A stretch of DNA of 64,000 bases from Crossiella equi (GTDB taxonomy: Bacteria; Actinomycetota; Actinomycetes; Mycobacteriales; Pseudonocardiaceae). Location: positions 6,681,786 to 6,745,785 of the forward strand of contig NZ_JAGIOO010000001.1 in NCBI RefSeq assembly GCF_017876755.1. The letters run 5' to 3'. A program made the position numbers and the translations under genes. The notes below the pieces were generated by a model, which was given only the letters and a program-made list of their open reading frames with translations, did not search any database and was not told the origin of the DNA. Positions 1-64,000 of this stretch are shown here, one piece after another (the first letter of the stretch is position 1; each line of letters opens with the position of its first letter).

Positions 1-1
1 C

Positions 2-820
2 ATGGGTGCGCTCATGGCGGGTCGGCTGCTGGCGGCCGGGCACGAGCTCACCGTCTGGAACCGCACCGCGGCCAAGGCCGAGCCGCTCGTCCACGCCGGG
101 GCCAAGCTCGCCGAGCGGCCCGCGGACGCGGTCTCCGCCGCCGAGGTGGTCATCACCATGCTCGCCGACGGCCGCTCGGTGAACGAGGTCATCTTCGGCA
201 CCGGCGCGGCGGCGGGCAGCCTCGCGCCCGGGGCCGTGGTGGTGGAGATGTCCACGTCCGGGCCCGGCGCGGTGCGCGACCTGCGGGCGCGCATGCCCGA
301 GGGCACCACGCTGGTCGACGCGCCGGTCAAGGGCACCCTCGACGCGGCTGAGGCGGGCACGCTGGCGATCTTCGTCGGGGGCACCGAGGAGGAGTTCGAC
401 CGGGTGCGCGAGGTCCTCGAGGTCCTGGGCAACCCGAAGCGGGTCGGGGACGCCGGGGCCGGCGCGGCCCTGAAGCTCGTGATCAACTCGATCACCGCCT
501 CGGTCCCGGTGCTGGTCGGCGAGGTCATGGCCCTGGCCGACGGCATGGGCGTGGACCCGGCCACCGCCTGGGACGAGCTCAGCCGCACCGCGGTGGGCGG
601 CATGGCCGTGCGCATGCGGGAGCAGAACGAGCAGGAGGGCCTGCCCGTCACCTTCTCACTGGCCCTGGCGGAGAAGGACCTGCGGCTGGCCGTGGAGGCC
701 GGGGCCGGGCCGGGCGGCATGATCGACACCGCCCGCCGGGAGCTGGCCGAGGCCGCCGAGGCCGGGCTGGCGGAGCGGGACTTCAGCGCGGTGGTCGCCC
801 ACCTGCGGGGCCAGGCCTGA
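2..820 (+). CDS. NAD(P)-dependent 3-hydroxyisobutyrate-dehydrogenase-family reductase (5' partial)
   Basis: The reading frame is open to the left edge, so the true start, with most of the Rossmann GxGxMG loop, probably lies outside the window. The visible part opens with MGALMAGRLLAAGHELTVWN, the end of that loop plus the first helix and strand. DAPVKGTLDAAEAGTL matches the substrate-binding DAPVSGG-type motif, and GAGAALKLVINS contains the catalytic lysine of the beta-hydroxyacid dehydrogenase family, followed by the all-helical C-terminal domain. About 272 residues are present, against a usual 290-300. The family oxidises or reduces beta-hydroxyacids or imines; substrate cannot be told here. 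The next 550 bp hold no gene. Confidence 0.85.
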   Translation: MGALMAGRLLAAGHELTVWNRTAAKAEPLVHAGAKLAERPADAVSAAEVVITMLADGRSVNEVIFGTGAAAGSLAPGAVVVEMSTSGPGAVRDLRARMPEGTTLVDAPVKGTLDAAEAGTLAIFVGGTEEEFDRVREVLEVLGNPKRVGDAGAGAALKLVINSITASVPVLVGEVMALADGMGVDPATAWDELSRTAVGGMAVRMREQNEQEGLPVTFSLALAEKDLRLAVEAGAGPGGMIDTARRELAEAAEAGLAERDFSAVVAHLRGQA

Positions 821-821
821 C

Positions 822-855
822 GGATTCTGGACACGGCCGGATTCCGGACACGGCG
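822..855. repeat. Two direct copies of a 17-bp repeat just after the reductase stop
   Basis: GGATTCTGGACACGGCC (822-838) is followed directly by GGATTCCGGACACGGCG, two mismatches in 17. It begins one base after the stop codon and leads into a larger degenerate tandem-repeat region. It does not form a hairpin with a U-tract, so it is not obviously a terminator. Confidence 0.7.
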
Positions 856-920
856 GTCGCACGCAACCGCGGCCGCCGGGCCAGCCCGCCGGGGCAACCC
901 GGGATGTCGCCAAGCCCAGC

Positions 921-1154
921 CACACGACCTCCGTGTCAATCCACACGACCGCCGTGTCAATCCACACGACCGCCGGGGCGAGCGGCATGGCCGCCGGGAC
1001 GGATTCGCAAGGCCGCCGGGCCAGCCCGCACGGTGGCTGGGTTGATCCGCACGGCTGCTGGGCTCGTCCGCGCGGCCACCGGGCTGAACCGAATGGCGGT
1101 CAGGGCTGTCCGCACCACGGCCAGGCCCGACCACGTCGGCGCCAAGCCCAGCCG
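921..1154. repeat. Degenerate 21-bp tandem repeat (minisatellite), about 11 units, in a non-coding gap
   Basis: Units begin at 921, 942, 963, 986, 1008, 1029, 1050, 1071, 1092, 1113 and 1134; the last seven keep an exact 21-bp register and two weaker units may follow to about 1196. The approximate consensus is CACGGCNGCCGGGC followed by a variable part ending in CCG. The first two units differ by one base. A further isolated unit lies at 868-888 and shares 18 nt with the unit at 1008. Because 21 is a multiple of three, open frames with a 7-residue periodicity read through it, but none has a ribosome binding site or domain. The rest of the 821-1372 gap contains nothing I recognise. Confidence 0.75.
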
Positions 1155-1372
1155 CACGGCCGAGTCCCGGCCCGACGGCGTTGCCGGGATGGGCGGTGTC
1201 GTCGTGGCAGTCGGCATGGAGTGCGCGGGCGGTGGGTTGTGCGGTCGAGCCAGCCGAAATGCGGTGCGCAGGGGTCGGGTCGCGTGCCCGCGCCAGCCGG
1301 GATGACGTTGTGCCGGTAGCGGCGTGTGCCACCGGGGTGGTGGTGCCAAGGCGGTCCGTGCGGCCGGGGCGG

Positions 1373-2047
1373 TCAGTTCGGGCTGTGCTTCTGGGCGAAC
1401 TCCGTCAGCGGTACCGGGACCGCGCGCAGGGTGCGGAGGATCTCCGCTTCGCGGGTCAGCATGCGGCGGACCAGGCGCAGGCGGCGGACCGGGCAGGTCT
1501 CTTCCAGGAGGCGTTGCTGGTCTTCCAGGGTGAGCATGCAGTCGGCGGCCAGTTCGTGGGAGAGAGAGGAGAAGTCCGCGCTCACCGCCGGCTCCTTCCA
1601 GTCCTCCTGGCGCCAGGCCGTGGTGCAGTAGCGGCGGTGGGCCGCTCGGGCCGCGTCGGCCAGGACCGTGGGTTTCGGGCCCAGGGCCGGTTCGGAGTCC
1701 GGCATCCACTCGACCTGGCCCACGAGGTAGGGGGCGCTGGTGCGGTCGACCTCCAGCAAGCGGAAGCGGCGCTGGCCCCGGACGACGATGTCGAAGCGGC
1801 TGTCCTCCAGTCTGCGCACCTCGCGCAGCAGGGCCGTGCAGCCCACGTCGTGCACCGCGTCGAGGTTGTCCTCGCCGACCTCCCAGCCCTGTTTGACCGC
1901 GACCACGCCGAAGCTTCGGCCCGGCACGGCGCCGGTCACCAGGTCGACCATCAGCTGCCGGTAGCGCGGTTCGAAGATGTGCAGCGGCAGCGAGGCGCCC
2001 GGCAGCAGCACCGTGCCCAACGGGAACAGCGGCAGTGTGTCGGTCAC
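1373..2047 (-). CDS. Lon N-terminal (LON substrate-binding) domain protein
   Basis: This 224-residue protein starts MTDTLPLFPLGTVLLPGASL and continues with LHIFEPRYRQLM, the signature of the N-terminal substrate-recognition domain of Lon protease. The AAA+ and Ser-Lys protease parts of Lon are absent, so it is a stand-alone LON-domain protein, a form common in actinobacteria with no assigned reaction. The GTG start lies 9 bp after the nrtR stop on the same strand, so the two genes are probably co-transcribed. Whether it takes part in NAD control or is only an operon passenger is unknown. Confidence 0.85.
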   Translation of the reverse strand: MTDTLPLFPLGTVLLPGASLPLHIFEPRYRQLMVDLVTGAVPGRSFGVVAVKQGWEVGEDNLDAVHDVGCTALLREVRRLEDSRFDIVVRGQRRFRLLEVDRTSAPYLVGQVEWMPDSEPALGPKPTVLADAARAAHRRYCTTAWRQEDWKEPAVSADFSSLSHELAADCMLTLEDQQRLLEETCPVRRLRLVRRMLTREAEILRTLRAVPVPLTEFAQKHSPN

Positions 2048-2056
2048 CCGTTCACG

Positions 2057-2782
2057 TTACGACGAGCCGCCCGGACTCGCTGGACGGTTTCCCCCGGGTG
2101 GACGCAGCACGGCGAAGGGGTCGGTGACTTCCAAGCCCTTGCCGGGGAAGCGGAACAGGGCCGCCGGGCGGCCGCCGGACGGGCCCGGCGGGGCGGTGTG
2201 GCCGGTGGGTTCCAGCAGGCCGCGGCGGGACAGGACGCGCTGGAGGTTGGTGGCCGAGACGCGGTAGCCCAGCGCCGCGGAGTACAGCGAGCGCAGCGCG
2301 GAGACCGTGAACTCCGGGGGCGCCAGCGCGAAGCCGACATTGGTGTAGGACAGCTTGGCGCGCAGCCGGTTGCGGGCGCGCAGCACGATGGCCTCGTGGT
2401 CGAAGGCCGTCGGCGGCAGGTTGTCCACCGGGTGCCAGCTGGTGTCGGCCGGGATGGCCGGGTCGACGTCGTAGGGGACCAGGCCGAGGAAGGCCGTGGC
2501 GACGACACGCTCGCCCGGGACCCGTCCAGGATGTGAGAACACCGCGAGCTGCTCGACGTGCGGCACCTCGCGCACATCGACCTTCTCACCGAGCTGCCTG
2601 CGGACCGACTCCTCGACGTCCTCGCAGCTCCCGAGCCTGCCGCCGGGCAGGGACCACCGCCCGGCGTCCGGATCCCTGGCCCGCTGCCACAGCAGGGCCT
2701 GGAGTGATCCTTCTCGCACCTGGAGCACTGCGGCCAGAACCTCGTGTGCCGCATGCCCCTTTTGGCTGATACCATCACTCAT
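2057..2782 (-). CDS. nrtR: NrtR-type Nudix-related transcriptional regulator of NAD synthesis
   Basis: A Nudix-fold N-terminal domain (SLPGGRLGSCEDVEESVRRQ) is followed by a winged-helix C-terminal half (about residues 150-215, containing YRVSATNLQRVLSRRGLL). In the Nudix box one of the tandem catalytic glutamates is replaced (RQLGEK rather than REUxEE), as in NrtR repressors that bind ADP-ribose or NAD metabolites but do not hydrolyse them. The gene is divergent from nadABC, the classical NrtR target. A GTG at 2821 would add 13 residues, but it would put the dyad at 2784-2806 inside the coding sequence; the ATG at 2782 is preferred. Neither start has a strong ribosome binding site. Confidence 0.85.
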   Translation of the reverse strand: MSDGISQKGHAAHEVLAAVLQVREGSLQALLWQRARDPDAGRWSLPGGRLGSCEDVEESVRRQLGEKVDVREVPHVEQLAVFSHPGRVPGERVVATAFLGLVPYDVDPAIPADTSWHPVDNLPPTAFDHEAIVLRARNRLRAKLSYTNVGFALAPPEFTVSALRSLYSAALGYRVSATNLQRVLSRRGLLEPTGHTAPPGPSGGRPAALFRFPGKGLEVTDPFAVLRPPGGNRPASPGGSS

Positions 2783-2783
2783 A

Positions 2784-2806
2784 GTTTTCGATTCTAAGGC
2801 GAAAAC
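2784..2806. promoter_or_regulatory. Candidate NrtR operator between nrtR and nadA
   Basis: GTTTTCG and CGAAAAC form a perfect 7-bp inverted repeat around 9 nt, an AT-rich island in a GC-rich surrounding. It is immediately upstream of the chosen nrtR ATG and 47 bp upstream of nadA, so one bound dimer could control both directions. The assignment rests on position and symmetry; I did not compare it with a measured actinobacterial NrtR/NdnR motif. Confidence 0.6.
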
Positions 2807-2853
2807 CTGGTCGATGGCCACTCGGCACGCTCGGGTGGAGCAAGGAGGACGAC

Positions 2854-3873
2854 ATGGCCGCTACTGCGTGGTTGGAGCGGACCGACCTGACTCCCTACGG
2901 CGGCGTCGAGCCGAACGCGGAGTGGGCCGCCGAGGTGCGCAGGCTGGCCGAGGAGCGCGACGCGGTGCTGCTGGCGCACAACTACCAGCTGCCCGAGATC
3001 CAGGACATCGCGCACCACACGGGCGACTCGCTGGCACTGAGCCGGATCGCTGCGGAGAGCGACGCGTCCACCATCGTGTTCTGCGGTGTGCACTTCATGG
3101 CCGAGACGGCGAAGATCCTCAGCCCGGAGAAGACCGTGCTGATCCCGGACGCGCGGGCGGGCTGCTCGCTGGCCGACTCGATCACCGCCGAGCAGCTGCG
3201 GGCCTGGAAGGCCGAGCACCCGGGGGCCGTGGTCGTCTCCTACGTGAACACCACCGCCGAGGTGAAGGCGGAGACCGACATCTGCTGCACCTCCTCCAAC
3301 GCCGTCGACGTGGTGGCCTCGATCCCCGAGGACCGCGAGGTGCTGTTCTGCCCCGACCAGTTCCTGGGCGCGCACGTCAAGCGCGAGACCGGGCGGGACA
3401 ACATCCACATCTGGGCGGGCGAGTGCCACGTGCACGCCGGGATCAACGGGCCGGAGCTGGCCGAGAAGGCCGCCGCCAACCCCGAGGCCGACCTGTTCAT
3501 CCACCCCGAGTGCGGCTGCGCCACCTCCGCGCTCTACCTGGCGGGTGAGGGCACCGTGCCCGCCGAGCGGGTGCACATCCTGTCCACCGGTGACATGGTC
3601 AAGGCCGCGCGGGCGACCAAGGCCAGCTCCGTGCTGGTGGCCACCGAGATCGGCATGATCCACCAGCTGCGCCGGGCCGCGCCGGAGATCGACTTCCGCG
3701 CGGTGAACGAGCGGGCGGCCTGCCGGTACATGAAGATGATCACGCCCGCCGCCCTGCTGCGCGCGCTGCGCGAGGGCAAGGACGAGGTGCACGTGGACCC
3801 CGACGTCGCCGCGCGCGGGCGCGCCTCGGTGCAGCGGATGATCGAGATCGGCCAGCCGGGCGGGGGCGAGTGA
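2854..3873 (+). CDS. nadA: Quinolinate synthase NadA
   Basis: NadA condenses iminoaspartate with dihydroxyacetone phosphate to quinolinate, the second step of de novo NAD synthesis, using a [4Fe-4S] cluster. The 339-residue protein has the family landmarks [55 protein letters not shown] and [12 protein letters not shown], which supply the cluster cysteines. An AAGGAGG site at 2842-2848 precedes the ATG. nadB begins 1 bp after its stop, and nadC overlaps nadB, so nadABC is one operon, probably repressed by the divergent NrtR. Confidence 0.97.
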
Positions 3874-3874
3874 C

Positions 3875-5524
3875 GTGCCGCGCTGGGAGGCGGCGGCCGA
3901 CCTCGTGGTGGTCGGCACCGGGGTCGCGGGACTGACCGCGGCCCTGCGTGCCACCGAGCTCGGCCTGCGGGTCCTGGTGGTCACCAAGGCGGGCGCCGAC
4001 GAGGGCAACACCCGGTGGGCGCAGGGCGGCATCGCCGTGGTGCTCGACGGGGAGCACGAGCCCGGCGACGGGATCGGCAAGCACCTCGCGGACACGCTGA
4101 CCGCGGGCGCCGGGCTCTCCGAGGAGGTCGCCTCGCGGGTCATCCTGGCCGGTGGACCGGCCGCGGTCGCGCGGCTGCGGCGGCGGGGCGCGAGCTTCGA
4201 CGCACGTCCGGACGGCACCCTCGCGCGCACCCGGGAGGGCGGGCACTCCGCCTACCGCGTGGTACACGCGGGCGGGGACGCCACCGGGGCCGAGGTCGAG
4301 CGCGCGCTCCTGGCCAGTGCCCGGGACGGGAAGCTGACCGTCCTGGAGCGGCACACCGCGGTCGAGGTGCTCAGGGCCGAGCCGGTCGAGGTCGGGCCGC
4401 GGCCGGGCAGCGCGGTGAGCGGGCTGCTGGTGCTGGACGAGGCCGGGAACCTGGGAGTGGTGGCGGCGCCCGCCGTGCTGCTGGCCACCGGCGGGCTCGG
4501 CCAGCTGTACTCGGCCACCAGCAACCCGGAGGTGGCCACCGCGGACGGCCTCGCGCTCGCGCTGCGCGCCGGGGCCTCGGTGGCGGACCTGGAGTTCGTC
4601 CAGTTCCACCCGACCGTGCTGTTCGGCGGGGCGGGGGCGCGCGGGCGCAGGCCGCTGGTGACCGAGGCGGTGCGCGGGGAGGGCGCGGTGCTCGTCGACT
4701 CGGCGGGGCGGCGAGTGATGGCCGGGGTGCACCCGCTGGCTGACCTGGCGCCGAGGGACGTGGTGGCCGCGGCGATCACCCGGCACATGAACGCAACCGG
4801 TATACAACACGTATACCTGGATGCGACCGGGCTCGGGCCGGACACCCTCGGTATGCCGTTCGCGCGGCGTTTCCCCAGCGTGTACGCCGCGTGCCGGGAG
4901 TTGGGCATCGATCCGGCGGTCCAGCCGATCCCGGTCGCGCCCGCCTGCCACTACGCGTGCGGCGGGGTGATGGCGACCGTGGACGGGCGCACCGCGGTGA
5001 CCGGGCTGTACGCGGTCGGCGAGGTCGCGCGCACCGGTCTGCACGGCGCGAACCGGCTGGCCTCCAACAGCCTGCTGGAGGGCCTGGTCACCGGGGAGCG
5101 CGCGGCCGAGGCGGTCGCGCTGGACATCGGCACCGGGCTCGCCGACGGGCACCGTGCGCCGGTCCGGGTCGTTGCGCCGGTGGCACGCGTAGCCGATCGG
5201 GACGTGTTGCAGCTGACGATGAGCAGGCAGGCTGGGATCGGCCGCACCGAGGACGGGCTCGGCGAGGCGGCCGCGACGATCGAGAGGACGGGTGTGGACA
5301 GAGCGCTTCGCACCCGCGTGGCCGTGGAGGACGCGGCGTTGACCCTGGCCGCGTCGGTGCTGCTGGGCAGTGCCCGGCGGCGCACCGAGAGCCGGGGCTG
5401 CCACGTCCGGTACGACCACCCGGCCACCGACGACCTGGGCTGGCGGCGCAGCATCGCCGTCCGGCTCGGCGCGGACGGGCGGCCGGAGCTGATGCGGTGG
5501 ACCGCGATGGGAGGTGCGGCGTGA
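3875..5524 (+). CDS. nadB: L-aspartate oxidase NadB
   Basis: This flavoprotein oxidises L-aspartate to iminoaspartate for NadA. It has an N-terminal FAD-binding VVGTGVAGLTAALRA loop, the RWAQGGIAVV segment of succinate dehydrogenase/NadB flavoproteins, the GGHSAYRVVHAGGDATG loop, and the C-terminal GLHGANRLASNSLLEGLV motif. Length is 549 residues, normal for the family. The GTG start follows the nadA stop directly. Oddly, codons 309-314 (GGT ATA CAA CAC GTA TAC) use ATA and GTA, very rare in this DNA, and spell a perfect inverted repeat almost identical to the putative GntR operators 2.5-4.5 kb downstream. Confidence 0.96.
   Translation: MPRWEAAADLVVVGTGVAGLTAALRATELGLRVLVVTKAGADEGNTRWAQGGIAVVLDGEHEPGDGIGKHLADTLTAGAGLSEEVASRVILAGGPAAVARLRRRGASFDARPDGTLARTREGGHSAYRVVHAGGDATGAEVERALLASARDGKLTVLERHTAVEVLRAEPVEVGPRPGSAVSGLLVLDEAGNLGVVAAPAVLLATGGLGQLYSATSNPEVATADGLALALRAGASVADLEFVQFHPTVLFGGAGARGRRPLVTEAVRGEGAVLVDSAGRRVMAGVHPLADLAPRDVVAAAITRHMNATGIQHVYLDATGLGPDTLGMPFARRFPSVYAACRELGIDPAVQPIPVAPACHYACGGVMATVDGRTAVTGLYAVGEVARTGLHGANRLASNSLLEGLVTGERAAEAVALDIGTGLADGHRAPVRVVAPVARVADRDVLQLTMSRQAGIGRTEDGLGEAAATIERTGVDRALRTRVAVEDAALTLAASVLLGSARRRTESRGCHVRYDHPATDDLGWRRSIAVRLGADGRPELMRWTAMGGAA
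4799..4817. promoter_or_regulatory. Operator-like inverted repeat inside nadB
   Basis: GGTATACAACACGTATACC is a perfect 7-bp inverted repeat around 5 nt. It matches 16 of 19 positions of the site at 7323-7341 and 15 of 19 of the site at 9290-9308, which flank the GntR-controlled genes. It needs the rare codons ATA and GTA. Function as an intragenic binding site is an inference. Confidence 0.6.
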
Positions 5525-6435
5525 GAGCCGTTGGCGGGGTCGAGTACTGGCGCAGCTGTTCACACCGGGTCTCGGCCAAGCTGGGCCGGGCCGGGCTGGA
5601 CGTCGACGACGTGCAGCGCGTGATCAGCCTGGCCCTGGGCGAGGACCTGCGGTACGGCCCGGACGCGACCACGGACGCCACGGTGCCCAGGGAGGCGGTC
5701 GCGGTGGCCGACCTCAACCCGCGCAAGCCGGGGGTGCTGGCCGGGGTGGTGGTCGCGCTGGCCGTGTTCGACACGGTGCTGGGCGCGGAGAACTACGAGG
5801 TCCTGGAGCTGCGCCGGGACGGGGAGCGGCTGGCGCCGGGGGAGAGCGCGCTGCGGCTGCGCGGCCCGGTGCGCGGGCTGCTGACCGCCGAGCGCACCGC
5901 GCTGAACCTGGTCTGCCACCTGTCCGGGGTGGCCACCGCGACCGCGCGGTGGGTGGACGAGGTGCGTGGCACCGGGTGCGTGGTGCGGGACAGCCGCAAG
6001 ACGCTGCCCGGGTTGCGGCTGCTGCAGAAGTACGCGGTGCGCTGCGGTGGCGGGGAGAACCACCGGCTCGGGCTCGGCGACGCGGTGCTGATCAAGGACA
6101 ACCACGTGGTGGCCGCGGGCGGTGTGGTGGAGGCCCTGAAGCTGGCTCGCCAGCACGCGCCGCACCTGCCGTGTGAGGTCGAGGTGACCACGCTGGAGGA
6201 GCTGGACCTGGTGCTCGGCGAGGAGGCCTCGCTGGTGCTGCTGGACAACTTCACACCGGAGCAGTGCGAGGAGGCCGTGCGCCGCGCGGCCGGGACCAGC
6301 ACGAAGCTGGAGGCCTCGGGCGGGCTGACCCTGGACGTGGCGCGACGCTACGCCGAGACCGGGGTGGACTACCTCGCGGTCGGCGGGCTCACGCACTCCT
6401 CGCCCGCGCTGGACCTGGGGCTCGACCTGCGCTGA
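5521..6435 (+). CDS. nadC: Nicotinate-nucleotide pyrophosphorylase (quinolinate phosphoribosyltransferase) NadC
   Basis: NadC converts quinolinate and PRPP to nicotinate mononucleotide. Recognisable motifs are LLTAERTALNLVCHLSGVAT, RDSRKTLPGLRLLQKYAVRC, GGGENHRLGLGDAVLIKDNH and the C-terminal LEASGGLTLDVARRYAETG. The GTG at 5521 overlaps the nadB TGA (GTGA), giving about 304 residues; a GTG at 5569 would give a length closer to many homologues. A strong hairpin follows the stop, ending the nadABC operon. Confidence 0.95.
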   Translation: MRAVGGVEYWRSCSHRVSAKLGRAGLDVDDVQRVISLALGEDLRYGPDATTDATVPREAVAVADLNPRKPGVLAGVVVALAVFDTVLGAENYEVLELRRDGERLAPGESALRLRGPVRGLLTAERTALNLVCHLSGVATATARWVDEVRGTGCVVRDSRKTLPGLRLLQKYAVRCGGGENHRLGLGDAVLIKDNHVVAAGGVVEALKLARQHAPHLPCEVEVTTLEELDLVLGEEASLVLLDNFTPEQCEEAVRRAAGTSTKLEASGGLTLDVARRYAETGVDYLAVGGLTHSSPALDLGLDLR

Positions 6436-6462
6436 GCGCGGTCCGGCCGTCGTGGGGGAAAC

Positions 6463-6500
6463 GGGGCGGGGTGCCCACCGGGGGGTGGGCGCCCCGCCCC
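6463..6500. terminator. Hairpin terminator between convergent nadC and the nitrilase-family gene
   Basis: GGGGCGGGGTGCCCACC (6463-6479) pairs with GGTGGGCGCCCCGCCCC (6484-6500), a 17-bp stem with a single T-G wobble and a 4-nt loop, placed 27 bp after nadC and 7 bp after the opposing gene. Position suits a bidirectional terminator. Confidence 0.85.
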
Positions 6501-6507
6501 ACCCGTC

Positions 6508-7302
6508 TCAGAGGCGGCGGTTGGCCAGGACCGGGATCTGCTGGCGGGCCGGGTCCACCAGCTGCGGGTCGATCGAGACCACCAGGAGCTCCGGCTCCGC
6601 GCCCAGACTGGCGTGCACGGTGCCGAAGGGATCGATGACCGCGCTGTGGCCCACGCCGGTCGGGGCGGTGCCCGTGGTCTCCACGCCGACGCTGGCCGGG
6701 TCGGCCTGGCCGCAGGCGACCAGCCAGGTGGTGGCGTCCAGGGCGCGGGCGCGGGTGAGCAGCTCCCACTGCTCGCGCTTGCCCGGGCCCGAGCCCCAGG
6801 AGGCGGCGGTGACGATGACGCTCGCGCCGTTGTCGGCCAGGGCGCGGAAGAGCTCGGGGAAGCGGACGTCGTAGCAGGTGGTGATGCCGACGGTGACGCC
6901 GCCGACCTCGATGGCCACCAGTTCGTCGCCCGGGGCGACGTTCTTGGACTCGGTGAAGCCGAAGGCGTCGAAGAGGTGGATCTTGTGGTAGCCCACCGGG
7001 CTGTCGCCGCTGGTGATCAGGAGGGTGTTGTGCACGCGGCCGTCCTCGGCCGGGGTGAACATGCCCGCGATCACGAGCACGCCCGCCTCCTTGGCGGCCT
7101 TGCCGACCTCGGTGGCCCAGGGGCCGTCCAGGGGCTCGGCCAGGTCGGCCAGCCGGGGGCCGCCGAAGCAGGCCATCGTCGCCTCCGGGAACACCACCAG
7201 CTCGGCGCCCTGGTCGGCGGCCATGCGGACGCCCTCGCGCACCAGGTCCAGGTTCTTGACCGGGTCCGGGCCGGAGACGATCTGACACAGGCCGATGCGC
7301 AC
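6508..7302 (-). CDS. Carbon-nitrogen hydrolase (nitrilase superfamily amidase)
   Basis: The 264-residue protein carries the complete nitrilase triad: Glu40 (VVFPEATM), Lys107 (GYHKIHLFD) and Cys143 (TTCYDVRFPE), and the family's usual length of about 265. It resembles the deaminated-glutathione/omega-amidase branch, but the substrate is not certain. The GTG at 7302 is chosen because GGAGG sits 8 nt upstream (7311-7315); the frame stays open to 7353 but would run through the operator-like repeats. It is divergent from a GntR regulator across a 62-bp gap. Confidence 0.88.
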   Translation of the reverse strand: MRIGLCQIVSGPDPVKNLDLVREGVRMAADQGAELVVFPEATMACFGGPRLADLAEPLDGPWATEVGKAAKEAGVLVIAGMFTPAEDGRVHNTLLITSGDSPVGYHKIHLFDAFGFTESKNVAPGDELVAIEVGGVTVGITTCYDVRFPELFRALADNGASVIVTAASWGSGPGKREQWELLTRARALDATTWLVACGQADPASVGVETTGTAPTGVGHSAVIDPFGTVHASLGAEPELLVVSIDPQLVDPARQQIPVLANRRL

Positions 7303-7322
7303 TGCTCGGTCCTCCTTCGGTT

Positions 7323-7341
7323 GGTGTACAACTTGTATACC
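7323..7341. promoter_or_regulatory. Candidate GntR operator between the amidase and gntR genes
   Basis: GGTGTACAACTTGTATACC is an imperfect inverted repeat (GGTGTAC / GTATACC) that lies in the divergent promoter region. A related half-site, TTGTATGCA, follows at 7344-7352, just before the gntR ribosome binding site. The same dyad recurs at 9290-9308 and inside nadB. Confidence 0.65.
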
Positions 7342-7364
7342 TGTTGTATGCAAGGGGGTTCTTG

Positions 7365-7997
7365 ATGGCCAGCGGCCGAGAGCGTGCCTACCAGTTCTTG
7401 AAGGACAGCGTCCTCAGCGATCCGGACATGCAGGGCCAGTTCATCAACGAGCAGGACCTGGCTGACCGTATCGGGGTTTCGCGCACACCGATACGCGAGG
7501 CGCTGCTGATGCTCGCCGCAGAGGACCTGATCCGGCTGGTGCCGAAGAAGGGCGCGTACGTGCCCGCGGTGACGCCCCGGGAACTGGCCGAGCTGTTCGA
7601 GCTGCGCGAGGTGCTGGAGTCGCACGCGGCCGGGGCGCTGATCGCCCGGGGCGGGATTGAGGCGCTGGAGCCGATGTGGAACGCCTACTCCCGGCAGGCC
7701 GAGCTGGTCGAGCGGGCCGGGCAGCTGCGCGAGTTCATCGAGCAGGACCACCTTTTCCACTCCGCGCTGGTCGCCGCCGCGGGCAACCAGCTCTACAGCC
7801 GGGTCTACGAGGGGCTGCGGGCGCGGCAGATCGTCGCCGGGATCACCGCCGTCTACCAGGGGCAGGCGCGGCAGCGGGAGGTGCTCCGGGAGCACCGCGA
7901 GATCCTGGCCGCGCTGGAGTCCGGGAACCTGGACACCGTGCACGCGGCGATCCGGGCGCACCTGGCGGCCACGCTCAACGTGCTGCTGGCGCGCTGA
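7365..7997 (+). CDS. GntR-family (FCD/FadR-type) transcriptional regulator
   Basis: The 210-residue protein begins with a winged helix-turn-helix (INEQDLADRIGVSRTPIREALLMLAAEDLI) followed by LVPKKGAYVP, then an all-helical FCD ligand domain with the metal-binding type motifs EQDHLFHSALVAAAGN and LREHREILAALESG. The ATG at 7365 is used because AGGGGG precedes it at 7353-7357; an upstream TTG at 7344 lies within an operator half-site. It probably controls the divergent amidase, itself, the MHS transporter and the DUF2848 gene through the shared TATAC dyads. Its last 23 bp overlap the convergent transporter gene. Confidence 0.9.
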   Translation: MASGRERAYQFLKDSVLSDPDMQGQFINEQDLADRIGVSRTPIREALLMLAAEDLIRLVPKKGAYVPAVTPRELAELFELREVLESHAAGALIARGGIEALEPMWNAYSRQAELVERAGQLREFIEQDHLFHSALVAAAGNQLYSRVYEGLRARQIVAGITAVYQGQARQREVLREHREILAALESGNLDTVHAAIRAHLAATLNVLLAR

Positions 7998-9276
7998 CCC
8001 CGGGCACCTCCTCGGCCGGGTCGGGGTCGCGGCCCAGCGCCACGCCGACCAGCGTGACCACGCCGGTGGCACCGAGGTAGGCGGCCAGGGCCAGCCAGTC
8101 GTGGTACTCGGCCAGCAGCCAGGTGAACAGCAGCGGGGCCACCGCGCCGCCGAGCACCCCGGCCACGGTGTAGGCCAGCGAGCTGCCGGTGTAGCGCAGG
8201 CGCGGGGTGAACTGCTCGGCGATGAAGGCCGCCTGCGGGCCGTACAGCGCGGAGTGGATCACCAGGCCGCCCAGCACGCCGAGCACGAGCAGCGGCAGCG
8301 AGCGCTGTTCGGCCAGCGGGAAGAAGACGAACGGCCAGGCCACGGCCGCGAGGGTGGCCACCGCGTAGAGGCGGCGCCGGTGCCAGCGGTCGGACAGCGC
8401 GCCGAAGAGCGGGATGAGGAAGACCTGCACCGCCGAGCCGATGAGCACCGCGGTCAGGCCCCAGCTGCTGGGCAGGCCCAGCTCCTGGGTGGTGTAGGTG
8501 AGGGTGAAGACCGCGAACAGGGCGTAGAGCACGTCCGGGCACACGCGGCAGAGCACCGCCGCGACCAGCGGGCGCAGCTGGGTGGTGAACACCTCGGTGA
8601 TGGGTGCGGTCGGGCGGCTGCCCTGCTGCTCGATGGCCTGGAAGACCGGCGTCTCCTCCAGGCGCGCGCGGATCCACAGGCCGAAGAGCACCAGCACGGC
8701 GGAGAGCAGGAACGCCACCCGCCAGCCCCAGGAGAGGAACTGCTCCCGGCTCAGCGCCACGCCGAGCAGCGCGATCACGCCGTTGGCCAGCAGGGTGCCC
8801 AGTGGCGGGCCGACCTGGGCGGCCGAGGCCCAGAAGCCGCGCCGGGCCGGGTCGCCGAACTCGCTGGAGAGCAGCACCGCGCCGCCCCACTCGCCGCCCA
8901 GGCCCACGCCCTGGGCGAACCGCAGCAGCACCAGCAGCACCGCCGCGGTCGCGCCGATGTCGGCGTGCGTGGGCAGCAGGCCGATGGCGAAGGTGGCGAT
9001 GCCGGTGATCAGCAAGGTGGTGACCAGAACCTTCTTCCGGCCCACCACATCGCCGAGGCGGCCGAAGACGAACCCGCCGAGCGGGCGCGAGAGGTAGCCG
9101 ACGGCGTAGGTGGAGAAGGCCAGCAGCGTGCCGGACAGCGGGTCGCCGCTGGGGAAGAAGAGCGTGCCGAACACCAGCGCCGCGCTGGAGGAGTAGATCG
9201 CGAAGTCGTACCACTCCAGCGCCGTGCCGGACAGGCTGGCGATGAAGGCCCTGGCCAGGCCGCGGCTTGTATGCAT
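7975..9276 (-). CDS. MFS transporter, metabolite:H+ symporter (MHS) family
   Basis: The 433-residue protein has about 12 hydrophobic segments. It opens with SGTALEWYDFAIYSSSAALVF, carries YLSRPLGGFVFGRLGDVVGRKKVL (the loop 2-3 signature) and QGVGLGGEWGGAVLL, all typical of MHS carriers such as ShiA, ProP and KgtP. These import organic acids or osmolytes with protons; the substrate is unknown here. It is convergent with gntR (23-bp overlap) and divergent from the DUF2848 gene, with a candidate GntR operator directly upstream of its ATG. Confidence 0.9.
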   Translation of the reverse strand: MHTSRGLARAFIASLSGTALEWYDFAIYSSSAALVFGTLFFPSGDPLSGTLLAFSTYAVGYLSRPLGGFVFGRLGDVVGRKKVLVTTLLITGIATFAIGLLPTHADIGATAAVLLVLLRFAQGVGLGGEWGGAVLLSSEFGDPARRGFWASAAQVGPPLGTLLANGVIALLGVALSREQFLSWGWRVAFLLSAVLVLFGLWIRARLEETPVFQAIEQQGSRPTAPITEVFTTQLRPLVAAVLCRVCPDVLYALFAVFTLTYTTQELGLPSSWGLTAVLIGSAVQVFLIPLFGALSDRWHRRRLYAVATLAAVAWPFVFFPLAEQRSLPLLVLGVLGGLVIHSALYGPQAAFIAEQFTPRLRYTGSSLAYTVAGVLGGAVAPLLFTWLLAEYHDWLALAAYLGATGVVTLVGVALGRDPDPAEEVPGVSAPAAR

Positions 9277-9289
9277 GCTTAATACTTGC

Positions 9290-9308
9290 TGTATACAAGA
9301 CGTATGCG
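9290..9308. promoter_or_regulatory. Candidate GntR operator between the MHS transporter and DUF2848 genes
   Basis: TGTATACAAGACGTATGCG matches the intragenic nadB dyad at 15 of 19 positions and is an inverted repeat of GTATAC/GTATGC. A related TTGTATGCA sequence lies at 9268-9276 overlapping the transporter start. The arrangement mirrors that at 7323-7352. Confidence 0.65.
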
Positions 9309-9326
9309 CAAGAGCGGAGGCCGGAA

Positions 9327-10013
9327 ATGAGTCATCTCAGCTTCGAGTTGCCCGGCGGGGAGATCGTCGAGGTCACGGTGCACACGCTGCTCAACGCGGG
9401 GTACGCGGGCCGCAGCCAGGAGGACGTCGCGGCGCACGTGGCGGAGCTGGCCGAGCTGGGGGTCCCGGCACCGAGCACCACGCCGTGCCTGTACCCGATG
9501 GCCCCGTACCTGGCGTTGCAGACCGGGGAGGTGCCGGTGCAGCACGGGCGGACCTCCGGCGAGGCGGAGTGGGCACTGGTGGTGACCGAGCGCGGGGTGC
9601 TGCTGACCGCGGCCTGCGACCACACCGACCGGGCGCTGGAGGTGCACGGCGTGGCCTGGAGCAAGCAGGCCGGGCCGGACGTGCTGGCCCGGGGCGCGTT
9701 CCGGCTGACGGACGTGGCCGAGCGGGTCGACGAGCTGACGCTGACCGCGTGGGTGCGGGCCGCCGACGGGACCGAGCGGGTGATCCAGCGCGGGACGCTC
9801 GGGGAGCTGCTGACGCCCGGGTACTGGCTGGAGCGGCTGCGGGCCGACGGGTTGGGCACGCCGGGCACGGTGCTGCTGTCGGGGACCATTCCGATGGTGG
9901 CCGGGGTGGACCAGTTCGCGGACGCGTGGCGGGTGGAGCTCGGCGATCCGGTGAGCGGGCACGTGGTCGGGGTGGAGTACGTGGTGCGGAGGCTGCCCGA
10001 GCCCGTGGGGTGA
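9327..10013 (+). CDS. DUF2848 family protein (fumarylacetoacetate-hydrolase-like)
   Basis: The 228-residue protein matches the DUF2848 pattern that I recognise: HVAELAELGVPAPSTTPCLY, the CDHTDRALEVHGVAWSKQ acidic/His segment and the late GTVLLSGTIPMVAGV strand. The family is related to fumarylacetoacetate hydrolase-fold enzymes, but no reaction is established. GGAGG at 9316-9320 precedes the ATG. Together with the divergent MHS importer and the GntR-linked amidase it suggests uptake and breakdown of one organic acid or amide. Confidence 0.8.
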   Translation: MSHLSFELPGGEIVEVTVHTLLNAGYAGRSQEDVAAHVAELAELGVPAPSTTPCLYPMAPYLALQTGEVPVQHGRTSGEAEWALVVTERGVLLTAACDHTDRALEVHGVAWSKQAGPDVLARGAFRLTDVAERVDELTLTAWVRAADGTERVIQRGTLGELLTPGYWLERLRADGLGTPGTVLLSGTIPMVAGVDQFADAWRVELGDPVSGHVVGVEYVVRRLPEPVG

Positions 10014-10160
10014 GGTGGAGGCCGCCGTCGGGGGAAGGGGCGGGCGGCGGCTTCGGGGTGGAGACGCGCACCGGTGCGGGCCTGCGCCCGTTGCTACCCC
10101 TGGGGAGTCCTGCGACACCGGGGGTGCTGTTGCAACTGGGTGGCGGTTAGGGTTCCCCGC

Positions 10161-11759
10161 GTGACGCGCCGACAGGTCGGCCTCGGGCTGACTTCCATGA
10201 TCGCATCCGTTGTGGTTGTCGCTGGCTGCACCACGCCGACGGCGGTGCCGGACCGGCCCACCGGGGCTGACCGCACCACCATGACCCTGGCCGACGGGTA
10301 TGAGCCGGAGAGCCTCAACCCCCTGCTCGGGTACGGGGAGGAGGGCGTGTCGAAGCTGTTCGACGGGTTGGTCGAGCACCAGGCCGACCGGTCCGTGCGG
10401 CCCCTGCTGGCCGCCGACCTGCCCAAGCCCGCGCCGGACGGGCGGTCCTGGACGGTGAAGCTGCGGACCGGGGTGAAGTTCCACGACGGGTCCGACTTCA
10501 ACGCCGACGACGTGGTCGCGACCTACCGGGCGCTGCTCGACCCCGCGTTCGCCAGCACCGTGAAGTCCTCCTTCCAGATGCTCACCGGTGTCACCGCGGT
10601 GGATCCGGAGACCGTGCGGTTCGACCTCGCGTACCCGTACACGCCGTTCGCGCACAAGCTCGTGCTCGGCGTCCTGCCCGCCGAGGCGCTGGCCCAGCCC
10701 GGGCCCCTGGACAAGAACCCGTTCGGCACCAAGCCCGTCGGGACCGGGCCGTACAAGCTGGCGGAGTGGCGCAAGGGCGAGCGGATGGTGCTCCTCGCCA
10801 ACGACGGCTACTTCGAGCGGCCGCCCAAGGTGCGCAAGGTGACCGTCGTGTTCGCCACCGACGACAACGCCCGCGCGCAGCGGATGAAGGCCGGGGAGTT
10901 CGACGGGACCGCGCTGCCGCCCGCGCTGGCCAAGACCTTCGAGGGCAACGGGTACCGGCAGATCACGCACAAGAGCGCCGACTACCGCACCGTCGTGATG
11001 CCCATGGGCAACCCCGTCACCGGGGACAAGGGTGTGCGGCTGGCGCTCAACAACGCCGTGGACCGGCAGGGCATGATCGACGCCTTCCTCGCCGGGAAGG
11101 GCTCGCCCGCCTCCACGCCGATCCCGCAGGCGCTGCCCGAGTTCGTCGAGCCCGCCGCGCAGTTCCGGTTCGACCGGCCCGAGGCCGAGCGCGTGCTGGA
11201 CCAGACCGGCTGGGTCAAGGGCGCCGACGGGCTGCGGGCGCGCGGAGACCTCAAGGCCAGCTTCACGCTGATGTACCCGGTGGGCGACGCCGTCCGCAAG
11301 GACCTCGCCCAGGCCTTCGCCTCCGACGCCAAGGCCGTGGGCATCGAGGTCAAGCTGGAGGGGCTCGGCTGGGAGGCCATCGAGCCGCGCATGGGCCGGG
11401 ACGCGCTCGTGCTCGGCGGCGGCAACCCGTTCGACCCCGACCTGAAGTCCTTCCCGTTGCTGCACACCAGCTTCGGCGGCGACGGGTTCAACAACCCCGG
11501 CCGCTACAGCAACCCGGCGGTGGACCGCGCGCTGGAGGCCGGGCGCCGCGAGGCCGACCCCGCGCAGCGCGTCGCGCAGTACCGCGAGTTCCAGCGCGCC
11601 TACGCCGCCGACCCCGGCATGGTCTTCCTGGCCTTCCTCGACCACACCTACGTGGTGCGCGAGGGCTGGACCGGCTACCAGGAGGTCGTCGACCCGCACA
11701 CGCACGGCCTCACCTGGGGCCCGTGGTGGAACCTCCAGGACTGGACCCCGCAGGGGTGA
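10161..11759 (+). CDS. ABC transporter substrate-binding lipoprotein, oligopeptide/nickel type (SBP_bac_5)
   Basis: A short basic N-terminus, hydrophobic segment and lipobox (VVVVAGC, Cys23) mark a secreted lipoprotein. The mature part has the family-5 landmarks ESLNPLLGYGEEGVSKLFDG, WTVKLRTGVKFHDGSDFNADDV and KPVGTGPYKLAEW, typical of DppA/OppA-type receptors. Length is 532 residues. The GTG at 10161 begins the signal peptide; the frame extends further upstream without sense. It is the first gene of a six-gene operon in which every later gene overlaps its predecessor. Confidence 0.92.
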   Translation: MTRRQVGLGLTSMIASVVVVAGCTTPTAVPDRPTGADRTTMTLADGYEPESLNPLLGYGEEGVSKLFDGLVEHQADRSVRPLLAADLPKPAPDGRSWTVKLRTGVKFHDGSDFNADDVVATYRALLDPAFASTVKSSFQMLTGVTAVDPETVRFDLAYPYTPFAHKLVLGVLPAEALAQPGPLDKNPFGTKPVGTGPYKLAEWRKGERMVLLANDGYFERPPKVRKVTVVFATDDNARAQRMKAGEFDGTALPPALAKTFEGNGYRQITHKSADYRTVVMPMGNPVTGDKGVRLALNNAVDRQGMIDAFLAGKGSPASTPIPQALPEFVEPAAQFRFDRPEAERVLDQTGWVKGADGLRARGDLKASFTLMYPVGDAVRKDLAQAFASDAKAVGIEVKLEGLGWEAIEPRMGRDALVLGGGNPFDPDLKSFPLLHTSFGGDGFNNPGRYSNPAVDRALEAGRREADPAQRVAQYREFQRAYAADPGMVFLAFLDHTYVVREGWTGYQEVVDPHTHGLTWGPWWNLQDWTPQG

Positions 11760-12751
11760 GGCCGGGCGCGCCCAGCCGGGCCCGGGCCATCGGGCTGCTC
11801 GCGGTGCGGCGCCTGGGCTTCGCGGTCCCGGTGCTGCTGGTGGTCGCCGTGGCGGTGTTCCTGCTCGGCGCCGCGTCCCCGTTCGACCCGGTCTACCAGT
11901 ACTACGGCGTGCAGATCTTCAACGCCAGCGCCGAGGACGTGGCGCGGGCGCGGCTGGAGCTGGGCCTGGACGACCCGGTGCTGACGCAGTTCGCGCGCTG
12001 GGCCGGGACGCTGCTCAGCGGCGACCTCGGGACCAGCCGCTCGTTCCGGCAGCCGGTGGCCCAGGTGATCACCGAACGGCTGCCGTGGACGCTGCTGCTG
12101 GTCCTGGCCGGGCTGGCGCTGGCCGTGCTGGTCGCGCTGGTGCTGGGCGTGCTGGCCGCGTGGCGGCAGGGCGGCTGGCTGGACCGCGTGGTCACCGCCG
12201 CCGGGCACGCCCTGGAGGGCATCCCGCCGTTCGTGCTCGGCCTGGTGTCGGTCGCGGTGTTCACCCTCGGCCTGGGCTGGCTGCCGGGCGGCGGGCTCAC
12301 CGACGCGGGTGCCGAGGCCACCTTCGGGCAGGTCGCCACGCACCTGGTGCTGCCCGCGACCGTGCTCGGGGTGTCCCAGTCGCCCTGGCTGGTGCTGCAC
12401 ATCCGGCAGTCGCTGCTCACCGTGCTGGCCGAGGACCACGTCACCGGCGCCCGCGCCCGCGGCCTGGGCGAGCGGCTGGTGGTGCTGCGGCACGCGCTGC
12501 CCACCGCGCTGCTGCCCTTCGTCACCCTGCTCGGCGCCCGCGTGCCCGAGCTGGTGACCGGGGCGGTGCTGGTGGAGGAGGTCTTCTCCTGGCCGGGGGT
12601 GGCGGGCGCGGTGGTGAAGTCCGCGCTGGCGGTGGACTTCCCGCTGCTGGTCGCGCTGTCCCTGCTGGCCACCGCGGCCGTGCTGGTCGGCTCGCTGCTG
12701 GCCGACGTCGCCGCCGCGCTGCTCGACCCGAGGGTGGCCACCGATGGCTGA
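11756..12751 (+). CDS. ABC transporter permease (DppB/OppB type)
   Basis: The GTG start overlaps the stop of the binding protein (GTGA). The 331-residue protein has about six membrane segments: an N-terminal one (VPVLLVVAVAVFLLG), the DppB-type periplasmic region (LELGLDDPVLTQFARWAGTL, LLSGDLGTS), and the EAA loop HVTGARARGLGERLVVLRHAL, then VEEVFSWPGVAGAVVKSAL near the end. It forms the membrane channel with the next gene product. Confidence 0.92.
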   Translation: MRPGAPSRARAIGLLAVRRLGFAVPVLLVVAVAVFLLGAASPFDPVYQYYGVQIFNASAEDVARARLELGLDDPVLTQFARWAGTLLSGDLGTSRSFRQPVAQVITERLPWTLLLVLAGLALAVLVALVLGVLAAWRQGGWLDRVVTAAGHALEGIPPFVLGLVSVAVFTLGLGWLPGGGLTDAGAEATFGQVATHLVLPATVLGVSQSPWLVLHIRQSLLTVLAEDHVTGARARGLGERLVVLRHALPTALLPFVTLLGARVPELVTGAVLVEEVFSWPGVAGAVVKSALAVDFPLLVALSLLATAAVLVGSLLADVAAALLDPRVATDG

Positions 12752-13640
12752 CACCGCGCTCTGGCGCTCCGCCGCCCGCAAGCGTGCCGGGACCCCGCGC
12801 GGCAAGGGGGCGGCGGGCCGGGCCCGGCTGCGGCTGTGGCTCGGTGTGGCCACCCTGGCCGCGCTCGTGCTCGGCGCCGTGCTGCTGCCCTGGCTGGGCG
12901 AGCTCGACCAGTCGCTGGTGGACTACCGCTCGATCCGCCTGGCGCCCAGCCCCGAGCACCCGTTCGGCACCGACGGCGCGGGCCGGGACCTGCTGCTGCG
13001 CACCTTCGCCGGGCTGCGGGTCTCGCTCCTGGTCGCCGCCCTGTGCGCGGTGCTGTCCACCGTGCTCGGCGTGGTCGTCGGCGGGGCCTCGGGGCTGGTC
13101 GGCGGCTGGACCGACCGGCTGCTCATGCGCCTGGTGGACACCGTGAACGCGGTGCCGCACCTGCTGCTGGGCATCGTGATCGTCGCGCTGTACCGGGGCA
13201 GCCTCACCGCCGTGGTCGCCTCGATCGCGCTCACCCACTGGACCACCGTGGCCCGCATCGTGCGCGCCGAGGTGCTCTCGCTGCGCCAGCGGCCGTACGT
13301 GGACGCGGCGATCAGCGGCGGCTCCTCGCGCGCCCGGGTGCTGCGGCGGCACCTGCTGCCCGCCGTCGTCCCGCAGGCGGCGGTGTCCGCGGTGCTGCTG
13401 CTGCCGCACGCGGTGTGGCACGAGACCGCGCTGAGCTTCCTCGGCCTGGGCCTGCCGCCGCACCTGGCCAGCATCGGCAACATCCTCACCGAGGGCCGCC
13501 AGGCCGTGCTGCTGGGCGCCTGGTGGATCGTGGCCATGCCCTCGGTGGTCCTGGTCGTGGCCACCCTCGCGGTCTCCGGCGTGGCCGCCGTGTGGCGGGA
13601 CCGCCTGGTACCGCGCCGACGATCGGAGCTGGCCCTGTGA
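12744..13640 (+). CDS. ABC transporter permease (DppC/OppC type)
   Basis: The start lies 8 bp inside the preceding permease gene. The 298-residue protein shows the DppC pattern: a basic N-terminus, one membrane segment, then HPFGTDGAGRDLLLRTFAGLR, the EAA loop YVDAAISGGSSRARVLRRHL, and ETALSFLGLGLPPHLASIG before the final membrane segment. It is the partner of the DppB-type permease. Confidence 0.92.
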   Translation: MADTALWRSAARKRAGTPRGKGAAGRARLRLWLGVATLAALVLGAVLLPWLGELDQSLVDYRSIRLAPSPEHPFGTDGAGRDLLLRTFAGLRVSLLVAALCAVLSTVLGVVVGGASGLVGGWTDRLLMRLVDTVNAVPHLLLGIVIVALYRGSLTAVVASIALTHWTTVARIVRAEVLSLRQRPYVDAAISGGSSRARVLRRHLLPAVVPQAAVSAVLLLPHAVWHETALSFLGLGLPPHLASIGNILTEGRQAVLLGAWWIVAMPSVVLVVATLAVSGVAAVWRDRLVPRRRSELAL

Positions 13641-14578
13641 CGCCACTCTTGGACGTCCGCGAGCTGTCCGTGCGCTTCCGGCTGGGCCGGGGCCGCCCGG
13701 AGGTGCACGCGGTCACCGACGTGTCCTTCGCGCTGGCGCCCGGGCAGCTGCTCGCGCTGGTCGGGGAGAGCGGGTGCGGCAAGTCCGTGCTGGCCGCCGC
13801 GCTGCTGGGCCTGCTGCCCGCCAACGCGGTGCTGCGGGGCGAGGCCGTGCTCCACGGCCCCGAGCCCCTGGAACTGCTGTCCGCCCCGGAAACCGTGCTC
13901 TCCCAACGGGTTCGCGGTCGCCTGGTCGGCCTGGTCCCGCAGTCCGCGGCCGCCCACCTCACCCCGGTGCGCACCGCGGGCGCGCAGCTGGTCGAGGCGG
14001 TGCGCGTGCTGCGGCCCGGCGAGGGCGACCCCGGGCTGGTCGCCGAGACCCTGGCCGAACGGGTGGGCCTGGACCCGGTGTTCCTGCGGCGCTACCCGCA
14101 CGAGCTCTCCGGCGGTACCGCGCAACGCGTCGCCGTCGCCCTTGCCCTGGCCGGGGACCCGCCCGTGGTGCTGGCCGACGAGCCCACCGCGGGCCTGGAC
14201 CGGCCCCTGGTCGAACGCACCGTGGACCTGCTGGCCGGGCTCGCCGAGGAGGGCCGGGCGGTCCTGCTGATCACGCACGACCTGGCCGCCGCCAGCCGCG
14301 TGGCCACCGACCTCGCGGTGATGTACGCCAGCCGCCTGGTCGAACGCGGTCCGGCCGCCAAGTTGTTCGACACGCCCTGGCACCCCTACACCGAGGGCCT
14401 GCTCAACGCACTGCCCACGGGCGGGTTCCAGCCCATCCCCGGGCACCCGCCCGAGCTGACCGCGCTGCCCGACGGGTGCGCCTTCCGGCCGCGCTGCCCG
14501 GTGGCGGCCGACTGCGGCGGCGATCCCGCACTGGTGCGCCACGGCGACCGCTACCTCGCGTGCGGGCAGCCGTGCTGA
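13637..14578 (+). CDS. ABC transporter ATP-binding protein (DppD type)
   Basis: The GTG start overlaps the permease stop. Walker A is GESGCGKS (about residue 42), the signature is LSGGTAQR, Walker B is PVVLADEPTAGLD, and the H-loop is LLITHDLAAASRV. The C-terminal oligopeptide/dipeptide extension is present (HPYTEGLLNALP, then a cysteine-bearing FRPRCPVAADC segment). Length is 313 residues, usual for DppD. Confidence 0.92.
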   Translation: MTPLLDVRELSVRFRLGRGRPEVHAVTDVSFALAPGQLLALVGESGCGKSVLAAALLGLLPANAVLRGEAVLHGPEPLELLSAPETVLSQRVRGRLVGLVPQSAAAHLTPVRTAGAQLVEAVRVLRPGEGDPGLVAETLAERVGLDPVFLRRYPHELSGGTAQRVAVALALAGDPPVVLADEPTAGLDRPLVERTVDLLAGLAEEGRAVLLITHDLAAASRVATDLAVMYASRLVERGPAAKLFDTPWHPYTEGLLNALPTGGFQPIPGHPPELTALPDGCAFRPRCPVAADCGGDPALVRHGDRYLACGQPC

Positions 14579-15231
14579 GGGGCACCGGCCTGGTCGCCGG
14601 TTACCGCCGAGGCGTGCCCGTGCTGTCCGATGTGGACATCCACATCGATCGCGGCGAGGTCGTCGGGCTGGCCGGGCCCAGCGGCTGTGGCAAGTCCACC
14701 CTGGCCCGCGTGCTCACCCTGCTGATGGCCCCGTGGCGGGGCGAGGTCACCGTGGACGGCACGCCCGTGTGCGGCTTCCGGCACCGGGCGCCCCGCGCGC
14801 TGCGCACCGCCGTCGGCGTGGTGTTCCAGCAGCCCCGGCTCAGCGTCGACCCCCGGTTCACCCTGCGCGAGATCGTCGCCGAACCCCTGCTGGCCAACCG
14901 GCGGCCCGGTGTCACCGCGCGCGTGGCCGAGCTGACCGAGCAGGTCGGGCTGACCGGCGAGCTGCTGGCCCGGCGCCCGCACGAGGTCAGTGACGGCCAG
15001 CTGCAACGCGCCTGCCTGGCCCGCGCGCTCGCGCTGGAGCCCCGGTACCTGGTGTGCGACGAGATGACCGCGATGCTGGACGCCTCCACCACCGCCGCCC
15101 TGGTCGGCGTGGTCCGCGCGCACAGCCGCGAGACCGGCACCGGGGTGCTGGCCATCAGCCACGACGAACCCCTCCTGTCCGTGTGGGCCGGGAGGGTGCA
15201 GCGCTGGTCGTCTACTGGGGAGGACACATGA
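14572..15231 (+). CDS. ABC transporter ATP-binding protein (DppF type, short)
   Basis: Starts at a GTG 7 bp inside the preceding gene. Walker A is GPSGCGKST and Walker B is YLVCDEMTAMLD, with Met-Thr where most members have Pro-Thr; the signature is degenerate (VSDGQLQRA instead of LSGGQxQR). At 219 residues it lacks the C-terminal oligopeptide extension of DppD/DppF. The changed signature resembles that of the less active half of asymmetric ABC pairs. Probably works with the DppD-type subunit. Confidence 0.88.
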   Translation: MLRGTGLVAGYRRGVPVLSDVDIHIDRGEVVGLAGPSGCGKSTLARVLTLLMAPWRGEVTVDGTPVCGFRHRAPRALRTAVGVVFQQPRLSVDPRFTLREIVAEPLLANRRPGVTARVAELTEQVGLTGELLARRPHEVSDGQLQRACLARALALEPRYLVCDEMTAMLDASTTAALVGVVRAHSRETGTGVLAISHDEPLLSVWAGRVQRWSSTGEDT

Positions 15232-16397
15232 TCGACCTCGACCGCGTGCGCGCGGACACCCCCGGCTGCCGGGAGCAGGTGTTCCTGGACAGCGCCGGGT
15301 CCTCGCTCGTCCCGGAGCCCGTGCTCGCCGAGGTGCTGGGGCACCTGCGGCGGGAGGCCGAGGTGGGCGGCTACCGCGCGGGCGCCGAGCGCGCCGAGGA
15401 CCTGGAGGCGGGCTACCGGGTGGCGGCCGACTTCTTCGGCTGCGCGCCGCAGGACATCGCCTTCACCGACAGCGCCACCCGGTCCTGGCTGCTCGGCATG
15501 TCCGCGGTGCCGCTGGCCGAGGGCGACCGGGTGCTGATCAGCCAGGTCGAGTACGGCAGCAACGGCATCGCGCTGCTGCACCGCGCCCGGGAGGTGGGCG
15601 CCACCGTCGAGGTGATGCCCTCGGCCGAGGACGGCTCGGTGTCCGTGCCCGGTCTGCGCGCGATGCTCGACGAACGCGTCAAGCTCGTCTCCGTGGTGCA
15701 CATGCCCACCAACGGCGGCCTGGTCAACCCGGCGAAGGAGATGATCGAGGCCGCGCACGAGGCCGGGGCGCTGACCATCCTGGACGCCTGCCAGACCGCC
15801 GGGCAGCGCCGGGTGCGCATGGACGAGCTGGGCGCCGACCTCATCTCGGTCACCGGCCGCAAGTGGCTGCGCGGCCCCCGCGGCACCGGGCTGCTCGTGG
15901 TCAACCCGGCGGCCAGGGACCGGCTGCGGCCGCCGCTGGTCGACCAGCACGGTGCGGACTGGACCGGGCTCGGCGACTGGACGCTGCGCCCGGACGCGCG
16001 GGTGCACGAGCTGTGGGAGTACTCGCTGGCCGACCGGCTCGGCTTCATCGCCGCCCTGCGCTACGCCGCCGGGCTCGGCATCGACGACATCCAGGCCGAG
16101 GTCGTCTCACGGGCGGAGTTCCTGCGCGGGGCGCTGCGCGCGCTGCCCGGGGTGGCCGTGCACGACCTCGGCACCGTGCGGGGCGGCATCGTGTCCTTCA
16201 CCGTCGACGGCATGGCCGACGAGGAGGTGAAGAAGGCGTTGGTGGCACAGGACATCACCCTGTCCGCCGGTGGGGGCCAGGGCGCCCGGCTGGACATGAA
16301 CGAGCGCGGCTTCACCTCGTTCGTGCGGGCCTCACCGCACTACTTCCTCACCCAGCAGCAGCTGGAGCGCTTCGTCGCGGCCGTCGCCGCCCTGTAG
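15228..16397 (+). CDS. Class V aminotransferase-fold PLP enzyme (cysteine desulfurase/EgtE-like)
   Basis: The ATG overlaps the stop of the ATPase gene (ATGA) and has a GGGGAGGA site. The 389-residue enzyme carries the fold-type I cofactor residues Asp186 (TILDACQTAGQ) and the Schiff-base lysine Lys212 (SVTGRKWLRGPRGTG). This loop is typical of the cysteine desulfurase, isopenicillin-N-epimerase and EgtE-like branch, which includes C-S lyases; the reaction is not certain. Tight translational coupling to a peptide-type importer suggests it acts on the imported compound, perhaps a sulfur-containing or N-modified amino acid derivative. A hairpin terminator follows. Confidence 0.87.
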   Translation: MIDLDRVRADTPGCREQVFLDSAGSSLVPEPVLAEVLGHLRREAEVGGYRAGAERAEDLEAGYRVAADFFGCAPQDIAFTDSATRSWLLGMSAVPLAEGDRVLISQVEYGSNGIALLHRAREVGATVEVMPSAEDGSVSVPGLRAMLDERVKLVSVVHMPTNGGLVNPAKEMIEAAHEAGALTILDACQTAGQRRVRMDELGADLISVTGRKWLRGPRGTGLLVVNPAARDRLRPPLVDQHGADWTGLGDWTLRPDARVHELWEYSLADRLGFIAALRYAAGLGIDDIQAEVVSRAEFLRGALRALPGVAVHDLGTVRGGIVSFTVDGMADEEVKKALVAQDITLSAGGGQGARLDMNERGFTSFVRASPHYFLTQQQLERFVAAVAAL

Positions 16398-16406
16398 CGC
16401 GCGAAC

Positions 16407-16435
16407 GGGGCACCGTCCACATCGGATGGTGCCCC
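16407..16435. terminator. Bidirectional hairpin terminator
   Basis: GGGGCACCGTCC (16407-16418) pairs with GGATGGTGCCCC (16424-16435), 12 bp with one wobble and a 5-nt loop, placed between the class V enzyme and the convergent S1 protease. Confidence 0.85.
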
Positions 16436-16454
16436 GCCTGGTTCGGGCGTCGGG

Positions 16455-17720
<1,266 letters not shown>

Positions 17721-17733
17721 TTATACGGCAAGG

Positions 17734-17768
17734 ACCGGGCCGGTCACCCTCGCGTGTGACCGGCCCGG
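17734..17768 (-). terminator. Terminator of S1 protease copy 2
   Basis: ACCGGGCCGGTCAC (17734-17747) pairs perfectly with GTGACCGGCCCGGT (17755-17768), a 14-bp stem with a 7-nt loop, 19 bp beyond the stop. Confidence 0.87.
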
Positions 17769-17787
17769 TTGCCTGGTGGCGCTACCG

Positions 17788-18891
17788 TCAGCTGGTGACC
17801 AGCTTCAGGCTGTAGGCGCTCAGGATCTCGCCGATGGGCTGGAAGTAGATGATGCCCGCGGCCAGGTCGCCACCGGAGGTCACGCCCTGGGCCTGGTCAC
17901 CGGAGATGAAGGAGCCACCCGAGTCGCCCCGGTCGGCACGCGCGTTGGACCGGGTCAGGCCGGTGACCGCGCCCTCGGCGTAGTTCACGGTCTCGTTCTT
18001 GGCCTGGATGGTGCCGCAGGTCCAGTTGGTGGTGGAGCCGGACTTGCAGATGGACGCGCCGACGGCGGCCTCCTGCGAGCCCTTCACCGCGACGGTGCCG
18101 CCGCTGTAGTTGTTCACCACGCCCTTGGGCGTCCAGTCCGAGTTGGTCTGCACCCAGGCGTAGTCGTTGCCCGGGAACGAGGAGCCCTTGAAGGTGCCCT
18201 GCGCGACCTGGTTGAAGCCCTGGGTGGCGGTGCCGGACTTGCCGCAGTGCCCGGCGGTGACGAAGCCGCCCTGCACGGAGAAGCCGACCGAGCAGCGGCC
18301 GCCCATGTAGTAGGCGTCGCCGCCGCGCACGTCGTGCAGGACGACGTTCTTGCGCTCCTGCTCGACCACGGCGACCGCGGCCTTGTCCGCGCCGGTCCTG
18401 GCGACCAGCTCGTCGGCCTTGGCGGCCTGGCCGGGCTGGACGGTCACCACGACCTTGTTGCTGGCCACGTCGACGTGCCAGCTGGTCACGTCGGTCGCGG
18501 CCTTGCCCGTGTTGAGCTTGGCGACCACGTCGTCCAGGGACTTGGTGCTGCGGGCCACCAGCTTCGGCTCGGCGCCCTGGGCGCGGACCAGGTCGGCCTT
18601 GGCGGCGTCGGTGACACCGACGACCAGCTTGGCCTGCCCTGCCTCGAAGTGCGCGCCGCCGAAGGCCTCGCCGAGGCTGCCGCGCAGGGTCTGCTCGACC
18701 GCGCCCGCCCTGGTCTCGGCGGCGACGCGGGCCACCGCGCCCTCGGCGGTCAGGCCGAGGTCGCGCTGCATCGCGCTCAGCATGCCGTCGTTGAGCAGGG
18801 TGGGCTCGGCCGTGGCGGGCAGGGAGGCCGCCACGGTGGCGCCGACCGCGAGCAGCAGGGCGGAGGACGCGAGCTTGGTGCGTGCGTTCAT
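17788..18891 (-). CDS. Secreted S1 serine protease of the alpha-lytic/streptogrisin type (copy 2)
   Basis: A 367-residue preproprotease with the same layout as copy 1: signal peptide (MNARTKLASSALLLAVGATV), pro-domain with [20 protein letters not shown], and a mature chymotrypsin-fold protease with His in VTAGHC, Asp in GNDYAWV and Ser in DRGDSGGSF. The ATG at 18891 follows GGGAGA. The upstream frame is open to 19128 but has no signal-peptide logic. Differences from copy 1 are scattered, more in the propeptide and the maturation region (KNVVLHDVRGG against [11 protein letters not shown]) than in the catalytic core. Confidence 0.95.
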   Translation of the reverse strand: MNARTKLASSALLLAVGATVAASLPATAEPTLLNDGMLSAMQRDLGLTAEGAVARVAAETRAGAVEQTLRGSLGEAFGGAHFEAGQAKLVVGVTDAAKADLVRAQGAEPKLVARSTKSLDDVVAKLNTGKAATDVTSWHVDVASNKVVVTVQPGQAAKADELVARTGADKAAVAVVEQERKNVVLHDVRGGDAYYMGGRCSVGFSVQGGFVTAGHCGKSGTATQGFNQVAQGTFKGSSFPGNDYAWVQTNSDWTPKGVVNNYSGGTVAVKGSQEAAVGASICKSGSTTNWTCGTIQAKNETVNYAEGAVTGLTRSNARADRGDSGGSFISGDQAQGVTSGGDLAAGIIYFQPIGEILSAYSLKLVTS

Positions 18892-18912
18892 CTTGGAAAT
18901 CTCCCGACAACG

Positions 18913-18931
18913 GTGGTTACAGGGGGACCAC
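18913..18931 (-). repeat. 5' leader segment duplicated with the protease gene (copy 2)
   Basis: The same 19-nt GTGGTTACAGGGGGACCAC as upstream of copy 1. The 18892-19134 interval otherwise holds an AT-richer promoter region and the perfect dyad at 19083-19099. Confidence 0.6.
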
Positions 18932-19082
18932 TCGGGATGACCGGCGGGGAAGTTTCTGCCATCCGTAACGAACACCGTAGGTAACGCGATAACGATTACG
19001 GCATGGTCCGTTCGTAGGTAGGCCGGTCGGAGTATTGCCGGTGTTTTGAACCCGGTCAGTACCGAAATTTTCTGTTGAGAAG

Positions 19083-19099
19083 AGCAGGTTTGACCTGCT
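19083..19099. promoter_or_regulatory. Short perfect dyad upstream of S1 protease copy 2
   Basis: AGCAGGT-TTG-ACCTGCT is a perfect 7-bp inverted repeat with a 3-nt centre in an otherwise AT-enriched non-coding stretch, about 190 bp before the protease start. It could be an operator or a small RNA hairpin; nothing like it lies before copy 1. Confidence 0.4.
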
Positions 19100-19134
19100 T
19101 CTATGCTGGGTATAGGCCCGTTCGGCACAAAGAA

Positions 19135-19173
19135 GACCCCCGGCCACCGGGAGAACGGTGGTGACCGGGGGTC
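19135..19173 (-). terminator. Terminator of M14 carboxypeptidase 1
   Basis: GACCCCCGGCCACC (19135-19148) pairs with GGTGACCGGGGGTC (19160-19173), 13 of 14 pairs, 18 bp after the carboxypeptidase stop. Confidence 0.85.
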
Positions 19174-19191
19174 CGCTTCAGGGGTGCCGGA

Positions 19192-20481
19192 TCAGCAGGT
19201 CTTGCCGATGATCCGCGGTACGCAGTCGGCGTAGCTCAGCATCAGGTCGACCGCGCGGTCGTTGCGCGAGGTCTCCCGGTTGATGACGGTGTCCCTCGGG
19301 TAGAAGCCGTTGAGACCGCCGCCCGCGCCGTACATCTCGAAGGTGTAGCTCCAGATCTTGTGCTGGCCCCACATCCAGTCGGTGATGTCGCCGTCGGTGA
19401 CGTACAGGTCGCTGGACTGCTGGGGTGTGTAGTTGTTGGTCCGCGCCATCTGGGTGCCCAGGGCCTGGAAGGCGCGCTGCTCGTCGGCGTTGAGGCCGGG
19501 TGCGGTGTTGGCGCTGGTGTAGCCGAAGGGCCACAGCACCAGCTCGCCGTAGGTGTGGAAGTCGATGTTCGCGGTGATCTGCTGCTTGCCGCCGACCACT
19601 CGCGAGTTGACGAAGTTGCCCACCACGCGGGTCTCCGGCGCGGAGAAGGCCGCCGTGCCCCGGTAGGTCTCGCTGGAGGGTGAACCGCTGGAACCGCCGC
19701 AGCAGCCCCACTTGTAGCCCCAGTTGCGGTTGGGGTCGGTGCCCTGGCCCTGGCGGTTCTTGCGCCAGCCGCGGAAGCTGCCGGTGGCGATGTCGTACTC
19801 CGCGCCGTCGGGGTTCACGCTCGGGATCACCCACACCTCACGGGTGTCCACGAGGTTCTTCACCGCGGTGTTGGTCGAGTACTGGTCGGTGAGCCGGTTG
19901 ATGATCTGCAGGCACATCTCGACGGTGAGGTGCTCGCGCGCGTGCTGGTTGCAGTTGAACAGCACCTCGGGCTCGTTCTCGTCGGCGCCCACGTTGTCGC
20001 TGATCTTGACCGCCCAGAGGTCGCGGCCCTCCTGGGACTTGCCCAGGCTGCGCAGGTTCGCGATCGAGGGGTGGTCCGCGGCGGCCTTGCGGACCTCGGC
20101 GGTCATCTCGGCGAAGTTGTGGTACCCGGCGTAGCCGGACGGGAAGTCCGCCACGCCGAGGTCCCGGCCCTGGCTGAGCCCGCCGAGCTGCTGCTCCGGC
20201 GTGCCCTGGGCGGTGAGCTGGAAGCCCTTGGCGCGCAACGCCTGCGCCTGGGCGGGGGTGGCCACGACGGTCATCCGGCCGTGCTGGGCCGAGACGACGT
20301 CCACGCCGGTGTCCGCGACGGAGGTGCGGGCCTGGGCGGTGGCCGTGCCCGCGATGTCGTAGACGGTGTCGCCGCTGGTGTCCACGGACTGCGGCGCGGC
20401 GCTGACGGTGCCGAGGGGGAGGAGCAGGGCCAGTCCGGCGGCAGCGACGGTGGTCGCGACTCCGCGGCGGATCCGCAACAT
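19192..20481 (-). CDS. Secreted M14 zinc carboxypeptidase, long form (paralogue 1)
   Basis: 429 residues: signal peptide (to about SAA, residue 29), an 80-residue N-terminal pro-region, and a carboxypeptidase T-like domain from DFPSGYAGYHNF. Zinc ligands are His180 and Glu183 (NQHAREH) and His309 (NIDFHTYGE); substrate-carboxylate Arg252 sits in TDPNRNW, and the catalytic Glu382 in SYTFEMYG. A GCCGGSS loop and C-terminal ADCVPRIIGKTC suggest disulfides. It releases C-terminal residues from peptides outside the cell. First of four adjacent paralogues; the NRNW motif is preceded by Pro where the others have Leu. Confidence 0.94.
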   Translation of the reverse strand: MLRIRRGVATTVAAAGLALLLPLGTVSAAPQSVDTSGDTVYDIAGTATAQARTSVADTGVDVVSAQHGRMTVVATPAQAQALRAKGFQLTAQGTPEQQLGGLSQGRDLGVADFPSGYAGYHNFAEMTAEVRKAAADHPSIANLRSLGKSQEGRDLWAVKISDNVGADENEPEVLFNCNQHAREHLTVEMCLQIINRLTDQYSTNTAVKNLVDTREVWVIPSVNPDGAEYDIATGSFRGWRKNRQGQGTDPNRNWGYKWGCCGGSSGSPSSETYRGTAAFSAPETRVVGNFVNSRVVGGKQQITANIDFHTYGELVLWPFGYTSANTAPGLNADEQRAFQALGTQMARTNNYTPQQSSDLYVTDGDITDWMWGQHKIWSYTFEMYGAGGGLNGFYPRDTVINRETSRNDRAVDLMLSYADCVPRIIGKTC

Positions 20482-20535
20482 TGGTGGCTCCGTTTCTCAC
20501 GGTGCGGGGTGAGCGGTGCAGGGTGAGTTGAGAGT

Positions 20536-20562
20536 GGGTTGCCGCCTGAGAGGCGACAACCC
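20536..20562 (-). terminator. Terminator of M14 carboxypeptidase 2
   Basis: GGGTTGCCGCC (20536-20546) pairs with GGCGACAACCC (20552-20562), 10 of 11 pairs with a 5-nt loop. It is almost the same sequence as the terminator at 21677-21703, so these terminators also look duplicated. Confidence 0.8.
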
Positions 20563-20591
20563 GTCGAACGTCGGTGTCCGTAATGCCCTTA

Positions 20592-21662
20592 TCAGGAGCA
20601 GGAGCCGCCCACCACCCGGGGCACGCAGTCCGCGTAGGCCAGCAGCAGGTCCACCGCGCGGTCGTTGCGCGCGGTCTCGCGGTCGATCACGGTGTCCTTC
20701 GGGTAGAAGCCGCCCTCGGCCTCGCCCTTGCCGTACAGCTCGAAGGTGTAGCTCCAGATGCGGTGGCGGGCCCACATCCAGTCGATGATGTCGCCGTCGG
20801 TGACGTTGAGGTCGCTGGACTGCTGCGCCTGGAACCCGTTCGTGGCCGCCATCCGCTGGCCCAGGGCCTGGAACGCGCGCTGCTCGTCGGCGGTCAGTCC
20901 GGGGGCGGTGTCGTCCTTGGTGTGCGCGTACGGCCACAGCACGAGCTCGCCGTAGGTGTGGAAGTCGACGTGCGCGGTGATCTGCTGCTTCCCGCCGACC
21001 ACGCGCGAGTCCACGAACTCGCCCAGCGCGCGCGACTCCGGGGCGGAGAACGGCTTGGCACCGCGGTAGTTCGGCCACAGCGGGAGGTCGCTGGAGCCGC
21101 CGCAGCAGCCCCACCGGTAGGCCCAGTTGCGGTTGAGGTCGGTGCCGAAGAAGCCCTGCCGGTTCTTGCGCCAGTTCCGGAAGGTGCCCGGGTTGATGTC
21201 GTACTCGGCGCCGTCGGGGTTCACGCTCGGGATCACCCAGATCTCGCGGCTGTCCACCAGCGGCCGGGCCGCCGGGTCGGTGGTGAGCCGGTGGACGACG
21301 CGCAGGCACATCTCGACGGTCAGGTGCTCCTGGGCGTGCTGGCCGCAGTTGAACAGGACCTCGGGCTCGTCCTCGTCGGCTCGCACGTTGTCGCTGATCT
21401 TGACCATCCAGAGCTCGCGGCCCTCGTGCGTCTTGCCGATGCTGCGCAGCGAGGCGATGTCCGGGTGGTCGCGCTGGGTCGCGCGCAGGGCCGAGGTCAG
21501 CTCGGCGTAGGTGTGGTAACCGGTGTAGCCGGGCGGGAAGTCCTTCACCCGGGCGGCGGCGGGCGTGGCGGTGACGAGCAGGGCGACGGTCGCGGCCGCG
21601 ACGGCCGTCGCGATCCCGCGGCGGACCCGCGATCTGATCGGACCGCTTTTCACAATCTCCAT
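20592..21662 (-). CDS. Secreted M14 zinc carboxypeptidase, short form (paralogue 2)
   Basis: 356 residues from the ATG at 21662: signal peptide ending near PAAA, then directly DFPPGYTGYHTYAEL, so the pro-region of paralogues 1 and 4 is missing. Zinc ligands lie in CGQHAQEHLTVE and VDFHTYGE, Arg in TDLNRNW, catalytic Glu in SYTFELYG. An in-frame ATG at 21710 is rejected because the preceding gene's terminator hairpin would then be inside the coding region. GQHAQEH replaces the NQHAREH of the other long forms. Confidence 0.93.
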   Translation of the reverse strand: MEIVKSGPIRSRVRRGIATAVAAATVALLVTATPAAARVKDFPPGYTGYHTYAELTSALRATQRDHPDIASLRSIGKTHEGRELWMVKISDNVRADEDEPEVLFNCGQHAQEHLTVEMCLRVVHRLTTDPAARPLVDSREIWVIPSVNPDGAEYDINPGTFRNWRKNRQGFFGTDLNRNWAYRWGCCGGSSDLPLWPNYRGAKPFSAPESRALGEFVDSRVVGGKQQITAHVDFHTYGELVLWPYAHTKDDTAPGLTADEQRAFQALGQRMAATNGFQAQQSSDLNVTDGDIIDWMWARHRIWSYTFELYGKGEAEGGFYPKDTVIDRETARNDRAVDLLLAYADCVPRVVGGSCS

Positions 21663-21676
21663 GTGACCCGAGAATG

Positions 21677-21703
21677 GGGTTGCCGCCGGGCTGGCGGCAA
21701 CCC
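21677..21703 (-). terminator. Terminator of M14 carboxypeptidase 3
   Basis: GGGTTGCCGCC (21677-21687) pairs perfectly with GGCGGCAACCC (21693-21703), loop 5 nt, 22 bp after the stop. It lies only 15 bp before the start of paralogue 2, so the promoter of paralogue 2 must overlap the 3' end of paralogue 3. Confidence 0.85.
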
Positions 21704-21725
21704 ACTTCAACGGCTGTGAACCCGA

Positions 21726-22784
21726 TCAGGCGCAGGTGCCGCCCACGATCCTGGGCACGCAGTCGGCGTAGGTGAGCAGCAGGTCGACCGCCTTGTCGTT
21801 GCGGGTGGTCTCCCGGCCGATCAGCTCATCCGGCGGGTAGAAGCCGTACTGGCCGCCGAACATCTCGAAGGTGAAGCTCCAGATCTTGTGCTGGCCCCAC
21901 ATCCAGTCGCGCACCCCGCCGTCGGTGATGTACAGGTCACTGGCCTGCTGCGGCTTGTACCCGTTGCTGGCCGCCATCTGGCCGCCCAGCTCCTTGAACG
22001 CGCGCAGCTCGTCGGCGTTGAGACCCGGCGCGGTGTCGTCCTTGGTGTAGCCGAACGGCCACATGATCAGCTCGCCGTAGGTGTGCCAGTCGATGTGCGC
22101 CTTGATCTGCTGCTTGCCGCCGACCACCCGCGAGTTCACGAAGTTGCTCACCGCGCGCGTCTCCGGCGCGGAGAAGGCCGCCGTGCCCCGGTAGTCGGTG
22201 CTGGACGGGGTCGAGCTGGAACCGCCGCAGCAGCCCCACTTGTGGCCCCAGTTGCGGTTGAGGTCGGTGCCGAAGCTGCCGCCGGCGTTGGGCTGGCGGT
22301 TCTTGCGCCAGGACCGGTAGGAGCCGGTGGCCACGTCGTACTCCGAGCCGTCCGGGTTGACGTTGGAGACCACCCAGACCTCGCGGTTGTCCACGAAGTT
22401 CTTGACCACCGGGTCGCTCGGGTAGCCGTCGGTGAGCCGGTTGACGATGCGCAGGCACATCTCCACGGTCAGGTGCTCGCGGGCGTGCTGGCTGCAGGTG
22501 AAGATGACCTCGGGCTCGTCCTCGTCCACACTGACGTTGTCACTGATCTTCGTGACCCACAGGTCGCGGTTCTCGTGGGACTTGCCGATGCTGGTGGTGC
22601 GCGACAGGGTCGGGTGGTCCGCGTCGGCCTTGCGCAGCTCCGCGCCCAGCTCGGTGAAGTTGTGGTAGCCCGCGTCGGCGGGCGGGAAGTCGCGGGGCGC
22701 CGCCTGGGCGTTCGCGGCCAGCGGCAGCAGGGTGAGGCAGGCGCCGAGTGCCGTCAGGGCCACTCGTCTGAACGTGCGTGACAT
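21726..22784 (-). CDS. Secreted M14 zinc carboxypeptidase, short form (paralogue 3)
   Basis: 352 residues: signal peptide ([20 protein letters not shown], cleavage near AQA), then [16 protein letters not shown] with no pro-region. Catalytic set: [39 protein letters not shown] (Trp instead of Phe before the zinc His) and SFTFEMFG. The sequence VVSNVNPDG replaces VIPSVNPDG of the others. The changed residues flank the active site and may alter specificity. Confidence 0.93.
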
Positions 22785-22824
22785 GCGGTGTCCGTTTCGT
22801 GTGCAGGGGGTCGTCGGTTGCGCG

Positions 22825-22862
22825 ACACCGGCGGGCCCACCTCGTCGTGGGCCCGCCGGTGT
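22825..22862 (-). terminator. Terminator of M14 carboxypeptidase 4
   Basis: ACACCGGCGGGCCCAC (22825-22840) pairs perfectly with GTGGGCCCGCCGGTGT (22847-22862), a 16-bp stem with a 6-nt loop, 17 bp after the stop. Confidence 0.9.
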
Positions 22863-22879
22863 GGTTCAGGGGCGCCGGG

Positions 22880-24190
22880 TCAGCAGGTCTTGCCGATCAC
22901 CCTCGGCACGCAGTCCGCGTAGCTGAGCAGGAGGTCCACCGCCTTGTCGTTGCGCGCGGTCTCCCGGGCGATCACCTCGTCGCCGGGGTAGAAGCCGCCG
23001 CCCCAGATCGAGGTCGGGTACATCTCGAAGGTGTAGGACCAGATCTTGTGGCGGCCCCACATCCAGTCGATGCTGCTGCCGTCGGTGATGTAGAGGTCAC
23101 TCGACTGCTGCGGCGTGTAGTTGTTGGTCTGGGCCATCTGGCGGCCCAGCGTCTGGAACGTGCGGGCGTCGTCCGCGGTCAGGCCGGGACCGGTGTCCGC
23201 GGTGGTGTAGCCGTAGGGCCAGAGCACCAGCTCGGAGAAGGTGTGGAAGTCGATGTTGGCGGTGATCTGCTGCTTGCCACCCACCACGCGCGAGTTCACG
23301 AAGTCCCGCAGGCGCGAGGTCTCCGGCGCGGAGAAGGCCGACGGGCCGCGGTAGGTCTCGCTGGAGGTGCTGCCGCTGGACCCGCCGCAGCAGCCCCAGT
23401 TGTAGTCCCAGTTGCGGTTGAGGTCGGTGCCCGCGCCCTGCCGGTTCTTCCGCCAGGAGCGGTAGGAGCCGGTGGCCACGTCGTACTCCGAGCCGTCCGG
23501 GTTGACGCTCGGGATCACCCAGATCTCCCGGGAGTCCACAAAGGACTTGATGGCCGGGTTCGTCGCGTACTCGTCGGTGAGCCGGTTGACGATGCGCACG
23601 CACATCTCCACCGTGAGGTGCTCACGGGCGTGCTGGTTGCAGTTGAACAGGACCTCGGGCTCGTTCTCGTCGGTGGCCACGCTGTCGCTGATCTTGACCA
23701 TCCACAGGTCGCGGCCCTCGTGCGACTTGCCGATGCTCGACACCGACGCGATGCCCGGGTGGTCGGTCTGCGCCTTGCGCAGCTCCGCCGTCAGCTCGGT
23801 GTAGTTGTGGTAACCGGCGTCCGCGGGCGGGAAGTCGGCGGTGCCGAGGTCCCCGTGCGCGTGGTCGCCGTGCCCGCCCTGGGCCCGGAACTCGATCTCG
23901 AAGCCCTTGGCGCGCATCGCGCGTGCCTCGGCCTCGGTGGCGCGGACGCTCATCACGTCCCCGTCGGCGCCGAGCACGTCGATGCCCATCGCGGCCACCG
24001 CGCTGCGCTGCTCGGGGGTGCCGACCTTGTGCACGAGGTAGACCGCACGCGAGGCGGAGGCCGCCTCGGCCTCGTGCTGGATCTCGGTGGGGGTGGGGGA
24101 GGACGCGCTGGTCGTCAACGGGGTCGCCAGGACGAGGGCAGCGCAGGCGCCGAGAGCCGTCGCCAGCAGGGTGCGACGTCTGGACAACAT
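22880..24190 (-). CDS. Secreted M14 zinc carboxypeptidase, long form (paralogue 4)
   Basis: 436 residues: signal peptide ([20 protein letters not shown]), a pro-region of about 90 residues that includes a [10 protein letters not shown] histidine-rich stretch, then [15 protein letters not shown] and the catalytic domain. Zinc ligands lie in [12 protein letters not shown] and IDFHTFSE; Arg in [18 protein letters not shown]; catalytic Glu in [14 protein letters not shown] site lies 6 nt before the ATG. It heads the four-gene array; each member is followed by its own terminator, so the genes are transcribed separately. Confidence 0.94.
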
Positions 24191-24570
24191 CGAGCCTCCG
24201 ATCTTTGACGGAGTGTGATGGAACTTCAGCGTGGGGTAGCCGCGAGGATCTGGGAACCCGTCCCCCGGCGGGATTGTTCACCAGTTTTTCGCCGGACGGA
24301 GAGAGTTGTTCACGGTGGTGAAGGGCCGATCACCTGATCGCCCGATGGGGTGGTTCCAGCCTGCGTCCGGTGGCGGGGACAGCTGCGCCGAGTGGCCGGA
24401 TTCCCAGTGGGTGGACGCCCGGTTTCTCCGGTTGCTCGCCCTTTCAGGTGATAGCGGATGGCGGTACCGCGCCCCGGTTTCGCCCGGTTGAGTGGCGGGC
24501 GGGGAGGAGCCGTGTACCGCGACTACCGGCCTCAGCCCGTTCCTCCGGCTGGACGTCTTCCGGCGGAGTG

Positions 24571-24603
24571 CCGAAGTTGCCGGAACGGTTCCGGCAACTT
24601 CGG
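24571..24603. terminator. Orphan perfect hairpin upstream of hisD
   Basis: CCGAAGTTGCCGGAA (24571-24585) pairs perfectly with TTCCGGCAACTTCGG (24589-24603) around a 3-nt loop. No recognised gene ends here: the gene to the left starts at 24190 and reads away, and hisD starts at 24712. It may terminate an unrecognised transcript or insulate hisD; as a hisD attenuator it would have to lie upstream of the -10 box I assign at 24666. Confidence 0.6.
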
Positions 24604-24665
24604 TCGCGGAGCCGGGCCGGGTGTGAGTGCGGGCACCACCGGCGGAGCCCCGCGTGCGGACCGAC

Positions 24666-24671
24666 TAGCCT
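24666..24671 (+). promoter_or_regulatory. Candidate -10 element of hisD
   Basis: TAGCCT, of the TAGGCT/TANNNT type seen at other promoters in this window. Transcription from about 24678 would give a 34-nt leader containing GAAGGA (24701-24706) before the ATG. No clear -35 element. Confidence 0.45.
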
Positions 24672-24711
24672 GGGTACCTGCAGAAACCCCTCTCCGACAC
24701 GAAGGACCCAG

Positions 24712-27745
<3,034 letters not shown>

Positions 27746-27913
27746 GGCCCGCCCGCCGTCGAAAAGCCGGCACGCCACGACACCGAGCGGGTGATACCGG
27801 GCCGCTGAACAGGGGTTTCGGGCTTCTGGCCTGGATCCGGGCGGCCCCCAGGAAAGCGGCCCCGATCGGGCCCGGTGGCATCGGCTCCGGTTGGTGTGTT
27901 GCCGGGCTGGGGA

Positions 27914-29062
27914 TCAGCGCAGGTCGGGGCTGGTGATGGTGGTTGCCGACCTGGGGAGCGGGCCCGGGCACAGGGCCGCGGTGAGGACCTGGTTCAGCAT
28001 GGCGATGTGGGCCTCTCTGGGGGCGGTGAGGTCCATCGTCATGCCTGCCGTCAGCTGCCGGGTGGTGTCCTCCGCGTGCAGGCTCCAGGTGTTGAAGCCC
28101 GGCCAGTCGCCGCCGTGGCCCCACCAGGGTGGGCCGCCGCAGGGGGAGGGGAGGGTCATCAGGCCCAGGCCGTAGCCGAAGGGGCCTATGGCGTTCGGGC
28201 GGGCGGTCTTCATCTCCTGGAGCTGGGTGGGTGGGAGGAGGTGGCCCGTCAGCAGGGCCTTGAAGAAGGTGTTCAGGTCCTGGGTCGTGGTGGTCAGGTT
28301 GCCTGAGGCCCAGACCCTGGACATCACGTAGGTGGTCACGTCCGTCGGGGGCGCCGGGGTCGGGTGGAGCTGTTCGTAGCCCCGTGCCGTCGCGTGCTGG
28401 AGGAAGGGCTGCGTGGTCGGGAAGTCCGTGTCGCGCAGGTTCAGCGGGCGGAAGAGGCGGGTGGTCAGCTCCCAGGCGAGGGAGTGGCCGGTCACGCGTT
28501 CCACCACCAGGCCCAGGACCGTGTAGGCCGTGTTCGAGTACTCGAAGCGGGTGCCCGGCGGGAACAGCAGGGGGATGCCGTTCGTGGCCTGGTGGACCAG
28601 CTGTTCCGGGGTGAAGCGTGCCCAGCGGCGGGTGTCGATCTCCGGGAGCGTGGCCCAGTGGGGGATGTCGCGCGGGAGGCCGCTGGTGTGGGAGAGCAGC
28701 TGGCGGAGGGTGATGCGCTCCCGGTAGGGGAGCAGGCTCGGCAGGTGGTCGGTGACCGGGGCGTCCAGGGACAGCTTGTGTTCGGCCGCCAGCTGGAGGA
28801 CCACTGTCGCCACGAAGGTCTTGGTCACGCTCGCCGCCCGGAAGCGGCCCCTCGGGTTCGGCGGTCTCGCCGAGCCCAGCTCCGCCACGCCGGTGGCCAG
28901 CCGTTCGGTGCCGGTCGCCGCGTAGGCCGCCGGGGCGCCTGCCGCCACCACCGCCCGCAGCGCCTCGTGCAGCCGGGTGCCCGCCTCGGCGGGCGGGGTT
29001 CCGGACAGCAAACCGGTCAACAGGGGCACCAGGGTGGCCAGTGCGGCCAGGCGACGGGTCAT
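27914..29062 (-). CDS. Secreted serine hydrolase of the beta-lactamase/D-Ala-D-Ala carboxypeptidase fold
   Basis: 382 residues from the ATG at 29062, which opens a signal peptide (MTRRLAALATLVPLLTGLLS, cleavage near AEA). Class C/DD-peptidase motifs are in order: SVTK (SxxK nucleophile), YSN (YxN), and HGG (KTG equivalent) in WWGHGGDWPGF. The family includes DD-peptidases, esterases and peptidase-like proteins; the substrate cannot be told. The gene is convergent to hisB and divergent from an SDR gene. Confidence 0.88.
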   Translation of the reverse strand: MTRRLAALATLVPLLTGLLSGTPPAEAGTRLHEALRAVVAAGAPAAYAATGTERLATGVAELGSARPPNPRGRFRAASVTKTFVATVVLQLAAEHKLSLDAPVTDHLPSLLPYRERITLRQLLSHTSGLPRDIPHWATLPEIDTRRWARFTPEQLVHQATNGIPLLFPPGTRFEYSNTAYTVLGLVVERVTGHSLAWELTTRLFRPLNLRDTDFPTTQPFLQHATARGYEQLHPTPAPPTDVTTYVMSRVWASGNLTTTTQDLNTFFKALLTGHLLPPTQLQEMKTARPNAIGPFGYGLGLMTLPSPCGGPPWWGHGGDWPGFNTWSLHAEDTTRQLTAGMTMDLTAPREAHIAMLNQVLTAALCPGPLPRSATTITSPDLR

Positions 29063-29192
29063 GGGGCCAGGGTCCGGCACCGGGGGTGGGTGCGCACAGT
29101 GGCGGTGGTCAGCGGTTCCGGTGACAGGTGTCATGTGCGTTGAAGAGTGCTACATTCATCTCTGTAACAGCTATAGCGTGGAGGTGGATGTG

Positions 29193-30041
29193 GTGGACGG
29201 GCGAGTGTGGCTGGTCACCGGCGGGACGCCCGGGGGCTTCGGGATGGCCTACGCCGAGGCGGTGCTGGCCGCCGGGGAGCGGGTGGTGGTCACCGCGCGG
29301 CGGACCGGGGAGCTCGCCGAGTGGGGCGCCGCGTACGGGGACCGCGTGCTCGTGCTGGAGCTGGACGTGACCCGGCCCGAGCAGGTGCGGCAGGCCGTCG
29401 CCGCGGCCGAGGAGCGGTTCGGCGGGATCGACGTGCTGGTCAACAACGCCGGGCGCGGGTGGTACGGGTCGGTGGAGGGCGCCTCCGAGGACCTGGTGCG
29501 GCGCAGCTTCGAGCTCAACTTCTTCGGCACCGTCGAGGTCATCCGGGCCGTGCTGCCCGGCATGCGGCGGCGCGGCAGCGGCTGGATCGTGAACATGTCC
29601 TCGGTCGCCGGGCTCATCGGCGTACCGGGCTTCGGGTACTACAGCGCCGCCAAGTTCGCCCTGGAAGGCCTGTCCGAGTCGTTGCGGGCGGAGGTCGAGC
29701 CCTACGGGGTGCGCGTGCTGCTCGTCGAGCCCGGTGCCTTCCGCACCAACGCCTACTCCGGGTTCAGCGCCGAGCCCGAGCCGGAGACCGTGCCCGAGTA
29801 CCAGGAGATGCTGACCGGGCTGCGCGAGGCCTTCGTGGCCCAGGACGGCACCCAGCCCGGCGACCCGGAACGCGGGGTGCGCGCCGTGCTCGCGGTGCTC
29901 GACCAGGCCGACCCGCCCGCGCGGCTCGTGCTCGGTGACCAGGCCTACGAGCACGTGGTGGCCAAGTACGAGGGCGTGCTCGCCGAGCTCCGGCGCCACG
30001 AGGAGCTCTCCCGCGGCGCCGACTTCCCCCCGGCCCCCTGA
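29193..30041 (+). CDS. Short-chain dehydrogenase/reductase
   Basis: 282 residues. The cofactor loop reads VTGGTPGGFGMAYAEA (TGGxxGxG), with RRTGE following strand 2 and favouring NADP(H); NNAGRG and the catalytic Ser-Tyr-Lys are present (NMSSVAGLIG, YYSAAKFALEG). The C-terminal LVEPGAFRTNAYSGF is typical of the classical type that lacks an assigned substrate. Several in-frame GTG codons are possible; GTG 29193 lies 8 nt after GGAGG (29180-29184). Confidence 0.9.
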   Translation: MDGRVWLVTGGTPGGFGMAYAEAVLAAGERVVVTARRTGELAEWGAAYGDRVLVLELDVTRPEQVRQAVAAAEERFGGIDVLVNNAGRGWYGSVEGASEDLVRRSFELNFFGTVEVIRAVLPGMRRRGSGWIVNMSSVAGLIGVPGFGYYSAAKFALEGLSESLRAEVEPYGVRVLLVEPGAFRTNAYSGFSAEPEPETVPEYQEMLTGLREAFVAQDGTQPGDPERGVRAVLAVLDQADPPARLVLGDQAYEHVVAKYEGVLAELRRHEELSRGADFPPAP

Positions 30042-30136
30042 GCCGCGGGCGGCGGGTCACCTGGTGGTGGCCCGCCGCCCGTCGCTACCCTCCTGGGCGT
30101 TTGCCCCCGATCGGGGGCGTCGTGGGAAGGTGTGCC

Positions 30137-30295
30137 GTGGTCTTGAAGGACTATGTCTGGGTGATCCTGCTCGGCCTCGCCGGGTTCCTGCTCGGCGGTG
30201 TGTACGTCACCTGGAAGACCTCGCGGATGTTCTCGTTCGTGCTGCTCGCCGGTGCCGTGCTGGCCGCGGCGGGCGCGGTCACCTGGATGCTGTGA
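30137..30295 (+). CDS. Small two-helix membrane protein, unknown function
   Basis: A 52-residue frame starting at a GTG preceded by GGAAGG (30125-30130, 6-nt spacing). It has two predicted membrane helices, VWVILLGLAGFLLGGVYV and MFSFVLLAGAVLAAAGAVTW, joined by the short basic loop TWKTSR. It ends 1 bp before the stop of the convergent MerR gene. No domain recognised; the clean ribosome binding site and two well-formed helices support it being real. Confidence 0.65.
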   Translation: MVLKDYVWVILLGLAGFLLGGVYVTWKTSRMFSFVLLAGAVLAAAGAVTWML

Positions 30296-30296
30296 C

Positions 30297-31133
30297 TCAG
30301 GCCGGGGCGATCGGCTCCTGCAGCTCGGTCACCCACTGCTCCTCCGGCACACCCGGTCCCGCCACCAGGTAGTACTCCCGGGACGGGCCCACCGGGCGGT
30401 GGCCGTTGTCCTGCACCCAGCGGGCCAGTGCCTGGAACGGCCCGCCGATGTCGACCATGGAACCGTGGTGCACGATCGTGGCCGCCCTCGGCACCGCGGG
30501 CAGGTCGACCACCTCGAAGCCCTGGCCCGGCGCGCGCTCCACGTTCACCGGGAAGCCCGCGTGCACCACCACCCGGCCGTCCGGGCCGTCCGGCTGCTCG
30601 TAGTAGGCCACCGCCGGACCCTGCCGCGCGGGGGCGAACCCGGCCTGGGCCAGCAGCTCGTGCAACCGGTCGTACAGCGGGCCGATCACCGGTCCGATGC
30701 TGCCGGGGGAGAAGTCCGCCGCGATGCCGGTCAGCTCGGCGATGCGCATGGCGGGCAGGGACTTCACGACGACGTCGTCGACGGGCATGGCGCCCTCGCT
30801 CTCGATGATGCGGAGCCTCGCCTCGACCGCGGTCAACCGGGCCCGGGCCGCCGCGATGCCCGCGGCCAGCTCGCTGTGCCGCAGCCGCAGCATGCCGCGC
30901 AGCTCCTCCGCACCCACGTGGTCGTCCAGAATGGACTGCACCTGGTCCAGGGTGAACCCCAGGTCCTTCAACGCGAGAACGCGGTTGAGCCGGGCGAGCT
31001 GCTCGGCGCGGTAGTAGCGGTACCCGGTGGACGGGTCCACCCGGTCGGGGCGCAGCAGCCCCAGCTGGTCGTAGTGGCGCAACATGCGGACCGACACGTG
31101 ACCGTGGCGGGCGAAGTCTCCGATGCTCAACAT
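30297..31133 (-). CDS. MerR-family regulator with GyrI-like effector domain
   Basis: 278 residues. The N-terminal winged helix (MLSIGDFARHGHVSVRMLRH followed by YDQLGLLRPDRVDPSTGYRY) is classical MerR; a dimerisation coiled coil follows at about 80-115; residues about 120-278 form a GyrI-like/AraC-effector domain (VKSLPAMRIAELTG, AYYEQP, FPVNVE, GSMVDIGGPFQALARWVQDN), which in BmrR-type proteins binds lipophilic cations. Likely a multidrug- or metabolite-responsive activator. No obvious target is adjacent except soxR, 37 bp upstream on the same strand. Confidence 0.92.
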   Translation of the reverse strand: MLSIGDFARHGHVSVRMLRHYDQLGLLRPDRVDPSTGYRYYRAEQLARLNRVLALKDLGFTLDQVQSILDDHVGAEELRGMLRLRHSELAAGIAAARARLTAVEARLRIIESEGAMPVDDVVVKSLPAMRIAELTGIAADFSPGSIGPVIGPLYDRLHELLAQAGFAPARQGPAVAYYEQPDGPDGRVVVHAGFPVNVERAPGQGFEVVDLPAVPRAATIVHHGSMVDIGGPFQALARWVQDNGHRPVGPSREYYLVAGPGVPEEQWVTELQEPIAPA

Positions 31134-31170
31134 GACGGGAGCGGTTCTACGGTCTCACACGGTGTCAGGG

Positions 31171-31632
31171 TCAACGCCCGCCCTCGGTGCGGGGCTTCAG
31201 CCGGGGTGAGCCCGGCCCGTACGCCGCCATCGCGTCCTCCGGGTTGTGCAGGAAGCACGAGCGCAGCGACAGGCAGCCGCAGCCGATGCAGCCGGTGAGC
31301 CGGTCGCGCAGCAGCTGCAGGGCCTCGATGCGCGCGTTCAGCTCCTCCCGCCACGTGCTGGACAGCCGCGCCCAGTCGGCCTTGGTCGGGTTACGGCCCT
31401 CCGGCAGCGTGGCCAGGGCCTCCTGGATCTCCTCCAGGGTGAGCCCGACGCGCTGCGCGGCCCGGATGAACGCCAGCCGCCGCAGCACCGAGCGGTGGTA
31501 TCGGCGCTGGTTGCCCGCGCTCCGCTCGGAGGAGACGAGCTTCTTCTCCTCGTAGAAGCGCAGGGCCGTGTGCGGTACTCCGCTGCGCTCGGCGACCTCG
31601 CCGATGCTCAGCCAGTGGGGCAGGGCTTCCAT
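31171..31632 (-). CDS. soxR: Redox-sensing activator SoxR
   Basis: 153-residue MerR-family protein with the SoxR iron-sulfur motif CIGCGCLSLRSC (Cys115, 118, 120 and 126), which binds the [2Fe-2S] cluster oxidised by redox-cycling compounds. The winged helix reads LSIGEVAERSGVPHTALRFY. In actinomycetes SoxR senses endogenous redox-active antibiotics rather than superoxide as such. A SoxR-type dyad lies 7 bp upstream of its ATG, spanning the divergent promoter of the transketolase genes. Confidence 0.95.
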   Translation of the reverse strand: MEALPHWLSIGEVAERSGVPHTALRFYEEKKLVSSERSAGNQRRYHRSVLRRLAFIRAAQRVGLTLEEIQEALATLPEGRNPTKADWARLSSTWREELNARIEALQLLRDRLTGCIGCGCLSLRSCFLHNPEDAMAAYGPGSPRLKPRTEGGR

Positions 31633-31638
31633 AAGACG

Positions 31639-31670
31639 CTTGACCTCCAGTTAGGTCGAGATTACACGCT
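31639..31670 (+). promoter_or_regulatory. SoxR-type operator and long-spacer promoter of the transketolase pair
   Basis: The dyad CTTGACCTCCAGTTAGG and its continuation to 31660 fits CTnGACCT-N6-AGGTCnAG. It contains a -35 TTGACC (31640-31645), then exactly 19 bp, then a weak -10 CACGCT (31665-31670), with the transketolase ATG 7 nt later. A 19-20-bp spacer is the hallmark of MerR/SoxR-activated promoters. Direct control of the transketolase pair by SoxR is therefore likely, though untested. Confidence 0.75.
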
Positions 31671-31677
31671 GGGTGCC

Positions 31678-32385
31678 ATGACAGCGAAGGAACTGACGAG
31701 GACGCGGGCCTTCGGCGAGCTGCCCGCGCTGATCGCCCGGATGACCGGCGACGAGAAGCACAGCGCCGCGGCCAACTCCACCCTGGACGTGCTCTGGGTG
31801 CTCTACGACCGCGTGCTGGAGGTGGGCCCCGACCGCCTGGACGACCCCGACCGCGACCGCTTCTACCTGTCCAAGGGCCACGGCCCGATGGCCTTCTACG
31901 CCGTGCTGGCGGCCAAGGGCTTCCTGGACGAGTCCACTGTGGATGACTGGACCTCCTTCGGCTCGCCGCTGGGCCAGCACCCGGACCGCGTGCTCGTGCC
32001 CGGCGCGGAGATCAGCAGTGGCTCGCTCGGCCACGGCCTGCCCCTGGCGGTGGGCACCGCGCTGGGCCTGCGCGCCCAGGGCCGCACCCGGCCGCGCGTG
32101 GTCGTGCTGGTCGGGGACGCGGAGCTGGACGAGGGCAGCAACCACGAGGCGGTCGCGCTGGCCGGACGGCTGGGCCTGGACTCGCTGACCGTGGTGGCGG
32201 TCAACAACTCCTCCGGCACCCACGGCTGGCCCGGCGGCATCGCCGAGCGCTTCACCGTGGAGGGCTGGACCGGGCGCACCGTCGACGGCCGCGACCACGA
32301 GGCCCTGCACACCGCGCTGACCACCCCGCACCCCGGCCGCCCGCTGGTGGTCGAGGCCCTGATCGGACTGGAGGGCTCGGAATGA
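31678..32385 (+). CDS. Transketolase, N-terminal (TPP-binding) subunit
   Basis: 235 residues covering the thiamine-pyrophosphate half of transketolase: [40 protein letters not shown] and the TPP motif [19 protein letters not shown] (GDx E...N). Together with the next gene it makes a split transketolase, a form found as separate subunits in archaea and some bacteria. The ATG appears to be at the transcription start (leaderless) of a SoxR-type promoter. Confidence 0.93.
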
Positions 32386-33281
32386 CCACCACGATGCGCG
32401 AGACCTTCGTCGACGTCGTCACCCAGGCCCTGGACACCGACCCGCGCCTGGCCGTGGTGCTGGCCGAGATCTCCAAGGACGCCTTCGCCCCGGCGCAGGC
32501 CAGGCACCCGCACCGGGTGCTCAACGTGGGCATCCGCGAGCAGCTCATGGTCAGCGTGGGCGGCGGGCTGGCGCTGTCCGGCATGCGGCCGGTGGTGCAC
32601 ACCTACGGCCCGTTCCTCATCGAGCGCCCGTTCGAGCAGATCAAGCTGGACCTGGGCCACCAGGACGTGGGCGCGGTCCTGGTCAGCATCGGCGCCTCCT
32701 ACGACGACCCGGCCTGGGGCCGCACGCACCAGGTGCCCGGCGACGTCGCGCTCATCGACACCCTGCCCGGCTGGACCGTGCACAGCCCCGGCCACCCGGA
32801 CGAGGTGCCCGCGCTGCTGCACGCGGCGCTGGCCTCGGAGGACCGCGTGTACCTGCGCCTGTCCACCCGGGCCAACACGCGGGCCTACGCGTGGGGCCCC
32901 GGGTTCACCACGCTGCGCCGGGGACGCCGGGGTGTTGTCCTCGCCGTGGGCACCACCGCCGACGCCGTGCTCGAGGCCACCGCGGACCTGGACGTGACCG
33001 TGCTCTACGCGGCCACCGTGCGGCCCTTCGACGGCGAGGGGCTGCGCCGTGCGGTCGCAGAGACCGACCGGCCGGACGTGGTGCTGGTCGAGCCGTACCT
33101 GCGGGGCACCTCGGCACTCGCGGTCGGGGACGCGCTGCGCGCGCGGGCGCACCGGCTGCTGTCGCTGGGCGTCGGGCGGGAGCACGAGGTGCGCAACTAC
33201 GGCAGCCCGGAGGAGCACGACGTGGTGCACGGGCTGGACGCGGGCGGTATCCGGAAGGCCGTGCGGGAGTTCCTGGGCTGA
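32382..33281 (+). CDS. Transketolase, C-terminal (pyrimidine-binding) subunit
   Basis: 299 residues. The ATG overlaps the stop of the N-terminal subunit (ATGA). It holds the pyrimidine-binding domain ([21 protein letters not shown], with the glutamate of the IREQ motif that activates TPP) and the C-terminal transketolase domain ([27 protein letters not shown]). Split transketolases may serve pentose-phosphate, ribose or specialised sugar metabolism; SoxR control would link it to NADPH demand under redox stress. Confidence 0.92.
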
Positions 33282-33327
33282 GGCGGACCGCGCGGGCCCG
33301 GCCAGGCAGGACGGGCCCGCCATCGCC

Positions 33328-33333
33328 TAGGCT
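33328..33333 (+). promoter_or_regulatory. -10 element of a leaderless hisH promoter
   Basis: TAGGCT followed by 7 nt (GGGTGCC) and the hisH GTG. The spacing puts the transcription start at the GTG. No ribosome binding site is present upstream, consistent with a leaderless mRNA. Confidence 0.6.
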
Positions 33334-33340
33334 GGGTGCC

Positions 33341-33976
33341 GTGACCAGCGTCGTCGTACTGGACTACGGATTCGGCAACATCCGCTCCGCCGAGCGCGCC
33401 CTGCGCCGCGTCGGCGCCGACGTCGTGGTGAGCGCCGACCCCCGCGTCGCCGAGGCGGCCGACGGGCTCGTGGTGCCCGGGGTCGGGGCGTTCGCCGCGT
33501 GCATGGACGGGCTGCGGAAGGTGCACGGGCACAAGGTCATCGGGCAGCGGCTGGCCGGGGGACGGCCCGTGCTCGGCATCTGCGTGGGCCTGCAGATCCT
33601 GTTCGAGAAGGGCGTCGAGCACGGGATCGAGGCGCAGGGCTGCGGGGAGTGGCCGGGTGTGGTCGAGCGGCTGCACGCGCCGGTGCTGCCGCACATGGGC
33701 TGGAACACCGTGCGGGTGCCCGAGGGCAGCGCGCTCTTCGCCGGGCTGGCCGAGGACACCCGGTTCTACTTCGTGCACAGCTACGGCGTGCGCGAGTGGA
33801 CCCTGGCGCCCGAGCCGCCCATGCCGGTGCCGCTGGTCACCTGGGCCCACCACGGCGAGGACTTCGTGGCCGCGGTGGAGAACGGGCCGCTGATGGCCAC
33901 CCAGTTCCACCCCGAGAAGTCCGGCGACGCCGGGGCGCACCTCCTGGAGAACTGGGTCAAGCACGTCGTCGGTTAA
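33341..33976 (+). CDS. hisH: Imidazole glycerol phosphate synthase, glutaminase subunit HisH
   Basis: Class I glutamine amidotransferase of 211 residues that supplies ammonia to HisF. Catalytic Cys lies in [15 protein letters not shown], and the His-Glu pair in [30 protein letters not shown] opens the protein. The GTG start is leaderless. priA follows 9 bp after its stop, preceded by a further -10-like TAAGGT at 33974-33979. Confidence 0.96.
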
Positions 33977-33985
33977 GGTCAGCGC

Positions 33986-34717
33986 GTGACGTTCACGCTG
34001 CTCCCGGCCGTTGACGTGGTCGACGGCAAGGCCGTGCGCCTGCACCAGGGCGAGGCCGGTACCGAGACCTCCTACGGCACCCCCCTGGACGCCGCGCTCT
34101 CCTGGCAGGAGGGCGGCGCGGAGTGGCTGCACCTCGTCGACCTGGACGCCGCCTTCGGGCGGGGCGGCAACCGCGAGCTCATCGCCGAGGTGGTCGGGCG
34201 TGTGGACCTCAAGGTCGAGCTGTCCGGCGGCATCCGCGACGACGCCTCTCTCAAGGCCGCCCTGGCCACCGGCTGCGCCCGGGTCAACCTGGGCACCGCC
34301 GCGCTGGAGAACCCGGAGTGGTGCGCCCGCGCCATCGCCGAGCACGGCGAGAAGATCGCGGTCGGCCTGGACGTGCGCATCACCGACGGCGAGTACCGCG
34401 TGGCCACCCGGGGCTGGGTCCAGGACGGCGGCGACCTGTGGGAGGTGCTGGAGCGGCTGGACCGCGACGGCTGCCCGCGCTACGTGGTCACCGACGTCAG
34501 CAAGGACGGCACGCTGACCGGGCCGAACACCGACCTGCTGCGCGAGGTGTGCGAGGTCACCGAGGCGCCGGTGATCGCCTCCGGCGGGGTGTCCAGCGTG
34601 GCCGACCTCATCGCGCTGGCCGAGCTCGCCCAGTACGGCGTGGAGGGCGCGATCGTCGGGAAGGCGCTCTACGCCGGGGCGTTCACGCTGCCCGAGGCGC
34701 TGAGCGCGGTCCGCTAG
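33986..34717 (+). CDS. priA: Bifunctional HisA/TrpF isomerase PriA
   Basis: A 243-residue (beta-alpha)8 barrel with catalytic Asp in [20 protein letters not shown] and Asp in [16 protein letters not shown], and phosphate loops LSGGIRDD and IASGGVSS. In actinobacteria this enzyme isomerises both ProFAR (histidine pathway) and phosphoribosyl-anthranilate (tryptophan pathway). That fits the trp cluster of this window, which has no trpF. The GTG lies 9 bp downstream of hisH; its stop overlaps the stop of the convergent membrane-protein gene by 3 bp. Confidence 0.95.
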
Positions 34718-35124
34718 GCCAGGGCGAGCACGCCGAAGACCACCAGCCCGGCCACCTTCGCGCACTCCAGCGCGATGTAGACCAGGTGCGCGTGCGAGCG
34801 CGGACCCTCCGCACCCGCCAGCACCGCCTCCGATCGCCGGTTCAGCCGCGGTCGCACCACGGCCAGCTGCACCACCAGCACCACCCCGACGACCGCCAGC
34901 GCGACCCAGCTGGCGGTCGTCGGGGTGCCCAGCCACACCAGCACGAGCACCGCCGCCGCCAGCACGCACTCCAGCGCGTTCAACGCGCGGAACACCAGGC
35001 GTCCGATGCCCAGGCCCAGCGGGAGCGTGATGCCCGGGGCGCGGAACTTCAGCGGCGCCTCCACGAACGAGATCGCCAGCACCATGCCCAGCCAGGTGAA
35101 GGCGAGCGCCGCCGCCGCGCTCAC
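34714..35124 (-). CDS. Four-helix membrane protein of unknown function
   Basis: 136 residues from a GTG at 35124 that overlaps the stop of the upstream PPOX gene. Predicted helices at about 1-20, 45-65, 70-90 and 115-135; the conserved-looking segment [20 protein letters not shown] lies after the first helix. I do not recognise a named family. Coupled translation with a flavin/F420 protein suggests a shared role, but nothing shows what it is. Confidence 0.75.
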
Positions 35125-35483
35125 ACGTCGATCCGGATCGCGACCGTGCGGCCCTCGTGCGGCTTGGCCCGCAGCGTGGTCAGCGGGCCCAGCAGCCAGA
35201 ACTTGCGGTTGATCATGCGCACCACCCGGGCCGTGCCGTCGGTGTCCAGCAGGGTGGCGCTCGCCTCGACCGTCTCGCCGGTGGGCGTGCCGCGCACCGT
35301 GCACGGCGCGACCGTCACCCGCGAGGTGTGGCGCAGCCGCTTGACCTTGCCCGCGGTGGCGTTGCTCCAGGCGTAGAGCGCGTCCTCGTCGGCGACGACC
35401 CAGACCGGCGTGGCCACCGGGGTGCCGTCCTTGCGGAAGGTGGTGAGCAGGATGTACTTGGCCGACCTCAGCTCGCTGGTCAC
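35121..35483 (-). CDS. PPOX-class F420/flavin-binding split-barrel protein
   Basis: A 120-residue split beta-barrel of the pyridoxamine-5'-phosphate-oxidase-like class: YILLTTFRKDGTPVATPVWV, LYAWSNATAGKVKRLRH and VTVAPCTVRGTP match the short actinobacterial members that bind F420 or flavins. Substrate unknown. The GTG start lies 7 nt after a -10 formed by the other strand of the palindrome AGCCTAGGCT, so it appears leaderless and divergent from hisF. Confidence 0.87.
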   Translation of the reverse strand: MTSELRSAKYILLTTFRKDGTPVATPVWVVADEDALYAWSNATAGKVKRLRHTSRVTVAPCTVRGTPTGETVEASATLLDTDGTARVVRMINRKFWLLGPLTTLRAKPHEGRTVAIRIDV

Positions 35484-35490
35484 GCGGCCC

Positions 35491-35500
35491 AGCCTAGGCT
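35491..35500. promoter_or_regulatory. Palindromic shared -10 of divergent leaderless promoters (hisF and the PPOX gene)
   Basis: AGCCTAGGCT is a perfect palindrome giving TAGGCT on both strands. On the plus strand it is 6 nt before the hisF ATG (35507); on the minus strand it is 7 nt before the PPOX GTG (35483). Polymerases starting in the two directions would use the same base pairs and so exclude each other. Confidence 0.6.
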
Positions 35501-35506
35501 GTGGGC

Positions 35507-36280
35507 ATGTCCGTCGCTGTTCGTGTGATCCCCTGCCTGGACGTCGACCGCGGTCGCGTCGTCAAGGGGGTCAACTTCACCAACCTCGTCGATGCCGGTG
35601 ACCCCGTCGCCCTGGCCACCGCCTACGACGCCGAGCACGCCGACGAGCTCACCTTCCTCGACGTCACCGCCTCCTCCGGCAACCGCGAGACCACCTACGA
35701 CGTGGTGCGGCGCACCGCCGAGCAGGTGTTCATCCCGCTCACCGTCGGCGGCGGCGTGCGCGCGGTGGAAGACGTGGACAAGCTGCTGCGCGCCGGTGCG
35801 GACAAGGTCGGCTTCAACACCGCCGCCATCGCCCGGCCAGAGCTGCTGCGCGAGGCCAGCGAGCGCTTCGGCGCGCAATGCGTGGTGCTGTCCGTGGACG
35901 CCCGGCGCGTGCCCGAAGGCGGCAAGCCGACCCCGTCCGGGTTCGAGGTCACCACGCACGGCGGCCGCCGGGGCACCGGGATCGACGCCGTCGAGTGGGC
36001 CGCGCGCGGCCAGGAGCTCGGGGTCGGCGAGATCCTGCTCAACTCCATGGACGCCGACGGCACCAAGGCCGGGTTCGACCTGGAGCTGATCCGCCTGGTG
36101 CGCGGGGTGGTCGACGTGCCGCTCATCGCCAGCGGCGGCGCGGGCGCGGTCGAGCACTTCGCCCCGGCGGTGGCGGCGGGTGCCGACGCGGTGCTCGCGG
36201 CCAGCGTGTTCCACTTCGGCACGCTGCGCATCGGCGAGGTCAAGGACGCGCTGCGGCAGGCGGGGGTGGAGGTCCGATGA
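35507..36280 (+). CDS. hisF: Imidazole glycerol phosphate synthase, cyclase subunit HisF
   Basis: A 257-residue (beta-alpha)8 barrel, beginning [20 protein letters not shown] with catalytic Asp11, and carrying [23 protein letters not shown] and the second Asp in [15 protein letters not shown], then [12 protein letters not shown]. It joins with HisH to make imidazole glycerol phosphate and AICAR. The ATG at 35507 is preferred over a GTG at 35501 because it lies at the expected leaderless start. hisI overlaps its stop. Confidence 0.96.
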
Positions 36281-36627
36281 GCGCACTGGACCCGGCGGTC
36301 GCCGCCCGGCTCAAGCGCAACGCCGACGGCCTGGTGTGCGCGGTGGCGCAGCAGCGCGGCACCGGCGAGGTGCTCATGGTGGCCTGGATGGACGACGAGG
36401 CCCTGCACCGCACCCTCACCACCCGCAAGGCCACCTACTTCTCCCGCAGCCGCCAGAGCTACTGGGTCAAGGGCGAGACCTCCGGACACACCCAGCACGT
36501 GCACGAGGTGCGCCTGGACTGCGACGGCGACACGCTGCTGCTCGTGGTCGACCAGGTCGGCGCCGCCTGCCACACCGGCGAGCGCACCTGCTTCGACGCG
36601 GACGTGCTGCTCGCGGCCGAGGACTGA
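36277..36627 (+). CDS. hisI: Phosphoribosyl-AMP cyclohydrolase HisI
   Basis: 116-residue zinc/magnesium hydrolase opening the adenine ring of PR-AMP. Diagnostic sequence is [56 protein letters not shown] and GERTCF, which include the zinc cysteines and Mg-binding DxDxD-like residues. The ATG overlaps the hisF stop. A HisE (PR-ATP pyrophosphatase) domain is not fused, as is usual in actinobacteria. Confidence 0.95.
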
Positions 36628-36660
36628 GCCGGTGGGGCGGCCTCGGCCGCCCCACCGGCT
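36627..36660. terminator. Bidirectional terminator between hisI and the Pls-like synthetase
   Basis: AGCCGGTGGGGCGGCC (36627-36642) pairs perfectly with GGCCGCCCCACCGGCT (36645-36660). It starts in the hisI stop codon and ends 3 bp from the stop of the opposing gene, so it can serve both. Confidence 0.9.
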
Positions 36661-36663
36661 TGC

Positions 36664-39600
36664 TCAGGCGGTCACGGCCAGGCGCTGCTGCGCGGCCGGG
36701 TTGCCCGCCCAGTCCGCACCCGGCGGCACCTGCTCGCCCTTCATCAGGAACGCGTCCGCGGCCAGCCGCGAGCCCGCGCCCATGACCACGCCGTAGTGCA
36801 CGAAGGCGCCCACCCCGACCACGCACCCGTTGCCGAGGGTGATGCGGTCGGACTTGAACGTGCCGTCCTCCAGCGAGTGCCCCTGCACGGTGCTGCCCAT
36901 GTTGAGCACCACGTCATCGCCCAGGGTCACCAGGCTCTTCTCCGGTGCCGAACAGCCGTCGTCGTAGAGCCGCCTGCCCACGCTCGCCCCGAGCAGGCGC
37001 CACAGCAGGCCCTTGTACGGCGTGCCGTTGAACAGCCGCAGGAACGTGCCCGGGGACAGCTTCCAGTACCGCTCGTGCTGCCAGAAGGGGCGCTGGTAGA
37101 TCGAGCACAGCCGGGGCCGCAGGCGGCGGAAGCCCAGGCTGCACCGCTCCACCAGCACGAACCACCCCGTGGTGAACAGCACGGCGGCCAGCGAGCCCAC
37201 GACCACCCCGATCTGGCCGTAGTGCAACCGCAGGGACAGCACGGCCAGCCCGAGCAGGCTCAGCCCGGCCAGGTGCACCCACAGCACGAACAGGTACAGC
37301 AGCGCGGTCACCAGGTTGTGCCGGTTCTTGCGCGGCAGCCTGCGCCGCACCTCCTCCTCGGAGCGCAGGTGGTCGAAGCGCCGGTCCCGGTCCACCGAGC
37401 GCGGGATCTCGAACGGCGGCGAGCCCAGCAGCCCGGTGTCCGAGCGCACCGGCCCGGACACCGGCACATGCACCTTCGTGGCGAGCAGGCAGTTGTCCCC
37501 GGTACGCGAGCGCCACGGGTAGAACACGTTGTTGCCCAGGAAGTTGTGCTCGCCGAGCACGGCCTGCCGGGCGCTGAAGGAGGTGCTGGTGAACTCCACG
37601 TTCATCGTGGACAGACCGTCGGAGACCATGGTGCCGCGGCCGACCCGGGTCAGGTACGGGGACTCGTGCTTCTGCAGCACGCCGAAGTTCGAGCCGGACT
37701 GGATCACCCGGCCCAGGTCGTAGCCCAGCGCGGACAGGAACGGCACGATCGCCGAGCTGTCGCCGAAGAGCGTGTGGAAGAAGCGCAGGTTCGTCAGCCG
37801 GGCCACCGTGCGCTGCACCGAGTACCGCAGCCCGTACAGCGGGTAGACCACACCGGGCCGCACCGCGCGGTTGAGCAGCCGGGGCAGCAGGAGCACCAGG
37901 AGCAGCCCGACGGGCACCGCGCAGGCGAACACCAGCGCGGTCCAGCCGAGGTGCCCCAGCAGGTAGGTCGGGCTGCCCAGCGGGTCGGCCGGGGTCGGCA
38001 GCAGCGAGGGCACCCACACGTCCAGCACGAGCAGCGTCAGCGGCAGCGTGCCCAGCAGCAGCACCGCCAGCTGTGCACAGGAGTAGGCCAGCCGCCGCGC
38101 CCGCCCGCAGCGCGCCGCCTCGACCTCGGGGTGGTCCCACTCCGCCGGTTCGGCCGGGCTGCCGTACCAGTGCTCACCCGGCGGCACCGACTGCCCGGTG
38201 TGCAGCGAGGAGGCGTGGCCGAGGCGGCTGCCGTCGCCCAGCTCGGTGCCGATGTCCAGCACCGTGCCCTCGCTGACCACCACCCCGGCGCCCAGCGTGA
38301 CGGGCCCGGTCTCGACCACCCCGGCCCCGGCGCGGTGGCAGGCGAACCAGACGTCCTTGCGCACCACCGTGCCCGCGCCGATGGTCAGCAGGTCCGGGCA
38401 GGAGGGCACGTTGCGGGAGAACACCACGGCGCCCGCGCCGATCCGCGCGCCGAGCAGCCGCAGGTAGGCGGTGTAGACCGGGGAACCCGCGAACAGCACC
38501 AGCGGGTTGGCCCTGGTGAGTGTGCGCACCAGCCAGAACCGGAAGTAGGCCAGGCCCCACAGCGGGATCGTGGTGGGCCGCCACCGGCCGACCAGCAGCC
38601 ACTTCAGCAGCACCGGGGCGAGGCAGAGCACCGTGAACGCGCCGCCGGTGAAGACCACCGCGCGCGGGTAGGCCGCGAGGGGGCCGGGCGCGGCGTCGAC
38701 GTAGTCCAGGCCCACGGTGAACACCAGCACGTTGAGGTAGGTGTAGCCCAGGAACAACAGCGTCTGCGCCAGCCCGCACAGCAGGTAGCGCAGCGAGCCC
38801 GCCCGCGGCGGCGGCTCCGGTGCCGGTGCCATGACGGGCGCCTCCGGCCGGGCCGTGGCCAGGTGCTCGGCCAGGCGGCCCACCGTGGGGTGCAGGTAGA
38901 CCTCCCGCATGGACACCGGCGGCAAGCCCGGCAGCGCCGCCACCCGGGCCCGGAACCGGGCCAGCAGCAAGGAGTCCGCGCCCAGGTCGTCGAAGAAGTG
39001 GTGCGCGGTGGACACCTCGGCCAGGCCGAGCACCTCGCCCAGTGCCTCGGCCAGGCGGCACTCGGTCTCCGTCACCGGCGCCACGTGCCCGCCCGGGGCC
39101 GCCACGCGGCGGCCACTGGGCGCGGGCAGCCGGGCCCGGTCGGCCTTGGTGGCGGTGGTCATCGGGATCTCGGCCAGCCGTTCCAGGTAGGCGGGCACCA
39201 TGTAGCCGGGCAGGTGGCGGCGCAGGTGCGCCACCAGCTCCGCCTCCGCCACCTCCTCCCGCGCCCGGTAGTAGGCCACCAGCTCGGTGCCGCCGCCGTC
39301 CGGGCTGTGCGTGCCCACCACCGCCTGGGCCACCCCGGGCGCCCGCAGCAGCACGGCCTCGACCTCGGCCGTCTCGATCCGGTAGCCGCGCACCTTCACC
39401 TGCGTGTCGATGCGGCCGTGGTACTCGACCTCGCCGTCCTCGGTGATCCGGCCGAGGTCACCGGTGCGGTAGATCCGCCCGGACGGGTTGTCCGGCAGGC
39501 CGAGGAAGTCCGGGACGAACGCGCGCTCGGTGAGGTCGGGGCGATTGAGGTACCCGGCCGCCAGCCCGATCCCGGCGATGCCGATCTCCCCGGCGGCACC

Positions 39601-40674
39601 GGGCGGCAGCGCGCGCGGCGAGTCGGGGTCCAGCACCACCACCGAGTAGGAGGGCAGCGGCACGCCCAGCGTCACCGGCCGGTCCGGGGCCAGCACCGAC
39701 CAGGTCGCGGTGACCGTGGCCTCGGTGGGGCCGTAGACGTTGAGGAAGCGCCTGCCGGGCCGGTGCCAGCGGGTGACCAGGTCCGCCGGGCAGGCCTCCC
39801 CGGAGACGAGCAGGAACCGCAGGCCCGGCAGGTCCTCGTCCACCGTGGCCAGCAGCGTCGGCACGCAGCACAGCGCGGTGACCTCCCGCGCGAGCAGGAA
39901 CTCGCGCAGCTCCGCGCCCAGCAGCGGCGCCCCGTCGGGCTTGGGCACCAGGGTGGCCCCGGCCAGCCACGGCACCCACGTCTCCTCCACCGAGAAGTCG
40001 AAGGCCAGCGTCATGCCCTGGTACACGCGGTCGCCCCGGGCCAGGCCGTAGACCTGAGCGGCGACGCGGACGAAGTTGCAGATGGCCGCGTGCTCGATCG
40101 CCACCCCCTTGGGCGTGCCCGTGGTGCCGGAGGTGTAGATCAGGTAGCAGAGGCCGTCCACCGGCTCGCCCGCCTCGGCCGGGGTGAGCCTGCTCCCGTC
40201 CTCCCGCGTGGTGTCGAACTCGTCCAGGCACAGCAGCTCGGTGGGCAGATCGTCCACATCGGACACCAGGTCCAGGGTGGTGCGGAGGGTCAGCACGCGG
40301 CGCACGTCCGCGTCGCGCAGGATGTGGGCCAGCCGCGCGGTCGGGAAGCCGACGTCCAGCGGCACGTAGGCCGCGTTCAGCTTGAGCACCGCCAGCATGG
40401 CCGCGTACGCGTGCGGCGGCCGGTCCAGCAGCAGCCCGACCCGGTCACCCGCCCGCACCCCCAGTGCGCGCAGGCGGCGCGCCAGCCGGTTCGCCCGGGT
40501 GTCCAGCTCGTCGTAGCCGATCTCCTCGGCACCGGTGTCCACCGCGACCGCCCCGCCCCGGGCGCGCAGCTCGTCGCAGCGCCGCTCGAACAGGCGGTGC
40601 AGCCGCTCGCCCGGCCGGGTCCGCACCGCGGGCGCGGGACCGGTCAGCACGCCCTGGGCGTGCCCGGTCAGCAC
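36664..40674 (-). CDS. Pls-type membrane NRPS: homopoly(amino acid) synthetase (A-T-six TM-three tandem C-terminal domains)
   Basis: 1336 residues, close to the 1319 of Streptomyces albulus epsilon-poly-lysine synthetase. An adenylation domain spans about 25-520 ([11 protein letters not shown] at 180-190, [17 protein letters not shown], Lys510); a thiolation domain spans about 540-605 with Ser568 (LGADSLL). Three pairs of membrane helices (about 630-656/672-696, 866-892/908-934, 1120-1150/1154-1176) enclose three related soluble domains (about 700-860, 945-1118, 1185-1335) rich in hexapeptide-type turns. This is the Pls architecture that repeatedly links one amino acid and exports it. By-eye pocket code is D226 F227 E230 T273 L289 S291 V313 V321 T322 K510. 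GTG 40674 lies 8 nt after GGGAG and overlaps the aminotransferase gene. Confidence 0.92.
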
Positions 40675-42038
40675 GGGGCACACTCCCGCAGCGCCGCGCC
40701 CAGGATGTCGGCGGCCCGCTCGATGATCGAGGCGGTCACGGTCAGCGGCGGCAGCAGGCGCACCACCGCGTCCTGCCGCCCGCCCAGCTCCACGATCAGC
40801 CCGCGCCGCAGCGCCTGCGCCTGCACCGCCAGCGCCAGCTCGCCCGCGGGCCTGCCACTGCCGGGCTCGGCCAGCTCCACCCCCCACATCAGCCCGCGCC
40901 CGCGCACCTCGTGCACCCACGGGTGCCGGGCCAGCTCGCCCAGCAGGGCGCCGAGCTGCTCACCGCGCGCCCGCACGTTGGCCAGCACGCCGTCCCGGCG
41001 CACCACGCGCACCGCCGCGACGCCCGCGGCGAAGGCCGCCTGGTTGCCCCGGAAGGTCCCGGTGTGCGCCCCGGGCTCCCACACGTCCAGCCGCCGGTCG
41101 TAGAAGATCATCGCGACCGGGGCGCCGACCCCGCTGAGCGCCTTGGAGGCGATGACCACGTCCGGCTCGATGTCGTACTGCTCGAAGGCGAACCAGGTGC
41201 CGGTGCGGCCGCAGCCGGTCTGCACCTCGTCGACCACCAGCGGGATGTCCAGCTCCCGGGTCAGCGTCCGCACCCGGCGCACGAACGCCGGGGTCGCGGG
41301 CACCACCCCGCCCTCGCCCTGCACCAGCTCCATGACCACCGCCGCCGGGCGCGGCACCCCGCCGTTGCCGTCGCGCAGCGCCCGTTCCAGGTACCCGGCG
41401 CAGTTGGTCTCGCAGGTGAGTGGCGACAGGCCGACCGGGCAGCGCGCGCAGTAGGAGTAGGGGAAGAAGTGCACCCCCGGCACCCCGCCGGGCACCGGCT
41501 CCTTCTGCGCGACCAGGCCGGTCAGCGCCATCGCCGCGTGGCTGCACCCGTGGTAGCCGCCCTGGAAGGAGACCACCTCCGCGCGACCGGTCGCGGTCTT
41601 GCACAGCTTCAGGGCGGCCTCGACCGCGTTCGCCCCGGTCGGACCGCAGAAGTGCGCCTTCATCCGGTCCCGCATGCCCTCGGGCAGCATGGACAGCTGG
41701 GCGGTGAGGAACTCGTCCTTGGCCGGGGTGGGGAAGTCCAGGCCGTGGGTGAGCATCGAGAGCTGCTCGGTCATCGCCTGCACCAGCTCGGGGTGGTTGT
41801 GCCCGAGGGAGAGCACGCCCGCACCCGCCAGGAAGTCCAGGAAGGTGTTGCCGTCGGCGTCGCGCAGGTAGCAGCCCCGGCCCTCCACCGGCGCGATCGG
41901 CAGCCGCCTCGGGTAGGTGCGCGCGTTGGACTCGCGCTGCTCCTGCCGCGCGAGCAGCTCGGCCGACCGCGGCCCGGGCAGCGCGCCCCGCACCACCGGT
42001 CCGCCCAGCTCCGTCAGATCCGTGTCCGTGTCCGTCAT
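40668..42038 (-). CDS. Diaminobutyrate-2-oxoglutarate aminotransferase family (class III PLP enzyme)
   Basis: 456 residues. Class III aminotransferase with Asp270 ([13 protein letters not shown]) and Schiff-base Lys299 ([12 protein letters not shown]), plus [20 protein letters not shown] and [17 protein letters not shown]. The cysteine-rich [17 protein letters not shown] insert is of the type seen in 2,4-diaminobutyrate aminotransferases, which make L-2,4-diaminobutyrate from aspartate semialdehyde and glutamate. The ATG overlaps the stop of the upstream gene (ATGA) behind GGGAGGGG, and its own 3' end overlaps the synthetase, so precursor supply and polymerisation are co-translated. EctB-like or other omega-aminotransferase activity cannot be excluded. 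Confidence 0.87.
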
Positions 42039-42859
42039 CGCCCCTCCCGGGCCTGGTGGGCGCTGCCCCAGCGGGCGGCGCGGGTCGGTCCGGAACAGCT
42101 CAGGATGCGGCGGCCGGGCCGGGCCCAGCGCCGCACCAGCGAGGTGGGCAGCGGCGCCCCGTGCACCAGCACGCAGCGCACCGTGGCCGGGACGCCGGTC
42201 AGGGCCCTCAGCTGGGCGTCCGCCCCGCAGAGCACCGTCACCCGCTGGCCCGCGAGCTGCCCGTCCAGGTCGTCCTCCCCGCCCGGGGCCACCACGGTCG
42301 CCCCGGCCGCGAAGCACGGCCACACCTCGTACAGGTGGTGCTCCAGCGTCAGCGGGGTGCCCTGGTAGACCCGGTCGCCCTCGGCCAGGCCGAAGCCCGG
42401 GGCGGCCACCCGCAGGAAGGCCAGCACGTCCTGGTGGGTGAACACGCGGTTGGCGGTGTGGCAGCACGGCGCGGCCGGGTCCACGGCCACGGCCGGGCCC
42501 GTCTCCGGGCCGCCCGGCTCGCCCGGTCCCGCCTCGTCGGCGAGCACCGCGGTCAGGCCGGTCGTGGGCGCCCCGCCGGGCAGCACGCGGTAGGCCGCGC
42601 CCGCCTTGAGCACGCCCAGCAGCGCCACGTACTCGGGCAGGCCCCGGGGCAGCCGCACCCCCACCACCCCGCCCGGCCCGGCACCCGCCGCGTGCAGGCG
42701 CCACGCCAGCCGGTTCGCCCGGCGGTCCAGTTCGCGGTAGCCCAGCACGGCGGCGCCGTGCACCACCGCCGGGGCCTCCGGAATTCGGCGGGCGGTGCGT
42801 TCGAAGTGCTGCAATAGTGTACGCGCGCGTGGCGCGTCAGAATCTGAATTGATGTCCAT
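42035..42859 (-). CDS. Truncated, degenerate adenylation-domain protein
   Basis: 274 residues that align with the first two thirds of the downstream synthetase's A domain: [63 protein letters not shown] and [12 protein letters not shown]. The ATP-binding [11 protein letters not shown] loop is replaced by [15 protein letters not shown], the GPTE motif by GPTRAA, and the protein ends before the TGD and lysine motifs, so it should not adenylate. Yet it has no frameshift or internal stop and is translationally coupled to the aminotransferase. It may be a decaying copy or a structural partner. ATG 42859 has only a weak ribosome binding site. Confidence 0.8.
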
Positions 42860-43009
42860 GTCCCATGCCGATGTCGTTGGGAAAGCGAATTCCTGGGGAC
42901 GCGTCGGAACGAACGTATTCGGACTCGATGGGAAATGTCCATGGTTTCAGAACACGCAGGACGGCCGCAGCGAATGATTCACTGCGGCCGTCCGGGGTAT
43001 CGCGATGGA
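42860..43009 (-). promoter_or_regulatory. Probable promoter region of the polymer-synthetase operon
   Basis: About 100 AT-enriched bases lie between the regulator's terminator (42959-42993) and the first operon gene. The terminator implies that the operon has its own promoter here. I looked for the StrR-type GTTCG...CGAAC dyad and found only a lone CGAAC half-site, so no operator is assigned. Confidence 0.45.
42959..42993 (-). terminator. Terminator of the StrR-like regulator gene
   Basis: GGACGGCCGCAG (42959-42970) pairs perfectly with CTGCGGCCGTCC (42982-42993), loop 11 nt, 16 bp after the regulator stop. Confidence 0.85.
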
Positions 43010-44023
43010 CTACGCGGAGGAGCACTTCCTCCGCTCGACGCGCTCGGCGAAGCCGTACCAGGCGGCCGCGGTGCTGCGCGCGAGCGCCGCGACGATGTCG
43101 CCGCAGTGCGCGGGCACGTTCTCGGCCAGCTCAGCCCACCCGGACGCGTCGGGCGCGTGGGCGTCCAGCCAGCGCAGCAGCGTCCGGCCGGACTCGGTGA
43201 AGCGCAGCGCGGGGTCGTGCTTGAGCGTGTTCAGCGCCGCGACCGGGTTGAACCGGCCGTCCACGGTGCGGCCAGGTCCGTTCCCGTGCCTGCCCGCGGG
43301 CACCGGGTCCAGCCCCGAGCTGAGCCGGCGCCGCACGTCACGCACGGTCGACGGGGACAGCCCCGCCACCCGGGCCACCTCGCGCAGCGAGGCCCTCGGG
43401 TTGTCCGCGAGCAGGGCGCCCGCCAGCAGCCTGCCCGGGGTGCTGTTCACCGGCCGCACCTTGCCGTCCCGGCCCACCCGGGCGTTCGACCAGGCATTCT
43501 GCACAGTTGAACGCCGACGGATGGCCCCCACCGTCCGGGGGGCCAGCCCGGTCGCCTCGGCGATCATGCGGTCCGACCACTCCGGCCTGCGGTAGACGAT
43601 CCGTGCCGCGGCGGCGGTGCGGTCGGCCAGGGACAGCGGCATGCCGTGGGCGATGTTGGCGTGCACCCCCAGGATGTACGCGCTGTCCGCGTCCCCGTCG
43701 TAGTAGCGGACCTGGATCTGCCGCTGTCCCCGCAGACGCGCGGCCCGCAGCCGGTGCATGCCGTCGATGACGCGCATGCTCGGCCGGTGCACGGTGATCG
43801 GCGGCAGCGGTGTGCCCGCCCCGGCGAGGACCCGTGCGTGCTCGTCGACCTCCCCGGCCAGCCGGGGCGAGTCGGCGGGCAGCAGCTCGCTGATCTCGAC
43901 CGTTTCCACCCGCCCGGTCAGCTGGCGGCTCCACCAGTCCGCCGGTCCTGCTCCGCCTCGGTCGCCTTCGGCATCACCCGCCTCGTCCCCCGACATCGGT
44001 TCACGGTAATTCTCGACTATCAC
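43010..44023 (-). CDS. StrR-like cluster-situated transcriptional regulator (ParB-fold N-terminus plus HTH)
   Basis: 337 residues. The first third has the ParB/StrR fold: VEISELLPADSPRLAGEVDE, VLAGAGTPLPPITVHRPSMR, VIDGMHRLRAARLRG and VHANIAHGMPLSLADRTAAA. A helix-turn-helix follows (SDRMIAEATGLAPRTVGAIRR), with a second one near SLREVARVAGLSPSTVRDVR. StrR, NovG and related proteins with this layout activate antibiotic gene clusters. GTG 44023 is chosen because GGGAGG lies 7 nt upstream; an ATG at 43996 lacks a site. The position, upstream of and co-directional with the synthetase operon, makes it the likely activator. Confidence 0.9.
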   Translation of the reverse strand: MIVENYREPMSGDEAGDAEGDRGGAGPADWWSRQLTGRVETVEISELLPADSPRLAGEVDEHARVLAGAGTPLPPITVHRPSMRVIDGMHRLRAARLRGQRQIQVRYYDGDADSAYILGVHANIAHGMPLSLADRTAAAARIVYRRPEWSDRMIAEATGLAPRTVGAIRRRSTVQNAWSNARVGRDGKVRPVNSTPGRLLAGALLADNPRASLREVARVAGLSPSTVRDVRRRLSSGLDPVPAGRHGNGPGRTVDGRFNPVAALNTLKHDPALRFTESGRTLLRWLDAHAPDASGWAELAENVPAHCGDIVAALARSTAAAWYGFAERVERRKCSSA

Positions 44024-44270
44024 CGCAGCTCCTCCCACGCGATAGTCCGCGCGCACCTCGGTGTGCGAACGTACGGATTCCCGCTCCTGTTCGATGTGCC
44101 CGAATCGGGCGCCGCGACCATTCCGGTCCGGGCCTCCGTCGTTTCGCAAGCTAAAGGAGTGTGCTGGGGGCGTCAACCGCCGTGGGTGAATACTTCCCCT
44201 TGGGGTGGTTCGGTGAGAATTGCACGGACTGCTCACATCGTGGGTGGAGATACCTGGAGTGATCCGCTCG

Positions 44271-44891
44271 TCACACGGGCGCGGCCGTACCCACGTCGCC
44301 GGTCAGGTAGTGCTGGAGGTTCGGCCCGACCGCGGCGACCACCGAGTCGATGTCCAGGGAGGCCAGCGGCTCCAGCCTGATCACGTAGCGCATCATGCCC
44401 AGCCCGGCGATCTGCGAGCCGACCAGCCCGGCGCGCAGTGCGGGCTGGTCCAGGCCCGCCGACTGGGCGATGCGGCCGAACACCGCGTGCGCGATGAGCT
44501 CGCGCAGCATCGCCGCGGCCTCCTCGTTGCTGGACGCACTGCGCATCAGCGCCACCATCGGCCCGCCGCCCGCCTGGTCCCACACCGTGACGAAGCGGTG
44601 CACGATCCGCGCGCCCAGCTCCTCCACCGGGCCGGGCAGCACGAAGTCCAGGATCTGCTCCGGGGTGACCGGCAACCGCACCGCGGCGGCGAAGAGGTTG
44701 TCCTTGCCGCCGAACCAGTGGTTGACCATGGCCGGGTCGACGTTGGCCCGGGCGGCGATCATGCGGACCGTCGCGCCGTCGAAGCCCTGCTCGGTGAACA
44801 CCGCGCGGGCGGCGTCGAGCAGCGCGGTCTTCGTGTCCTCCCCGGCGGGGCGGCGTCCTCGTCGTCTGGGTGCGGTTTCGGCCACCGGCAC
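44271..44891 (-). CDS. TetR-family transcriptional regulator
   Basis: About 206 residues. The N-terminal helix-turn-helix reads [20 protein letters not shown] and [20 protein letters not shown], preceded by a basic RRRGRRP tail. The C-terminal domain ([20 protein letters not shown]) resembles the TetR_C_17-type group common in actinobacteria. GTG 44891 or 44885 could be the start; neither has a ribosome binding site. Divergent from trpE with a 33-bp gap, but a role in tryptophan control is not shown. Confidence 0.87.
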
Positions 44892-44911
44892 ATCATCGCG
44901 CACCCACCCGG

Positions 44912-44917
44912 CACAAT
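44912..44917 (+). promoter_or_regulatory. -10 element of a leaderless trpE promoter
   Basis: CACAAT, 7 nt before the ATG at 44925, matches the spacing of the other leaderless starts in the window. There is no room for a leader-peptide attenuator. Confidence 0.45.
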
Positions 44918-44924
44918 GTCCCGC

Positions 44925-46472
44925 ATGGTCAGCACCACGGTCAGCGCCCCCCGCCCCGCCGCCTCGGCGATGGGCGAGATCAGTCCGAACCGGGAGGAGT
45001 TCCGCGAGCTCGCCCGCTCCCGCCGGGTCATCCCGGTCGTGCGCAGGCTCCTCGCCGACGGAGAGACCCCGCTCGGCGTGTACCGCAAGCTGGCCGCGAA
45101 CACCCCCGGCACGTTCCTGTTCGAGTCCGCCGAGAACGGGCGCTCCTGGTCCCGCTGGTCGTTCGTGGGCGTGCGCAGCCCCGCCGCGCTCACCGTGCGC
45201 GACGGCGAGGCCGTGTGGACCGGCACCCCGCCGGTGGGCATGCCCGCAGGCGGCGACCCGCTCGTCGCGCTGCGCGACACCGTGGCCGCGCTGCACACCG
45301 ACCCGCTGCCCGGTCTGCCGCCACTGACCGGGGGCATGGTCGGCTACCTCGGCTACGACAGCGTCCGCCGCCTGGAGCGCCTGCCGTCCCTGGCCGCCGC
45401 CGACATCGACATCCCCGAGCTGGTCATGCTGCTGGCCACCGACCTGGCCGCGCTGGACCACCACGAGGGCGTCATCACGCTCATCGCGAACGCGGTGAAC
45501 TGGGACGACACCGACGAGCGGGTGGACGCCGCCTACGACGACGCGGTGCGCCGCCTGGACGCGATGACCGCCGACCTGTGCACCGCCGCCGCGCCCACCG
45601 CCGCGGTGTTCCAGCGCCCGCAGCCGCGTTTCGACCGGCAGCGCACCAGCGAGGACTACCGCGCCGCGGTGGAGACCGCCAAGGAGGCCATCCGCGCGGG
45701 CGAGGCCTTCCAGATCGTGGTCTCGCAGCGGTTCGAGGTGGACACCGAGGCCGACGCCCTGGACGTCTACCGCGTGCTGCGCACCACCAACCCCAGCCCG
45801 TACATGTACCTGCTGCGGCTGGACGGGTTCGACATCGTGGGATCCAGCCCTGAGGCCCTGGTCACAGTGCGCGACGGCAAGGTGACCACCCACCCCATCG
45901 CGGGCACCCGGTGGCGCGGGGCCGACGACGAGGAGGACGCGCTGCTGGCCAAGGACCTGCTCAGCGACGAGAAGGAGCGCGCCGAGCACCTGATGCTCGT
46001 CGACCTGGCCCGCAACGACCTGGGCCGGGTCAGCGTGCCGGGCTCGGTCAACGTGGTCGACTTCTTCAGCGTCGAGCGGTACAGCCACGTCATGCACATC
46101 GTGTCCGCGGTGACCGGTGAGCTGGCCCCGGGCCGCACCGCCTTCGACGCGGTCACCGCCTGCTTCCCGGCGGGCACCCTGTCGGGGGCGCCGAAACCGC
46201 GCGCGATGGAGCTGATCGAGACCCTGGAACCGTCGCGGCGGGCGCTCTACGGCGGTGTGGTGGGCTACCTGGACTTCGCCGGGGACGCCGACACCGCGAT
46301 CGCCATCCGCACCGCGCTGATGAAGGACGGGCGGGCCTACGTGCAGGCGGGCGCGGGCGTGGTCGCCGACTCCGACCCGGCCGCCGAGGACACCGAGTGC
46401 CTGAACAAGGCGCGTGCGGTGCTCGCCGCGATCGCCACCGCCGAGACCCTGGAGCTGGCCAGTGACCGCTGA
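44925..46472 (+). CDS. trpE: Anthranilate synthase component I TrpE
   Basis: 515 residues. Chorismate-utilising domain with [96 protein letters not shown] and [20 protein letters not shown], and the N-terminal feedback-binding region ([19 protein letters not shown]). Makes anthranilate from chorismate with a separate TrpG. An in-frame ATG at 44916 is possible; 44925 fits a leaderless transcript. First gene of the trp operon. Confidence 0.95.
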
Positions 46473-47073
46473 ACCGGGGGACACCGGAAAGGGAGGGGAC
46501 AGGGCCGAGACCGCCCAGCCCGACCCCGCCCTGCCCGAGCGTCCCGCCCGCAAGCCCGGCGCCGGTCCACTGTGGACCGTCGTCCTGCTCCTCCTCGCCG
46601 CCGCGCTGGCCCTGTGGGGCGCGAGCGCGCTCGCCCCGGGCCTGTCCACCGCCGTGGGCCTGGCCGCCTTCGCCGGGGCCGCCGTGGCGGGTGTGCTCGC
46701 CTCGGCCGGCTGGTTCCGGCGGGTCCTCGGCGCGGTGGTCGTGCTCGTCGCGATCGGTGGCGGAGCGTTGCTGTGGGACGGGTTCTCGGCACACGCGGTA
46801 GCCGGTTCGGCACTGGCCGTGGCCGGTCTGCTCGCCCTCCTGGGCGCCGGGATCCTGGTGTTCGCCAAGGGCGGAGCCATGCCCGGGATGGGCGGGAAGT
46901 ACGCCGCGGACAAGGAGGTCCGTCGATCGGTTGACGCTGATCGTCGCCTGTGGGAGAGCCTGTCGGAGGGGGCCGACCCCACCCTCGCCGAGGGGACCGA
47001 AACGACGAACGACCTTGCTACCCAGGGCGGATCCGGTGACCCAGTGCCGGAACCCGACCGGCGGCGGGGTTAG
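46462..47073 (+). CDS. Trp-operon-associated membrane protein
   Basis: 203 residues with four membrane helices in the central part ([72 protein letters not shown]) flanked by charged, proline-rich tails. It overlaps the trpE end by 11 bp. A membrane protein of this size and place between trpE and trpC is a known actinobacterial family (Trp biosynthesis-associated membrane protein) with unknown function; transport or enzyme anchoring has not been shown. Confidence 0.85.
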
Positions 47074-47157
47074 CATCCTTGCGGCGCTTCGGCGCGGCGG
47101 GAAGGGGTGTCAAGTGCGGGAGCTTGCGAGCGAGCCGGAGAAAAACAGGGAGTGCAC

Positions 47158-47967
47158 GTGAGCATCCTTGAGCAGATCATCGAGGGTGTGCGCGAGGATC
47201 TGGCGGCCCGCGAGGCGGTGGTCTCCTTCGAGGAGATCAAGGAACGCGCGCAGCGCGCCCCGGCGGCCAGGGACGTCATCGCGGCCCTGCGGCAGCCCGG
47301 CGTCGGGGTCATCGCGGAGGTCAAGCGGCGCAGCCCGTCCAAGGGCGACCTGGCCGACATCCCGGAACCGGCGGAGCTGGCCAAGGACTACGCGGCGGGC
47401 GGGGCGCGCGTGATCAGCGTGCTCACCGAGCAGCGCCGCTTCGGCGGCTCGCTGGAGGACTTCGCCGCGGTGCGCGCGGTGGTGGACACCCCGTTGCTGC
47501 GCAAGGACTTCATCGTCTCGCCGTACCAGGTGCACGAGGCACGCGCGTTCGGTGCGGACATGGTCCTGCTGATCGTGGCCGCGCTCGAGCAGAACGCGCT
47601 CGTCGCGCTGCTGGACCGCGTCGAGTCCCTCGGCATGACCGCCCTGGTCGAGGTGCACACCGCCGAGGAGGCCGACCGGGCCCTGGAGGCGGGCGCGCAG
47701 GTGATCGGGATCAACGCCCGCAACCTGCACACCCTGGAGGTCGACCGGGACGTGTTCGGGCGCCTGGCGCCCGGCCTGCCCTGGGAGGTCTACAAGATCG
47801 CCGAGTCCGGGGTGCGCGGCCCGGGTGACCTGATGGCCTACGCCGGGGTCGGCGCCGACGCGGTGCTGGTCGGCGAGGGCCTGGTCACCAGTGGTGACCC
47901 GAGGGCCGCGGTCACCCAGCTGGTCACCGCTGGCTCCCACCCGGCCTGCCCGCGGCCCAGCCGCTGA
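47158..47967 (+). CDS. trpC: Indole-3-glycerol-phosphate synthase TrpC
   Basis: 269-residue (beta-alpha)8 barrel that closes the indole ring. Motifs: [15 protein letters not shown] (catalytic Glu and Lys), [63 protein letters not shown] and [12 protein letters not shown]. The GTG at 47158 has GGGAG 5 nt upstream. An 84-bp gap separates it from the membrane-protein gene. Confidence 0.96.
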
Positions 47968-47997
47968 TCCACGAGCTCCGAGGAGAGCAGCGCGACC

Positions 47998-49227
47998 ATG
48001 AGTGTTGACCAGTCCGAACAGCTCGCCGGACACGGTCCGGACGCCCGGGGCCACTTCGGCCCCTACGGCGGCCGGTACATGCCGGAAGCCCTGGTGGCGG
48101 CGCTGGACGAGCTGGAGGCGGCCTACGCCTCCGCGCGGGTGGACCCGGAGTTCACCGGCGAGCTGGACCGGTTGCTCTCCGACTACGCGGGCCGCCCGTC
48201 GCCGCTCACCGACGCCCCGCGCTTCGGCGAGCAGGCGGGTGGCGCGCGGATCCTGCTCAAGCGGGAGGACCTGAACCACACCGGCTCGCACAAGATCAAC
48301 AACGTGCTGGGCCAGGCGCTGCTCACCCAGCGCATGGGCAAGACCCGCGTGATCGCCGAGACCGGCGCCGGGCAGCACGGCGTGGCCACCGCCACCGCGT
48401 GCGCCCTGCTCGGCTTGGAGTGCGTGGTCTACATGGGCGAGGTCGACACCGAGCGGCAGGCGCTCAACGTGGCCCGCATGCGGCTGCTGGGCGCTGAGGT
48501 CATCCCGGTCAAGACCGGCTCGCGCACGCTCAAGGACGCCATCAACGAGGCGCTGCGCGACTGGGTGGCCAACGTCGAGCAGACGCACTACCTGCTGGGC
48601 ACCGCCGCCGGGCCGCACCCGTTCCCGCTGATCGTGCGCAACCTGCACCAGGTCATCGGCCGCGAGGCCCGTGCCCAGGTGCTCGAGCGGACCGGCGGGC
48701 TGCCGGACGCGGTCGCCGCGTGCGTGGGCGGCGGGTCCAACGCGATCGGCATCTTCCACGGCTTCCTCGACGACCCGGGCGTGCGCCTGGTCGGCCTGGA
48801 GCCCGGCGGCGAGGGCCTTTCCAGCGGCCGCCACGGCGCCACGCTGTCCGCGGGCAGCCCCGGCGTGCTGCACGGCACCCGGTCCTACCTGTTGCAGGAC
48901 GAGGACGGGCAGATCACCGAGGCGCACTCGATCTCGGCCGGTCTGGACTATCCGGGCGTCGGGCCGGAGCACTCCTGGCTCAAGGACACCGGACGCGCCG
49001 AGTACCGCAGCGTCACCGACGCGCAGGCCATGGAGGCCTTCCAGCTGCTCTGTCGCACCGAGGGCATCATCCCGGCCATCGAGAGCGCGCACGCCCTGGC
49101 CGGAGCGCTCGTGCTGGGCCGCGAGCTGGGCCCGGAGGCCACCATCCTGGTGAACCTGTCCGGCCGCGGGGACAAGGACGTGCACACGGCGTCGAAGTGG
49201 TTCGGCCTGCTCGGAGAGGACGCCTGA
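47998..49227 (+). CDS. trpB: Tryptophan synthase beta chain TrpB
   Basis: 409 residues. PLP lysine in [53 protein letters not shown] and the C-terminal [17 protein letters not shown] are all diagnostic. It joins indole and serine to tryptophan in the alpha2beta2 complex. A GAGGAGAG site precedes the ATG. trpA begins at the last base of its stop codon (TGATG). Confidence 0.97.
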
Positions 49228-50009
49228 TGTCGCGGCTCGCCCCCCTGTTCGACACCTGCCGGTCGGAGAACCGGGCCGCCCTGGTCGGCTACCTGCCCGC
49301 CGGGTACCCCACGGTCGCCGAGGGCACGGCCCTGCTGTCGGCCATGGTCGACGGCGGCTGCGACCTCATCGAGGTCGGCCTGCCGCACTCCGACCCGGTC
49401 ATGGACGGCCCGACGGTCGAGGCGGCGGCCCACCAGGCGCTGCGCAACGGCTTCCGGGTCCGCGACCTGTTCCCGACCGTCGAGGCGCTGGCCGCCCGCG
49501 GCGGCCGCGCGGTCGTGATGACCTACTGGAACCCGGTGCACCGCTACGGCGTGGACGCCTTCGCCCGCGACCTGGCCGCCGCCGGTGGCCTGGGCGTGAT
49601 CACCCCGGACCTCATCCCGGACGAGGCCGACGACTGGCTCGCCGCCGCCGAGACCCACGACCTGGACCGCATCTTCCTGGTCGCCCCGGCCAGCACCGAC
49701 GACCGCCTCCAGCTGGCGGCCAAGTCCAGCCGGGGCTTCCTCTACGCCGCTTCCACCATGGGCGTCACCGGCGCGCGCGACACGGTCAGCAGCGCCGCCC
49801 CGTCCCTGGTCCGCCGCGTGCGCGCCCAGACCGACATCCCGGTCGGCGTCGGCCTGGGCGTCCGTTCCGGGGCGCAGGCCGCCGAGGTCGCCGGGTTCGC
49901 GGACGCGGTGATCGTGGGCTCGGCGTTCGTCAGCGCGTGCGAGCGGGGCGAGCAGGGCGTGCGGGAGCTGGCCGGTGAGCTGGCGCGGGGCGTGCGGGGC
50001 GAGCTTTAA
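49227..50009 (+). CDS. trpA: Tryptophan synthase alpha chain TrpA
   Basis: 260-residue barrel cleaving indole-3-glycerol phosphate to indole. Catalytic Glu and Asp in CDLIEVGLPHSDPVMDGPTV; VVMTYWNPVHRYGVDAFARD, GVITPDLIPDEADDW, GFLYAASTMGVTGAR and VGVGLGVRSGAQAAEV follow the family order. Translation is coupled with trpB. It ends the trp operon; no clear terminator hairpin was found in the following 170 bp. Confidence 0.96.
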   Translation: MSRLAPLFDTCRSENRAALVGYLPAGYPTVAEGTALLSAMVDGGCDLIEVGLPHSDPVMDGPTVEAAAHQALRNGFRVRDLFPTVEALAARGGRAVVMTYWNPVHRYGVDAFARDLAAAGGLGVITPDLIPDEADDWLAAAETHDLDRIFLVAPASTDDRLQLAAKSSRGFLYAASTMGVTGARDTVSSAAPSLVRRVRAQTDIPVGVGLGVRSGAQAAEVAGFADAVIVGSAFVSACERGEQGVRELAGELARGVRGEL

Positions 50010-50180
50010 GCCACTGGTCAGACGGCTGTTGAGGCACGATCGGGTGGGGTTCGCGGACTGAGCCGGGAGCCCAGGCGGAAGTGTCGGGGGTGGGCGGCAG
50101 GCTCGCCCCATGACATCCGCGACACCCGGTCCGGCGTGTCAGACTGGACGCAGCCGGGCGAATCTCGGAGGTGACTCGCA

Positions 50181-50744
50181 ATGGCCCTGCCCGCCGACAC
50201 CAACCCTGATGCGTTCCCCGTCCACGCAGAACCGTGGACGCTCGATGAGGTTCTCGCTTTGCCCGAAGACCAGGGGCAACGCGTCGAACTCATCGACGGG
50301 GCGGTCGTGGTGAGCCCGGCGCCTGGGAAACGACACCAGCGCATCCTCCAGCGCCTGCAGGTGAGGCTCGATGACGCCGTGCCGCCACATTACGAGATCA
50401 TGCCTGGTGTCAACGTGGTGCTCAACGGTGAACGGCTGCTCATTCCCGACCTCGCCGTGACCATCAACCCCGGAGATGAGGGGGTTTACTACCGGGGCGA
50501 TGAAGTCCTATTGGCTTTGGAGATCATCTCGCCCTCGTCCAAGGTCTACGACCGGGCACTGAAGCGCCAGCTCTACGCCGAGGCAGGCGTCCCGTACTTC
50601 GTGCTCGTCGACCCGGCCACCAGCCCGGTCTCCGCCACCGTCTACGCCTTCGACGAGGGTGAGTACCACGAGATCGCCCGGGCCGAGGACGGCAGACTTG
50701 AGCTCGACCGCCCGTTCCCGGTCAAGGTCGACCTCGGATCGTGA
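50181..50744 (+). CDS. Uma2-family (DUF820) PD-(D/E)XK nuclease-fold protein
   Basis: 187 residues. The Uma2 pattern is complete: WTLDEVLALPEDQGQRVELI with its Glu, LLIPDLAVT with the catalytic Asp, and LALEIISPSSKVYDRALKRQ with the ExK-type pair. These proteins have a restriction-endonuclease-like fold, are abundant in cyanobacteria and actinobacteria, and their cellular task is unknown. A GGAGGTG site at 50167-50173 precedes the ATG. It stands alone between trpA and lgt. AT content is slightly higher than in its neighbours, which hints at later acquisition. Confidence 0.87.
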   Translation: MALPADTNPDAFPVHAEPWTLDEVLALPEDQGQRVELIDGAVVVSPAPGKRHQRILQRLQVRLDDAVPPHYEIMPGVNVVLNGERLLIPDLAVTINPGDEGVYYRGDEVLLALEIISPSSKVYDRALKRQLYAEAGVPYFVLVDPATSPVSATVYAFDEGEYHEIARAEDGRLELDRPFPVKVDLGS

Positions 50745-50787
50745 CCGCCACTTCGTGCCAGCACACCCCCACCTGACGCCAGGGGGC

Positions 50788-50793
50788 TACGGT
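50788..50793 (+). promoter_or_regulatory. -10 element of a leaderless lgt promoter
   Basis: TACGGT followed by 7 nt and GTG 50801. This spacing favours GTG 50801 over the in-frame GTG at 50792. Confidence 0.45.
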
Positions 50794-50800
50794 GTGGGCT

Positions 50801-51871
50801 GTGACTGGCACGCTGACCCCGCTGTTGGCCGAAGCTCCGGCCTTCCTGGCGACCATCCCCAGCCCTGACCGCGGAGTGTGGCAGCTCGGGCCGTTCCCGC
50901 TGCGCGCCTACGCCTTCTGCATCATCGCGGGCATCATCATCGCGATCTGGTGGGGCGAGCGCCGCCTGATGGCCAGAGGCGGGGAGTCCGGCACCGTCGT
51001 CGACGTGGCGGTGTACGCCGTGCCGTTCGGCCTGATCGGCGGGCGCCTGTACCACGTGGCCACGGACTGGCCGAAGTACTTCGGGCCCGAGGGCAACCCG
51101 ATCGAGGCGCTCTACATCTGGAACGGTGGCCTCGGCATCTGGGGGGCCATCGCGCTCGGGGCCGTCGGGGCCTGGATCGGGTGCCGCAAGCGGGGTGTGC
51201 CGCTGGCCGTGTTCGCCGACTCCGTGGCGCCCGGCATCGTGGTCGCGCAGGCCGTCGGCCGCCTGGGCAACTGGTTCAACCAGGAGCTGTACGGCGGACC
51301 CACCGACCTGCCGTGGGGCCTGGAGATCTACCGGCGGGTCGACCCCGGCACCGGACTGCCGGACGCCCTGGGCGGGGTGGCCGTCGACCACACGCCGATC
51401 GCGGTGGTGCACCCGACCTTCCTGTACGAGCTGCTGTGGAACCTCGGTGTCGCGCTGCTGCTGGTGTGGGCCGACCGCCGGTTCCGCATGGGCCGCGGCC
51501 GCGTGTTCGCCCTCTACGTCGCCGGGTACACGCTGGGCCGGTTCTGGATCGAGAACATGCGGACCGACCCGGCCACCATGGTCTTCGAGTTCATCCGCAT
51601 CAACGCGATCACCTCGGTGGTGGTGTTCCTCGGCGCGGTGGCCTACCTGCTGCTCGTGCGCGGCAAGCGCGAGGACCCGGCGGACTGGCGCAGGGACGAG
51701 CCCGAGGCCGAGGACGACGACCCCACCAAGCTCGCCCCCGGTGAGGAACCCCCGGCCGGGCTGGGCGAGGACGTGCCCCGCCAGGACGCACCGGAGACGG
51801 CCGCGGTGGGCAACACCGAGAAGGCGCCGACCGACCCGGAGCGGCGCAAGACCGGCGACACCGAGCAGTAG
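50801..51871 (+). CDS. lgt: Prolipoprotein diacylglyceryl transferase Lgt
   Basis: Moves diacylglycerol from phosphatidylglycerol to the lipobox cysteine of prelipoproteins; the lipoproteins in this window would be substrates. Seven membrane helices and the family motifs GGRLYHV, GIWGAIALG, AQAVGRLGNWFNQELYG and VVHPTFLYELLWN are present. The 356-residue protein ends in a long acidic, proline-rich cytoplasmic tail (about 65 residues), common in actinobacterial Lgt. Confidence 0.95.
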   Translation: MTGTLTPLLAEAPAFLATIPSPDRGVWQLGPFPLRAYAFCIIAGIIIAIWWGERRLMARGGESGTVVDVAVYAVPFGLIGGRLYHVATDWPKYFGPEGNPIEALYIWNGGLGIWGAIALGAVGAWIGCRKRGVPLAVFADSVAPGIVVAQAVGRLGNWFNQELYGGPTDLPWGLEIYRRVDPGTGLPDALGGVAVDHTPIAVVHPTFLYELLWNLGVALLLVWADRRFRMGRGRVFALYVAGYTLGRFWIENMRTDPATMVFEFIRINAITSVVVFLGAVAYLLLVRGKREDPADWRRDEPEAEDDDPTKLAPGEEPPAGLGEDVPRQDAPETAAVGNTEKAPTDPERRKTGDTEQ

Positions 51872-51904
51872 GCACCGAGCGGACAACCGCAGGCTCCACA
51901 TCCG

Positions 51905-51939
51905 ACCAACGCCCCGGCGCGCCCGCCCGGGGCGTTGGT
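51905..51939 (+). terminator. Terminator of lgt
   Basis: ACCAACGCCCCGG (51905-51917) pairs perfectly with CCGGGGCGTTGGT (51927-51939), loop 9 nt, followed by TCTC. It lies 34 bp after the lgt stop. Confidence 0.88.
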
Positions 51940-52033
51940 TCTCGCGGGCTCCACTCGTGTCGCCGCATCGAAATCTGGCATGCCACGTCCTCCAACGGGC
52001 CCGAAGTGGACGTCAGGGGGTGTCCGGGCGCCC

Positions 52034-52039
52034 TAGTAT
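52034..52039 (+). promoter_or_regulatory. -10 element of a leaderless response-regulator promoter
   Basis: TAGTAT, 8 nt before the ATG at 52048; no ribosome binding site is visible. Confidence 0.5.
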
Positions 52040-52047
52040 CGGTCCTC

Positions 52048-52710
52048 ATGCGGATCCTCGTAGTGGAGGACGACGACCGGGTGGCTCGCGGACTGGTGAC
52101 CGCGCTCCAGCACGCCGGGTACGAAGTCCTCCGCGCCGCCACGGCGGCCGCGGCCCTCTCGGCGGCACCGGCCGACGTGGTGCTGCTCGACCTCGGCCTG
52201 CCCGACGCGGACGGGCTCGACGTGCTGCGCAAGCTGCGCCAGCGGGAAGGCACCGCGGTCATCGCGGTCACCGCCCGCAGCGAGGAGCGCGAGCGCGTGC
52301 TCGGGCTGCGCAGCGGTGCCGATGACTACGTGGTCAAACCGTTCGGCACCGCGGAGCTGCTGGCCCGCATCGAGGCCGTGCTGCGCCGCACCCGCGCCGC
52401 CCGCGCGGACAGCGAGGAGCACGAGGTGATGGAGGTCGGCCCGCTGCGGCTGGACCTCGGCTCGCGCACCGCCACCGTCTCCGGCGAGCAGATCACCCTC
52501 ACCCGCAAGGAGTTCGACGTGCTCGCGCTGCTGGCCGCCCGGCCCGGCAGCGTGGTCAGCCGTGACCGCATCCTCGACCAGGTGTGGCACGCCTCCTGGG
52601 AAGCGCGTTCCCGAAGCCTCGACACCCACATCGCCACCCTGCGCGGCAAGCTCGGCCCGTTCGTGCGCATCGAGACGGTGCGCGGCGTCGGGTACCGGAT
52701 GGCGCGGTAG
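52048..52710 (+). CDS. OmpR/PhoB-family response regulator
   Basis: 220 residues. Receiver domain with the acidic pair in VVEDDDRVA, phospho-acceptor Asp48 (VVLLDLGLPDADG), Thr in VTARSEERER and Lys in DDYVVKPFG; C-terminal winged helix with LTRKEFDVLALLAARPGSVV, SRSLDTHIATLRGKLG and VRGVGYRM. The kinase gene follows after 8 bp. Layout and neighbours recall TctD/TctE-type tricarboxylate sensing systems. Confidence 0.94.
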   Translation: MRILVVEDDDRVARGLVTALQHAGYEVLRAATAAAALSAAPADVVLLDLGLPDADGLDVLRKLRQREGTAVIAVTARSEERERVLGLRSGADDYVVKPFGTAELLARIEAVLRRTRAARADSEEHEVMEVGPLRLDLGSRTATVSGEQITLTRKEFDVLALLAARPGSVVSRDRILDQVWHASWEARSRSLDTHIATLRGKLGPFVRIETVRGVGYRMAR

Positions 52711-52718
52711 GGCGCCCC

Positions 52719-54221
52719 GTGCTGCGCAGGCTCCTCGCGGTGCTGGTACCGCTGCTGGTCACCATGGCGGCCGCCTTCGGCGTGCCCCTGGCCGCGGCGG
52801 TCGGCCAGCGCGAGACCCAGACGGTCTACCTGGACCGCCTCGCCGACGCCAGCCGCTTCTCCTCCCTGGCCGAGAACGCGCTCAGCATCGGCCGGTACAC
52901 CGCGCTGGAGGAGGAGCTCATCCGCTACTCCCGGCTCTACGGCATCCCGGCCGCCCTCGTCGACCCCGCGGGCAACCTGGTCGTCCCGTCCGCGGCCAAC
53001 ATCGACCCGAAGGCCCCCGGCGTGCGGGAGGGCCTGGCCACCGCCTTCGCCGGGTACCGCCCCGAACCGCCCCGCGTGGTCTGGCCGTGGGAGACCGACC
53101 CGCTGGTGGTGGTCGAACCGGTCGGCCGGGACAGCGAGGTGGTGGCCGCGGTGGTCACCGTCTCGCCCTCGGACGGCCTGCGCCGCCAGATCCTCAACGC
53201 CTGGCTGCTGCTGGCCCTCAACGGCCTGGTGCCGCTGCTGGCCCTGATCGGTGCCGCCTGGCCGGTCTCGCGCTGGATACTGCGCCCGATCCGCCGCCTG
53301 GACGAGGTCACCGCGCGCGTGGCCAGCGGCCGCCTGGACGCCCGCGCCGACGTCAACGGCCCCCCTGAGCTGCGGACCCTGGCCAGCTCGTTCAACACCA
53401 TGGTCGATGTGGTGGGCCGCGCGCTGCGCAGGCAGCGGGACTTCGTCGCCGACGCCTCCCACCAGCTGCGCAACCCCCTGGCCAGCCTGCGCCTGGCCGT
53501 GGAGAACCTGGAACCGCACCTGCCCGACGAGGCCGCCCGGCAAGCCCACCAGCTCGCCGTGGAGGAGGCCGAGGAGATGGGCCGGGTGCTGGACGCGCTG
53601 CTGGCCGCCACCCGCCTGGACAGCGCCGCGGTGGCCGAGCCGGTCGAGCTGGACGAGCTGGTCGCCACGCACGAACCGGCGTGGAAGGCCAACGCCGACC
53701 GCGCGGGCATCCGGCTGCGCCTGGAGATCCCGGACGGGCTGCGCGTGCTCGAACCGCCCGGCGGCCTGGGCAGCGTGCTGGACGAGCTCGTCGGCAACGC
53801 CATCCGCCTCTCCGGCGGCAGCCGCGTGCGCCTGTGGGCCCGGCACGAGGAGCCCGAGGACAACCCGGTCGACGACGGGTTCGTGGAGCTGCACGTCATC
53901 GACGACGGGGTCGGCCTGGACGAGGCCGAGCTGTCCGTGGCGCTGCACCGGTTCTGGCGTTCGCCCAAGCACCAGAACATCTCCGGCACCGGCCTGGGCC
54001 TGGCCATCTGCAGCGAGCTGGTCACCGCCGCGGGCGGGGAGTTCCGCCTGCACCAGGCGCACCCGCACGGCCTGGACGTGGCCATCCGGCTGCCGGTGGC
54101 ACCCGCCGAACAGCTGTTCGACCCGACCGACAGCCGCGACGGGCGCGGCGAGGACGGCCCGAAGCACCTGTCCCGGCCCCCGGCCGAGGACCCCGCGCCA
54201 CCCGGCCCGGCAGGCGTGTGA
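52719..54221 (+). CDS. Two-component sensor histidine kinase
   Basis: 500 residues: a membrane helix at about 5-28, an extracytoplasmic sensor domain (30-155), a second helix (158-182), a HAMP linker (183-235), the H-box with His248 (FVADASHQLRNPLASLRLAV), and a catalytic domain with the N-box DELVGNAIRLSGG, G1 VIDDGVGLD and G2 SGTGLGLAICSELV. The tail is proline-rich. It is convergent with the TAXI-type binding lipoprotein, which may present ligand to the sensor. Confidence 0.94.
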   Translation: MLRRLLAVLVPLLVTMAAAFGVPLAAAVGQRETQTVYLDRLADASRFSSLAENALSIGRYTALEEELIRYSRLYGIPAALVDPAGNLVVPSAANIDPKAPGVREGLATAFAGYRPEPPRVVWPWETDPLVVVEPVGRDSEVVAAVVTVSPSDGLRRQILNAWLLLALNGLVPLLALIGAAWPVSRWILRPIRRLDEVTARVASGRLDARADVNGPPELRTLASSFNTMVDVVGRALRRQRDFVADASHQLRNPLASLRLAVENLEPHLPDEAARQAHQLAVEEAEEMGRVLDALLAATRLDSAAVAEPVELDELVATHEPAWKANADRAGIRLRLEIPDGLRVLEPPGGLGSVLDELVGNAIRLSGGSRVRLWARHEEPEDNPVDDGFVELHVIDDGVGLDEAELSVALHRFWRSPKHQNISGTGLGLAICSELVTAAGGEFRLHQAHPHGLDVAIRLPVAPAEQLFDPTDSRDGRGEDGPKHLSRPPAEDPAPPGPAGV

Positions 54222-54230
54222 GCGGCGCCG

Positions 54231-55175
54231 TTACCGCTTGAACTGGCGGAACCAGGCCGCCGCGCCCGGGTGCAGCGGCACCGGGCCGGTGGCGATGCCG
54301 GTGCTGCGGTTGATGCGCCGCGCCTCGGCGTGGTCCTTGGCGATCGTGTCCGCCTTGGTGAACACCGTCTCGGTCACCGTGCGCACCACGTTGTCCGGCA
54401 GGTCGTCCCTGGTCACCAGCACGTTCGGCACCGAGAGCGTGCGGCAGGGCGCCAGGTAGGTGTAGGTGGTCTTGGGGATGGTGGCGGGCACGTAGGAGGA
54501 GGGTTCGGCCTCGGCCATGTCGTGCGCCTCGTCGTTCATCTCGACCAGGCGGATCTTGACCCGGGTCATCACGTCCAGGATGGCCGGGGTCGGGATGCCG
54601 GTCAGGGTGAAGAAGGCGTCGATCATGCCCTGCTCCAGCTGCCGCGCCGACTCCGCCTGGTTGAGCCGCACCTCGTTGAAGCTGATGCCGCTGACCCGGC
54701 GCAGCCGTTCCACTGTGTACTCGGTGCCAGACCCGGCCGCGCCCACCGACACCCGGCGGCCGGACAGGTCCTTGACCGTGCGCAGTGAGGAGCTTTCCGG
54801 AACGACCAGGTGCAGGAAGCTGTCGTAGAGGCGGCCGACCGCGCTGACGCCCTGCACCGGCGCGGACTGCCGGGACAGCATGGCATCCAGCGAGACGAAG
54901 CCCAGGTGCGCGCGCCCGGCCGCGAGCAGGCTCAGGTTCTCCACCGACGCGCCGGTCTGCACCGTGCGCACGTTCGTGCGCGGCAGGTACTTGCTCAGCT
55001 CGTCGACCAGTGCGGTGCCGATCTCGCGGTAGACCGCGCCGGGCGGGCCGGTGGCGAGGATCAGCTCGGGCAGCACGGGTTCGGTGACGGGGCTGCACGC
55101 GGCGAGCCCGGAGCCGCCGAGCAACGCCGCGCCGCCGAGCAACAGCGAACGACGGGTCAGCTGCGACGGTGCCAT
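54231..55175 (-). CDS. TAXI-family (TRAP-associated extracytoplasmic immunogenic) solute-binding lipoprotein
   Basis: 314 residues. The signal reads LTRRSLLLGGAALLGG and ends in a lipobox (GLAAC, Cys27), with a twin-arginine look. The mature part has the TAXI pattern ILATGPPGAVYREIGTALVD, VQTGASVENLSLLAAGRAHL, LSGRRVSVGAAGSGTEYT and MIDAFFTLTGIPTPAI. TAXI receptors normally feed a TRAP membrane transporter, but none is nearby. It lies between a two-component system and a DctA-type symporter, so a sensory role is plausible. ATG 55175 follows a -10-like TAACCT by 6 nt (leaderless). Confidence 0.9.
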   Translation of the reverse strand: MAPSQLTRRSLLLGGAALLGGSGLAACSPVTEPVLPELILATGPPGAVYREIGTALVDELSKYLPRTNVRTVQTGASVENLSLLAAGRAHLGFVSLDAMLSRQSAPVQGVSAVGRLYDSFLHLVVPESSSLRTVKDLSGRRVSVGAAGSGTEYTVERLRRVSGISFNEVRLNQAESARQLEQGMIDAFFTLTGIPTPAILDVMTRVKIRLVEMNDEAHDMAEAEPSSYVPATIPKTTYTYLAPCRTLSVPNVLVTRDDLPDNVVRTVTETVFTKADTIAKDHAEARRINRSTGIATGPVPLHPGAAAWFRQFKR

Positions 55176-55181
55176 ACCCAG

Positions 55182-55187
55182 AGGTTA
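55182..55187 (-). promoter_or_regulatory. -10 element of a leaderless TAXI-lipoprotein promoter
   Basis: TAACCT on the minus strand, 6 nt before the ATG at 55175. Confidence 0.5.
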
Positions 55188-55380
55188 GTCTCCGCGGACT
55201 CCGCGGGCACAGCTCTCGGCACCCTGGTACAGGGATCCTGCGCTCCGGGTAACAGCTCAATCAAGGCCACCTGAACTATGTCAGCGCAGTCTGAAGTTTC
55301 AGGCGGGTCGCTTGCTGGTGAACTTCTTCGCTGACGAGCATTCGGCCCAAGCTGAGAAGTTCCAAGATCAAGGAGGATGT

Positions 55381-56757
55381 GTGGCGACAACCGCTGCAGG
55401 GGGGCGAACGCGGAAGCCGATCTACCGGCACCTGTACTTCTGGGTGCTGGTGTCCATCGCCGCGGGCATCCTGGTCGGGATCCTGTTCCCCGCACAGGCG
55501 GCTGGCATGAAGTGGCTGGCGGACCTGTTCATCAACCTGGTGAAGATGGTCATCGCCCCCACCATCTTCTGCACGATCGTCGTCGGCATCGCCGGGCTGG
55601 GCAACCTGGCCAAGGCCGGCGGTCTCGCGCTGCGCACCATCCTGTACTTCATCGTGATGACGCTGATCGCGCTGGTGATCGGGCTCCTCGTGGTGAACAT
55701 CCTGCAGCCGGGCGTCGGCGTGAACATGGTGCCCAGTGAGGCCGACCTCAAGGCCGGTGCGGACGCCCAGAAGAAGGCGGCGGGCGCGGACGGCTTCACC
55801 GCGTTCATCCTGCACCTGGTGCCGGACTCCTTCGTGGGCGCGTTCACCAGTGGCCAGCTGATCCAGGTGCTCGTGCTGGCGGTCCTGGTCGCGATCGCGA
55901 TCAGCATGATGGGCGAGCGCGGCAAGAGGGCCCTCACCGCGCTGGACACCGTCGCCAAGGTCATGTTCGGCGTCATCAAGGTCGTCATGTACGCGGCCCC
56001 GATCGGCGCCTTCGGCGGCATGGCTTACACGATCGGGTCCAGCGGCCCGAAGGTGCTGACCTCGCTGGCCTTCCTGATGGGCGCCTTCTACCTCACGTGT
56101 GTGCTGTTCATCGTGGTGGTGCTGGGCGCGATCGCGAAGTTCTCCGGCTTCAACATCTTCAAGTTCATCCGGTTCATCAAGGACGAGCTGCTGATCGTGC
56201 TCGGCACCTCCTCCAGCGAGGCGGTCCTGCCGCGCATGCTGGTCAAGCTGGAGGCGGCGGGCGCGCAGAAGTCGGTGGTGGGCCTGACGATCCCGACCGG
56301 CTACTCGTTCAACCTGGACGGCACCTGCATCTACCTGACCATGGGCGCGATCTTCATCGCCCAGGCCACGGGCGCGGACATCAGCATCGGCACCGAGATC
56401 GCCCTGCTGCTGTTCATGCTGCTGTCCAGCAAGGGCGCGGCGGGCGTCACCGGCGCGGGCCTGGTCACCCTGGCCGCGTCCCTGGTCGCCTTCCAGGACA
56501 GCATCCCCGCGGCGGCCACGGGCATCGCCCTGATCGCGGGCATCGACCGCTTCATGTCCGAGGCCCGCGCGCTGACCAACCTGATCGGCAACGGCGTCGG
56601 CACCCTGGTCGTGGCGCGCTGGCAGAACGCGCTGGACCGCGACCGCCTCACCGAGGTCCTCAACGACCCGTCCAAGGTGGACATGGACGAGCTGATGGCC
56701 CTGGAGCAGGGCACCGGGAACGAGGCGGACAAGGACAAGGCGGCCGCCAAGTCCTGA
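55381..56757 (+). CDS. Dicarboxylate/amino acid:cation symporter (DctA/GltP family)
   Basis: 458 residues with eight membrane helices and two re-entrant loops. Family signatures: the serine-rich GTSSSEAVLPRML, YSFNLDGTCIYLTMGAIFIA (NMDGT-type motif), and the late IDRFMSEARALTNLIGNGVG. Members import C4-dicarboxylates or glutamate/aspartate. The long TM4 insertion (EADLKAGADAQKKAAGADGF) lies outside the membrane. GTG 55381 is used because AGGAGG is at 55371-55376; the frame stays open upstream. Likely the transport target of the adjacent two-component system. Confidence 0.93.
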   Translation: MATTAAGGRTRKPIYRHLYFWVLVSIAAGILVGILFPAQAAGMKWLADLFINLVKMVIAPTIFCTIVVGIAGLGNLAKAGGLALRTILYFIVMTLIALVIGLLVVNILQPGVGVNMVPSEADLKAGADAQKKAAGADGFTAFILHLVPDSFVGAFTSGQLIQVLVLAVLVAIAISMMGERGKRALTALDTVAKVMFGVIKVVMYAAPIGAFGGMAYTIGSSGPKVLTSLAFLMGAFYLTCVLFIVVVLGAIAKFSGFNIFKFIRFIKDELLIVLGTSSSEAVLPRMLVKLEAAGAQKSVVGLTIPTGYSFNLDGTCIYLTMGAIFIAQATGADISIGTEIALLLFMLLSSKGAAGVTGAGLVTLAASLVAFQDSIPAAATGIALIAGIDRFMSEARALTNLIGNGVGTLVVARWQNALDRDRLTEVLNDPSKVDMDELMALEQGTGNEADKDKAAAKS

Positions 56758-56773
56758 TCCCCGTCACCTGGTC

Positions 56774-56806
56774 GTGGGCCGGATCCGCATCGCGGGTCCG
56801 GCCCAC
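56774..56806 (+). terminator. Probable terminator of the DctA-type gene
   Basis: GTGGGCCGGA (56774-56783) pairs with TCCGGCCCAC (56797-56806), a 10-bp stem with a 13-nt loop, 17 bp after the stop. It is only 13 bp before the -10-like TACCGT of the next gene. Confidence 0.65.
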
Positions 56807-56830
56807 GGTCGTCCTGGGTACCGTGGCCTG

Positions 56831-57376
56831 GTGGGATCACCAGGGATGACCAGCTGGGTACCGGCCAAGCCGGGGCGTTACGTGCGGCTCTCACCCGGCC
56901 AGGTACAGGACTTCCGCTACCGGACCGGCTTGGTCGGCGGCGTCCTGGGACTGGTGGGCCTGGCAGCCGGGGTGACCTCGATCGGGCTCGGCATGCGGCT
57001 GCCCACCACCCACTACCTGTTCGGTTCCTGGGCGTGGTTCCTGGCCGCGATGGCGGACCTGGTGCTGGTGCTCACCGGTTTTGTCGTGCTCAACCCTGGG
57101 CGTCACCTGCGCGCGGACCACCTCGACGTGAAGCTCGTGCGGCGCACGCGTGAAGGCCTGGGCGTGCTCTGGGGGCTCAGCACGGTGCTGGTGCTCGGCT
57201 CGGCGTGGAACCTGGCCTCGCTCACCCCCAGGGCGGCCCGGGACGGCTTCCCCTTCAACGGGGTGGCCTGGGCCTTCGTGGTCCTGCTGGGGCTGACCGT
57301 GGTGCTGGGCGGCGTGGCCTACGTCCTCGGCCGCCGCGCCGTGGTCGCGCCCCCGACCGTCTGGTCCGGCTACTGA
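56831..57376 (+). CDS. Four-helix membrane protein, unknown function
   Basis: 181 residues with membrane helices at about 38-60, 68-92, 112-132 and 148-170 and a cytoplasmic N-terminus beginning VGSPGMTSWVPAKPGRYVRL. No family recognised. GTG 56831 lies 6 nt after TACCGT (56819-56824) in the leaderless spacing; ATG 56846 is the alternative. Its last 7 bp overlap the end of the convergent ABC ATPase gene. Confidence 0.75.
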   Translation: MGSPGMTSWVPAKPGRYVRLSPGQVQDFRYRTGLVGGVLGLVGLAAGVTSIGLGMRLPTTHYLFGSWAWFLAAMADLVLVLTGFVVLNPGRHLRADHLDVKLVRRTREGLGVLWGLSTVLVLGSAWNLASLTPRAARDGFPFNGVAWAFVVLLGLTVVLGGVAYVLGRRAVVAPPTVWSGY

Positions 57377-58137
57377 CGCACCGGAGTCACCACGCGCGAG
57401 CCGTCCGGGGCGGTCAGCACCGTCGCCCGCGCCCCGTAGTGCCGCGACACCCGCTCCGCGGTGAGCACCTCCCCGGGCGCGCCGACGGCGACCACCCGGC
57501 CCTGGTCCAGCATCAGCAGCTGGTCGGCGTACTGGCCCGCCAGGGTGAGGTCGTGCAGGGTGGTCAGGACCGTGGTGCCGTCGGCCCGGCGGAGGCGGTC
57601 CACCAGGTCCAGCAGGGCCTGGGCGTGGCCGATGTCCAGGCCCGTGGTCGGCTCGTCCAGCAGCAGGACGCCGGTCTGCTGGGCCAGGACGCGGGCCAGG
57701 ACCGCGCGCTGGCGTTCGCCGCCGCTCAGTGTCGGGAGTGGACGGTCGGCCAGGTGGGTGAGGTCCAGGCGGGACAGGACGTCGGTGACCAGGGACAGGT
57801 CCGACGGGCTCTCCCGGGCCAGCAGGCCCAGGTGTGGGGTGCGGCCCAGCAGGGCGTAGTCGGTGACCGTCAGGCCCTCCGGCAGCAGCGGGGTCTGCGG
57901 GGCGTAGCCCAGCAGACGGGCCCGCGCGCGGGCGGGCAGGTTCGTCACCTCGGTGCCGTCCAGGGCCAGGCGGCCGGTGTGCGGCAGGACGCCCGCCACC
58001 GCCTTCAGCAGGGTGGACTTGCCCGCGCCGTTCGGGCCGATCACCGCCAGCCAGCTGCCGCGCGGCACCGCCAGGGTGACGTCGTTGACCGCCTTGCGGT
58101 CGCGGTAGCCCGCCGAGACCGCGTCCAGCTCCAGCAT
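57370..58137 (-). CDS. Iron/B12-type ABC importer, ATP-binding protein (FecE/BtuD type)
   Basis: 255 residues. Walker [18 protein letters not shown], signature [17 protein letters not shown], Walker [14 protein letters not shown] and the H-loop [13 protein letters not shown]. It begins immediately after the permease stop codon. Supplies energy for the FecCD-type channel encoded upstream. Confidence 0.93.
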
Positions 58138-59172
58138 CTACACCCTCCGGGAGCGGCGCAGCACCACCGCGAAGAACGGGGCGCCGGTGAACGCCGTGAC
58201 CACGCCGATCGGCAGCTCGCCCGGGGCGATCACCGTGCGCGCCACCGCGTCGGCCAGCACCACGAAGGCCGCGCCGCCCAGCAGCGACATCGGCACCAGC
58301 ACCCGGTAGCTGCCCGCCACCAGCAGGCGCACCAGGTGCGGCACCACGATGCCCACGAAGCCGATCAGGCCGCTCACCGACACCGCGGCGGCCGTGGCCA
58401 GGGAGGCCGCGCCCAGCACCACCAGGCGTACCCGCCGCGGCCGCACGCCGAGCGTGCCCGCCTCCTCATCACCCACGCCCAGCACGTCCAGCAGGCGGCC
58501 GCTGGCACACAGCACGGCCGAGGCGAAGGCGATGTAGGGCAGCACCACCAGCACCTGCGACCAGCCCGCGCTGCCCAGGCCGCCCAGCATCCAGAGGTAG
58601 ATCGCGCGCAGGTTGGCCACGTCCAGGGTCTGCACGAAGGTCTGCAGCGCGGTCAGGAACGCCGCCACCGCCACCCCGGCCAGCACCAGGGTCGCGGTGC
58701 CCGGACCGGCCGAGCGGCCCAGCGCCCAGGTCAGCCCGACGCCGAGCACCGCGCCCGCGAACGCCGCCACCGGCACCGGGGCGGTGATCCCGGCCCCGGC
58801 GAAGGCGGGCACGGTGAACACGGCCAGCGTCGCGCCCAGGCCCGCCCCGGCCGCCGCGCCCAGCAGGTACGGGTCGGCCAGCGGGTTGCGGAACACGCCC
58901 TGGAAGGCCGCCCCGGAGGAGGCCAGCGCGGCCCCCACCAGGCAGCCGAGCACCACGCGGGGCACGCGCAGCTCCCAGAGCACCGCCGCCTCGCGTTCCG
59001 ACAGCGGCGAAACACCTCCGGACAGCTGCGCGAACACCTCCGCGAGGACGCGCGTGGCGCCCAGGTCGATCGCGCCCAGCAGGACCGCCGCGGTCATCGC
59101 GACCAGCAACAGCAGCAGGGCACCGAGCAGCTGGGTGAGGCGGAGCCGGGTGGGGGCGGCGGCGCCCGTCAC
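58138..59172 (-). CDS. Iron/B12-type ABC importer, permease (FecCD family)
   Basis: 344 residues with about ten membrane helices. FecCD signatures: LWELRVPRVVLGCLVGAALA, GAAFQGVFRNPLADPYLLG, YLWMLGGLGSAGW and the coupling region GFVGIVVPHLVRLL. The GTG overlaps the stop of the binding-protein gene (GTGA). Cargo class (ferric siderophore, haem or cobalamin) cannot be separated by sequence alone. Confidence 0.93.
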   Translation of the reverse strand: MTGAAAPTRLRLTQLLGALLLLLVAMTAAVLLGAIDLGATRVLAEVFAQLSGGVSPLSEREAAVLWELRVPRVVLGCLVGAALASSGAAFQGVFRNPLADPYLLGAAAGAGLGATLAVFTVPAFAGAGITAPVPVAAFAGAVLGVGLTWALGRSAGPGTATLVLAGVAVAAFLTALQTFVQTLDVANLRAIYLWMLGGLGSAGWSQVLVVLPYIAFASAVLCASGRLLDVLGVGDEEAGTLGVRPRRVRLVVLGAASLATAAAVSVSGLIGFVGIVVPHLVRLLVAGSYRVLVPMSLLGGAAFVVLADAVARTVIAPGELPIGVVTAFTGAPFFAVVLRRSRRV

Positions 59173-60107
59173 CGCTGGCCGGTGCGGGCGACCGCCTCGG
59201 CGACCGTGCGCACCAGGTCGACCACGCGCGGTCCCCAGCGGGAGGCGATGTCGTCGTCCAGGGCCACCACACCGCCACCGGTCACGGCCGGGATCTTGTC
59301 CCAGCCCGGGCGCTTGCCCACCGTCCCGGCGTTCTGCCCGCAGCACTTGGTGTCGGCGAGGAAGATCAGCCGTGGCGCCGCGTTGACCACCTGCTCGGCG
59401 GAGACCTGCGGGTAGCCGCTGCCCGCCGGGTCGGCCCCGTCGGCGATGTTGACCAGCCCGAACTGCTGGTAGATCTGCCCGATGAAGGTCTTGGACGTGA
59501 CGGTGTAGAGCTCCTGGCCGAGCTCGTGGAAGTACTTCAGCTCGGACTTCGGCTTCGGCGTCTCCCGCACCAGCTTGGCGATGTCGTTCTTGATCTTGTT
59601 GACCAGGTCGTTGGACTCGGTGCCCAGGCCCGTGGCCTGCCCGAGCGCGGCGATCTGGCCGTAGGCCTCGTCCAAGGTGGTGGCCGCCGGGAGCAGCAGC
59701 ACCGGGATCTTCAGCTTCTCCAGTCCGGCCACGACACCCTCGGTGTCGTTCGAGGCGACCACCAGGTCCGGGTTGTGCCCGGCGATGGCCTCCACGTTCG
59801 GCTTGAACCCCGACAACGTGGTCTTGGGTGCCTCGGCCGGGAAGTTCGACTGGTCGTCCACCGCCACGACCTGCTTGCCCGCGCCGAAGGCGAACAGGCT
59901 TTCCGTGCTGGTGGGGCTCAGCGAGACGATCCGCTGCGGTTTCTTGGCGATCGTGACCGGCTTGACCCCCGGGACCGACACCTCGACCGGGAACAGCGAG
60001 TCGGCGGTTTGGCTCGGCGCGGGATCGGGAACCCGGCTCGCGCACGCGCCAACGGCGAGGATGGCCGTGAGGGCGATGGCGGCTGCCTGGAAGCGTCGCT
60101 GGAGCAT
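59169..60107 (-). CDS. Iron/B12-type ABC importer, substrate-binding lipoprotein (BtuF/FhuD fold)
   Basis: 312 residues. Signal with lipobox AVGAC (Cys22), then the helical-backbone metal-receptor fold: RIVSLSPTSTESLFAFGAG, VVAVDDQSNFP, VEAIAGHNPDLVVASN and SAEQVVNAAPRLIFLADTKC. A CC pair (DTKCCGQN) could form a disulfide or bind metal. The upstream 295 bp have no cobalamin riboswitch that I can recognise and only a poor match to an iron-regulator box, so the cargo stays open. Confidence 0.92.
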   Translation of the reverse strand: MLQRRFQAAAIALTAILAVGACASRVPDPAPSQTADSLFPVEVSVPGVKPVTIAKKPQRIVSLSPTSTESLFAFGAGKQVVAVDDQSNFPAEAPKTTLSGFKPNVEAIAGHNPDLVVASNDTEGVVAGLEKLKIPVLLLPAATTLDEAYGQIAALGQATGLGTESNDLVNKIKNDIAKLVRETPKPKSELKYFHELGQELYTVTSKTFIGQIYQQFGLVNIADGADPAGSGYPQVSAEQVVNAAPRLIFLADTKCCGQNAGTVGKRPGWDKIPAVTGGGVVALDDDIASRWGPRVVDLVRTVAEAVARTGQR

Positions 60108-60402
60108 CGAATCCTCTGTGGTTGGTCGGGTGGCGGCTCGAAGGCACGTTACCGTCGTGTTCCAGGCTCAACCAGCAGGACGCGCGTACTGTGTGAGTGA
60201 AGCCTAAGTCGGGAAAAGCAGGTAAATCGTTACGCGGCAATGACCGACATCACCTTTCGAGGGGTGTTTCCAGGTTTCCTGCCTGTTACAGTCCCGACAT
60301 ACCTGTCGCTTCCGGCCGCTGCGCCGGGGTGACCTCGCGGGCCACCGTCGTCCCGTGCCCAGCATTCCACCACCTGAGCACGGACTCGACGAGGGAGGTC
60401 GC
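60108..60402. other. Divergent intergenic region between the ABC importer and gltB
   Basis: 295 bp of lower GC content, holding the promoters of both units. A TTAGGCT element (minus strand, about 60205-60211) weakly recalls DtxR/IdeR boxes but matches only about half the consensus. A strong GAGGGAGG (60391-60398) belongs to gltB. No open frame or RNA is recognised. Confidence 0.5.
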
Positions 60403-63400
60403 GTGATCTTCTCCGCCATCCCCGCCCGACAGGGCTTGTACGACCCGGCTGACGAACGGGATGCCTGCGGTGTCGCCATGGTCGCCGACATCCAGGGCCG
60501 CCGTTCGCACGGCATCGTGGTCGACGCCCTCACGGCACTGGCGAACCTCGAACACCGGGGTGCCGCGGGTGCTGAGCCCACGAGCGGGGACGGGGCGGGC
60601 ATCCTGCTCCAGCTACCCGACCAGCTGCTGCGCGCGGAGTTCGCGGGCCTGCCGACGCCGGACGCGGACGGCCGCCACACCTACGCGGCGGGCATCGCCT
60701 TCCTGCCCTCGGACACCGAGCAGCGCGCCAAGGCGGTCGAGCTCGTCGAGCGCATCGCCGAGGAGGAGCAGCTGCGGGTGCTCGGCTGGCGCGAGGTCCC
60801 GGTCAGCCCGGAGGCGGCGGGCGTGGGCCCGACCGCGCTGTCCTGCATGCCGCACTTCACGATGCTCGTGGTCACCTCGGCCTGCGGGGAGAAGGGCGGC
60901 GTCGACCTCGACCGCCTCGCCTTCTGCCTGCGCAAGCGCGCCGAGCACGAGAGCGAGCAGGCCGGTTTCGGTGTCTACTTCCCGTCGCTGTCCAGCCGCA
61001 CGCTGGTCTACAAGGGCATGCTCACCACCGAGCAGCTGCCGCAGTTCTTCCTCGACCTCACCGACGAGCGGCTGGAAAGCGCCATCGCGCTGGTGCACAG
61101 CCGGTTCTCCACCAACACCTTCCCGTCCTGGCCGCTGGCGCACCCGTTCCGGTTCGTCGCCCACAACGGGGAGATCAACACCATCCGCGGCAACCGCAAC
61201 CGCATGCGGGCCCGTGAGGCGCTGCTGGAGAGCAACCTCATCCCCGGCGACCTGAGCCGCCTCTACCCGATCTGCGCGGGCGACGGCTCCGACTCCGCCT
61301 CCTTCGACGAGGTCCTCGAACTGCTGCACCTGGGCGGGCGCAGCCTGCCGCACGCGGTGCTCATGATGGTCCCGGAGGCCTGGGAGAACCACGCCACCAT
61401 GGACCCGGCGCGGCGTGCCTTCTACCAGTTCCACGCGAGCCTGATGGAGCCGTGGGACGGCCCGGCCTGCGTCACCTTCACCGACGGCACCCTGGTCGGC
61501 GCGGTGCTGGACCGCAACGGCCTGCGCCCGGCCCGCTGGTGGCAGACCGCCGACGGACGGGTTGTGCTGGCCTCGGAGACCGGTGTGCTGGACGTGGCCC
61601 CGGACCAGGTCGTGGCCAAGGGCCGCCTGCAGCCCGGCCGCATGTTCCTGGTCGACACCCGCACCGGCCGCATCGTCGACGACAACGAGATCAAGTCGGC
61701 GCTGGCCGCCAAGCAGCCCTACGACGAGTGGCTGCACGCCGGTCTGCTCGACCTGGCCGACCTGCCCGACCGCGAGCACGTGGTGCAGAGCCACGAGTCC
61801 GTGGTGCGCCGCCAGCTCACCTTCGGCTACACCGAGGAGGAGCTGCGCGTGCTGCTGACCCCGATGGCGGTCAGCGCGATGGAGCCGCTGGGCTCGATGG
61901 GCTCGGACACGCCGATCGCGGCCCTGTCCCAGCGCTCCCGCATGCTCTACGACTACTTCGCCCAGCACTTCGCGCAGGTCACCAACCCGCCGCTGGACGC
62001 CATCCGCGAGGAGATCGTCACCTCGGTGGCGCGCGTGATGGGCCCCGAGCGCAACCTGCTCGACCCCGGCCCCTCCTCCTGCCGCCACATCCAGCTGCCG
62101 TACCCGGTCATCGACAACGACGAGCTGGCCAAGCTCATCCACGTCAACGACGACGGCGACCTCCCCGGCTTCGCCTGCGCTGTCCTGAGTGGACTGTATG
62201 AAGTGGACGGTGGCGGGGACGCGCTGCGCGAGGCTGTCGAGCGCGTGCGGCGCGAGGCCTCGGAGGCCATCGCCAACGGCGCCCGCACCCTGGTGCTCTC
62301 CGACCGCGACTCCGACCACCGGATGGCGCCCATCCCGTCGCTGCTGCTGGTCTCCGCGGTGCACCATCACCTGGTGCGCACCAAGGAGCGCCTGCGCGTG
62401 GCGCTGGTGGTGGAGTCCGGCGACGCCCGCGAGGTGCACCACATCGCGCTGCTGCTCGGCTACGGCGCGGCCGCGGTCAACCCGTACCTGGCCTTCGAGA
62501 CCATCGAGGATATGGTCAGCCGCGGGGCCGTCACGGGCATCGAGGCCCGCAAGGCCGTGCGCAACTACGTCACCGCGCTGGTCAAGGGCGTGCTGAAGGT
62601 GATGTCCAAGATGGGCATCTCCACCGTCGGCGCCTACACCGCCGCGCAGGTCTTCGAGGCCGTCGGCCTGGCCACCGACGTGGTGGACGAGTACTTCGTG
62701 GGCACCGCCTCCAAGCTCGGCGGCGTCGGCCTGGACGTGCTCGCCGAGGAGGTCGCGCAGCGGCACGCGCTGGCCTACCCGGACAACCCGGCCGACCGCG
62801 CGCACCGCGGCCTGCCCGTGGGCGGCGAGTACTTCTACCGCCGCGAGGGCGAGCTGCACCTGTTCAACCCGGAGACGGTGTTCCTGCTCCAGCACGCCAC
62901 CAAGACCCGGCAGTACGACGTCTACCGCCGCTACACCGCCGAGTGCGACCGCCTGGCCGCCGAGGGTGGCGCGCTGCGCGGGCTGTTCAAGCTCAAGAAC
63001 GAGCGCAAGCCGGTGCCGATCGAGGAGGTCGAGCCCGCCTCCGCGATCGTCAAGCGCTTCAACACCGGCGCCATGTCCTACGGCTCCATCTCCTCCGAGG
63101 CGCACGAGACCCTCGCGGTCGCGATGAACCGCCTCGGCGGCCGGTCCAACTCCGGTGAGGGCGGCGAGGACCCGGAGCGCCTGTACGACCCGGAGCGGCG
63201 CTCCGCGGTGAAGCAGGTCGCCTCCGGCCGGTTCGGCGTCACCAGCGAGTACCTGGTCAACAGCACCGACATCCAGATCAAGATGGCCCAGGGCGCCAAG
63301 CCCGGTGAGGGCGGCCAGCTGCCCGGCTACAAGGTCTACCCGTGGATCGCGCGCACCCGGCACTCCACGCCCGGTGTCTCGCTGATCTCGCCGCCGCCGC

Positions 63401-64000
63401 ACCACGACATCTACTCCATCGAGGACCTGGCGCAGCTCATCCACGACCTGAAGAACGCCAACGAGCAGGCGCGCGTGCACGTCAAGCTCGTCAGCGAGGT
63501 CGGGATCGGCACCGTCGCGGCCGGGGTGGCCAAGGCGCACGCGGACGTCATCCTGGTCTCCGGCCACGACGGCGGTACCGGCGCCTCCCCGCTCACCTCG
63601 CTCAAGCACTGCGGCACCCCGTGGGAGATCGGCCTGGCCGAGGCCCAGCAGACGCTGGTGCTCAACGGCCTGCGCGACCGCATCACCCTCCAGGTCGACG
63701 GCGCCATGAAGACCGGGCGGGACGTGGTGATCTCCGCGCTGCTCGGGGCCGAGGAGTACGGCTTCGCCACCGCGCCGCTGATCGTCGCGGGCTGCGTGAT
63801 GATGCGGGTCTGCCACCTGGACACCTGCCCGGTGGGCGTGGCCACGCAGAACCCGGAGCTGCGCAAGCGGTACACCGGCAAGCCGGAGTTCGTGGAGAAC
63901 TTCTTCTACTTCGTGGCCGAGGAGGTGCGCGAGCACCTGGCCGCGCTGGGCTTCCGCAGCCTGGACGAGGCCGTCGGGCACGCCGAGCTCCTCGACGTGG
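60403..64000 (+). CDS. gltB: Glutamate synthase (NADPH/ferredoxin) large subunit GltB, 3' partial
   Basis: GltB transfers the glutamine amide to 2-oxoglutarate, giving two glutamates. The GTG at 60403 follows GAGGGAGG. A 21-residue propeptide precedes the N-terminal nucleophile Cys22 ([13 protein letters not shown]) of the class II glutaminase domain ([29 protein letters not shown]). A central domain and the FMN-binding synthase domain follow ([46 protein letters not shown]), with the [3Fe-4S] cysteines in [19 protein letters not shown] near codon 1140. The remaining roughly 300 codons, including the C-terminal beta-helix, lie beyond the window. gltD is expected next. Confidence 0.96.

Follow-up and report, generated by a model that had tools for sequence, protein, structure and literature searches.

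A predicted gamma-poly-L-diaminobutyrate locus with no linked aspartate kinase and with a conserved adenylation-domain-like protein

The four-gene locus at positions 36664-44023 of the window (the whole 64 kb stretch of actinobacterial DNA analysed here) most likely makes gamma-poly-L-Dab, a cationic homopolymer of L-2,4-diaminobutyrate (L-Dab). An L-Dab polymer is proposed because a gene of the dat transaminase type overlaps a gene of the Pls/PosA family whose adenylation (A) domain has the pocket of poly-Dap/poly-Dab synthetases, Dap being L-2,3-diaminopropionate. A first-pass annotation of this DNA had suggested a cationic homopolymer, probably poly-Dab; this is supported, though not proven, by the agreement of the synthetase family, the pocket as grouped in the published description, the dat score and the dat tree. 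Products have been assigned to few cationic homopolymer synthetases. Poly-Dab itself is a known polymer, and loci for poly-L-Dab and poly-D-Dab have been described in the available texts of PMC8117764 and PMC8225329; the present locus differs from them in gene content, and is likely a Dab-type locus whose gene arrangement adds to those described, lacking the aspartate kinase of related loci and encoding a conserved accessory protein.

All four genes lie on the minus strand in the order regulator-smallA-dat-synthetase, and the features of the locus are as follows.

43010..44023, minus strand: StrR-like regulator of 337 aa (start GTG 44023), helix-turn-helix in the C-terminal half
43484..43512, no strand assigned: putative StrR-type box, GTTCGACTG-N11-CAGTCGAAC, 3/18 mismatches, within the regulator gene
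42959..42993, minus strand: GC-rich hairpin with 12-bp arms, a perfect inverted repeat just 3′ of the regulator stop, candidate terminator
42035..42859, minus strand: smallA, 274 aa, predicted N-terminal A-domain core of Pls type that lacks catalytic motifs (AMP-binding model)
40668..42038, minus strand: dat, predicted L-2,4-diaminobutyrate:2-oxoglutarate transaminase, 456 aa (TIGR00709 and tree)
36664..40674, minus strand: predicted Pls/PosA-family homopoly(amino acid) synthetase, 1336 aa, A-T-TM2-C1-TM2-C2-TM2-C3 (TIGR02353, domains, pocket and model)

The last three genes overlap one another, as first annotated: smallA and dat by 4 nt (ATGA), read from the sequence, and dat and the synthetase gene by 7 nt (GTGCTGA), given a synthetase start at GTG 40674. 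An alternative synthetase start at GTG 40683 is possible, and a further GTG start for the regulator is possible upstream at 44236, where the frame is open.

The synthetase passes the 'Pls/PosA family' model TIGR02353 with 673.5 bits against a cut-off of 423.1, in line with the Pls-type architecture proposed earlier. Pfam-type domain models found one AMP-binding and one PP-binding domain and no C or TE domain. Hydropathy gave six peaks (638-656, 672-690, 866-884, 912-930, 1128-1146 and 1157-1175), and AlphaFold modelled residues 529-1336 (pLDDT 88.3) with six long helices arranged in pairs. The soluble domains between and after them are mutually related, with a BLAST E of 7e-18 and an hhalign probability of 99.8 for C1/C3, and hhalign probabilities of 99.2 for C1/C2 and 97.4 for C2/C3; the description of a 1336-aa protein with an A domain, a T domain, six membrane helices and three related tandem domains is thus borne out. 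Structural searches with Foldseek matched the model to hexapeptide acyltransferases in the PDB, though the matches covered little of it. The same A-T-6TM-C1-C2-C3 architecture is found in the epsilon-poly-L-lysine synthetase Pls and the delta-poly-L-ornithine synthetase PosA, from which the locus differs in having no peptidase among its four genes. An ordinary NRPS module was rejected because of the missing C and TE domains, the six membrane helices and the TIGR02353 match.

The A domain, residues 1-525 of the synthetase, has the pocket DFECLSVVTK, with Asp, Phe and Glu at positions 1-3; the Glu230 noted in the first-pass annotation is the third of these residues. According to the available text of PMC10522769, position 2 is Phe in poly-Dap and poly-Dab synthetases, Ala in poly-Lys and Met in poly-Orn synthetases, which places the present pocket in the poly-Dap/poly-Dab group, and a poly-lysine or poly-ornithine synthetase was rejected on this pocket. 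When a divergent A domain was compared with the PDB to display the PosA/Pls residues, other chains came up. In the A-domain tree, the window synthetase and those of two congeners joined 11 synthetases from loci with both dat and aspartate kinase in a 14-row fork, whose SH-aLRT of 82 is below the program's mark of 95; this tree and the dat tree are both 'quick' trees.

The transaminase passes the dat model TIGR00709 (438.8 bits, cut-off 401.6) and fails the EctB model TIGR02407 (361.7 bits against 552.2), on which grounds an EctB/ectoine transaminase was rejected. The earlier assignment as a diaminobutyrate-type aminotransferase was further checked for clustering with ectoine enzymes, and the protein grouped instead with dats from synthetase loci of other genera, in a 21-row clade with SH-aLRT 100. 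The genome has its own EctB-type gene elsewhere (L135, 564.3 bits). A different, EctB-like transaminase lies near the Pls-type A domain L021, where it passes the EctB model, and near the synthetase L092, where it is called EctB-like from the tree; these two cases count in favour of the poly-Dab reading.

Together, these features suggest that the transaminase would convert aspartate semialdehyde and glutamate into L-Dab, which would be adenylated by the A domain and then bound as a thioester on the T domain. Repeated joining of L-Dab would fall to the three hexapeptide-type domains that lie between the membrane helices; by analogy with known members of the family the linkage would run through the side-chain amine, for the 100.06-Da repeat proposed in the first-pass annotation. 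The only aspartate kinase detected, the housekeeping one at G000:C1:4608835-4610094, would supply the aspartate semialdehyde, and the StrR-like regulator would probably switch the block on.

The published pldA-dat-ask and pddABCD loci count in favour of poly-Dab as precedents (PMC8117764, PMC8225329). PMC8117764 gives the accessions WP_110952768 for PldA, WP_083959783 for PddA and EXU85975.1 for the poly-Dap synthetase. The pldA-dat-ask locus of Streptomyces celluloflavus, for gamma-poly-L-Dab, is like the present one in its Pls-family synthetase with a linked dat, and from the published description the precursor route and the product would be the same. The window locus differs in having no linked aspartate kinase, the genome having one match only, and in having smallA and the StrR-like regulator in addition, in the order given above. 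The pddABCD locus of Streptoalloteichus hindustanus, for gamma-poly-D-Dab, is by its description likewise similar in synthetase and dat; neither a PddB-like racemase nor a dedicated aspartate kinase was found in the window locus.

The absence of an aspartate kinase at the locus counts against the poly-Dab reading. No linked kinase was found in the window or at loci L043 and L044. Outside the genus, all distinct loci whose dat shares 65% identity or more (18/18) also carry an aspartate kinase, so the route from aspartate to Dab is present there; its presence at every one of these comparable loci and its absence here is a new observation. At E <= 1e-20 there was one aspartate kinase match each in G000, G003 and G004, and two or three in the remaining 9 of the 12 genomes searched; polymer makers are not set apart by this count, since G001 and G002, which are without the locus, have two. 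A dedicated aspartate kinase is usual, though not necessarily essential, at poly-Dab loci. One such synthetase-dat-ask locus, L136 (G440), has a dat 65% identical to that of the window, an aspartate kinase 66% identical over 255 aa and, by eye, the pocket DFECLSAVT(K); its synthetase is divergent, being only 37% identical to the window's, and of the A domains outside the genus, its own scored best with the smallA model.

Functional A domains have an A3 phosphate loop, Asp235, the A5 Glu and motifs A6-A10 with Lys517. SmallA has an AMP-binding match of 96.2 bits in two pieces, and its A3 loop is deleted in the window protein and so changed in G003 and G004 that the motif is gone. In all three species Glu stands at the Asp235 position, the A5 Glu is replaced by Arg, and the protein ends just past A5. 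SmallA is thus apparently a dead, non-catalytic adenylation core, a point absent from the first-pass annotation. It was found in 2/4 congeners (G003 and G004) and in none of the genomes sampled outside the genus; a Pls-type A-domain core predicted to lack catalytic motifs and retained in three species is new. It is closest to synthetase A domains, and its exact parent is unsure because of its long branch (1.62) in the A-domain tree. The best PDB match, the PosA A domain (E 6.2e-19), says little on parentage because an unrelated A domain is nearly tied with it (8.3e-19).

There is rather less than an even chance that smallA is a decaying remnant of an older synthetase, retained only through translational coupling to dat. 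Its kinship with synthetase A domains and its position directly before dat, with the ATGA overlap, agree with this, and L136 has a full synthetase before dat. SmallA is also the least conserved of the four proteins, its A3 region varies between species, and it has a higher dN/dS between window and congeners (0.64-0.70) than any of the other three genes (0.36-0.52). Against decay, the gene is open and co-linear in three species, which have the Asp235 change, the A5 change and the C-terminal end in common. Between G003 and G004 its dN/dS is 0.30 and 17/27 differences fall at third positions (p 0.0015), and between window and G004 95/231 do so (p 0.008), which are modest signs of purifying selection. 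The fold is also predicted with confidence (pLDDT 87.4), though the alignment included 28 intact A domains. As to function, smallA would probably be a non-catalytic partner or an aid to assembly or translation. We tentatively propose, as a possibility well short of even, that smallA is a dedicated pseudo-enzyme of polymer synthesis, a Pls-derived A-domain core that has lost its ATP chemistry but still folds. Its partner would be the transaminase, the T domain or the A domain of the synthetase itself, and it would stand in or make up for a contribution of the aspartate kinase at sister loci, precursor supply for example. If so, smallA would, by the literature searched, be the first non-catalytic partner described for a synthetase of homopoly(amino acids); our search on inactive A domains found nothing concerning such loci.

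For the product, it is improbable that the polymer is poly-Dap and that the transaminase feeds another pathway. The same DFECLSVVTK pocket occurs in synthetases with no dat in the flanks examined (L011-L016 and L020). The pocket was therefore rejected as proof of Dab and would not tell Dab from Dap, and for this reason the poly-Dab reading stays short of proof. The available text of PMC4668381 describes a poly-Dap A domain that accepts Dab too, with weaker activation. Against poly-Dap, the dat gene overlaps the synthetase gene, the two genes are adjacent in the window and in each of the two congeners with the locus, dat and synthetase genes are also paired, in several different orders, at 18 loci outside the genus, and no Dap-forming gene is among the four genes of the locus. 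A gamma-poly-D-Dab product like that of Streptoalloteichus hindustanus is very improbable: the window organism and that species, a member of the Pseudonocardiaceae, are probably of the same family, but a search for a DapF-like gene at the loci gave only a match with E 0.81 and the whole genome has one DapF-model match. From this single match, an L-polymer appears likelier than a D-polymer; PddB, described as a DapF homologue coupled to pddA (PMC8225329), is of a kind that might escape the DapF model.

The regulator passes the Pfam helix-turn-helix models (HTH_23, 29.8 against 24.6), and a 67% identical homologue is located at the same place in two congeners. StrR-type regulators have a ParB-like N-terminal domain; no ParB-type Pfam match was found here at E up to 5, and a PDB search with the regulator gave no significant match. 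The StrR consensus site was taken from the available text of PMC8306873, and the box in the regulator gene is its sole match at <=3 mismatches in 64 kb, where 0.03 were expected. One match was also found at each of the two congener loci, again within the regulator gene, and 0 in 793,264 bases from 43 other loci, where the chance expectation is also < 1. A predicted StrR-type box inside the regulator gene in all three species is new and, together with the helix-turn-helix, agrees with the earlier naming of the regulator as StrR-like. The hairpin after the regulator has no clear T run and is perhaps a terminator; G003 and G004 have a different hairpin at the equivalent place.

Comparison with published loci placed the block in a known product class, since a poly-L-2,4-diaminobutyrate (poly-L-Dab) locus, pldA-dat-ask, and a poly-D-Dab locus, pddABCD, are already in print (in the portions available of PMC8117764 and PMC8225329, respectively). 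In contrast to pldA-dat-ask, the window block has no linked aspartate kinase gene (ask) and carries a conserved A-domain-like gene, here named smallA, and would thus be a variant of that class. No earlier mention of such an A-domain-like gene at these loci was found in literature searches. The four genes of the first-pass annotation were borne out in coordinates and all lie on the minus strand; the features of the block are:

43010-44023, minus strand, regulator gene
42959-42993, GC-rich hairpin with 12-bp arms, directly 3' of the regulator stop
42035-42859, minus strand, smallA, A-domain-like gene (274 aa)
40668-42038, minus strand, dat, diaminobutyrate transaminase gene
36664-40674, minus strand, synthetase gene of the Pls/PosA family (1336 aa)

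The host genome is a single contig of 9.44 Mb with 140 AMP-binding matches. smallA and dat overlap by ATGA, and dat and the synthetase gene by 7 nt. In the two congeners with the block (G003 and G004) a hairpin of other sequence was found at the equivalent place after the regulator stop; the hairpins in all three suggest that the regulator may be transcribed separately from the other genes. With the StrR consensus GTTCGActG-N11-CagTcGAAc (from the text available of PMC8306873) and 3 mismatches, one match was found in the window (0.03 expected) and one in each congener locus (0.02-0.03 expected), all within the regulator gene. A further 43 loci (793,264 bases) gave no match, and chance predicts fewer than one there too. 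The three predicted boxes are not independent: they share ancestry and fall within coding sequence. We infer that the regulator controls the operon.

The synthetase passes the Pls/PosA model (673.5 bits, cut-off 423.1) and matches AMP-binding, AMP-binding_C, PP-binding and a hexapeptide model. Six transmembrane segments were found by hydropathy. Residues 529-1336, modelled with AlphaFold (33-row alignment, pLDDT 88.3, pTM 0.89), are predicted to form long helices in three pairs alternating with three short-strand domains. The best Foldseek matches to this model were hexapeptide acyltransferases (best E 3e-5), which aligned with a small portion of it. The C1 and C3 domains are related by BLAST (E 7e-18) and hhalign (99.8), and C1/C2 and C2/C3 by hhalign (99.2 and 97.4). 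The six membrane helices and three related tandem domains claimed earlier are supported. The pocket, set from conserved motifs on GrsA numbering, reads D226 F227 E230 C269 L289 S291 V313 V321 T322 K510. According to the available part of PMC10522769, position 2 is Phe in poly-2,3-diaminopropionate (poly-Dap) and poly-Dab synthetases, Met in PosA and Ala in Pls, and the Glu at position 3 is conserved. Of 38 rows examined (L009 being the same gene as L084; L136 and L018, a match without an A domain, left out), 31 carry precisely this pocket, as do 19 of 20 distinct dat-linked rows, with L082 one residue off. Rows without a nearby dat carry it as well. The pocket marks the Dap/Dab group without telling the two apart.

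The transaminase passes the dat model (438.8 against 401.6) and fails the EctB model (361.7 against 552.2), and its closest solved structures are named diaminobutyrate transaminases. A quick tree of 28 rows placed it in a 21-row clade (SH-aLRT 100; genome G080 counted twice) made up of dats from synthetase loci; outside fell the other dat of the window's genome (L107, 48%), its EctB-type gene (L108/L135) and three remoter transaminases. Clustering with ectoine or unrelated transaminases had been named as a refuting outcome; the gene groups with the synthetase-locus dats and passes the dat model.

Sixteen of the 20 best-scoring family hits beyond the genus carry a dat of 69-75% identity (that of L089 cut by a contig end), and an aspartate kinase gene adjoins it in all 16, the L088 kinase being only 35% identical over 297 residues. 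Together with L010 (Streptomyces niphimycinicus) and L136 (G440), they make 18 distinct loci from other genera whose dat is at least 65% identical, and the kinase is present at all 18, in three gene orders; none of the window and two congener loci has it. At E 1e-20, where a kinase as divergent as that of L088 could be missed, the kinase query matched once in each of the three block-bearing genomes and two or three times in the other 9 of 12. A second kinase alone is no mark of polymer making, since congeners G001 and G002 each show two matches despite lacking the synthetase. The loci yielded no DapF-like racemase (one hit, E 0.81), and the window's genome has one DapF-model match; with the single kinase match, this points to an L-polymer whose precursor would come from the housekeeping kinase.

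smallA matches AMP-binding at 96.2 bits in two pieces, and in a quick tree its long branch falls within A domains of the Pls/PosA type (SH-aLRT 98, 49 rows). It was found in three of five genomes of the genus, the window's included, and a scan of 200 family genomes (E 1e-35) gave these same three. In 394 class genomes scanned at E 1e-30, with G003 and G004 not on the list, the listed matches beyond the window's own lie in frames of at least 1129 aa, except a 450-aa frame at a contig end in G588. Relative to the synthetase, the 11-residue A3 loop is deleted in the window's smallA and reads RPRGLAG(I/V)PAT in G004/G003; these A3 changes are not alike between species. Asp235 to Glu, the A5 Glu to Arg and a C-terminal end just past A5 are common to all three species, which suggests that activity was lost before they split.

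By the Nei-Gojobori method, dN/dS for the very close pair G003/G004 was 0.30 for smallA, 0.26 for the regulator, 0.06 for dat and 0.22 for the synthetase; between the window and this pair it was 0.64-0.70, 0.42-0.44, 0.36 and 0.51-0.52, smallA being the highest. Third-position differences in smallA were in excess (17 of 27 between G003 and G004, p 0.0015; 95 of 231 between the window and G004, p 0.008). Its AlphaFold model is confident (pLDDT 87.4), though 28 rows of the 31-row alignment were other A domains. These results are modest evidence that smallA is under purifying selection; it may still be a leftover retained for translational coupling.

The block is flanked at 33986-36627 and 44292-46472 by his genes and TetR/trpE (from their sequences we take the genes to be hisA, hisF, hisI, trpE and TetR), surroundings of primary metabolism that seem an unusual site for a biosynthetic block. 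In G001 and G002, which have no such block, two genes of about 600 and 177-201 aa lead straight into TetR/trpE. G003 and G004 carry the four genes between the second gene of this pair and TetR/trpE. The window block adjoins hisI instead of this pair, and the two genes of G001 and G002 had no match within the 64-kb window at E 1e-10. smallA moves together with the block.

At L136 (4393-10708) the synthetase is 37% identical to the window's and accompanied by a dat and ask 65-66% identical to those of the clade, a pattern that resembles a swap of the synthetase with the precursor genes retained. In L021 (Micrococcus MAG, 7796-10496) a Pls-type A domain adjoins an EctB-like transaminase that passes the EctB model, and in L092 (G008, 7958-13272) a synthetase adjoins an EctB-like transaminase; these may be a second route of Dab supply. 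L012, L013, L015, L016 and L020 (mostly Streptomyces) have Dab/Dap-type synthetases with no dat detected in the stored flanks, several sharing a conserved neighbourhood. L014 (2396-16132, Pseudonocardia sp. OFTM335) has three Pls-family synthetase genes in tandem, the third truncated where the stored stretch ends, every pocket reading DFECLSVVTK. In family genomes (e.g. L073 and L074), 43 of the matches listed cover the synthetase only from about residue 508 on. For 28 of the 43 the open frame does not exceed 1072 aa and could not also accommodate a full A domain; one has an internal TGA. Stand-alone T-C1-C2-C3 halves thus seem common in the family.
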